A stretch of 36,639 bases of DNA from Bacteroidales bacterium (GTDB lineage: Bacteria > Bacteroidota > Bacteroidia > Bacteroidales > UBA932). The stretch is taken from positions 1 through 36,639 of the forward strand of contig JAFZME010000127.1 of assembly GCA_017553405.1 (NCBI GenBank), read 5' to 3'. The stretch's first letter is position 1. Each line of letters starts with the position of its first letter. The position numbers and the translations under genes are program-made. The notes under the pieces are model-generated. The model was given only the letters and a program-made list of their open reading frames with translations. It was not told the DNA's origin and searched no databases. This document shows positions 1 through 36,639 of the stretch, piece after piece.

Positions 1-3000
1 CGCAGCGTAGCCGGCAGGGGTGAGTCCCGCGAGCCAGTCGTGGAATGCCTGGCCTACGTTGGACATACTCAGATCGCTCACGCTGATGGCGAAATTGGAC
101 GTCATCGCGGCCTCGACGTCGGCCTGCACCGCAGGGGTGAAGCCGGTCAGCGAGCCGTTCCAGACATAGACGTCCTTCTTCACGCCGGAGGCGCTGGCTT
201 CATAAGCACCGCCGAATGAAGCCTCCGTGAGTCCGGCGAGGTCGGTGCCGGGGTCGGAGTACTTCTCGTTCGTCGTTGTGCCCATAGCGTTATGGCCGAG
301 GGAGACAATGGTGCCGGAAGAGTTGTTAACGACAAACAGATCCTTACCGGAAACGGTGTTGACAAGCATATTGTTGCACATAACAAGCGGGCCTGTGCCA
401 TCCGAGCGGACAAGTGCCAGCTGGTTGGACTCTATCACCGTGCTGTTGGTAATCAACAGAGAAGCAGGACCGTTGATGGCGGCGTTGTTGTTGCCGACCG
501 TCGTACTGCTGTTCGTATTGCCATAGACAGTCACGTTGTTAAGGCAGAGTGCCGCCGCGCCGCCGTGGAGACTGACGCCCCAGCCGTTGTTGGCAGTAGT
601 CTTGTTGTTGTGGAAGCTTGTCCCGTTGATGAAGACAACACCCTTGTTCATCTGGATCATACCACGGCTGTCGGCCTTGTTGTCCTCGAACACACAGTTG
701 TTGATCCTGGTCAGGTTCTTGGCGTTCACGTTAAGGACTGCGCCCTGATTGGCGTAGTTGCCGGTGAAGGTGCAACCCTCAAGGTCAAGAGTGTTGACAT
801 CCTTGTCGTCACAGCGGAACACGCCGCCGTAACGGGTACCGCTACCACCATTCACATTGACTCTGTTGTTGCTGAACGTACATCTGACACCCTTGAACGA
901 GCCATACTCAACGGTTGCGACACCTCCGTTGCCGTTAGGCGCGGAGTTGCCTGTGAAGGTACAGTCTTCGCATTCGATGCGGGCTGCCTTGTTGTTGTTG
1001 AGGTGGAACACACCGGAACCATTGTTGGCGACGTTATTGGTGAATGAGCACCTTTCGAAAATGGCGGTACCATAGCTCACACGGGCCGCGGCGCCGTGGA
1101 AGTTGCCGCTCGAGCCGGAGGTGCAGTTGTTGTCGTGGAAATCGCAGTCGGAGAACTTGCAGACGGAGCTTGCGCCGAGTTCAAGATTGAGGCATCCACC
1201 GTTACGGCCTATGCATCCCGTAAACTCGCAGTGGTCGGCAAGGAAGCTCGTCACGCCCTTCATCGAGATGGCGCCGCCGTTGGAATAGTTGACGGTGCTG
1301 CCGTCTTTCTGGCCGGCCTCGCCGCCGATAAACGACGCATAGCTGATAGAGGTGGTTGTGCCTGCAGCAAGCCAGATCGTACCGCCGTTGGCGTGCTGGT
1401 TGCCGGTGGCGAGAGTCTTGTTACCGTCGAAAACAACATTATCCGTCGACGTTCCGTTGACAGAGAAGCCCTTGGCAAAGATGGCGCCGCCGTGGAAGTA
1501 GGCAGTGTTGCAAGAGAATTGAGTGAGACCGTTAATGGACAGGGTAGCATCTTTGTTCAGCGAAGCGATGGCGCCGCCGCAACCGTTAGGTGCGGAGTTT
1601 TCGATAAACTCGCAGTCGCTCAGGACACAGGCGGAATTGGCATTGCGGAGCAAGATGGCGCCTCCGGCGACATTGTCGTCGAGCGCGGTCCCCTTCTTGG
1701 TCTCCTCGTTGGTGAGTTCACCGTTACCTGCGCGGGACCTGTCGCCGTTTGTCGCGACATTTTCTCCGAACGAGCAGTCATTAAATGTGGCCGAGGCCGT
1801 CTCAATGCTGACGGCGCCGGCCTGAGGAGCGCTGTTGCCGGAGAAAACGCAGTTCGTAAACTCCGTATCGGACGAGCCGTTGCAGTGGAAGGCGCCACCG
1901 CCCCAGCTGCCTGCCGTATTTTGGACAAAATTGCAGGATTCGACCACAAGCGCAGTCGATCCGCCGTTCTGCAATGCACCGGAAGTGTTGTAGCTGCTGT
2001 TCTTGTAGAACAGGCTCTCGGTGATCAAGACATTGGACTCCGCATCGATATTGACGGCGGAACCGTTACGGGCATAGTTCTTTCCAAAATAACAATTGTC
2101 GATACTCGCATCGATGTTGTTGCTGATATAAACGGCAGCGCCTGACTTCGCGTCGCTATTGTTATTGTTGACGAAGCGGCAGCTCGTAAGATAAAGTGAT
2201 GAGGTTCCTTCGGCTGCCTTGGCATACAACGCGGCTGAATTGGCGTTCACTAGGGATTTTTTGAAGGTAATGCCCTCGAAAGCCGCATTCACCTGATTGC
2301 CGATACGGATTATCGCGGCATCGTCATTCCCTGTGAATGCAGTGATGAACTGAGTGGTGTCACGTCCTGTGACGGTCGTACCTGTAAGGCCCGCCGGGAA
2401 GCCGCCCACGAAGTCGACTGCAACCTCGTCCAAATAGCCGGTGAAATCCAGCGTGGCAGCACCGCCTGCTTCACCTGCGAGATAGTAATCGCCCTCCGCG
2501 AGAAGGAAGACTACGCCGTCGAATTCGGCAGCCTTGCTCGCCGGAGTGGCCAGGACGGCACGGAACTCTTCAATACCGAGAGCGTTGTCCCAGTCGGCTC
2601 CGGACTTGTTGCCGGCGCCGGTGGGGGTGACGAAGTATTCCGAAAGGATTTCGACTTCGCCGGCGGCCGTGAGGCGGATGGTGTTGAGCTTGCCGGCATT
2701 GAGATACGCCTCGGCATCAAGAGTGAAATCCTTGACATACTCCTTGTTGTCGGCCCCCGTAACCTTGACGCGGTAGGTTTCACCCGCAGAAAGAGTGACA
2801 TCAAATGCAGCGATGTTCATATAAGCGGTAAGAACCTGCGACGATTGGGAGACATCCACGTCCTGAAGGGTTACGAAAATCTCATCCGTAAGGGATCCGG
2901 CCAAATTGTCAGCGAAGAAGCAGTCGCCGGGACCGCAAAGAGCCGCCCTTGTGACCACTGACGCGTCATCAGGAAGGGTGACGACAAGTTTGAGGACACC

Positions 3001-3513
3001 ATTCTGAAGAAGGCTGCCGCCGTGGTAGTCGGCCCATTCATCGGTGAAGGCGATGTCTTCATAGGTATCAACACCCTGAAGAAGGGCGTTGTAGCAGAGG
3101 TGAGCGGTGCTCCCGTTACCAATCTGGGTCTGATCGAGGAGATCCCTTTCGGCCAGAGCATCTACGGTCTCGTAAGTACCGGGATAGATGATGTCGAACT
3201 CGGTGCCCTCGACGGGAGTGCCTTCAAATTCGGCCTCGTGGCCGCTGAAGCCGGCACGGATAGTAAAGAGCGAACTGTTTTCGCCGGAGCGTACACGGAT
3301 TGCGTCCTCGTCCTGCCAGGCGAGCTTCATTCCCCTGCCGGCGGCAGTCTCGTCGGTAAGGGAGACTTTCGTGAGGGACTCGGGGATGGACACGCGGATG
3401 ACGGCACGGCCGTCCTCGGCGGGACGTTCAGGAGCGGGCTGCTCCTTGTTACAGGCCACGAAAAGGGTGGCTGCGGCCGCAGCGAATGCGGCAAGTCTCA
3501 TCAACTTTTTCAT
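1..3513 (-). CDS. Giant Pmp-type beta-helix lipoprotein (partial at C-terminus)
   Basis: The frame is open from ATG at 3513 to the left edge (1171 codons); the gene continues outside the window. The N-terminus is a lipoprotein signal (MKKLMRLAAFAA..., ending LFVAC, Cys21), so surface or outer-membrane anchoring is expected. Residues about 27-285 resemble the fimbrillin-like N-terminal domain of Bacteroidales surface proteins. From about 292 (EYFVTPTGAGNKSG) a right-handed beta-helix follows, built of Chlamydia-Pmp-like repeats with recurrent FxxN and GGA/GGAI motifs and many Cys-x-Phe strands. The last visible residues match the C-terminal part of the upstream 720-aa protein (VGxxFHxWxxG), so only a few tens of residues are probably missing. 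It is a close paralogue of the 1247-aa protein at 13287-17030. The start overlaps the stop of the 41-aa peptide gene by 4 nt (ATGA), which suggests translational coupling. Role inferred: adhesin or ligand-binding surface protein. Confidence 0.85.
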   Translation of the reverse strand, partial: MKKLMRLAAFAAAAATLFVACNKEQPAPERPAEDGRAVIRVSIPESLTKVSLTDETAAGRGMKLAWQDEDAIRVRSGENSSLFTIRAGFSGHEAEFEGTPVEGTEFDIIYPGTYETVDALAERDLLDQTQIGNGSTAHLCYNALLQGVDTYEDIAFTDEWADYHGGSLLQNGVLKLVVTLPDDASVVTRAALCGPGDCFFADNLAGSLTDEIFVTLQDVDVSQSSQVLTAYMNIAAFDVTLSAGETYRVKVTGADNKEYVKDFTLDAEAYLNAGKLNTIRLTAAGEVEILSEYFVTPTGAGNKSGADWDNALGIEEFRAVLATPASKAAEFDGVVFLLAEGDYYLAGEAGGAATLDFTGYLDEVAVDFVGGFPAGLTGTTVTGRDTTQFITAFTGNDDAAIIRIGNQVNAAFEGITFKKSLVNANSAALYAKAAEGTSSLYLTSCRFVNNNNSDAKSGAAVYISNNIDASIDNCYFGKNYARNGSAVNIDAESNVLITESLFYKNSSYNTSGALQNGGSTALVVESCNFVQNTAGSWGGGAFHCNGSSDTEFTNCVFSGNSAPQAGAVSIETASATFNDCSFGENVATNGDRSRAGNGELTNEETKKGTALDDNVAGGAILLRNANSACVLSDCEFIENSAPNGCGGAIASLNKDATLSINGLTQFSCNTAYFHGGAIFAKGFSVNGTSTDNVVFDGNKTLATGNQHANGGTIWLAAGTTTSISYASFIGGEAGQKDGSTVNYSNGGAISMKGVTSFLADHCEFTGCIGRNGGCLNLELGASSVCKFSDCDFHDNNCTSGSSGNFHGAAARVSYGTAIFERCSFTNNVANNGSGVFHLNNNKAARIECEDCTFTGNSAPNGNGGVATVEYGSFKGVRCTFSNNRVNVNGGSGTRYGGVFRCDDKDVNTLDLEGCTFTGNYANQGAVLNVNAKNLTRINNCVFEDNKADSRGMIQMNKGVVFINGTSFHNNKTTANNGWGVSLHGGAAALCLNNVTVYGNTNSSTTVGNNNAAINGPASLLITNSTVIESNQLALVRSDGTGPLVMCNNMLVNTVSGKDLFVVNNSSGTIVSLGHNAMGTTTNEKYSDPGTDLAGLTEASFGGAYEASASGVKKDVYVWNGSLTGFTPAVQADVEAAMTSNFAISVSDLSMSNVGQAFHDWLAGLTPAGYAA

Positions 3514-3635
3514 TGTCCGCCCTCCTCGTCATAAATGGTGTTCTCGTCGAAGTCGGCGAGCGCCGATCCCAGGAACGTGAGTTCCGCGAGAATCGACTTG
3601 CAGCGAACTGCTGGTGTGAAATAAACTTTTTTCAT
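3510..3635 (-). CDS. 41-aa acidic-tailed peptide upstream of giant Pmp lipoprotein
   Basis: Translated from ATG at 3633-3635 to TGA at 3510-3512: it begins MKKVYFTPAVRCKSILAEL, has a central FLGSA and ends in an acidic tail (DFDENTIYDEEGGQ). It starts 17 nt after the stop of the 720-aa gene and ends in an ATGA overlap with the giant lipoprotein gene, so it fills the only gap between two tightly packed genes. The start has a short A-rich stretch but no strong Shine-Dalgarno, as usual in Bacteroidota. There is no signal peptide or membrane segment. The pattern 'MKK-Y-x-x-P ... LxGS ... acidic tail' resembles the many uncharacterised 40-60-aa hypothetical proteins of Bacteroidales; I cannot assign a function. 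The 50-aa peptide at 17042-17194 occupies the same position before the paralogous giant gene, which supports it being real. Confidence 0.6.
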   Translation of the reverse strand: MKKVYFTPAVRCKSILAELTFLGSALADFDENTIYDEEGGQ

Positions 3636-3652
3636 AATATATGGATATTGAG

Positions 3653-5815
3653 TTATTGTGCTTGCCAGGCGCCGCAGGTGGCGGAAGCGCCGCGGGAATT
3701 TCCGAGCGCGTCCACTGCGAAGCCGTTGCCGTCAATCCCGGTCACCCAGGAATGGAAGTCGTCTCCCACGTCGGAAACGGTAAACACCGTCTGCGAGGAA
3801 CCGTCCACCGTGACAGAGCCGCTTACGCTTATCGGCATAGCAGTCTTCACAAGGTCTGCGATGCCGGCCGTAACCATCGGAGTGTGGCCCTCCAGGGTGC
3901 CGGCCCACGTGCACACGTGCTTGGAGGCATCCCAGGCCATCGAAAGGTCGCCGTATGCCGCATCCGACTTGTCGCCGGTGCCGGGCGTGTAGACCTTCGT
4001 CGAGCCGTCTGCGCCCGACACGGGGCCGACGATGCAGCTGCCGAGCGAGGTCACGTCGGCGGGTCCTGCGAACAGGACCGCAGGCTTCGAACTGAGGGTG
4101 TTGACAAGGATGCTGTTGATGAGCACCGCCTTCTTATCGCCCTCGATGCGCAGCCCGGCCATAGTGGAATGGTCCGCCAAGGTGGAATTGACTATCAGAT
4201 AGTTGGCCGTGCCGTTGACAGACGGGTCCTTGTCATTCTTACCCGTATTTTCGGTGATGGTCACGTTGTTCATACAGAGAGCGCCGAGGTTCGTCGCCTG
4301 GATGGCCACGCCCCAGTCGCCGGGGACCATCGTGCCGGTAATGGACGACCTGTTGATGTAGCAGAGACCGTTGTTGAGACGAAGGGCCGCACGGTTATTG
4401 GCATTGGTTCCGGCGATACGGCATTTGTCGATATAGAGCCGTCCCTGGCTCAGGAAGATTGCGCCGCCAGTACCGTAGGTTTCATTACCTATGAGCTCGC
4501 AGTCGGAAAGGTGGACCTGGCCGTTCGCCTTCAGCATAGCAATCGCGCCGCCGCCGTTGGAAGCGCTGTTCTGGTAGCTTTGGGAAGACTTGTTGTTCTT
4601 AAGGGTACAGCCCGTCAGTCTGACGATACCTTCTTCAAGCGACACGGCGCCGCCGTGGCCATAGGACTCGTTGGACTCGAACGTGCACTCCTTGCAGATC
4701 AGCTCGGATCCGCTGCCGTTGGTGTGGAGCGCACCGCCGGCATAGCCGGAAGCCTTGTTGCCTTTGAAGGTGCACCCTTCAAACAGGACCTTGCCGTGCG
4801 AGAGGTTGAGCACGCCGCCGCAGTTGGAGGAAGTATTTTCCGTAAAGGAGCAATCCTTCATCTGTACGTCGGCGTTAGCGTTGCTCACCGAAAGCGCACT
4901 GCCGTTCTTGGCTCCGTTTTCGGTAAACGAACATCCCTGGGCCGACAGCTTGCCCTTCTGGACAAGGATGGCCGCGCCGGAGCTGTTGGCGTCGGTGGCG
5001 TTGTTGCGGAAGGTGCAGTCCTTAAGAGTGGCTATGGCATCGCCTCCGCCGGCGGACAGCGTCAGCGCGCCGCCGTTGCCGGCCACGAACGCGTGAGCGA
5101 ATGTGAGGCCGTCAAGCGTAAGGTTGACCTGATTGCCGAGAATCAGGATGCGGTAGTCGTTCTGGTCGACGGAATTGCTTCCGTTGGCATCGCCGCTGAG
5201 GATGGTCTCGTTGGCCGCGACATTGCGCTGGGTGAGGTCGATCGCGGTCGAAGTCGCGGCATATCCGCCGTAGATGGAAATCTCCACCGGCTTTGAATAT
5301 TGCGTCCACTCGAGCTTTACGATTTTCTTTTCGGAATCGGCGAGCACATACTTGCCGGCCATAAGATAAATCTTCACGCCGTCAAGGGCGTCGGCCTGTG
5401 CATAGGCAGCATCGTTGTCCTGAGTGCCGCCGTCGCCGAGTTTCTGGGCTATCAGTTCACGCAGGCCTGCGGCATCCATAGCGTTGCCCCAGGAAGTGCC
5501 GTCCTTGAGGCCGGCCGCCTCCGGGCGCACGAAATAGACGCTGCCGTCGGTAATGCGCTCCTCGCCGGGGTCGTCCCCGCCGGGGTCATCTCCGCCCGGA
5601 TCGTCTCCGCCCGGATCGTCAGGGTCGTCTCCGCCCGGATCATCGGGATCGCCCGGGTCGCCCGGATCTTCCGGATCCTCGCCCGTGATGTCCTTGTTGT
5701 GGGCGTCGATCTCGGCCTGCGTCAGCATTTTGGCCTGACGGATCTCCGCAGTGGAGCAGGAGCCGATGAGGAAGGCCGAGACCAGAATCAAAAGTATGTA
5801 TAGAAGCTTTTTCAT
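3653..5815 (-). CDS. Pmp-type beta-helix lipoprotein with Asp/Pro/Gly linker (720 aa)
   Basis: Lipoprotein signal MKKLLYILLILVSAFLIGSC with Cys20. Residues about 45-86 form a low-complexity linker of DPGG/GGDDP units, which should hold the domain away from the membrane. A beta-helix region with Pmp-like repeats follows (for example SFTEN...CGGVLNLS, TFKGN...GGALHT, TFESN...GGAVSL). The C-terminus (DALGNSRG...CGAWQAQ) resembles the short C-terminal motif of 'choice-of-anchor Q' right-handed beta-helix proteins; the 480-aa neighbour has a clearer DARGEVRG...QPGAYDPN version. No catalytic motif is visible. It starts 12 nt after the 480-aa gene and is followed 17 nt later by the 41-aa peptide gene. 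Likely an outer-surface adhesin or binding protein co-expressed with SusC2/SusD2. Confidence 0.88.
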   Translation of the reverse strand: MKKLLYILLILVSAFLIGSCSTAEIRQAKMLTQAEIDAHNKDITGEDPEDPGDPGDPDDPGGDDPDDPGGDDPGGDDPGGDDPGEERITDGSVYFVRPEAAGLKDGTSWGNAMDAAGLRELIAQKLGDGGTQDNDAAYAQADALDGVKIYLMAGKYVLADSEKKIVKLEWTQYSKPVEISIYGGYAATSTAIDLTQRNVAANETILSGDANGSNSVDQNDYRILILGNQVNLTLDGLTFAHAFVAGNGGALTLSAGGGDAIATLKDCTFRNNATDANSSGAAILVQKGKLSAQGCSFTENGAKNGSALSVSNANADVQMKDCSFTENTSSNCGGVLNLSHGKVLFEGCTFKGNKASGYAGGALHTNGSGSELICKECTFESNESYGHGGAVSLEEGIVRLTGCTLKNNKSSQSYQNSASNGGGAIAMLKANGQVHLSDCELIGNETYGTGGAIFLSQGRLYIDKCRIAGTNANNRAALRLNNGLCYINRSSITGTMVPGDWGVAIQATNLGALCMNNVTITENTGKNDKDPSVNGTANYLIVNSTLADHSTMAGLRIEGDKKAVLINSILVNTLSSKPAVLFAGPADVTSLGSCIVGPVSGADGSTKVYTPGTGDKSDAAYGDLSMAWDASKHVCTWAGTLEGHTPMVTAGIADLVKTAMPISVSGSVTVDGSSQTVFTVSDVGDDFHSWVTGIDGNGFAVDALGNSRGASATCGAWQAQ
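5558..5683 (-). repeat. In-gene tandem repeat encoding the GGDDP linker
   Basis: About 15-nt degenerate units (CCGGGCGGAGACGAT-like on the coding strand) encode repeated GGDDP/DPGGD segments at residues 45-86 of the 720-aa lipoprotein. Unit length is a multiple of three, so slippage would change linker length without shifting the frame. Confidence 0.75.
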
Positions 5816-5827
5816 ATCTCACACGTT

Positions 5828-7270
5828 TTATTCGTCAAGATTGGGGTCATAGGCTCCGGGCTGGAAGCCGTCGTCGCCGCGGACCTCGCCGCGGGCATCC
5901 ATCGCAAATGCGTTCGGAGTCACCCACGTGGCATATGCACGCCCCATAACCGATATTCCGCAGTAATTGACCGGATTGAATCCCACGGCCGCGTCGTACA
6001 CCTCGTCCGCGATGGCATATCCCTTAAGGTCTTCCTCAACCTGCGATATGTTCCACTGCCAGCAATTCTCCGCAATTTCTCCGTTGAGGACAATATCCTT
6101 GGTCGTGTCCTCCCCAACTGTCGGATCGATGCAGCCGTCGCCGAGATGGATGCTCTTGATGAGGTTGTAGCCACGGGAGACCAGGACGCCGCTTGCGTTC
6201 ATCAGGAGACCGTAGCCAGACGCATTCTCGTTCGTCAGAAGGTTGTTGATAAGCGTCGTGTTGCGGTCGGTCTTCGACTCGCAGCGGAACGCGGCATTGT
6301 TGGTCCCGTCGGGCGCGGAATTGTCGATGATGGTGCTGTTTGAGAGGAAGAAGGCGCCGCCGCCGTTGAGCGTCGAGCCCTTGCCCTGGTTGCCGATCAT
6401 AGTGCAGTTGTTGGCACAGACCACGCCGTCGGAGTTCTGGATGGCCGAGCCGAACGAGCCGGTGATCTTGTTGCCGGTGAAAAGGCAGCAGTCGAGGTAG
6501 AGCACGGCAGTCTTCCCTATGGTGCGGATGGCGCCGCCGCGGCTTGTCGCGGAATTGTTCCTGAAGATGCAGTTCCTGGCCTTGAAATAGCCCGCCGTGA
6601 CGAAGGCGCAGGTGCCGCCTTCGTGCGAGCCCGTACCTGCCACAGCGTTGACATTGTCTTCGAAGATGCAGTTCTTGCACTCGACGGAAGTCTGCAGATA
6701 CATTCCGTTAATGCCGAAGACCGGAGAACCCTTGCCGGCGAGCTCGCCCTCCATCTCGGCTCCCTGGTAGAAATTCCTGAACGTAATGTTCTCGAACCGG
6801 ACGTTGCCTTCCGTCACGTGGACAAAGGCGCCGTCCCCTTCGTTTGCGATGCCGTCTTCATTGATGTCGCCGGTAAAGACCGTCGGCCACTGCTCCGGAT
6901 CGCACTCGCTCAGGTCGTCATACATAAGACCGGGCTTGTAGCCGCCTCGGACGCAGAGGATGTCCTTCGTTATGGGAAGGAATGCGTTCTCCTTCGCAGG
7001 CACGAGGTAAGTACCGCCTGCGATGTGGATGCCGGCTTCCGACAACCCGGAGTTGGGGTTGGATATCAGAGTCAGGAAATCCTTGAAAGGAAGGGCATTG
7101 CTCCAGTCGCTGCCGTTCTTCACTCCTGATCCCTCCAGGGTGACATACCAGTTCTCGGTGAATTCCTGCTCGATGACCGCGCCGCCGCTCGGGGGTACCA
7201 TATCGAAATGAGGCACGCAGGCCGCGAGCAGAAGACAGGGGAAAAGACAATATTTGATTATGTTTCTCAT
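5828..7270 (-). CDS. Pmp-type beta-helix lipoprotein, choice-of-anchor-Q-like C-terminus (480 aa)
   Basis: Lipoprotein signal MRNIIKYCLFPCLLLAAC with Cys18. After a short N-terminal segment (WYVTLEGSGVKNGSDWSNAL, the same opening motif as in the larger paralogues) the protein is a right-handed beta-helix with NNC/CxF strands and GGA motifs (CIFRNN...GGAIRT, CLFTGN, NGGGAFFLSN). It ends with DARGEVRG...QPGAYDPN, the motif seen at the end of choice-of-anchor Q right-handed beta-helix proteins. It lacks the fimbrillin-like N-terminal domain of the giant members. It lies directly downstream of SusD2 (12 nt) and upstream of the 720-aa paralogue (12 nt), so it is the first accessory surface lipoprotein of the second Sus module. 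No enzyme signature is visible; a binding role is inferred. Confidence 0.88.
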   Translation of the reverse strand: MRNIIKYCLFPCLLLAACVPHFDMVPPSGGAVIEQEFTENWYVTLEGSGVKNGSDWSNALPFKDFLTLISNPNSGLSEAGIHIAGGTYLVPAKENAFLPITKDILCVRGGYKPGLMYDDLSECDPEQWPTVFTGDINEDGIANEGDGAFVHVTEGNVRFENITFRNFYQGAEMEGELAGKGSPVFGINGMYLQTSVECKNCIFEDNVNAVAGTGSHEGGTCAFVTAGYFKARNCIFRNNSATSRGGAIRTIGKTAVLYLDCCLFTGNKITGSFGSAIQNSDGVVCANNCTMIGNQGKGSTLNGGGAFFLSNSTIIDNSAPDGTNNAAFRCESKTDRNTTLINNLLTNENASGYGLLMNASGVLVSRGYNLIKSIHLGDGCIDPTVGEDTTKDIVLNGEIAENCWQWNISQVEEDLKGYAIADEVYDAAVGFNPVNYCGISVMGRAYATWVTPNAFAMDARGEVRGDDGFQPGAYDPNLDE

Positions 7271-7282
7271 ACTTGTCGTGCA

Positions 7283-9079
7283 TTAGTTGGCTAAGGTCGG
7301 ATATCCGGGATTCTGAATCAGATAGGGATTGAGCTCCAGGGTGGACTGACGCAGGGGATAGATTCTGTTGTGCTTGTCGGCGTCGGCCGGCTTGTCCCAC
7401 CAGGCTTCCTCGAAGCGGTCCCAGCGGATCAGGTCGTCCCTGCGGCGGCCTTCGAAGATGAATTCCCTCATCCATTCGTCGAGGAATTCCTGGTCGTCGA
7501 GCTGCACCGTGCCGCTGTTCGAACCCACATAGGCGACACCGCTTCCGAAGCTGGTGTAGTTGCGCTTGCGCACTGAATTGAGCAGGGCGCCGGCAGCGCT
7601 GACCTGACCGTCACGATAGAGGCACTCGGCCTTGGAATAGACGATCTCCGTAAGACGCATATCCGTGAAGTCGGGCTCCATAAAATAGCCGCCCGCGTAA
7701 GGGTAGAACGGATACTTGACGCAGTAGAGGCCGGAATTCATATCCCCGTTGAACAGGGTGGATTCGGCACGGGAGGCATCGGTGATGGTCCCCGTAGGCG
7801 CGCCCGCCATAAAGCCGCCCACCTGGTCGAGCAGGTAGAGGTCATAACCCGCGTGGGCCTTGGCCTTCTTGCCGTCCTTGTCGATGATGTAGCCCTCCAG
7901 GAAGAACATTCCTTCCCTGGTGTTGTTCGTCAGGTTCTTATACTGCATATAGCGGAGGTCGCCGGGATACTTTTCAAACTTCTGCGTCGGGCAGCCGAGC
8001 TTATAATTATAAGGTGCCGCGTTGAAGGGCCGGCGGGGCGAACGGTTGTCGAAGGAGGGCGACAGGTGCCACCTCGGGTTGCGGCTTCCGTCCTGCGTTA
8101 TCTCCAGATATGACTGGGAATTGTAGGGCAGACCGCGGCCGTAGATGGTCCTGTAGTTGTTCTGCATATGCCACGATGTGGTACCGAACGAGGCAGGGTA
8201 GCCGAAAATCACTTCGGTGCAGGTCTCGTTGTTCCAGTCGAACGGCTCCCACCAGTTCTCCGCGAGCTGATAGTTGCCGAACTCGCCGTCAAGTATGCGG
8301 TCGCACATCGCGAGGCACTTGTCATAGGCGGGATAGCCCATCCAGACCTCGGTGTTGAGATACAGCCTGACAAGGATGGTCGCCGCAGCCGCCTTGGTGA
8401 ATTCGCCCTGATGAGTCCCGGGACCGGCATTGCCGATCTTGGAAGGGAGAAGATTGATGCAGTCGAGAAGCTCCGATTCGATGAAATCATACATCACATC
8501 CGGCGAGACCTGCTTCTTGCGCTCCACCTTCTCGTTCTCCGTAGTGGAGGAAGAGGTGATAAGCTGGCAGTTGCGGTACATATTGAACAGCTTGAAGTAG
8601 GCATAAGCCCTCATAGTGCGAAGCTGCGCTTCGAAAGCGTTCCACTCGGTCTCGCTGATGTCGGGGAATTTGCTGTGATCCAGACGCTGGATGTCGTCGA
8701 GCACCAGGTTGCACTGGGCGATACCCTGATAGGAATTGTTCCAGAAATCACCGATGTGGCTCTCCACGAGGTCGCCGGAGATGTCCTGCCAGTTGTGCCT
8801 GTGCCAGTCGGACCACTTGCCGCCGTCCCACCATCCGTAGGAATCCATCTGGGGTGTCATAAACACGTCGGCGCAAAGCTCCTCCATAGGGACATACCTC
8901 TGCACCGATTCGAAGAAGTGTTCGAACGGGCGGAAGACTGCCTTGACGACGTCGGACTTCTTGGTGTAATAGTTGGCGGACATCAGGGACGAATACACGT
9001 GCTCGTCCAGATTGGTGCAGGAGAAGACTCCCGCCAGTACCAATGCTCCGCAAATAACTGATTTGTATATCTTTTTCAT
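7283..9079 (-). CDS. SusD/RagB family nutrient-binding lipoprotein (SusD2, 598 aa)
   Basis: Lipoprotein signal with Cys21 (LVLAGVFSC). Typical SusD features are an N-terminal TPR-like helical region (RTMRAYAYFKLFNMYRNCQL, about residues 150-170), a large variable middle, and a C-terminus with DMRLTEIVYSKAECLYRDG, EFIFEGRRRDDLIRWDRF, and a final YPLRQSTLELNPYLIQNPGY. SusD proteins form the lid of the SusC barrel and bind the ligand at the cell surface. The gene follows SusC2 by 12 nt, the usual paired order. Length is in the family's normal range. The neighbouring genes contain no polysaccharide-degrading enzymes, so the ligand cannot be inferred from CAZymes. Confidence 0.96.
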   Translation of the reverse strand: MKKIYKSVICGALVLAGVFSCTNLDEHVYSSLMSANYYTKKSDVVKAVFRPFEHFFESVQRYVPMEELCADVFMTPQMDSYGWWDGGKWSDWHRHNWQDISGDLVESHIGDFWNNSYQGIAQCNLVLDDIQRLDHSKFPDISETEWNAFEAQLRTMRAYAYFKLFNMYRNCQLITSSSTTENEKVERKKQVSPDVMYDFIESELLDCINLLPSKIGNAGPGTHQGEFTKAAAATILVRLYLNTEVWMGYPAYDKCLAMCDRILDGEFGNYQLAENWWEPFDWNNETCTEVIFGYPASFGTTSWHMQNNYRTIYGRGLPYNSQSYLEITQDGSRNPRWHLSPSFDNRSPRRPFNAAPYNYKLGCPTQKFEKYPGDLRYMQYKNLTNNTREGMFFLEGYIIDKDGKKAKAHAGYDLYLLDQVGGFMAGAPTGTITDASRAESTLFNGDMNSGLYCVKYPFYPYAGGYFMEPDFTDMRLTEIVYSKAECLYRDGQVSAAGALLNSVRKRNYTSFGSGVAYVGSNSGTVQLDDQEFLDEWMREFIFEGRRRDDLIRWDRFEEAWWDKPADADKHNRIYPLRQSTLELNPYLIQNPGYPTLAN

Positions 9080-9091
9080 AGACAGTCCCGT

Positions 9092-12046
9092 TTAGAATCC
9101 GATCTGTACGCCGAAGACGAACTGGAAGGCGGAAGGATAGTAGGAAATGCTTCCGCCGAAAGTGCCCGGAGTCATCCCGTTGACGGGATAGACCGACGGA
9201 TCCACTCCGGTGAAACGCCTGAACGTGTAGAGGTTGGAAGCCGTGAAGAACGCGCGGATCTTCTCGATGAACTTCCTGTTGAAATTGTGAGTGTAGCCAA
9301 GGCTCACCTGATCGAGCTTGAGATAGTCGCCCGGCTCTAAGAAGTAGTCGGTGAGCACGTTGCGGCCCTTGGTGACCGCGGCGTTCTTCGCATATGCCGA
9401 TGTGAGAACATTGGTCGTCATACTCTGGAGCCCGTAGTAGAAATCGTGGACGTTGAATATCTCGAATCCGAGGGCGCTCCTGAGCGAGAGGCTGAAGTCA
9501 AACTCCTTGTAGGTCAAGGTGGTGGAGAACGAGCCGGTGAACTTAGGAAGACCGTTGCCGGTAATCGCCTTGTCGGCGTCCGTGCCCTGGGCTATCGGGA
9601 TGATGCGTCCGTCGGCCGCATAGATCAGCCAGTCTCCGCGCGTGTCCACGCCTGCATAGCGGTAGGTGTAGTAGTTGCCCACCCTTTGGCCTTCCTGCAG
9701 ACGCTGCAGGGAGCCGGGGTTGTTGGGATTGGACATCGAGCACATCGACACGTAATCCTGACCGGTGAATATGTCGTTGGAGAAGCTCTCGAACTTGTTG
9801 TCGGAGGTCGCGCCGATGATGGTGAACGTCCAGTTGAGATCCTCCGTGCGTATCGGATTGACCGTGATGTCGAACTCGAAGCCCTGGTTGCGCATAGAGC
9901 CCACGTTGGCGATGATGGTCGAAGCGAGGTTCGGCGGGACGGCCACGTTGTAGGAACCCAACAAGTCCACCTGATGGCGGTTGAAGTAGTTGAGGCTGCC
10001 GGTGATGCGGTATTTCCAGAAGCTGAAGTCTATACCGACGTTCTGGTTGTAGCCCTTCTCCCAGCGGAGGTCGGGGTTGACGTTGCCGGAAGGGCCCCAG
10101 ACCTTGAAACGGTCGCCGTTGTACTGGTAGTAGCCGAAGGCCCGGTAGGTCGAAAGCGAAAGGTAGTTGCCGATATCCTGGTTGCCGGTGACACCGAAGT
10201 CGTAGCGGATCTTCAGTTCGTCGAGCCAGGAGGATGTCTTCTCCATAAACGGCTCCTCGCTGATGCGCCAGCCCACTGAAACGGCGGGGAAGTTACCCCA
10301 CTTGTGGTTGGCGCCGAAGCGGGAGGAGCCCTCGTGACGGATGGACGCCGAAAGCAGGTATCTCTCCTTCCAGTCGTAGTTGACACGGGCGAAGAAGGAG
10401 ATGAGGGTGTTGTCGGACTTGCTCGAGGACATCAGCACCTTGCCGTCCTCGCTCGCGAGGGAGCCCTCGCCGAGGTTGTTGTAGGTCGTGGCGTCGGTGG
10501 TGAAGTTGGTGTTGTTGGCCGCGAAGTTCTCGCCGACGTTGTAGGCAAAGGAATATCCGGCCATAAGGCGGAGCCTGTGGTCCTTGAGGAGCATTGAGAA
10601 ATTGGTCACCCACTCGAGGTTGACAAGCTGCGAGGTGTTGTCCTCCTTCTCGGCATAGCCGGTCGTGCCCGCGTTGACCTGCGCGGAATACGTGGACGGC
10701 TCATAGTAGCTGTGGTATTTGTCCACTATGTGGTCCGACAGAGTGACCATCGTGTTGAGTTCGAAGTTCGGATGGGCCGGGGTGAACAGCGGGAGGAGAT
10801 TGAGCTTCGCCGTGGCGTTCATCTCGAGGATGCGCACCTTGTCGAAGTTGATGACCTCTTTTGCCGTCTCCACGATGTTGGAGCCCGTGACGCCCGCCGC
10901 GAACTGGTAGTAGCCGTTCGGCGAAGTCTCGTCATAGACCGGATAGGTCGGGTTGTTCTGCAGGATGGCGCCGAAGCCGACCGAATTGTTCTTCCGGATC
11001 ACGCGCGGGGTAATCGCCGCGGAGAATGAGAACAGGCCGCTCTTGGTGGTGTGGTTCATAGTGGCACGCGCGCCGTACTCGCGGCGGTCCGAACGCAGGT
11101 CGATACCGGTGGCGTAGCGGTAGTCCGCCGTCACACGGTAGTTGGTCCTGGCATTGCCGCCCGAAAGGGTGAGCGTGTGCATATGCGTCATACCCGTACG
11201 GGTGGCCTCCTTGAACCAGTCGGTGCTGGCGCCGAAGTCCGCGAGCGGATTGTTGACGCAGCGGTAGGCGCGGTACTGCTCCGGGGTGAGCATCTGCAGT
11301 TCGCGCTTGGCCTGGTTGATGGTGAACGATCCGCTGTACTGTGTGTGGATGGAGCCGTCGCGCGAACCCTTTTTGAGGTTGACGAGAATGACGCCGTTGC
11401 CGCCACGCGTACCGTAGATCGCTGAAGCCGCACCGTCCTTGAGGACGTCGATGGACTCGATATCCGCCGGGTTGATATTGGTCATATCGCCTCCGGGAAT
11501 GCCGTCGATGACATACAGAGGACCCGTCCCCGCCTGGCGGGAAGCAACGCCACGGATCTGGATGTTGGCCTGATGGTTGGGGTCGGCGGACTGGCTGTTG
11601 TCGACGCTCAGGCCGGACACCTTGCCCTGCAGGAGCATCCTGGAGTCAAGCGAGGTGACCTGGTTGAGGTCCTTGGCCGACACGTGGGAGATGGCGGAAG
11701 TCATCTCCTTTTTCTTCATAGTGCCGTAACCGACGACGACGACCTCGTCGATGGTGTTGACCGCGGCCTCAAGCACGACACGAAGGTCCTTCTGCCCCTG
11801 GTAGCGGATCACCTTGTCCTGGAAGCCGATGAACGAAATGACGACATCCTGTCCCTTGTCGAGGACGAGGGAGAATTTGCCGTCGAGATCTGTGATGGCT
11901 CCGCTCTGAGTGCCCTGGATAAAGACGGACGCGCCGATGACCGGTTCGCCGTCCTCATCCACGACCACCCCCGTAAAGGGATCCTGCGCCGCCGCCATAA
12001 ACGGCAGAAGCAGGGCCGAGAGCAAAGCCAGAATGTTTCTTGACAT
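9092..12046 (-). CDS. SusC/RagA family TonB-linked outer-membrane transporter (SusC2, 984 aa)
   Basis: Signal peptide MSRNILALLSALLLPFMAAAQ. Residues about 24-95 form the carboxypeptidase-D-regulatory-like domain (TGVVVDEDGEPVIGASVFIQ), followed by the family motif VVVVGYG at 102-108. The plug domain follows with RGVAS, PLYVIDGIPGGD, DIESIDVLKDGAASAIYGTRGGNGVILV, and then a long beta-barrel ending in an aromatic terminus (FGVQIGF). This is the import channel for the substrate bound by SusD2, energised by TonB/ExbBD, which are not in the window. The start lies 16 nt after the stop of the GDPD lipoprotein gene, so the barrel is expressed behind the first Sus module. No N-terminal FecR-interacting (STN) extension is visible, so ECF-sigma signalling through this protein is unlikely. 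Confidence 0.97.
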   Translation of the reverse strand: MSRNILALLSALLLPFMAAAQDPFTGVVVDEDGEPVIGASVFIQGTQSGAITDLDGKFSLVLDKGQDVVISFIGFQDKVIRYQGQKDLRVVLEAAVNTIDEVVVVGYGTMKKKEMTSAISHVSAKDLNQVTSLDSRMLLQGKVSGLSVDNSQSADPNHQANIQIRGVASRQAGTGPLYVIDGIPGGDMTNINPADIESIDVLKDGAASAIYGTRGGNGVILVNLKKGSRDGSIHTQYSGSFTINQAKRELQMLTPEQYRAYRCVNNPLADFGASTDWFKEATRTGMTHMHTLTLSGGNARTNYRVTADYRYATGIDLRSDRREYGARATMNHTTKSGLFSFSAAITPRVIRKNNSVGFGAILQNNPTYPVYDETSPNGYYQFAAGVTGSNIVETAKEVINFDKVRILEMNATAKLNLLPLFTPAHPNFELNTMVTLSDHIVDKYHSYYEPSTYSAQVNAGTTGYAEKEDNTSQLVNLEWVTNFSMLLKDHRLRLMAGYSFAYNVGENFAANNTNFTTDATTYNNLGEGSLASEDGKVLMSSSKSDNTLISFFARVNYDWKERYLLSASIRHEGSSRFGANHKWGNFPAVSVGWRISEEPFMEKTSSWLDELKIRYDFGVTGNQDIGNYLSLSTYRAFGYYQYNGDRFKVWGPSGNVNPDLRWEKGYNQNVGIDFSFWKYRITGSLNYFNRHQVDLLGSYNVAVPPNLASTIIANVGSMRNQGFEFDITVNPIRTEDLNWTFTIIGATSDNKFESFSNDIFTGQDYVSMCSMSNPNNPGSLQRLQEGQRVGNYYTYRYAGVDTRGDWLIYAADGRIIPIAQGTDADKAITGNGLPKFTGSFSTTLTYKEFDFSLSLRSALGFEIFNVHDFYYGLQSMTTNVLTSAYAKNAAVTKGRNVLTDYFLEPGDYLKLDQVSLGYTHNFNRKFIEKIRAFFTASNLYTFRRFTGVDPSVYPVNGMTPGTFGGSISYYPSAFQFVFGVQIGF

Positions 12047-12062
12047 ATACTATTGTTTTTCC

Positions 12063-13274
12063 TTAATTCTGAAGAAGTGTCTTCCCGTATTCGAGAAGGG
12101 CAGCACGCGCCTCGGCGCCGGTGTCGACGTGGATGCACTGGCAGGCCGGGAACACCTCGAAGATATTCTGCACCTGGGCCACCTTGAAATCCTTCGGATA
12201 GAGCTGGCCGCTGTTCGTGGTGTAAATCGCATTGACGGTAAGAAGCGTGCCTGCATTGACCGCATTGGCCACCGTCGATGCCGACGTGGGGCTGCCTGTG
12301 GATCCGTCCCGCGATGCGGACGCCTTGGTCGCCTTCCATTCACACTGGGTGAAATAGAGGTTGCCGGCTACTCCGTTGTCGACGAGTTCCTTGCCGTGAC
12401 TCACCCAGCTGTAGACATTGCACTGCGGGTTGGTCTGGAATGCCGTCTTGATCTTCTCAAGGGAGTTGCAATAGACGAGCACCTGCTGCGTCATTCCCTT
12501 TTTCTCTATGGCGGTCACGACATCCGGGATGGATGCATTGCGGTCACCGAGGTCGACGTTGACGTAGATTCCCCCTTCCTTGCACGCATCCAGATATTCA
12601 TCGAAGGTGAGCATCCTATATTCCGTGACGTTGCCGTTGCGGTCTTTGAGGTTCAATTGCTTGATCTGGGAGAGAGTCTTGCTTGCAATGGAGCCGCTGC
12701 CGTTGGTCTCCCTGCCGAGGTCGGCGTCGTGAGAGACCACGAGAATGCCGTCCTTGGTGGTGTAGAGGTCCGTCTCCACGATATCCACCTTATCCTCGAC
12801 GCATTTCATAATGGCGGCTTCGGAGTTCTCCGGGATGGTCCAGTCGGAGGAATTGGCCCTGTGGGCCATCACAAGACACAGGTTCGGGTTGGCCTTGAGC
12901 CTCTGCGCAAGAGACTGCAGCGCTTCGAGCTTCTCCACCCAGACCTTGAAAGTCTGCTTCTCCAGCTCGGCCGGCTCCATAGTGACGGTTATCGTCTTGG
13001 AACCGGAGTTCTCGAATGCATAGGAAAGCAGCCCGGGGCCGGTCCTGGTCAGCGTCTTCTCCTTGCCGAACTTGACGGTCACCTCAGTCGAGGAAGAGAT
13101 ATTGGAGATGGTGACAACCACCTTCTCCCCCTTCATCGCCCTTCCGGAAATCGCCTGATGACAGACCACTGTGGGCGGCAGATTCAGGCCGCCGCCCTTG
13201 TTCTTGTCGCACGACACTGCCGCCGCCACAAGGCAGCAGCACAGGGCCGTGAGAATCACAAATCTGAATTTCAT
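12063..13274 (-). CDS. PKD-like + glycerophosphodiester phosphodiesterase lipoprotein (403 aa)
   Basis: Lipoprotein signal with Cys22 (AAAVSC). Residues about 30-115 look like a PKD/Ig-type beta-sandwich. From about 130 the GDPD (GlpQ/UgpQ-type TIM barrel) begins. AHRAN carries the catalytic His138 and Arg139, IPEN gives Glu149-Asn150, VETDL gives the metal ligands Glu167 and Asp169, and SHD gives the second catalytic His182. All key residues of the family are present, so activity is plausible: hydrolysis of glycerophosphodiesters to sn-glycerol-3-phosphate and an alcohol at the cell surface or in the periplasm. The C-terminal half is more divergent than in housekeeping GlpQ. It is the second GDPD of the operon (the other is fused, 17215-20328) and sits 16 nt upstream of SusC2. 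Confidence 0.9.
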   Translation of the reverse strand: MKFRFVILTALCCCLVAAAVSCDKNKGGGLNLPPTVVCHQAISGRAMKGEKVVVTISNISSSTEVTVKFGKEKTLTRTGPGLLSYAFENSGSKTITVTMEPAELEKQTFKVWVEKLEALQSLAQRLKANPNLCLVMAHRANSSDWTIPENSEAAIMKCVEDKVDIVETDLYTTKDGILVVSHDADLGRETNGSGSIASKTLSQIKQLNLKDRNGNVTEYRMLTFDEYLDACKEGGIYVNVDLGDRNASIPDVVTAIEKKGMTQQVLVYCNSLEKIKTAFQTNPQCNVYSWVSHGKELVDNGVAGNLYFTQCEWKATKASASRDGSTGSPTSASTVANAVNAGTLLTVNAIYTTNSGQLYPKDFKVAQVQNIFEVFPACQCIHVDTGAEARAALLEYGKTLLQN

Positions 13275-13286
13275 ATTGATAACGTA

Positions 13287-16200
13287 TTAATTCTGCTGAT
13301 AAGCCCCCGGCCACCAGGTGCCCGTACGGGCGATGCCGCGACCGTCGTACGTGTAGTCTTTCGTGGAATTCAGCCAGGTCTTGAAGTACGCGCCGGCATT
13401 GGTACTGCCAAGCGCAGCGCAAGTCTGAGTGTAAGCATCGATAGCTCCTTCTACATCACTCGAGGTTGCCGCTGTAAAACCTGCCAGAGGGCCTGTCCAG
13501 CTATAGACGCCGTAATACGGAGAAGTTGTGGTATTTAACTCCCACGCACCGGAAGTGAATGAGGAGGCGGTACAGTTTGTCAAATCCGTCGCATCGTCCG
13601 CGCCGCAGGATCCACTCATTGCGTTATGGCCGTTCGACGTCGTGCTGGAAGTGGCGGAGTGTATAATCTTAGATGCCGCTCTGGTATTGACAAGAATATT
13701 GTTGCAAAGCCGGACGGACTGACCGTTAGCACGAATCAGGTATGGCGAATTACTGATAACCGTACTGTTAATAATAAGGATAGGCGTATCACCATTGATT
13801 TCCACACAACTATCATTAGGAGAGCCTTGCGTAAAGCTGTTGTTATAGAACGTACAATTGTTTATACAGGCTGCAGCTGTACTTGCGCCGCCGTGAACAG
13901 ACATTCCCCAGGCGGAGTTTTCCGACATTTTGTTGTTATAGAACGCACAGCTGTTTAAGAATATGGCCGAATTTCCCTCATAGTTGATCACGGCGCGGGA
14001 TCCCCCGGTATTGTCGGTAAATATGCACCGATTGGCTTTTAGGATTCCGTATTGTTTCAAAGAAATAACAATGCCGAAACGGTATGCCTTATTACCAGAG
14101 AATACACAATCCGCCACATCGATAGTTATAACCTTTCCACTTGCTCCTTCCGCCCTTATGGCAGCTCCATAATTGTCACCGCTGGCGGCAGTGCCAACCT
14201 GGTTATTTTTGAATGTTGATCTTTTGGCATTAATTTTTACTGTTCCGCCGTTGGTGCCACCCGTATAGACATAGATAGCGCCTCCCTGTTTGGTGGCTGC
14301 GCTCTTGCAACTGCTTACTTCTGTATCATTCAGATTGAGCGTACCTTTCACCATATAAATCATACCGCCGGCACTAGCCAACGCGTCTCCCCCTGTAATT
14401 TTACAGCGGTTAAAGGTATAGGTGCCGTTCTCCTGACAGAAAGAGCCGCCCGAGCTTGTCATAGCGTCATTATTCGTAAAAGTACAGTCATTGCATTCAA
14501 CAGTGGCGGCCGAATTCATATGAAAAACGGCACCGGATTGATAGATTTTGTTATCGGTGAAGGTGCATGTGTTGAATGTGGCTTTCCCAGTTCCTCCGAA
14601 ACGGGCGACGGCGCCGTGGAAGTTGCCGGCAGAGCCGTTCTTGGACTCCCCGCTTCGGCCGATATTGTCGTGGAAAGAGCAGTCGGTAAAGGTTATCGTA
14701 CTGCTAGTGCCCGGTTCAATATTGAGAGCGCCTCCATTACGGCCACGGCAGGCTGTGAATTCGCAATTACTAGCCGTGAAAGAAGTAACAGACTTAATAG
14801 AAATGGCTCCGCCGTTGGAATATTCGACCGTGCTGTCGTCTTCCTGACCCGCCTCGCAGCCGTCAAACTTGGCGTAGCTGATTGAATAGGTCTTGGAATT
14901 TGCTAACCAGATGGCGCCGCCGTTGGCTGTTTGACCATAACCGGTTCCGCTAGCGTCAAGTGTTTTGCAGTTGGTAAACGTAACTTTTGAATCGCTTGTC
15001 CCCGTGATGGTAAAGTTCCCCATCGCAAAGATGGCCCCGCCGTGGAAGAAGGCGGTATTGCCGCTGAAACTGGTACCAGCATTGATTTTCAAGGTGCTGG
15101 ATGCACCGGTGATGCCGATAGATCCTCCGCATCCGTTAGGGGCTGTGTTGTTCTCAAATGTACAGGCGTTGATGGTCAACGTTCCGCTCCCGCGATTGAA
15201 AATGGCACCGCCTGCCACGTTGTCGTCAAGGGCTGTACCCGTACTGGAAGTCAACTCGCCGTTTCCAGATCTGGATTGATCGCCTTTGTTGGCGGTGTTG
15301 GCGGTGAAAGTACATCTGGTAAAAGTAGCGGAAGAAGAACTTTCCAGAGAAATGGCACCACCTTGACCTGTACAACTGTTGGATGTAAAGGTGCAGTCTT
15401 CAAACGTCGTATTAGCGCTGCTGCCAGTGTGGAATGCGCCACCGTAGGTGGGACAACTGTTGCTGGTGAATGCGCAGTGGTCAAAGGTCACATTGGTCTG
15501 ACCACCATTCTGAATAGCGCCGGAAGTGTTGGACGCGCTGTTGTTCTCAAAAGTACAGTAAGAGAATGTCTTAGCCCCCTCATTGCCATTGGGTAAATAC
15601 AGCGCACCTGCATTGCGGGCGTAGTTTCCTTTGAAATAACAGTGTGAAAGGGAGAGGGCGGCCTTATATGCAATAATACCAGCACCACTCTTTGCGGTGG
15701 TGTTCTTGTTGTCGAGAATACGGCAATAGTCAAGGTTGATTGAACAATTACCTGTTGTACCGGCGGCACAATTCAGCGCACCATCATCCTTGCTGCCGTC
15801 GAATTTGGCATCCTTGAAGGTAATGCCTTGGAAAGTGATATTTGTCTGATTGCCAAACACGAAGATTCCCGCCTCTTCGTTGCCGGTAAAGGCGGTGCAG
15901 TTGGTCGGGGCCGTTGCTTCGGCAGTCGGTATTGTCCAGCCGGAGGTGTTCGTACCTGTCAGATTATCGGGATAACCGCCCTTGAAGGTCAGAGCTACCT
16001 GTTTGCTGTATCCGTTAAACTCAACCTTGACTCTCTTGGAGGTCTCACCCTCTGCCAGGTAGTAGTCGCCCTTGGCCATATGGAAGGTGACGCCGTCGAG
16101 GACGGAGGCTTGGTATTCTGCAGCGCCCTCAACCTGCTTGATGAGGCCCCGGAGTTCGGCGGTGCCGAGAGCGTTCTCCCAGTTCTTGCCGTTCTTCTTG

Positions 16201-17030
16201 CCGGCACCGGCGGGGGTGACGAAGTAGTTGGAGATGCTCTTGTTGTCGATAGCGCCGAGGGTGGTGATGGTCCCGCGGGCAAGTGCGACCTCGACCGGAA
16301 GGTATGCGGCCGGAGCAGTGTTTTCGCCCTCATAGAGGGAGACTGAGAAGCCGCCTTCGAGGGTGCAAGGGAGCACCGAGATGTAGTAATCGCCGGCGCC
16401 GCTCAGCGTCACCTCAATCTCCTTGGCAGGGCTGGTCACCTCGCCAAGGGCAGGAGCGCCGGACATATCGACGGGGACCGTACCGGCGAGGGTTTCACCC
16501 TTTCCGCCGCGGAAGACCGCCTTGGTGTAGGAGGCGCCGCTCACGGAGAATTTAACGAGTGCCGTGATGTTGGCAAACTGGAAGTCGAGGTCGGCGTCGG
16601 TCGTCTTGGCGACAGCGATGTTGGCGGCGGCGAAAGCGCCGGTCTGGCTGGCCGGGACTGTTACCGTCAGTGTTTCGTCGGCAAAAGCCGAAGCAACTCC
16701 CGAAGGATAGGCCGCATAGTAAAAGTCGGCCTCGCCGGGCGTCGCGGCGGGCGTAAATGTCGTGGTGACATCGGCAGAAGCGGCCGTCGCGGTCGTGCTG
16801 CCACCATCCCAATACACGGAAATCTCGTCTCCGACGGCCCATTTGACTATTTTTTCATTGCCTTCGCCATCCTCGACGGTGGTCTTTGTGAGTTCGCCGG
16901 TAGTGGCGGTGAAGACAAATTCATCCTGTGCGGGCAGGACATCCTCGTCCTGCACCTTCTCTTTGTTACAGGAAATCGCTGTTGCGGTCAGTACCGCTGA
17001 AGCAAGCAAATAGTAGAATATACGTTTCAT
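13287..17030 (-). CDS. Giant fimbrillin-like + Pmp-type beta-helix lipoprotein (1247 aa)
   Basis: Lipoprotein signal MKRIFYYLLASAVLTATAIS with Cys21. Residues about 33-260 form a fimbrillin-like N-terminal domain (TKTTVEDGEG...VKWAVGDEISVYW, then a strand-rich segment with DYYISVLPC). From about 268 (NYFVTPAGAGKKNGKNW) a very long beta-helix follows, with Pmp-like FxxN and GGA/GGAI repeats (CTFENN, CAFTSN...YGGAFHT, CTFTSN...GGAISL). The C-terminus DGRGIARTGTWWPGAYQ is choice-of-anchor-Q-like. It is clearly paralogous to the partial gene at the left edge: both share TALDDNVAGGAI, APNGCGG, FFHGGAIFA/YFHGGAIFA and GNFHGA in the same order. The start lies 11 nt after the 50-aa peptide stop. No catalytic residues are recognised; role inferred as surface adhesin or receptor. 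Confidence 0.9.
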   Translation of the reverse strand: MKRIFYYLLASAVLTATAISCNKEKVQDEDVLPAQDEFVFTATTGELTKTTVEDGEGNEKIVKWAVGDEISVYWDGGSTTATAASADVTTTFTPAATPGEADFYYAAYPSGVASAFADETLTVTVPASQTGAFAAANIAVAKTTDADLDFQFANITALVKFSVSGASYTKAVFRGGKGETLAGTVPVDMSGAPALGEVTSPAKEIEVTLSGAGDYYISVLPCTLEGGFSVSLYEGENTAPAAYLPVEVALARGTITTLGAIDNKSISNYFVTPAGAGKKNGKNWENALGTAELRGLIKQVEGAAEYQASVLDGVTFHMAKGDYYLAEGETSKRVKVEFNGYSKQVALTFKGGYPDNLTGTNTSGWTIPTAEATAPTNCTAFTGNEEAGIFVFGNQTNITFQGITFKDAKFDGSKDDGALNCAAGTTGNCSINLDYCRILDNKNTTAKSGAGIIAYKAALSLSHCYFKGNYARNAGALYLPNGNEGAKTFSYCTFENNSASNTSGAIQNGGQTNVTFDHCAFTSNSCPTYGGAFHTGSSANTTFEDCTFTSNSCTGQGGAISLESSSSATFTRCTFTANTANKGDQSRSGNGELTSSTGTALDDNVAGGAIFNRGSGTLTINACTFENNTAPNGCGGSIGITGASSTLKINAGTSFSGNTAFFHGGAIFAMGNFTITGTSDSKVTFTNCKTLDASGTGYGQTANGGAIWLANSKTYSISYAKFDGCEAGQEDDSTVEYSNGGAISIKSVTSFTASNCEFTACRGRNGGALNIEPGTSSTITFTDCSFHDNIGRSGESKNGSAGNFHGAVARFGGTGKATFNTCTFTDNKIYQSGAVFHMNSAATVECNDCTFTNNDAMTSSGGSFCQENGTYTFNRCKITGGDALASAGGMIYMVKGTLNLNDTEVSSCKSAATKQGGAIYVYTGGTNGGTVKINAKRSTFKNNQVGTAASGDNYGAAIRAEGASGKVITIDVADCVFSGNKAYRFGIVISLKQYGILKANRCIFTDNTGGSRAVINYEGNSAIFLNSCAFYNNKMSENSAWGMSVHGGASTAAACINNCTFYNNSFTQGSPNDSCVEINGDTPILIINSTVISNSPYLIRANGQSVRLCNNILVNTRAASKIIHSATSSTTSNGHNAMSGSCGADDATDLTNCTASSFTSGAWELNTTTSPYYGVYSWTGPLAGFTAATSSDVEGAIDAYTQTCAALGSTNAGAYFKTWLNSTKDYTYDGRGIARTGTWWPGAYQQN

Positions 17031-17041
17031 AGTGCCTTCAT

Positions 17042-17194
17042 TTAATCGTTATCGTCACCCCAATATTCATCCCAGTCAACAATTACCTCGGTGTAGCCGG
17101 AGGCTCCGCCGAGAATCTTTTCCTGTGGCGAGAACGATATTTCGTCTGCCCACGGAGGCACATAAGGCCCGCTTTTCACGTGATAAATGTTCAT
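17042..17194 (-). CDS. 50-aa acidic-tailed peptide upstream of giant Pmp lipoprotein
   Basis: Translated from ATG at 17192-17194 to TAA at 17042-17044. It begins MNIYHVKSGPYVPPWADEI, has ILGGASGYTE in the middle and ends very acidic and aromatic (DWDEYWGDDND). It is bracketed by a 20-nt gap after the GDPD-PQQ fusion and an 11-nt gap before the 1247-aa lipoprotein, so without it there would be a lone 184-nt hole in an otherwise seamless operon. There is no signal peptide or transmembrane stretch. Like the 41-aa peptide at 3510-3635 it sits immediately before a giant fimbrillin/Pmp gene and shares a short LG(S/G)A segment followed by an acidic end. Sequence similarity is otherwise weak. Function unknown; secreted tag, chaperone-like partner, modified peptide precursor or regulatory leader are all possible. 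Confidence 0.6.
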   Translation of the reverse strand: MNIYHVKSGPYVPPWADEISFSPQEKILGGASGYTEVIVDWDEYWGDDND

Positions 17195-17214
17195 ATTATG
17201 TGGTCTGTTACTTT

Positions 17215-20200
17215 TTATTGTTTCTGTACTCCGCTGTGGCGGGCGTCGGCGCCGCGCATAGGCCAGGAGGTCTGGCCGGGGCCTGTCACGCCGGGATAGC
17301 TAAGGCACATCAGGTAGCCCGACTGGATGCTGTTCTGGACGGTGGTGCCGCCGACGTACATCTTGCCGTCATCGCCGATGATGACAGAGGACCAGAACCT
17401 GATGCGCTCGGCGCTGCTGACGGAGGAATCCACCTTCTTGGCAGCATCGAGGAGCCTGACCTGGGCTACAATCTCGCAGGTGTGGGCGTCGTAGTCGGGC
17501 TTGACGATGAAGTAGTCGCCCGTCCAGTCGGCGACAACGTGGATGTTGCCGTTGTTGTCGACCGCAGCCGCGCCGCCGACGTCTTCCTTACCGACGCTGA
17601 ATTCATAGGCTTTGGTGCCGTCCGGGAGGTAAGCGATGATGCCGCCGTTGCCCGTAGTCGGGTCTTTCTTGAGGGAGACTATCGCCTCGCCGCGAGGGCC
17701 TATGACGATGCCGCCCTGGTCCTGCTTCCCGATGTTCTGGACATTGACGGCCTTCAGCCAGTTCTGGGTGAGGCCCGGGGCGGTCGTGGCGAGGCCCTGC
17801 GAAGCGTCCTCCCAGAAGAGACGGAGGTTATAAGTGCCGGAAGAGGTCTGTTCAATGGCGGGGAACACAAGGTAGTCGTGACCGTCGAACGAGGAGCACG
17901 CAATGCCCATATTAGGCGAAACCTTGTTCCACGGCTGGCCGCTGTTCCAGTTGTAGCCGCTGCGAAGGCCCCAGGGAACATACGCTCCGAAGGTCTCGTG
18001 AGTATTGGAAGGATTGTCCATCTCGGCCTGACTGGCAGCAAAGAGGCCGTAGGAGGCCGCCCAGCTCACCACACCGCCCTTGGAGACGGAGACTCCGGTG
18101 TAGGCGCCGCCGGAAGGGCCGCCCGAGCCGTCGGCATTGCCGACATAAGCCACCCTTTCGCCGGTGGTCTTGTTGACCGAGAGCACGGTGCCCGTGCCGC
18201 CGGCGTTGCCTATATAGACACAGGTCGGGCCGATTGCGGGAGTCGTGTAGTTGAAGTTAGGTGTCGGATCATTCCCCTTGTTGAAGAACTTGTCGGAAGT
18301 GAATGCCCACTTGACGGTGCCGTCGGAATTGAATGCCGTCAGGCATCCGGTGCCGCCGCTGCCGCCGGTCGCGTAGATGACGCTGCCGTCGGCTTCGATT
18401 GCAGGTGAAGTCTTCTGGTTGCCGGTGAATCCGATTTCCTGGGACCACAGAAGCTGTCCCTGAGGAGATACCTTGTAGAGCTTGGTGTCGGCGTCAAGTG
18501 TGTAATAGACGTTGCCGTCGGCATCCACTGCGGGATACTGCCCGGCGAAGCGGGCTCCGGTGGCGAGGCCCCATTCCATACGGATACTGGGGATAAACTC
18601 TTCTCCGGAAACCTCGAGTTCCATTGTCTCACCTGCGGAGACGGAGGAAGTAAGCTTTGTGGTGAGCTCGAGAGTCTCGCCGACAAGTTCGATGGTTATT
18701 TTATACTCGTCATTGGCCTTGGCAATAGGAGCGATAACGGTCATAGCCTCCAGTCCGTCGGCGATAGTGGTCCCTGCCGGGAAATTGAGGCAGGCCGAGG
18801 CGGCCGGCTCGTTCGGAGCCAGGGCACGGGTGGGATATGAGGCATCGGCCGAATAGGAGCCGAAAAGTTTACGATATGACGAGCTGACACTGACGCTCTT
18901 GATCTCCTTGCCGTTGTAGTCCGTCCCTTCAAAATCCTTGAACTTGACCTTGAGAGCGGCTGTCTTCTCTATGAACTGAAGCTCTCCGTCCTCCTTGACC
19001 TGGGCGACGGCGAAAACCGGAACATCCTCACCGACGGTCACTTCCGTGGGAATGACGACGGGGATATCCGACATATCGTTCATATCGTCCTGATAGGGAT
19101 AGTAGGCGGCGATGATAGGGGAATCCTCGGTCTTGCGGCCGTTGAAGCCGCCCTTGTTGCCGGTGGAAGAGGCCAGGGTGAACTCCATATTGTTGTCGTC
19201 GGCAGTCCACAGGCCGATCTTCGCGCCCTCGGGCCAGTCCTTGCCGGTCACGTAATAGGCGACCACGCTGCCTTCGACGGCCGTGCCGGGATCTATGGGC
19301 TGGTCGGGATCAATAGGCTCGATCGGCGAGCCCTTGCGCAGGCCTTTCTCGCGCAGATAGGCGTCCACAAGCTCGAAGACGTCGGTCTGGACATAGTCGG
19401 ACTCCGACGCGATGAATTTGTCGACGGCGGCATAGTTGCCCTTCTTTATCTGCGTGTCGTAGCTGTCCAGAAGGTTGGAATAGGAAAGCGCTCCGGCCGC
19501 GTGGACCTGCTTTCCGATGTTGGGGTTGTCCGACAGATAGAGCGTGTTGGAATACTGGAAAAGCTTGGCGCCGGGCAGCGACGCGTAGGTCGCAATCCCC
19601 TCCGCACTGGCAATCTGCGGATGGACGGCGATTGTCTGGTCCTTGAACTGGAATTCGTTGGCAAGCGAATAGCTGCCGCCGACGTAGACCATCACCTGGT
19701 TTTCCATCTCGCACTCCTGGATGATCCTGACGCACCTGGAGACGGGGACGTTCTTGCCGGAGATGTCGAGATTGACGTAGATCTTGTCCTTGCAGGCAAG
19801 GAGCATCTCCTTGAGAGTCGGTATCTTGATGGTGTTGCCTTCGGCGTCCTTGTAAATCTTGGAGCCGCGGCGCATATCGTACTGGCAGATCTCCTCGTAG
19901 GTCATATCGGCGACGGTGCCGCTGCCGTTGGTCGTGGCGTTGATGGTCGGGTCGTGGCAGCAGACGAGCTCGTAGTCCTTGGTCGGGCGGATGTCGATTT
20001 CGACCATATCCACGCCCTTGGTGATGGCCATCTCAACCGCGGGAATGGAGTTCTCCGGGAGGTAGGCGCTGGCGCCTGCCACGGTGTTGGCGCGGTGAGC
20101 CACGATGAAGATACGGTCGCGGGTGCCGGAGGCCTTGACGCCCTCGATGACCTCATCCCAAAGGGTGAGCAGCGGCTTGGAAATATGGCCCGGGGTGTCC

Positions 20201-20328
20201 TGGCCGCCTTCCTGGCCGCCTTCTTCCTGACCGCCCTGCTCCTGGCCTTCCTTGGCCTTGTCGCAGGAGACGGCTACGAAGGAAAGTCCTGCAAGAAGGC
20301 AAATGAATATGTTTAAAATCCTTTTCAT
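17215..20328 (-). CDS. GDPD + fimbrillin-like + PQQ-type beta-propeller fusion lipoprotein (1037 aa)
   Basis: Lipoprotein signal with Cys22 (FVAVSC), then a Gln/Glu/Gly-rich linker (about 28-45). Residues about 70-320 are a glycerophosphodiester phosphodiesterase: AHRAN with His78-Arg79, PEN with Glu92-Asn93, VEIDI with Glu110 and Asp112, and CCHD with His125, so the catalytic His pair and metal ligands are intact. A Pro/Asp linker (325-338) leads to a fimbrillin-like beta-sandwich (about 345-565, including IIAAYYPYQDDM). Residues about 575-1037 form a PQQ-like propeller with repeated 'aDGnvY/aiG..cvYiGn' blades, ending SWPMRGADARHSG, the closing motif of this propeller family. It overlaps the preceding propeller gene by 4 nt (ATGA). 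The propeller is paralogous to that of the upstream 559-aa protein. A three-part surface enzyme of this kind is unusual; the propeller probably binds the substrate or cell-surface partner. Confidence 0.9.
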   Translation of the reverse strand: MKRILNIFICLLAGLSFVAVSCDKAKEGQEQGGQEEGGQEGGQDTPGHISKPLLTLWDEVIEGVKASGTRDRIFIVAHRANTVAGASAYLPENSIPAVEMAITKGVDMVEIDIRPTKDYELVCCHDPTINATTNGSGTVADMTYEEICQYDMRRGSKIYKDAEGNTIKIPTLKEMLLACKDKIYVNLDISGKNVPVSRCVRIIQECEMENQVMVYVGGSYSLANEFQFKDQTIAVHPQIASAEGIATYASLPGAKLFQYSNTLYLSDNPNIGKQVHAAGALSYSNLLDSYDTQIKKGNYAAVDKFIASESDYVQTDVFELVDAYLREKGLRKGSPIEPIDPDQPIDPGTAVEGSVVAYYVTGKDWPEGAKIGLWTADDNNMEFTLASSTGNKGGFNGRKTEDSPIIAAYYPYQDDMNDMSDIPVVIPTEVTVGEDVPVFAVAQVKEDGELQFIEKTAALKVKFKDFEGTDYNGKEIKSVSVSSSYRKLFGSYSADASYPTRALAPNEPAASACLNFPAGTTIADGLEAMTVIAPIAKANDEYKITIELVGETLELTTKLTSSVSAGETMELEVSGEEFIPSIRMEWGLATGARFAGQYPAVDADGNVYYTLDADTKLYKVSPQGQLLWSQEIGFTGNQKTSPAIEADGSVIYATGGSGGTGCLTAFNSDGTVKWAFTSDKFFNKGNDPTPNFNYTTPAIGPTCVYIGNAGGTGTVLSVNKTTGERVAYVGNADGSGGPSGGAYTGVSVSKGGVVSWAASYGLFAASQAEMDNPSNTHETFGAYVPWGLRSGYNWNSGQPWNKVSPNMGIACSSFDGHDYLVFPAIEQTSSGTYNLRLFWEDASQGLATTAPGLTQNWLKAVNVQNIGKQDQGGIVIGPRGEAIVSLKKDPTTGNGGIIAYLPDGTKAYEFSVGKEDVGGAAAVDNNGNIHVVADWTGDYFIVKPDYDAHTCEIVAQVRLLDAAKKVDSSVSSAERIRFWSSVIIGDDGKMYVGGTTVQNSIQSGYLMCLSYPGVTGPGQTSWPMRGADARHSGVQKQ

Positions 20329-22004
20329 CTTACGATAAGTTGCTTATTGGTGTGACGGCGGTCGTGGCCGACCATAGGCCAGGACGTGTTGCCGGGGCCG
20401 GTGCAGCCTTCGAATCCGAGGCAGACGAGGGCGCTCCAGCCGCGGGTGTCCTCGTCGGTGACGATGCAGTACATCTTGCCGTCGTCGCCGATGACCACGG
20501 AGTTCCAGATCTTGCCCGTAAGGGCGCCATCCTTGTTGGCCTGGTAGTCATATTCGCTCGCGGAATACTTGCTGACAATAAGGCGGGCGAGGTTCATCTT
20601 GGCGAGGAGGGTGAATTCACCGGAGGCATACTTCACGATGTAGTAGAAGCCGTCCTCGGTACCGAAGTGGATGTTGCCGGCCTCGTCGATGGCTGCCGAG
20701 CCGGAGACCTTCTCCTGCACGCGGTAGCGGGCAAGGACCTGCCCCTGCGCAAGATCGACGATGGCGATGCCGCCGTTCTCGGCGCCGAGCTCATAGCAGA
20801 GGGATGCGACAGCGTAGCCTTCCGGGGTGATGACGACGCCGCCCTGGTCCTGATCGTAGGTGTCATCGATATAGGTGGAGGAAATCTGATTGCCGTTGGT
20901 GACGTCGAGGGCATAGACGCGGACGCCGATCTGGTCGGTCACCATACCGACAAGAGCCGACTTGTCGTCGATGGTGGTCAGGGTAAGAGGACACATCGCG
21001 GACATCTTTGCACGCTCGGGGGCCTCGCCGTACATCCTCCAGCTGTAATCTCCGCCGGTCGCGGCAGCGTCGAGGACGCTCTTGTCCATTCCGAAGGCGC
21101 CATATTCTCCGCCATACCAGTGGATGGTCCCCTTGTTGGATATGGCTATGCCGGTACGGGCTCCTCCGACAGGGCCGCCGTCGCCGTGCTTGCAGAAGCC
21201 GGCGCGGGTGCCGTCCGCCTTGTTGATGGAGATGACGGAGCCGGTGGTGCCTGTGTTGCCGATGTAGATGTGGTCGCCGTCGATGCCGGCGAGGATACCG
21301 GTGACAGTGGGAAGTTTGTCACCCGTCGTGAAGAAATCGGTGAAAGTCCACTTCTTGCTGCCGTCGGGGTTGAAGGCGACATAGCAGCCGTCGGGGCTCT
21401 TGGTGCCGCCGCCGACATAGACAGTTCCGTCTTCATCGATGCTCGGGATGGTCCACACAGCAGACTCGGCGTCGGACGCGTTGAATATCACCTGATCCCA
21501 CTGCTTGACGCCTGAAGCGTTGAATTTGTAGAGCTTGCGGGCACGGCTGGTCGCATAGATGCTGCCGTCATCGGCTATGGCCACCGAGGAAATCGAGGTG
21601 TAACCGTCGATCTTGGCAGCCCAGTGAAGCGTGATGTTGTCCGTCTCAGGGACGGGGGCCGGGTTGACGACGAGGTTCTTCTGGCGCTGTGCGCTGGAGC
21701 CGGCGGCGTCAGTCACCGTGAGCTTGACGGCGACGGTGCCGTTGGTCTCGAAGGTGTACGCGGCGGTCTCGCCGGTGAGAGTCGCCATCTTGGTGCTTGT
21801 CTTCTGGTTGAAGAGCTCCCAGGTGCAGTTGAACGGGGACTTGCCGCCGGTGAGTTTGGCTGTGAAGGTCACCTCTTCCTGCGCGCGGCAGGGGTTCTTG
21901 GAAATTGTGAAGTCAACGGTGATGGCAGAAGCTTTTCCACCATCCTTATTGCACCCTGCGAGCGCGAGGGCTGCAATGCAAAGAAGCAAGAAATACTTTT
22001 TCAT
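20325..22004 (-). CDS. PKD + PQQ-type beta-propeller lipoprotein (559 aa)
   Basis: Lipoprotein signal MKKYFLLLCIAALALAGC with Cys18. Residues about 29-115 form a PKD-type domain (DFTISKNPCRAQEEVTFTAKL ... YTFETNGTVAVKLTVTD). Residues about 125-559 form a PQQ-like beta-propeller with blade motifs such as SVAIADDGSIYATS, SIDEDGTVYVGGG, IDGDHIYIGNTG and VIGDDGKMYCIVT, ending TSWPMVGHDRRHTN. No catalytic residues of quinoprotein dehydrogenases are evident, so a binding or scaffold role is more likely than enzymology. The position directly behind SusD1 (15-nt gap) is where surface glycan- or ligand-binding lipoproteins usually lie. Stop and next start overlap (ATGA), implying coupled translation with the GDPD fusion. 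Confidence 0.88.
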   Translation of the reverse strand: MKKYFLLLCIAALALAGCNKDGGKASAITVDFTISKNPCRAQEEVTFTAKLTGGKSPFNCTWELFNQKTSTKMATLTGETAAYTFETNGTVAVKLTVTDAAGSSAQRQKNLVVNPAPVPETDNITLHWAAKIDGYTSISSVAIADDGSIYATSRARKLYKFNASGVKQWDQVIFNASDAESAVWTIPSIDEDGTVYVGGGTKSPDGCYVAFNPDGSKKWTFTDFFTTGDKLPTVTGILAGIDGDHIYIGNTGTTGSVISINKADGTRAGFCKHGDGGPVGGARTGIAISNKGTIHWYGGEYGAFGMDKSVLDAAATGGDYSWRMYGEAPERAKMSAMCPLTLTTIDDKSALVGMVTDQIGVRVYALDVTNGNQISSTYIDDTYDQDQGGVVITPEGYAVASLCYELGAENGGIAIVDLAQGQVLARYRVQEKVSGSAAIDEAGNIHFGTEDGFYYIVKYASGEFTLLAKMNLARLIVSKYSASEYDYQANKDGALTGKIWNSVVIGDDGKMYCIVTDEDTRGWSALVCLGFEGCTGPGNTSWPMVGHDRRHTNKQLIVR

Positions 22005-22019
22005 ATTATGGTTTGATTA

Positions 22020-23372
22020 TTAGTCGTTATAGCCGGGGTTCTGGGGATAATTGCCGTGGCCGGCGATGTCGCGCTCATCCTGCGGGATGGGCCAGTAGAG
22101 AAGGAAGTCACGGCCTTCCCAGGTGTCATACAGGTCGGTGCGGCCGGTGCGCTTGATGTCGAACCAGCGGCGGCCTTCGCCGTAGAATTCACGGTGGTTC
22201 TCATCGAGGATGAGATTCTGGAAGTCCTGCTCGCCCATAGAGTCGGGAATATTGACGGTCGCGTAGCGCTTCTCCATAAAGGTCTTCAGCGTGGCAAGGC
22301 CGGCCGAGGGGCCTTCTGCCTCCGCCTTGATGAGATACATATCGGCAAGACGCCACATCATCAGAGGGGAAGCCATCGGGTTGGGATTGTCCACGAACTG
22401 GTGGGTGTCGCTGCGGCCGTTGGGGAATTTTATCAGGCGCATAGCATCTTCCGGGGAGAATGTCGCGGCGGCCCTGATGTCGCCGGACTTTGACGCGATG
22501 TCGGAAAAGAGATTCTGGTAGCACTTAGCCGCCGGAGAATAGTTCCAGGAGGCGTCGGTGTCGTTGACGTTGCTGAAAATGTCACGGAAATCGGTCGTGC
22601 GGTTGTTGGCCAGCATAAAGACGGCTTCGCGCGTCGATGTGCCGCTGATGAACATCTTGGCGAAGCCCTCCGCAGTGTCCTCGAGAGAGAACTTGCCGGA
22701 GTCGATCACCTTGCCGGCCCAGGTCGCCGCCTCATCGTTTTTGCCCCGCCACAGGCAGACCTTGGCGAGGAACGCCCAAGCGGCCTCCTTGGAGGGATAG
22801 TATATAGATGTAAATTCGTCGAGATAGTCGAGAGAGGCGGTGAGGTCGGACTCGATGAGGTCCCAGACCTGACCCTCGGGGGAAATCGGGACGACATCGG
22901 TCGTGGTCTCGCGCAGGATCGGGACGCCGCCGTAGCGCTGGACGAGGAGATAGTAGGTCCAGGCGCGGAAGAAATAGGCGTTGCCCTTGGCCTCACGCAC
23001 GGCGGCGGACTCGCCGGACGCCTTGTTGGCGGCCGAGAGGAGCTCGTTGACGGTGGCGAGCTTCTGGAAGGCGGACTGCCAGATGCTCAGGGCCATACTC
23101 GACGAGGGCGACTGGGTGGTCGCGTGGACGTCGCTGTAGGAGAAGCCCGGGCCGTCCTCGAAGTCCTCGGCGAGGAAGTCGCCGTTGAACCAGGCCGTGA
23201 CCGTCAGGTTCTCCATCTGGTTGCGGGCGCCGTTGGTGAGCTTCGACAGGTCGCCTTCGGTGAGCTGGTCGGCGAAAATGGCGTGCTTGGGGCGTATGTT
23301 GTCTATCTGCTTGCCGCAGGAAATGGAAACCGCGGCCAGAAGAATCAGTGCTATTGTGCTGTAGTGTTTCAT
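22020..23372 (-). CDS. SusD/RagB family nutrient-binding lipoprotein (SusD1, 450 aa)
   Basis: Lipoprotein signal MKHYSTIALILLAAVSISC with Cys19. The SusD pattern is clear: an N-terminal helical domain (SIWQSAFQKLATVNELLSAA, then AKGNAYFFRAWTYYLLVQRYGGVPI), TPR-like AWAFLAKVCLWRGKNDEAATWAGKVI, MMWRLADMYLIKAEAEG, and a C-terminal ENHREFYGEGRRWFDIKRTG followed by LLYWPIPQDE and NPGY. It begins 6 nt after SusC1. At 450 residues it is on the short side for the family, and the loops that hold the ligand-binding site are compact. It should cap the SusC1 barrel and deliver substrate at the cell surface. Confidence 0.96.
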   Translation of the reverse strand: MKHYSTIALILLAAVSISCGKQIDNIRPKHAIFADQLTEGDLSKLTNGARNQMENLTVTAWFNGDFLAEDFEDGPGFSYSDVHATTQSPSSSMALSIWQSAFQKLATVNELLSAANKASGESAAVREAKGNAYFFRAWTYYLLVQRYGGVPILRETTTDVVPISPEGQVWDLIESDLTASLDYLDEFTSIYYPSKEAAWAFLAKVCLWRGKNDEAATWAGKVIDSGKFSLEDTAEGFAKMFISGTSTREAVFMLANNRTTDFRDIFSNVNDTDASWNYSPAAKCYQNLFSDIASKSGDIRAAATFSPEDAMRLIKFPNGRSDTHQFVDNPNPMASPLMMWRLADMYLIKAEAEGPSAGLATLKTFMEKRYATVNIPDSMGEQDFQNLILDENHREFYGEGRRWFDIKRTGRTDLYDTWEGRDFLLYWPIPQDERDIAGHGNYPQNPGYND

Positions 23373-23378
23373 AACCTG

Positions 23379-26300
23379 TCAGAATTTGAATTCAACTCCG
23401 CCGATAAACGAGCGCATCATAGGCTCATAGCCAAAATCGGTTGCATAGGAACCGGCGGCCGGGTTGCCTGAGACTGAAGCCTCGGGGTCATAGCCGTCGT
23501 ATTTGGTGAAGGTCCACACGTTGTCCACGGTGAAGAAGAACTTGATGCCGCGTATGCGGATCTTGTCCATCCATTTCTGCGGAAGCGAATAGGCAAGGGT
23601 GATGTTCTTGATCTTGAAATAGGACGCATCCTCGAGATATCTGGTCGAGGTGAGGACGTTGTAGTCGTAGCTCCAGCCCGTGTGGGCGCCGTTGAGGATA
23701 GGGCGCGGCATCGTGTTGGACGAGCCGGGGCCGCGCCAGAAGTTGTTGGCGGCGTACTTGCTGACGTTGAACCACTGGGTGTAGTACCTGGTGCCGTTCT
23801 CCGTCACGCTTCCGGAGGAGAGGCCGAGATGCTCGATGCCCTCGGCGTTGCAGCCCTTCCAGGCGGCGAAGATCTTCCCGCCAAAGGAGTACTGGCACAT
23901 AATGTTGAGCTCGAGGCCCTTCCAGCTGAGGGTGGAGGTGAGGCCGCCGAAGAAGTCCGGCACGGCCTTGCCGCACTCGACGCGGTCGTTGTCGTCGATG
24001 TCGCCGTTGCCGTCGCGGTCGAAGTATTTCACGTCACCGGCGCGTACGCCCTTGGCGTAGAGCTGCTCGGGGACTTCGCTGTCGTCCTGGTAGATCCCGT
24101 CCATACGGAGCATATACCAGGAGCTGATCGGCTTGCCGGTGATGAGGGCGTGCTTGTTGCCGCCGTAGAGGTAGCTGTGGGTGAGGATAATGATGTCCTG
24201 GCCGTCGAGCAGCTTGACAAGCTTGTTCCTGCCCCAGGAGAAGTTGCCGGAAAGGTCCCACTTGACCTCGCGGTCGATGATGCGGCCGCCGAGGGTGAGC
24301 TCCACGCCGACATTGTCCATAGTGCCGATATTGTCGACGAGAGAAGTGTAGCCGGAAGTGGAGACGACGGGCTTGTCGTAGAGAAGGTCCTCGGTGCGGG
24401 ACCAGAACACGTCGAAGACGCCGGTCATACGGCCGCCGAACAGTTCGAAGTCGGCGCCGAAGTCGACCTTGGTCGCCTTCTCCCACTTGATGTCCTGGGC
24501 TATCTGGGTGATGCGCATACCGGCGGCGCCGTTGTACGGGTTGCCTGCGGCCACGAGCGACATCGCCGACCAGTTGCTCACGCCTGCCATACTGCCGGTC
24601 TGGCCGGCGCTGGCGCGGAGCTTCAGCTCAGTGAGCACGCTGCTCTGGGGCATCCACTTCTCGTTGGTGAGGATCCAGGCCACGGAGCCGGCCGGGAAGA
24701 AGCCGTAGCGGTTCTTCTTCGGGAAGCGGGACGAGCCGTCGGCGCGGGCGCTGAAGTTGACGATGTAGCGGTTGCCGTAGTTGAGCATACCGCGGAAGAA
24801 GAAGGACTCGAGCGCGTAGGCGTTGTAGCCGATGGAGCCGGCGTAGATCTGGTTGCCGGAGGTGATGAGGTCGAAGCTCGACGAAGGGTAGGCGTCGTTG
24901 GCGTAGTTGTCGGAGGAGGCGCCGAAGGTCTCGTACTGGTATTTCTCGAAGGAATGGCCGGCCATCACGGAATACATCAGCTGGTTCCATTCGTTCTCAT
25001 AGGAGACGACATTGTCGACGACGATGCGGAAGGAATTGTCCTTCTGCTCGCTGAGGGCGTGCCAGCCGTCCTTGTAGCCGCGGTCGGTGTTGTTCTCGGT
25101 GAGCTTCTTGATGGTCTTGTCGTAGATGCCGTAGCCGCTGACCGAAGGGCTGTACTTGAATCCCTTGAAGGGCTTGATGTCGAGGCTCAGAGTCCCCTGG
25201 AGCTGGTATTTGTTGACGTAATAGTCTTCTTCCTGAATCACCATCACGGGATTGTGGCGCACGAGGCCGCTCTCGCTCATCACGCGCCAGGAACCGTCCT
25301 CGAGCTTGTCGTTGTACCAGGGCTGCTCTTCGCGGGCGGCACGCAGGAGTTTCAGCGAGCCGTCGGTCTCCTCGACCTTGTCGTAGCGGGAGTAGGCGCC
25401 GGAGATGTTGATGTTCATCGTGAGCCACTTGGCAATCTGCTGGCTGAGCTTGGTGCGGGCGGTCAGCTTGGAGAAGTTGGTCTTCAGGAGATAGCCCTGC
25501 TGGTCCTCATAGCCGATGGAGGCGTAGAACTTCGTCTTGACGGTGCCGCCGCTCACGCTCACTGACGCCCTTCCGAGCAGCGGGGCCTTGCGGGATATGG
25601 CGCTCATCCAGTCGAAGTCGATGTCGTTGTCGGGGATGTACATCTCGACGAACTTGTTCATCTGGGCGTTGTAGTTGTCGATGGCCGTGGAGATGGTGTT
25701 GATGTACTCGGCCCTGTTGGCCATCGGGATGTCGTGGCCGACCTGGGCGACGCCGAAGGAAGCGCTGGCGTTGACCAGCGTCCTGCCCGCCGCACCGGAT
25801 TTTGTCGTTATGAGGATTACGCCCGCATTGGCCCGGGAGCCGTAGATCGCCGTCGCGGAAGCGTCCTTGAGGACCTCGATGCTGGCGATGTCGTCGGAGT
25901 TGATGTTGGGATAGCTCTCGGCGGGGATGCCGTCAACGACATAGAGAGGAGAGGAGCCTCCGGAAATGGAGCTCACGCCGCGGACTATGACGTTGGGCGT
26001 GGAACCCGGGATGCCTGAGCCGCTCGCGATGCTCACGCCCGGCACGCGGCCCTGGAGATTCTTGACAGGGTTGTAGTCGGCGCCTATCTGGATCTCATCC
26101 ATCTTGAGGGAGGAGATCGACGAGCTGACGAGCTTCTTGGAAGCCACGCCGTAGCCCACGACCACCGCCTCGTCGAGGTTCTCCGCCTGCGGGCGCATCA
26201 CGACGTCTATCTGCTCCCTGCCGGCGACCTGCTCCACGACTTCCTCGAAGCCGATGAAGGAGTAGGTCAGGGCCCCTTCCGCCGCCACCTCTACGGAGTA

Positions 26301-26501
26301 ATTTCCGTCAAGGTCGGAAGTGACGGCCTTCTGGGACGACTGGTCGGGGATGATGACACACCCCACGACCGGCTCGCCCGCCTGGTCTTTTATGACGCCT
26401 TTTACGGTGTGATTCTGGGCCATCGCGGCCGGCGAAAAGAGCAGCGCCGCCGCCAAAGCGAGCCCCAAAGATTTGGTAATCAACAAATTGAGTCTAATCA
26501 T
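23379..26501 (-). CDS. SusC/RagA family TonB-linked outer-membrane transporter (SusC1, 1040 aa)
   Basis: First gene of the long minus-strand run. N-terminal signal peptide MIRLNLLITKSLGLALAAALLFSPAAMAQ, then a carboxypeptidase-D-regulatory-like domain (about 32-105, VKGVIKDQAGEPVVGC), the VVVGYG motif at 113-118, and the plug (VIVRGVSS, SPLYVVDGIPAE, DIASIEVLKDASATAIYGSRANAGVILITTK). The barrel ends with the aromatic terminus IGGVEFKF. The ATG at 26499-26501 follows a TATATTTG -7 element (26531-26538) by about 30 nt, which supports this start and makes it the operon's entry point. No regulator (ECF sigma/anti-sigma, hybrid two-component system or SusR) lies next to it inside the window, so control of the locus is not visible here. 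Substrate unknown. Confidence 0.97.
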   Translation of the reverse strand: MIRLNLLITKSLGLALAAALLFSPAAMAQNHTVKGVIKDQAGEPVVGCVIIPDQSSQKAVTSDLDGNYSVEVAAEGALTYSFIGFEEVVEQVAGREQIDVVMRPQAENLDEAVVVGYGVASKKLVSSSISSLKMDEIQIGADYNPVKNLQGRVPGVSIASGSGIPGSTPNVIVRGVSSISGGSSPLYVVDGIPAESYPNINSDDIASIEVLKDASATAIYGSRANAGVILITTKSGAAGRTLVNASASFGVAQVGHDIPMANRAEYINTISTAIDNYNAQMNKFVEMYIPDNDIDFDWMSAISRKAPLLGRASVSVSGGTVKTKFYASIGYEDQQGYLLKTNFSKLTARTKLSQQIAKWLTMNINISGAYSRYDKVEETDGSLKLLRAAREEQPWYNDKLEDGSWRVMSESGLVRHNPVMVIQEEDYYVNKYQLQGTLSLDIKPFKGFKYSPSVSGYGIYDKTIKKLTENNTDRGYKDGWHALSEQKDNSFRIVVDNVVSYENEWNQLMYSVMAGHSFEKYQYETFGASSDNYANDAYPSSSFDLITSGNQIYAGSIGYNAYALESFFFRGMLNYGNRYIVNFSARADGSSRFPKKNRYGFFPAGSVAWILTNEKWMPQSSVLTELKLRASAGQTGSMAGVSNWSAMSLVAAGNPYNGAAGMRITQIAQDIKWEKATKVDFGADFELFGGRMTGVFDVFWSRTEDLLYDKPVVSTSGYTSLVDNIGTMDNVGVELTLGGRIIDREVKWDLSGNFSWGRNKLVKLLDGQDIIILTHSYLYGGNKHALITGKPISSWYMLRMDGIYQDDSEVPEQLYAKGVRAGDVKYFDRDGNGDIDDNDRVECGKAVPDFFGGLTSTLSWKGLELNIMCQYSFGGKIFAAWKGCNAEGIEHLGLSSGSVTENGTRYYTQWFNVSKYAANNFWRGPGSSNTMPRPILNGAHTGWSYDYNVLTSTRYLEDASYFKIKNITLAYSLPQKWMDKIRIRGIKFFFTVDNVWTFTKYDGYDPEASVSGNPAAGSYATDFGYEPMMRSFIGGVEFKF

Positions 26502-26530
26502 TGACCTTTTAGTGTTATTATATGGGACTC

Positions 26531-26538
26531 CAAATATA
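26531..26538 (-). promoter_or_regulatory. -7 promoter element of the large Sus/GDPD/Pmp operon
   Basis: On the minus strand this reads TATATTTG, a perfect match to the Bacteroidota -7 consensus TAnnTTTG. A T-rich stretch (GTTTTTT) lies 14-20 nt further upstream where the -33 TTTG element would be expected, but that element is not exact. Transcription would begin near 26524, leaving a leader of about 23 nt before the SusC1 ATG. Confidence 0.6.
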
Positions 26539-26610
26539 ATGATTTTCTATAAAAAACGCGCGCTCTTATGCGCGAGCCACGCACGCGCACACGAACCCGC
26601 CCTTTCCGCT

Positions 26611-26704
26611 CAAGGTCTCCTTTTAGCTGCCGGACCGTGCGCGCCGAAGCCACGCAGAACAAAGAAAACCCCGCAAGGTCCCCGGCCTGGAATCAGACCT
26701 TGCG
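26611..26704. repeat. REP-like double-hairpin element, copy A (next to RAYT)
   Basis: This 94-nt element is about 94% identical (6 mismatches) and equal in length to 29079-29172. It contains two imperfect inverted repeats of CAAGGTC/GACCTTG. The first is weaker here (CAAGGTC...GACCGTG); the second is perfect, with 9-nt arms CGCAAGGTC...GACCTTGCG. The halves are joined by a conserved GAAGCCACGCAGAACAAAG spacer. It overlaps the last codons and stop of the RAYT transposase. Paired hairpins beside a RAYT gene fit a REP/BIME-type non-autonomous element. Confidence 0.75.
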
Positions 26705-27613
26705 TGGTTTTAGTATCTCCGAGACCTGTTGCCGCGACAATTCAAAGGTCCTGGCCAGCTGAGGGACCGTAGTTTTGCTGGTCCTGAAAACGTATGGCAG
26801 CAGGCGGATCTTCTTTTCTAGCGGCAGCGCAGAGATATCCGCCTGGAACCATCTGTTGCTGATTTCGTTGACATTCTTGTAAAATTCTGAATCCGGCAGC
26901 ATTTTCCTCGGCAGCTCCACAAGTTTTTGCTTCAACTCCGCTGAATTCTGCCCTCCCAATGTTCTCAAGAAGAAACTTTGTTCATTTTCAAAGACCTGTT
27001 CCAGATAGGCGTTGTCGCAAAAACTGCCGGGAATCAGATGATCTTGCGCGTCTAATAACCACGGAACCCCGGAAAGGTTGTCTCCGGTGTGCATCAAATC
27101 CCTTTTTGATTTATCGGACAATTCCGTGACCCGCCGACCATCAAGGCGGGACAGTTTTGACCGGAACATCGCCCCATACCCCGACCACTGATATTCATTG
27201 ATATTGCAGCCATTGTCCAAAGCATTTCTCGGGATATAGGCAAGCGCATTCCTCACATACCAGTTGGTGTCCAGCAATATGGCCTTGACATCGACCTTCT
27301 GCATCGCCCCGCGTTCCGAATATTTCCTGCTGAACCACATTGAATATACCCGCTTGATCTCCTCGCCGAAACTATCTGCGGCCTCCTGCGTCTTCGCCAG
27401 GACGGCGACGTGACAATGGTTTGACACCACGGCATAAATAATCACGATGACGTTCTTCCTCCTGGCGGCGACGGCGATAATTTTCACCATAGCGTCATAA
27501 TCATCGTCGTCCCGGCAAAGGATACAGTTCTCTAACCCTTCCAGACTAATATGAAAAGGATAAACGATGGCGAGACTCCCGTCCGGCAGCACCCTTCGCA
27601 CAATTCGGTTCAT
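26693..27613 (-). CDS. REP-associated tyrosine transposase (RAYT, Y1/HUH family)
   Basis: Encodes 306 aa from ATG at 27611-27613. An upstream in-frame TTG at 27658 would add 15 residues, but a TATACTTG promoter-like element (27628-27635) lies inside that extension, so I prefer the ATG. The HUH nuclease motif is NHCH (His66-Cys67-His68), and Tyr90 in the helix IKRVYSMWFSRKYS is the likely nucleophile. The family signature 'YIPRNAL...YQWSGYGAMF' (Y1-transposase YIxxNPxxA...WSSY) follows at about 126-149. The C-terminus carries a helix-turn-helix-like segment (TVPQLARTFELSRQQVSEIL). RAYTs nick and join REP hairpins in single-stranded DNA. The last codons (KPRKV-stop) lie within REP-like copy A. 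The gene separates the minus-strand operon from the plus-strand cluster. Confidence 0.85.
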   Translation of the reverse strand: MNRIVRRVLPDGSLAIVYPFHISLEGLENCILCRDDDDYDAMVKIIAVAARRKNVIVIIYAVVSNHCHVAVLAKTQEAADSFGEEIKRVYSMWFSRKYSERGAMQKVDVKAILLDTNWYVRNALAYIPRNALDNGCNINEYQWSGYGAMFRSKLSRLDGRRVTELSDKSKRDLMHTGDNLSGVPWLLDAQDHLIPGSFCDNAYLEQVFENEQSFFLRTLGGQNSAELKQKLVELPRKMLPDSEFYKNVNEISNRWFQADISALPLEKKIRLLPYVFRTSKTTVPQLARTFELSRQQVSEILKPRKV

Positions 27614-27627
27614 AGCATTTTTTTCGG

Positions 27628-27635
27628 CAAGTATA
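27628..27635 (-). promoter_or_regulatory. Probable -7 element of the RAYT gene
   Basis: On the minus strand this reads TATACTTG, a one-base variant of TAnnTTTG, 15 nt upstream of the ATG at 27613. It would give a very short leader and argues against the longer TTG-initiated protein. Confidence 0.35.
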
Positions 27636-27660
27636 GCGGTGGAGGAGGGGAAAAACAATG

Positions 27661-27760
27661 GATTTAAAAAAACATAAGCGAGATTTTTATGATTTTTTAA
27701 AAGATTTTTATGTTTTTTATGATTATTCAGTGTTTTTTATGTTCCTTCAAAAAAAATCTT
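27661..27760. other. AT-rich divergent intergenic region with TTTTTATG iterations
   Basis: This stretch between the RAYT and serine-hydrolase genes is strongly AT-rich in an otherwise GC-rich window. It repeats TTTTTATG/TTTTTTATG several times on the plus strand (about 27684-27741). It may act as an upstream A/T activating region or a nucleoid-protein site, or it may be a remnant of an insertion. No gene is supported here. Confidence 0.4.
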
Positions 27761-27783
27761 TCTGCATTGTTTCGGGAAAATGC

Positions 27784-27791
27784 GATATTTG
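27784..27791 (+). promoter_or_regulatory. -7 promoter element of the serine-hydrolase gene
   Basis: GATATTTG (7 of 8 match to TAnnTTTG) lies 20 nt before the ATG at 27812. It is embedded in AAAATGCGATATTTG, which is identical to the sequence upstream of the Big_2 lipoprotein gene at 29196-29210. Confidence 0.5.
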
Positions 27792-27811
27792 TGTGACAAA
27801 AAATCATTTCT

Positions 27812-29062
27812 ATGAGAATCAAAGTTTTTGCGAAGGTATGCCTTGCGGCAATCCTTTTTTCTGTCACCGCCGTGTGTGGTCAGGATGCCCTGGCGAAAAA
27901 GAAGGTGGTCGATTCCAAAACGACTTATGCCAAAGATGTTCTTCAGCCCTATGTTGACAGCGGCCAGTTGCCGGGGGCAATAAGCGTATTCTATAAAGAC
28001 GGTATCCAGGAGACCTGCTGCATCGGCTATGCCGACGTGGCATCGAAGCGGAAGATTAAGATGAACAGCGCCTTTATGCAGTGCTCACAGACCAAAGGTT
28101 TCTGCGGCGTGACCATCGCCAAGCTGGTCGAAGAAGGCAAGCTTTCGCTGGATGATCCGGTGTCGAAATACCTGCCGGAATTCGAGGAACTGTGGGTCCG
28201 GGTTGAAAAGACGGACAGCTCCTGGGTTATGAAAAAGGCAAAGAATGTCCTCACGGTGCGGATGGTCCTCAACCACACCGGCGGATTTCCGTTTGAAATC
28301 AGCGCCAAGCGCGGGGATGTCAGGGGCGGAGGATGGTCCGGAGGAGCACCCATAAGGCAGGTCGCATCGATTGCCGCAGCCTCTCCGCTGAGGTTTGAAC
28401 CCGGCACCGACATCAGGTATTCCAACACCGGAATCGATATCGGGGCAGCCATTGTCGAAGTCATTACCGGAATGAAGTGGGAGCAGTACCTCAAGAAGGA
28501 AGTTCTCGACCCGCTCGGGATGAAATCCACCTGGTTCTGGCCCACCGACAAGCAGATAAGCAATAAGATAGAACTCTACGAATACAAGGAGAACGCCCCC
28601 GCGGTCTGGCGCGAGGAAATGGGCAACCAGCAGCGTCCCTACAACGATTCCCACGTTTTCGCCTCCGCCGGCGCCGGCCTGTGGACCACGGCGGAAGACC
28701 AGCTGAAGTTCTACAAGATGCTGATGAATCTCGGCGTCGGGGAAAACGGCGTCAGGATATTGAAAGAGGAGACGGTCAAGTCCATCCTGGCCGTCACGAC
28801 ACGGCCGGAGGAGATGGCCGGCTACTCCCTGGGCCTGACGGCGCCTAAAGTCGACAGCGAAGACGCCTGGTTCGGCCACGGAGGCGCCTGGGGCACCAAG
28901 TGCAGCGTCAACTGGCACAAGAAGGAGCTCCGGCTCTGGGTAGTCCAACGAGCCGGAGGGCCGCAGCCGTGGGTCGATGAAATCAAGAAGGCTGCCAACG
29001 AGTTCTTCGAGCACCCGCTCGGCCGCTCCGACGTCGACGCCTACACTGGCAGGACGCAGTAG
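27812..29062 (+). CDS. Class-C beta-lactamase-fold serine hydrolase (S12 type, 416 aa)
   Basis: N-terminal signal peptide (MRIKVFAKVCLAAILFSVTAVCGQDALA), so periplasmic or secreted. The beta-lactamase/transpeptidase-like motifs are present: SxxK at Ser92-Gln-Thr-Lys95, YSN at Tyr203-Asn205, and HGG at 356-358 in place of the KTG box, as commonly seen in class-C-like esterases and D-aminopeptidase-type S12 enzymes. The typical NHTGGFP (about 154-160) and SNTGIDIGAAIVEVITG segments support the family. Length is normal. Substrate is unknown: peptidoglycan peptides, D-amino-acid peptides or small esters are possible, and resistance to beta-lactams cannot be claimed. It is monocistronic by layout: its own promoter upstream and a REP-like element plus a new promoter downstream. 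Confidence 0.9.
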   Translation: MRIKVFAKVCLAAILFSVTAVCGQDALAKKKVVDSKTTYAKDVLQPYVDSGQLPGAISVFYKDGIQETCCIGYADVASKRKIKMNSAFMQCSQTKGFCGVTIAKLVEEGKLSLDDPVSKYLPEFEELWVRVEKTDSSWVMKKAKNVLTVRMVLNHTGGFPFEISAKRGDVRGGGWSGGAPIRQVASIAAASPLRFEPGTDIRYSNTGIDIGAAIVEVITGMKWEQYLKKEVLDPLGMKSTWFWPTDKQISNKIELYEYKENAPAVWREEMGNQQRPYNDSHVFASAGAGLWTTAEDQLKFYKMLMNLGVGENGVRILKEETVKSILAVTTRPEEMAGYSLGLTAPKVDSEDAWFGHGGAWGTKCSVNWHKKELRLWVVQRAGGPQPWVDEIKKAANEFFEHPLGRSDVDAYTGRTQ

Positions 29063-29078
29063 GGCCCCTTCAGCGCGC

Positions 29079-29172
29079 AAGGTCTCTTTTTAGGTGCCGG
29101 ACCTTGGGCGCCGAAGCCACGCAGAACAAAGAAAACCACGCAAGGTCCCCGGGCTGGAATCAGACCTTGCGC
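29079..29172. repeat. REP-like double-hairpin element, copy B
   Basis: This 94-nt copy of the element at 26611-26704 lies between the serine-hydrolase stop (29062) and the next promoter (29203). Both hairpins are well formed: CGCAAGGTC...GACCTTGGGCG, then CGCAAGGTC...GACCTTGCG. It may attenuate or end transcription from the serine-hydrolase gene, but no T-tract follows the stems, so I do not call it a terminator. Confidence 0.75.
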
Positions 29173-29202
29173 GCGGGCCGTTGTCTTATTCGAAAAAAAT
29201 GC

Positions 29203-29210
29203 GATATTTG
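29203..29210 (+). promoter_or_regulatory. -7 promoter element of the Big_2 lipoprotein gene
   Basis: GATATTTG within AAAATGCGATATTTG, identical over 15 nt to the serine-hydrolase promoter. Transcription would begin about 4-7 nt downstream, which places ATGs upstream of the element outside the message and supports the start at 29229. Confidence 0.5.
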
Positions 29211-29228
29211 CGGAAAATGGATACGATT

Positions 29229-31436
29229 ATGAAAATTTTACGATTTGCGATAATCGCGGCGGCGCTGGTGATGGCGGCGGCCGGGTGCAAGAAGTTCGAC
29301 ACGAAAAATGACGTGATCCCTGTCAGCAGGGTCAAACTGGACTATTCGGAAGAGACGCTGGTCATTTACGGCAGCTTGCAGCTGCATGCCACGGTTGAGC
29401 CAGCGAATGCCACATATAAAGGCGTGTCCTGGTCGAGTTCCAACGAAGAGGTTGCCACTGTTTCCGGCAGCGGTCTTGTGAGCGCGCTGAAAAAGGGCGA
29501 CGCAACCATTACCGCCACTGCGGGAATTCATGAGGCCAAATGCCTCATCCACGTCGTCAACGAAATCATCCACGTGACCGCCATATCCATCAATCCGGAC
29601 AATATCGTCCTTATGCCCGGGGCGTCGCAGCAGGTGTCTGTCAAACTCACCCCCTCCAACGCGACCAACCACAACGTCACCTGGAGCAGCGGCAACAATG
29701 ACATCGTTACGGTCAATGACGGGAAGGTGACGGCAGTGGGCTTCGGCAACACAACCATCAAAGCCGTCTCCGAAGACGGCGGCCACGAAGCGACTGCCAC
29801 GGTCAAGGTCATCCAGCCATTCACCAGTGTCACCTTCACGAATCCCACACCGGACAACTGGGCTTATGAGAACGGGAAGTTCATCTTTATGGTCGGCCAG
29901 CAGATTAACCTGCAGGCCGTCGGCGAGCCGTCCGACTACGATGATGAAATCGAATTTGTCGCCATCAACGGAATGGATCACTACACTCTCAACGAGGGAG
30001 GCTACTTGAAGTTCAACTCCACAGCCGCCAACTGCCGCATCGACGCCAGGTCGAAAGCGGACCACAGCGTGCTCGCCAAACTCAATTTTGACATTTACGC
30101 GGCACCTGAAAGCATCACGCTTGCCACCGCACGCCAGTCGGACTACGAAGTCCAGGTGTGGACGTCATCCCCCAATTACAAAAGAAACACGGAATATATC
30201 GGCCGTGGCGAGACGCAGAAATTCAAAGTGGTCGTGGGCCCGAGCAGCGCTCCTCAGAATGTGAGAATTTCGCAGGGGCCCTCGTGGAGCGTATGTTCCG
30301 CCAGCCTTGAAGACGGAATCCTCAGCGTCTCCGTTCCTTACAACGCGGCGGCTTCCACAACGTCCAACACTGTGAGTTTCACCATCAAGCTTTCGGCAGC
30401 CAATGGGCATACTACCACTTTCACTTTCAAGGTGAGCCGCTTTGACCCCTACAAGGTCAAGACCGGCGACCTTATCACTAAAGACGGAAAGATCTGCGAC
30501 GGTGGATACCGCGGCAACGGACTGTTCGAGGAATCCGTCTATAAGAACGCCTCTTTAAACAGCATCATCGCCTGGCTCGGCGACAAGCACACAACCGAGG
30601 AGCCGGGATGGATTGTCAATAAGCCCTCCGAGGGAGTCAAGGATGCAAAAGGCAACGTCCTCCACGGTATTGCCATCCCGACCAACACTGACCGCCTTTA
30701 CAGGACCACTGAGGAGGGAGGTGAATATTACTACGAAGACAGCGACAATAACAACTTCATCCTGGATTCCAGCAACAAGCCGAGCAGTTGGTTAAGGGAA
30801 GAAGGGCGCGAAGAGCTTATGCTCAGCACGTCCAATAAGCATAGCGCAATATTCAACACTGCCGTCCACGTCTACACGAATAACGGCAGGGGGTCATCCT
30901 ATGAGATAAGGCCGGCCAATTACTTCGTCGACAAATACACTACCAGCCCGGGAGCTCCCGGCAGCGGGACGGTCAACGGCGGCAAATATTTGTTCTATGG
31001 GTCATTTATAAGCGCTGACGCAAGAAGTAGCAATACCACATTCAATGCGTATTCTCAAAATGAATTTAACATCCGAGGTACATATATGACCACTTGGCTA
31101 TGGCCTACCATCGCGGATTTCTATTCAATTTTTACCGGTGGAGACAATCCGAGCGGCCTTCAGGCGTTTACGGCCGGCCAGATATTCACCTCGGATGAGA
31201 ACCGCGTCAATATTTTCAGACACAGCGCCGAGGTTGCCGGATACACGGGGGCTAATAACCCCAAATATGACTGCTACTGGTGGGTTCCCAACGAATCCGG
31301 CAGGGAATCGTCCGGCAGCAGGGTCCTGCGCCTCACCCAGGCACACATCTCCGAGACCAACCTCATCATCAACACCAACGTCCTCCACAAGGACGACGGC
31401 TGGAAAGCCTACGTGCTGCCGATCAGGTACTTCTAA
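29229..31436 (+). CDS. Big_2 (bacterial Ig-like) lipoprotein of unknown function (735 aa)
   Basis: The start at 29229 gives a clean lipoprotein signal (MKILRFAIIAAALVMAAAGC, Cys20). The reading frame is open further upstream, but it runs through the REP-like element and promoter, so longer starts are rejected; an ATG 12 nt upstream is the only real alternative. Two Big_2-type domains follow: about residues 29-115 (VSWSSSNEEVATVSGSGLVSA) and 120-200 (VTWSSGNNDIVTVNDGKVTAVGFG). The rest (about 205-735) is not recognised. It contains beta-rich segments and a C-terminal stretch with WWVPNESGRESSGSRVLRL and an aromatic terminus (VLPIRYF). Big_2 domains act as spacers or adhesive modules in surface proteins, so a surface-exposed binding protein is likely. 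The pectinesterase gene begins 4 nt after its stop, so the two are probably cotranscribed. Confidence 0.82.
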   Translation: MKILRFAIIAAALVMAAAGCKKFDTKNDVIPVSRVKLDYSEETLVIYGSLQLHATVEPANATYKGVSWSSSNEEVATVSGSGLVSALKKGDATITATAGIHEAKCLIHVVNEIIHVTAISINPDNIVLMPGASQQVSVKLTPSNATNHNVTWSSGNNDIVTVNDGKVTAVGFGNTTIKAVSEDGGHEATATVKVIQPFTSVTFTNPTPDNWAYENGKFIFMVGQQINLQAVGEPSDYDDEIEFVAINGMDHYTLNEGGYLKFNSTAANCRIDARSKADHSVLAKLNFDIYAAPESITLATARQSDYEVQVWTSSPNYKRNTEYIGRGETQKFKVVVGPSSAPQNVRISQGPSWSVCSASLEDGILSVSVPYNAAASTTSNTVSFTIKLSAANGHTTTFTFKVSRFDPYKVKTGDLITKDGKICDGGYRGNGLFEESVYKNASLNSIIAWLGDKHTTEEPGWIVNKPSEGVKDAKGNVLHGIAIPTNTDRLYRTTEEGGEYYYEDSDNNNFILDSSNKPSSWLREEGREELMLSTSNKHSAIFNTAVHVYTNNGRGSSYEIRPANYFVDKYTTSPGAPGSGTVNGGKYLFYGSFISADARSSNTTFNAYSQNEFNIRGTYMTTWLWPTIADFYSIFTGGDNPSGLQAFTAGQIFTSDENRVNIFRHSAEVAGYTGANNPKYDCYWWVPNESGRESSGSRVLRLTQAHISETNLIINTNVLHKDDGWKAYVLPIRYF

Positions 31437-31440
31437 GGAT

Positions 31441-32940
31441 ATGCAACTTTTTTGTCATACCGAGCCTGCTTGCAGGCGAGCGTATCTACTTGCTTTTGCA
31501 ATAGTGGCCCTCGCCGTCGCCTGCGGCAAGGGCGGCGGCGACACCGCGGAAGAGCAGCAGGGCGGGCAGGTAGTCCCTCCGGAGCCGCCGGCTGAAGACC
31601 CGACCCTCGTGTGCGTGGACGCCCCGCTTGTGCTGGAGTTCGACAGCGACGTGGTGCTTGGCACCTCCGGCACATTGAAGGTCTTCAACAGCCGTGACCG
31701 GCAACAGGACGTCATCGACCTTGCCGACGCGGCCACAGTGACCGTCCGCGACGACGGGATCGCCGTGCCGAAGGAGCAGATCATTTCCGGGTCGGTGATG
31801 ACGACCTGGATGGACGCCCTCAAATGCGGTTCTTCCTACCGCATCGTCCATTGCACTCCCCTGACTGTCAGCGGCAAAAAGCTCATCGTCCGGCTCCACA
31901 GCGGAGTGCTGGAGCACGACAAGGAGTACTATGTCACGATGGACGAAGGGTTCGTCGCCGGCCATCCGGGCTTTCAGAAAGGCGACCTCACGATAAAGAC
32001 CAAGGCGAAGCCCTCCTCCGCCTCCGAACTCAATGTCAGCCAGGACGGCAAATCGGACTTCTGCACCATCCAGGGCGCGATCAACTATGCCGCCACCCTC
32101 GGGAAGGACGCCGCCGTCACGATCAATGTCGCCCGCGGCGACTACCGCGAGATGCTGTTCATCAGCGACAAAAACAACCTCACCTTCAAGGGCCGCTCCC
32201 GCGCCAGTACGAATATCTTTTACGCCAACAACGAGAGCTACGAGAAGGGCACCGGCGACTACGTCACGTCAAGGCCTTCCTTCGGCGGCGCTGTCGCCAA
32301 ATCCGGCGGCCGCGGCGTCATTCTCATAAGGGGATGCAGCAACATCAAGTTCGAGTCCTTCACGATGAAAAACACCTTCGGCAGCACGAACGGCCAGGCC
32401 GAAGTGATGTATTTCAACAACGACAACGGCACTCTCGCCATCACCGACTGCGCCCTCCATTCCCTGCAGGACACCTTCCTTTGCAAGGGCGACGTGACGG
32501 TAAGCAACACCCTCATTTCGGGCCACTGCGACTTCATCTGGGGCTATCCGAAGGTCTGTGTATTTGACAATTGCGAGATCCGTGCGATGGCCGCCGGCTA
32601 TGTCGTCCAGGCTAGGGTAAACAACGCCAACGACAAGGGATTCATATTCCGGGGCTGCCGTTTTACGGCGGATTCCGGCGTCGCCGACGGAAGTATGTAC
32701 CTCGCCCGTTCCGGAGGGGACGCCACGAAATACGACAATGTGACGCTGATTGGCTGCACCCTGGGCTCCGTCATCGCCCCCGCAGGGTGGTACACGAACC
32801 CCGCCCCCAACCCGGCAGTCCCGACGGCGACTTCCGGCTGGAAGGAATATGGCAGCGTGGATGCCGCCGGACACCCCGTTACCGGGCACAATAGTTGCGG
32901 AAAAATACTCACCGAAGAAGAAGCACAAGCATTTATGTAA
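31441..32940 (+). CDS. Pectinesterase (carbohydrate esterase family 8) lipoprotein with N-terminal Ig-like domain (499 aa)
   Basis: Encoded from ATG at 31441. The signal is MQLFCHTEPACRRAYLLAFA, continuing to Cys28 in ALAVAC; its first part comes from a palindromic repeat (31454-31487). Residues about 53-188 look like a Big_5/SbsA Ig-like domain. Residues about 195-499 form the pectin methylesterase beta-helix: TIQGAINYA, NGQAEVM with Gln319, LQDTF with Gln343 and Asp344 (acid/base), CDFIWG with Asp364 (nucleophile), and YLARS with Arg423 in place of the usual LGRPW. The catalytic set is complete, so it should remove methyl esters from homogalacturonan at the cell surface or periplasm. No pectate lyase or GH28 gene accompanies it here. 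It is probably in one operon with the Big_2 gene upstream (4-nt gap) and the small secreted protein downstream (2-nt gap). Confidence 0.88.
   Translation: MQLFCHTEPACRRAYLLAFAIVALAVACGKGGGDTAEEQQGGQVVPPEPPAEDPTLVCVDAPLVLEFDSDVVLGTSGTLKVFNSRDRQQDVIDLADAATVTVRDDGIAVPKEQIISGSVMTTWMDALKCGSSYRIVHCTPLTVSGKKLIVRLHSGVLEHDKEYYVTMDEGFVAGHPGFQKGDLTIKTKAKPSSASELNVSQDGKSDFCTIQGAINYAATLGKDAAVTINVARGDYREMLFISDKNNLTFKGRSRASTNIFYANNESYEKGTGDYVTSRPSFGGAVAKSGGRGVILIRGCSNIKFESFTMKNTFGSTNGQAEVMYFNNDNGTLAITDCALHSLQDTFLCKGDVTVSNTLISGHCDFIWGYPKVCVFDNCEIRAMAAGYVVQARVNNANDKGFIFRGCRFTADSGVADGSMYLARSGGDATKYDNVTLIGCTLGSVIAPAGWYTNPAPNPAVPTATSGWKEYGSVDAAGHPVTGHNSCGKILTEEEAQAFM
31454..31487. repeat. Short palindromic repeat (GTCATACCGAGC type) at the pectinesterase start
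   Basis: GTCATACCGAGCCTGCTTGCAGGCGAGCGTATC has an internal palindrome (GCCTGCTTGCAGGC) and outer GTCATACC/GCGTAT ends. It resembles the 'GTCATTCCGAGC...' short dispersed palindromes found in many bacterial genomes. It lies inside the coding sequence, just after the ATG. Confidence 0.5.
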
Positions 32941-32942
32941 AT

Positions 32943-33407
32943 ATGAAACGTCTGATCATTTCCCTCCTCGCTCTCGGCGTGACTTTGTCCGCCTTCGCAC
33001 AGAGCAAAAACGATCCCGAACCTTATGAACTTGGCAGCCGTCCGTTCACCACTGTAAAAACCCCCTCCACCACCGAGATCCAGCTGGTCTATGAAGGTGA
33101 AATACAGGGTATTGCCGTGACCTGCGAGGAGGCGGAGCCCAGGAATTTCACCGTCCGCTTCATCAACACCAACGACTTCGGCGTCAAGGTCGACTACATC
33201 CTCCAGACCGCAGTCAGCAACAGCATCCGCGTGGGCAACATCACGATTCCCGCCGGCGGCGCCGGAGTCTGCAAATACACCACCCAGCACCCCGGCGACA
33301 TCCTCGCCTCGGTCAAGATGACCGTCGAAAAGAGGAACTTCGGCCAGGCCGTCGTCAAGGAAGTCACCAGGACCCACCACGCCGACTCGCTTCTGAATCA
33401 GCAGTAG
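32943..33407 (+). CDS. Small secreted protein of unknown function (154 aa)
   Basis: N-terminal signal peptide MKRLIISLLALGVTLSAFA followed by QSKND. The mature part of about 134 residues is predicted to be mostly beta strands (for example FTVRFINTNDFGVKVDYILQTA and IRVGNITIPAGGAGVCKY), consistent with a single beta-sandwich. There are only two Cys (residues 61 and about 110). I do not recognise the family. The ATG lies 2 nt after the pectinesterase stop, so it is translated from the same message; a periplasmic accessory or binding role is possible but unproven. A longer in-frame start at 32895 would overlap the pectinesterase gene and lose the signal peptide. Confidence 0.75.
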   Translation: MKRLIISLLALGVTLSAFAQSKNDPEPYELGSRPFTTVKTPSTTEIQLVYEGEIQGIAVTCEEAEPRNFTVRFINTNDFGVKVDYILQTAVSNSIRVGNITIPAGGAGVCKYTTQHPGDILASVKMTVEKRNFGQAVVKEVTRTHHADSLLNQQ

Positions 33408-33435
33408 ATTCCTCGACTTCGCTCGGAATGACAGG
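33408..33435. repeat. Short palindromic repeat (GATTCCTCGACTTCGCTCGGAATGAC type) at the tcdA start
   Basis: ATTCCTCGACTTCGCTCGGAAT is an imperfect palindrome of the widely dispersed 'GTCATTCCGAGC...GGAATC' kind. It fills the gap between the 154-aa gene and tcdA, and the tcdA ATG (33428-33430) lies within its right arm. Confidence 0.6.
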
Positions 33436-34162
33436 AATATTCTCCCGGACCGAACTCCTGGTAGGGCCCGCCGGAATGGCGCGGCTCGCGGCGGCGAATG
33501 TCGCCGTTTTCGGCGTCGGGGGCGTCGGGAGCTGGTGCGCCGAGGGGCTTGTGCGCTCGGGCGTGGAGCACCTTACGCTCGTCGATTCCGACGTCGTGAG
33601 CGTGACCAACATCAACCGCCAGGCGATGGCCGACACCACCACCGTCGGCCGCCCGAAGGTCGAGGCGCTCCGCGACCGGCTTCTCGCCATCAATCCTTCC
33701 GCACAGATAGAAGCTGTCCAAAAGATTTACTGCGAAGAGACGGCCGGCGAGTTCGACCTCGACTCCTTCGACGCCGTCGTGGACTGCATCGACTCGCTGA
33801 AAGACAAAATCACATTGATAATGAGGGCCTCAGCCTCCTCGGCGAGGTTCTACTCCGCCCTCGGCGCGGGGCTTAAAATCGACCCCACGAAAATCCGCGT
33901 TGGAAAATTCTGGGACGTTCGAGGCTGTCCTCTCGGCTCGGCCCTGCGCAAGAAGATGCGCCGCGAGGGGCTCGTGCCGGCGAAGCCGTTCCTGTGCGTC
34001 TACGACGAGGAAGTGCTGCCCAATCTCGGCGAGCCCTGCGAGACCCCCGGCCAGTCCGGCGGCAGCACCCTCAAAGCCGTCGTCAACGGCACTATGGCCC
34101 ACATCACCGCCATCTTCGGATTCACACTTTCAGGACTCGTGATTTCCGACGTGCTTATATGA
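33428..34162 (+). CDS. tcdA: TcdA-type tRNA threonylcarbamoyladenosine dehydratase (ThiF/E1-like, 244 aa)
   Basis: The Rossmann nucleotide-binding motif is GVGGVGS (29-35), followed by LVDSDVVSVTNINRQ (51-65) with the Asp and Asn/Arg/Gln residues that contact ATP, then VGRPKVEALRDRLLAINP and VVDCIDSLKDK (117-127). These match TcdA (CsdL/YgdL) rather than ThiF or MoeB, which carry different C-termini. The enzyme adenylates and dehydrates t6A at position 37 of ANN-decoding tRNAs to cyclic t6A. The C-terminal half keeps GAGLKIDPTKIRVG and a late GGSTLKAVVNGTM loop. It is cytoplasmic, unlike its secreted neighbours, so its place after the 154-aa gene is probably positional. The start lies inside a palindromic repeat, so the N-terminus is less certain than the rest. 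Confidence 0.88.
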   Translation: MTGIFSRTELLVGPAGMARLAAANVAVFGVGGVGSWCAEGLVRSGVEHLTLVDSDVVSVTNINRQAMADTTTVGRPKVEALRDRLLAINPSAQIEAVQKIYCEETAGEFDLDSFDAVVDCIDSLKDKITLIMRASASSARFYSALGAGLKIDPTKIRVGKFWDVRGCPLGSALRKKMRREGLVPAKPFLCVYDEEVLPNLGEPCETPGQSGGSTLKAVVNGTMAHITAIFGFTLSGLVISDVLI

Positions 34163-34173
34163 AAAGTTTTTCA

Positions 34174-34181
34174 TATATTTG
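34174..34181 (+). promoter_or_regulatory. -7 promoter element of the BACON lipoprotein gene
   Basis: TATATTTG, an exact match to TAnnTTTG, 37 nt before the ATG at 34219. It lies just after the tcdA stop (34162), so the BACON gene has its own promoter. Confidence 0.6.
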
Positions 34182-34218
34182 TGGACTGTAACCCAAGACA
34201 ACTTTAACAACAACCAAT

Positions 34219-36639
34219 ATGAAAATCAAAACCCTTCTCCTCGCCGCGGTGACCTTGCTGGCCATCGCATCGTGCGACAACAAAAAGAGGGAGATTCTCG
34301 GCGTGATGCTCGATCCGGCCGAGATCTATCTCGCTAAAGAAGCCGGCTCCAGCGCCGACATCCAGGTGCTGGCTTCCGAAAAGTGGTCCATCAAGTCCAA
34401 CGTCGACTGGATTGAAATCAGCCAGCCCAGCGGCAATGGCGACGCGATGGTTTCCGTCAAGGCAAAGGATGCCAACAGCGGCAAGCCCCGCAAGGCGACC
34501 ATCGCCTTCCGCTGCGGCTACTACCACTACGCCACCCTCACCGTCACACAGCAAGGCGAGATCGCGGCCGGCGACGGATTGACCAAAGAGACGGCCTTCT
34601 CGGCCAGCGAGGTCCACAACGCCGTCCTCGAAGGATCCTACGACCCCGACAAGTCCTACTTCATCAAGGGCAAGATCCACAAGATCGGCAAGACCTACAC
34701 CGCCAACGGCACCTATGGCAACGCCGACTTCTATATCTCGGACGACGGCAACTCCTCCACCGAAGACTTCTACTGCTACCACGTCCTCTACCTCAACAAC
34801 AAGAAATTCGCCACCGGCGACACCGACATCAAGGTCGGCGACGACGTCATCATCTACGGCCAGGTGACCAGCTACAACGGCACCATCGAGACCGTCCAGA
34901 ACGCCGCATTCCTCTACAAGCTCAACGACAAGGAGAGCGAGATCCAGACCGAATTCGAGGAAATCTCCCTGGCCGAATTCCTCCAGAAGAAAGACGAGAG
35001 CACCGAATACATCGTCTCCGGCAAGGTCACGACCTTATACACCGCCACCAATAAATACGGAGCGACCATAAGCGATGGCGGCAAGAGCCTTGACTTTATG
35101 TTCCCGACCAACTGGAACACCTGGAAAGACAAGGTCAAGACCAACGGCACCCTCAAGGTACGCGGCAAATACAGCGAATACAACGGCTCGCCCCAGATCT
35201 CCAACGGTCTGATTCTCGACTTCACCGAAGGCCAGGTCATCATCGTGGAAGGTTCCGTCAGCGACGCGGTCAAGGCAGAAGACGGCGCTTCCGTCACCGT
35301 CAGCGAGTCCATAGTGGCCGCGCTGACAGCCAAGGGCTTCGTAGTGACCGACGGGACCAACAACCTGTACGTCTTCCAGAACGCGACCCCGACCGTAGCA
35401 ATCGGCGACAAGGTCGGCTTCAAGGGCAACAAGACGACCTACAGTGGCCTCCCGGAAGTAACCGACCCGACCGACATCACCAAAGCGAGCTCCGGCAACA
35501 GCGTCCCCAGGACCGACCTCAAGGACATCACGGCCACTCTGGAAGACTTCAGCGGATCAACAAACCTCTCCGACTACATTTCCTTCACCGGCACGCTCGT
35601 CAAGAGTTCCGACGGAAAATATTACAACTTCACCAAGGCCGGCTCCACCTGGTCCTGCTCGGCCAACCAGCCGTCCTCTGCGATTACGACCGTAATGGAC
35701 GGCCTCCTCAACAAGATGGTCACAGTGACCGGCTACTACTGCGGCGTTCCGACCGGCAAGAGCATCGTCAACATCGCGGTGACCGAGGTCGTAGAGGCGA
35801 GCGGTTCCTACTGCCAGTCCGACAAGGATGTCTACGAAGTCAGGGCCGAAGCCACCAGCGCGACGATCAACATCACCGCCAACGCGGCCTGGACTCTCAC
35901 TCCTCCCGCCACGGGCGGCGTGACCCTCTCCGCTTCAAGCGGCAGCGCCAACGCGGCCGTCACGGCGACCTTCGCCGCCAACACCTCGGCCCAGGAAGTC
36001 GTCTACGAGCTTCTCCTAAAGTGCGAGGCCGCATCTGTCAATAAGACACTCACGATCAAGCAGGCCGCTGTCGGCGCCAGCACGGGCGACACCGTCACCG
36101 AAGCGGTCGCCAAGGCAACAGATGCCGGCGCCGCGGTGACCATCGACAACGCAATCGTCGCCGGTCTCACCCAGAGGGGCTTCGTCATCACCGACGGCAC
36201 TACCAACTGCTACGTCTTCATCAACCCCGTCCCGACCACCATCAAGATCGGCGACAAGGTCGGCCTCAAGGGATCGATGAAGATCTACTACAAACTTCCG
36301 GAAGTCGTGTCCCCGACCGACATCGAAGTGATTTCCTCCGGCAACAACGTTCCGAGGACGCAGGTCGTCGACATCACCTCAACCATCGACACCTACGACG
36401 CGACATCGGCCGACTACATTTCCTTCACCGGCACGCTCACAAAAGACGGCAACTACTACAACTTCAGAAAAGAAGGCGCAACCTACCGGCTCTCCGCAAC
36501 CTATCCTTCTCCGGACGCCACCACGCTTCTCGACTCCTTCAACAACCAGGAAGTCATCGTGACCGGCTACTACAACACCAGGAACACCAGCAACAAGTAC
36601 CTCAGCATCATCGTCACCGACGTCCAGGCGGCCGATCCC
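34219..36639 (+). CDS. BACON-domain lipoprotein with OB-like repeats (partial at C-terminus)
   Basis: The frame is open from ATG at 34219 to the right edge (807 codons). Lipoprotein signal MKIKTLLLAAVTLLAIASC with Cys19. Residues about 27-113 form a BACON domain (WSIKSNVDWIEISQPSG ... ATLTVTQQG). Residues about 118-340 hold two OB-fold-like segments (DKSYFIKGKIHKIGK..., EYIVSGKVTTLYTATN) of the kind found after BACON domains in Bacteroidales DUF5689/DUF6359-type surface proteins. A unit of about 190 aa (343-530: GSVSDAV...KGFVVTDGTNNLYVF...KVGFKG...YISFTGTL...VTVTGYY) is repeated at 622-807, with a second BACON-like domain (about 535-618, AWTLTPPATGGVTLSASSG) between. The repeat unit continues beyond the window. 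BACON domains are thought to bind carbohydrate or mucin; the substrate here is unknown. Confidence 0.85.
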   Translation, partial: MKIKTLLLAAVTLLAIASCDNKKREILGVMLDPAEIYLAKEAGSSADIQVLASEKWSIKSNVDWIEISQPSGNGDAMVSVKAKDANSGKPRKATIAFRCGYYHYATLTVTQQGEIAAGDGLTKETAFSASEVHNAVLEGSYDPDKSYFIKGKIHKIGKTYTANGTYGNADFYISDDGNSSTEDFYCYHVLYLNNKKFATGDTDIKVGDDVIIYGQVTSYNGTIETVQNAAFLYKLNDKESEIQTEFEEISLAEFLQKKDESTEYIVSGKVTTLYTATNKYGATISDGGKSLDFMFPTNWNTWKDKVKTNGTLKVRGKYSEYNGSPQISNGLILDFTEGQVIIVEGSVSDAVKAEDGASVTVSESIVAALTAKGFVVTDGTNNLYVFQNATPTVAIGDKVGFKGNKTTYSGLPEVTDPTDITKASSGNSVPRTDLKDITATLEDFSGSTNLSDYISFTGTLVKSSDGKYYNFTKAGSTWSCSANQPSSAITTVMDGLLNKMVTVTGYYCGVPTGKSIVNIAVTEVVEASGSYCQSDKDVYEVRAEATSATINITANAAWTLTPPATGGVTLSASSGSANAAVTATFAANTSAQEVVYELLLKCEAASVNKTLTIKQAAVGASTGDTVTEAVAKATDAGAAVTIDNAIVAGLTQRGFVITDGTTNCYVFINPVPTTIKIGDKVGLKGSMKIYYKLPEVVSPTDIEVISSGNNVPRTQVVDITSTIDTYDATSADYISFTGTLTKDGNYYNFRKEGATYRLSATYPSPDATTLLDSFNNQEVIVTGYYNTRNTSNKYLSIIVTDVQAADP
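35245..36639 (+). repeat. 840-bp-period internal repeat in the BACON lipoprotein gene
   Basis: Two related units (about 35245-35800 and 36085-36639) are offset by 840 bp (280 codons). An identical stretch beginning CGACTACATTTCCTTCACCG occurs at 35571 and again at 36411, exactly 840 bp apart. Small in-frame indels elsewhere show that the copies have diverged. Confidence 0.75.

Follow-up and report, generated by a model that had tools for sequence, protein, structure and literature searches.

An operon on the minus strand of this contig from a gut-type Bacteroidales bacterium raises the question of what is encoded by the two small open reading frames that fill its only large intergenic gaps, of 139 and 184 nt, against 16 nt or less elsewhere in the operon. 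As the initial annotation of the window (the whole 36,639-nucleotide stretch analysed here) had stated, these frames lie at 3510..3635 (41 amino acids) and 17042..17194 (50 amino acids), occupy the only larger gaps and directly precede genes for Pmp-type lipoproteins; both frames are on the minus strand. The stop codon of the 41-aa frame overlaps the start of the next gene (ATGA, 3513-3510), which encodes the lipoprotein at 1..3513, and the stop of the 50-aa frame is located 11 nt ahead of the start of the next gene, for a lipoprotein of the same paired type.

Judged by its sequence, the 41-aa peptide, in which the leader core YFTPAVRCKSILAELTFLGS is followed by an acidic tail, belongs to a large family of peptides with a leader: a profile built without both window peptides recovers it at E 4e-9 among the 181 small ORFs of the window, and a single-sequence search returns four rows from other genomes, two of them true relatives; the peptide has same-genus relatives. 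The 50-aa peptide (YVPPWADEISFSPQEKILGG plus an acidic tail) is a probable, divergent member, assigned to the family by position and the YxxP motif alone; a leave-out profile of the same kind fails to recover it among the same ORFs (E 0.78, not significant). That failure speaks for a chance ORF in the 184-nt gap, with the 41-aa peptide alone being real, as do a single-sequence search that yields no convincing relative and a loose YxxP test that is also positive ahead of 26 control genes out of 326 (by eye, 9 of these are true members). Nevertheless, the frame occupies the canonical place ahead of a paired-type partner, ends in an acidic tail and has its YxxP, E and IL.G spaced roughly as expected, and we regard a chance origin as unlikely, albeit to be taken seriously. 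The two peptides align without gaps over the conserved core (Y0, P3, E13/14, L17, S/G19); the LG(S/G)A segment that had been described as common to them forms the end of this core.

The profile search, with more than 100 places at E <=0.5, finds 24 in the 2.25-Mb source genome, one of them probably false and 19 directly ahead of a lipoprotein gene, and many in relatives. An alignment of 62 of the peptides found, mainly from short frames of low E, gives a 20-residue N-terminal consensus, Y-x-x-P-x-x-R-x3-L-x2-E-x-N-F-L-x-S, followed by a variable, mostly acidic tail; the Y and P are present in all 62, both window peptides included, in what is a profile-found and hence biased sample. Pfam and NCBIfam contain no family covering the peptides, and among open-access papers, a scope outside which most subscription papers and all preprints fall, we recognised none on the peptide-lipoprotein pair; passages of a study of RiPP mining in Bacteroidales (PMC10352776) do not mention YxxP, fimbrillin or HPr kinase.

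At 72 of the 91 examined places, the gene immediately downstream encodes a strict-lipobox protein, a count in which the choice of start put a few partners, such as L048, in the wrong position, and the most common distance between peptide and lipoprotein is 13 nt (17 of 89). The prediction that matches in other genomes would adjoin such lipoproteins is mostly borne out, the clear exception being G257, where none of the 12 examined peptides is followed by a recognisable lipoprotein. Of 26 pairs compared, none of which contains a window peptide, 22 were computable; their dN/dS values lie between 0 and 0.48 and indicate that the family evolves under purifying selection; with these values and mostly lipoprotein neighbours, neither of the signs that had been named as counting against the frames, dN/dS near 1 and a lack of enrichment, is seen for the family.

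Which feature of the lipoproteins is tied to the peptide? Both paired proteins of the window, of 1247 aa (13287..17030, minus strand) and 1171 aa (1..3513, minus strand, running off the contig end), combine a lipobox with a beta-helix (PF13229) and an N-terminal fimbrillin-like domain, for which the domain profile gives E 1e-46 and 7e-38 for the two, both proteins being in the training set; the value of 7e-38, for the protein at 1-3513, was obtained with the HMMER filters off, the default filters having missed this protein and some other domain carriers. Of 13 default-filter rows with the domain that were tabulated as lacking a peptide, two (L045 and L069) are in fact peptide-paired. Mfa_like_1 (PF13149) matches only 11 of the 63 partner proteins, scanned over their first 450 residues, and we therefore used a structure model, which shows the two-domain fimbrillin fold of type V pilins in the 1247-aa partner (modelled residues 21-265), followed by the Pmp beta-helix. 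The likeness to type V pilins (FimA/Mfa) lies in the fold of this domain; the difference is that the partner proteins fuse it to a beta-helix or, in other partners, to LRR, Glug, M64 or BACON parts. The operon provides an internal control, a third Pmp-type lipoprotein where two paralogous giants had been counted: this 720-aa protein (3653..5815, minus strand) has neither a significant N-terminal pilin domain (E 0.079) nor such a peptide ahead of its gene. The feature tied to the peptide is therefore the N-terminal type-V-pilin (fimbrillin) domain, not the Pmp beta-helix, so that the two-gene module suggested in the initial annotation stands as peptide plus lipoprotein, given the downstream lipobox proteins and the modal gap, but not with the helix as the partner feature. 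Across 56 of the 91 pairs (those from other genera and those that were truncated, short, distant or duplicate being left out), the tail covaries with the lipoprotein N-domain (r 0.156, p 0.0002), and no such covariation is seen for the leader core (r -0.02, p 0.69); these tail-domain correlations are small and could in part arise simply from linked inheritance.

The YxxP leader with a variable C terminus is also a feature of the linear polyphosphorylated peptides (LPPs), which, according to Popov et al. 2026 (PMC13381572), are made by five core genes, for an SpI-like peptidase, a discrete RRE, an HprK-like kinase, an NTP transferase and an MsbA-like exporter, and are restricted to Bacillota according to the discussion, the peptidase cluster being 'predominantly' Bacillota. 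In several other Bacteroidota, the peptide and lipoprotein pair shares one locus with the same five core genes, for an HprK-like kinase, an archaeal-type signal-peptidase-like protein, a PqqD recognition element, a nucleotidyltransferase and an MsbA-like exporter. Further likenesses are a conserved Ser near the leader end and the adjacency of some loci to capsule-type genes (PMC13381572). The alignment of 62 peptides, in contrast, does not match the full LPP leader consensus, YxxPxVLxHQxIxFETxxS (PMC13381572): HQ and FET are lacking, E is at position 13 where the LPP leader has it at 14, and S is at 19 where the LPP leader has it at 18. Further differences are that His and Asp of the peptidase are spaced otherwise than in LppS, that a fimbrillin-like lipoprotein follows the precursor, and that about two dozen precursors are present in trans.

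The RRE matches PF05402 (PqqD); all 10 sequences compared keep its Asn35 and Asp73, which correspond by spacing, not by alignment, to LppB N33 and D70, which hold the Pro and Tyr of YxxP (PMC13381572). Among PDB sequences, the PqqD profile has a single match at E 0.01, to the lasso RRE TfuB1, and LppB is not among the matches up to E 10 in a PDB copy that may not include it. The peptidase matches TIGR02228 at E 2e-6 and 2e-8, below the family cut-off, with Ser40, His77 and Asp92 invariant in 14 of 14; LppS requires S29, H68 and D93 (PMC13381572). These conserved positions are putative catalytic and binding residues. The kinase matches TIGR04352 weakly (E 6e-4), and its model (pLDDT 93.3) matches HprK/P and PEPCK structures in Foldseek; the nucleotidyltransferase matches PF14907 at E 1e-35 and 6e-40, and the exporter has ABC_membrane and ABC_tran domains.

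All five genes are present in the source genome, with those for PqqD, nucleotidyltransferase and exporter on contig C10 and those for kinase and peptidase on contigs other than that of the window, and kinase and peptidase occur in all 16 genus genomes searched, the source genome included. The precursor lies within the processing cluster at G108, G371, L246, L255, L267, L300 and L310; the peptides of the window lie outside any such cluster and would depend on enzymes acting in trans. Locus L267, from the cultured isolate Phocaeicola sartorii JCM 17136, joins the five processing genes with a peptide and a lipoprotein gene whose frame appears split in the record; L310 is from Sphingobacterium corticibacterium. 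Around the kinase, 15 of 80 named loci contain a peptide (none in reversed sequence), with a lipobox protein next in 13 of the 15, one of which (L311) looks spurious; the other 65 have no peptide within flanks of up to 8 kb. With one PqqD counted per genome and hits taken at E 1e-3 or better, peptide and PqqD are no more than about 10 kb apart in 4 of the 12 genomes from outside the genus, where 0.30 would be expected (p 7e-5), or in 2 of 10 (p 0.028) without G371 and G392, which prompted the test. PqqD is present in 14 of 15 genomes with the peptide vs 144 of 232 others (Fisher p 0.0098, ignoring kinship), a co-occurrence that by itself is weak evidence.

We consider it fairly likely that Bacteroidota possess an LPP-like RiPP system and that the peptides are its precursors, multiplied and paired with surface lipoproteins. 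The conserved N-terminal segment would be the leader, its YxxP bound by the small PqqD recognition protein; the HprK-like kinase would phosphorylate a serine in or close to the conserved FLxS, the leader would be removed by the archaeal-type signal-peptidase-like protein and the acidic tail, of some 20-30 residues, exported by the MsbA-like transporter. Each tail may then belong to one lipoprotein, the neighbouring one, and meet its pilin-like N-terminal domain at the cell surface, probably as a ligand or assembly partner. Some lineages keep a pair within the processing locus, and this genus has about two dozen copies, which would be served in trans. Among the roles offered for the peptides in the initial annotation, a modified or exported peptide fits best, because of the RiPP-type YxxP leader and the loci with LPP-type processing genes in some lineages.

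The same arrangement could have other causes. If the peptide were a by-product of a leader ORF, whose translation alone matters by opening the lipoprotein start, the immediate 5' placement, the 13-nt modal gap and the ATGA overlap in the window would all be accounted for; yet conservation reaches residues distant from the stop (Y and P throughout the alignment), dN/dS is low, G257 has copies without a lipoprotein, and the gene behind the peptide in G108 is not a lipoprotein gene but that of the kinase in the processing locus, which makes such coupling rather improbable. Most places have a single peptide for each lipoprotein, which, like the covariation of tail and domain, would also suit a cytosolic mini-protein, a chaperone or inhibitor that is neither cut nor exported; we think this improbable, as the lipoprotein presumably acts outside the cytosol and the linkage to RRE, peptidase and exporter would be left unexplained.

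Export as a double-glycine peptide by a C39 peptidase transporter draws on the short length, the conserved leader and the E-x2-[F/I]-L-x-[S/G] stretch, which resembles the GG leader consensus, most of all in the ILGG of the 50-aa peptide. It leaves YxxP unexplained, and no Peptidase_C39 match was found in 7 of 13 draft genomes, including the peptide-rich G000, G034, G208 and G257, so that we rejected GG/PCAT export as a general reading and consider it highly improbable.

If the precursor reading is correct, a family of RiPPs that the 2026 description limits to Bacillota extends to a dominant gut phylum and gains a frequent genetic partner, the pilin-headed surface lipoprotein, through which its role becomes testable. 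A class of unannotated 40-60-aa Bacteroidales proteins might thereby be explained, and the leader code could be mined. A more speculative and in our judgement unlikely extension is a combinatorial surface, on which the dozens of pilin-headed lipoproteins encoded by a genome would each be complemented by a phosphorylated and exported RiPP of their own, docked into the head (for example, as a donor strand or cap), with one shared enzyme set maturing all of these RiPPs. We know of no earlier class of RiPPs that has its own structural partner at the cell surface; were such a surface real, it would be the first.

Paeninodin-like lasso peptides share with this system a YxxP/WxxP leader bound by a PqqD-type RRE and an HprK-like kinase with a nucleotidyltransferase (PMC13381572). 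Neither a macrolactam synthetase nor a B2 protease was noticed when the peptide-bearing loci were read by eye. G013 has the processing genes and no peptide at E 0.5. One lasso-like locus (L184) was seen in G013, and some processing loci, as read by eye, stand beside capsule-type genes.

The window, a complete contig within a 2.25-Mb draft genome, carries a minus-strand gene run from 26501 to 1 that encompasses two SusC/SusD pairs, two GDPD proteins and three Pmp-type lipoproteins; a gene of the Y1 (IS200-like) transposase family (26693-27658) adjoins the operon start. The initial annotation assigned two tiny peptide genes to the only larger gaps of the operon, and frames of 41 aa (3510-3635, minus strand) and 50 aa (17042-17194, minus strand) were indeed found there; in both cases the next gene encodes a beta-helix lipoprotein. 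The claim that a peptide precedes each of two giant Pmp proteins is accurate for both, but the operon encodes a third Pmp protein, of 720 aa (3653-5815, minus strand), with no family-type peptide ahead of it. The GDPD lipoprotein ahead of the 50-aa peptide (17215-20328) is fimbrillin-like over an internal stretch, residues 365 to 556 (E 8e-14), and its C-terminal part shows weak matches to propeller families.

A single-sequence search with the 41-aa peptide retrieved two relatives from one genome of the same genus, both directly before a lipoprotein. With a profile of these three peptides and a cutoff of E 0.5, matches were obtained in 57 of the 151 genus genomes, although the weakest ones may be fortuitous. 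At the same cutoff, a 45-member profile, with counts that include some of its own members, detected 24 places each in the window's genome and in G034 among eight chosen genomes, 21 in G069, 19 in G208, 6 in G016, 4 in G081, 3 in G067 and none in G013; order-wide, a 39-member profile (E 0.05) matched 24 of 247 genomes, including two of the same genus. Searches of Pfam and NCBIfam yielded no model of the family. In the gap-free alignment of 62 distinct peptides, the 20-residue core contains Y and P in all 62, E or D in 58, R in 46, and F, L and S in 49 each; the sequence beyond the core is variable and mostly acidic, often ending at or near W, F or Y. Rather than approaching 1, as proposed for frames that are not conserved, dN/dS ranged from 0 to 0.48 in the 22 computable of 26 close peptide pairs, which are not independent and contain neither window peptide, a close enough partner being absent for both (pooled pS 0.45, pN 0.18). 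These close pairs show that the family evolves under purifying selection. When a profile built without both window peptides was run against 181 small window ORFs, the 41-aa frame was recovered at E 4e-9 (3e-4 with the core-only version); the 50-aa frame scored E 0.78 and was absent from the best eight core-only matches, so that it counts as a probable family member by place and motif only.

A strict-lipobox protein lies directly downstream at 72 of the 91 examined peptide places, and the gap to the next ORF is at most 50 nt in 82 of the 89 places with any downstream ORF (mode 13 nt). In the window's genome, by our count, 19 of 24 peptides are paired with a lipoprotein, the remaining places comprising a secreted protein without a lipobox, a lone peptide, a contig end, one unclear case and one probably false match. 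The suggested pairing with lipoproteins thus holds at most examined places, but not in G257, where no recognisable lipoprotein follows any of the 12 examined peptides and one has a secreted protein 27 nt downstream; in G016, a lipoprotein follows 4 of 6. Of the stand-alone members in G257 (loci L150-L160), several share a different, LWGDDE-like tail end.

The proposed module of a peptide and a surface beta-helix is correct as to the lipoprotein but too narrow as to the fold: the rear parts of the partners vary (beta-helix, LRR, Glug, M64 peptidase, BACON), and the common part is an N-terminal, type-V-pilin (fimbrillin)-like domain. The structure predicted for this domain in the 1247-aa protein of the window (pLDDT 81.6) matches Bacteroides fimbrial proteins, with FimA and Mfa pilins ranking lower. 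The domain profile gave E 1e-46 and 7e-38 for the two paired window lipoproteins, both in its training set, and 0.079 for the unpaired 720-aa Pmp protein. Conversely, the domain was recognised in 80 lipoproteins of the fetched loci, and a peptide accompanies 67 of them, though the majority had served as seeds. Among non-seed domain proteins, a loose YxxP test found a new peptide before 8 of 24, compared with 26 of 326 control genes (p 0.0008), 9 of these 26 being true members by eye; several other non-seed proteins stand behind another such lipoprotein of the same operon.

In their YxxP start, the peptides are similar to the lasso leaders to which PqqD-type recognition elements bind. PqqD is encoded in all 13 chosen genomes and C39 transporters in 6. 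Many PqqD loci contain a recurrent set consisting of an HprK-like kinase (K), a signal-peptidase-like protein (S), PqqD (B), NTP_transf_5 (N) and an MsbA-like exporter (D); at other PqqD loci, some or all of K, S, N and D are missing. The gene order is peptide-K-S-B-N-D in G108 and peptide-lipoprotein-K-S-B-N-D in G371. Among the 12 genomes of the order outside the genus that have both peptide and PqqD, the two lie within about 10 kb in 4, where 0.30 would be expected (p 7e-5), and in 2 of 10 (p 0.028) once the two genomes that prompted the test are removed. In an independent kinase-centred sample (the best 80 loci of a longer list, from named genomes), 15 loci show a peptide and 65 show none within flanks of up to 8 kb, with no hits in reversed sequence; a lipobox protein follows 13 of the 15, one of which (L311) looks spurious. 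The five genes, a peptide and a lipoprotein occur together in Phocaeicola sartorii JCM 17136 (L267, lipoprotein frame split in the record), a Bacteroidaceae MAG (L246), a Bacteroidia MAG (L255) and Sphingobacterium corticibacterium (L310). In the window's genome, PqqD, NTP_transf_5 and the exporter are on contig C10, the kinase on C136 and the signal-peptidase-like protein on C168.

The RiPP class of linear polyphosphorylated peptides (LPP) has a core gene set equal to the Bacteroidota K, S, B, N and D; there, YxxP is bound by LppB, Ser is phosphorylated by the kinase LppK and the leader is cut by the peptidase LppS (PMC13381572). Residues that are important in LPP recur in the Bacteroidota proteins: the Ser/His/Asp of LppS are kept in 14 of 14 peptidases, with a different His-Asp spacing, and the Asn and Asp of LppB, matched by spacing, are present in 10 of 10 PqqD proteins. 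The kinase is predicted to adopt the HprK/PEPCK fold. Against PDB, the PqqD profile matched TfuB1, a lasso RRE, at E 1e-5; the four matches obtained up to E 10 do not include LppB. The LPP leader consensus differs from that of the Bacteroidota peptides and, because the two are not identical, we refer to the system as LPP-like rather than as an LPP member.

Across 56 genus pairs, tail similarity tracks that of the partner's N-terminal domain (Mantel test: r 0.156, p 0.0002) more closely than that of its C-terminal part (r 0.107, p 0.008); similarity of the leader core correlates with neither of the two (r -0.02 and 0.02, respectively). Such a pattern would be expected of a leader used by common enzymes and a tail devoted to one partner, although the correlations are small and owe something to linked inheritance. 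We consider it fairly likely that the peptides are an expanded set of LPP-like RiPP precursors paired with pilin-headed surface lipoproteins, for which we infer chemistry, export and binding; this confidence is slightly reduced by the weaker adjacency of peptide and PqqD once the two prompting genomes are removed.

Other loci show further variants. In G208, G069 and G064 (L225, L226 and L236), a very similar peptide with a tail like DDGYDPGIDLGDL lies 0.1 to 2.6 kb from a lone kinase gene. Two longer YxxP peptides, 78 aa (L203:6261-6497) and 72 aa (L201:5707-5925), have tails rich in Pro and may be precursor variants; they stand in PqqD/kinase loci of genomes from other families, G118 and G378. 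A WxxP peptide of 41 aa (L206:8685-8810, G308) adjoins a weakly matching kinase-like gene and resembles paeninodin-type lasso precursors, although G308 is a genome of this order. A second PqqD locus in G013 (L184, contig C1), which includes one gene resembling a sulfotransferase and one resembling an asparagine synthase, appears lasso-like by eye.
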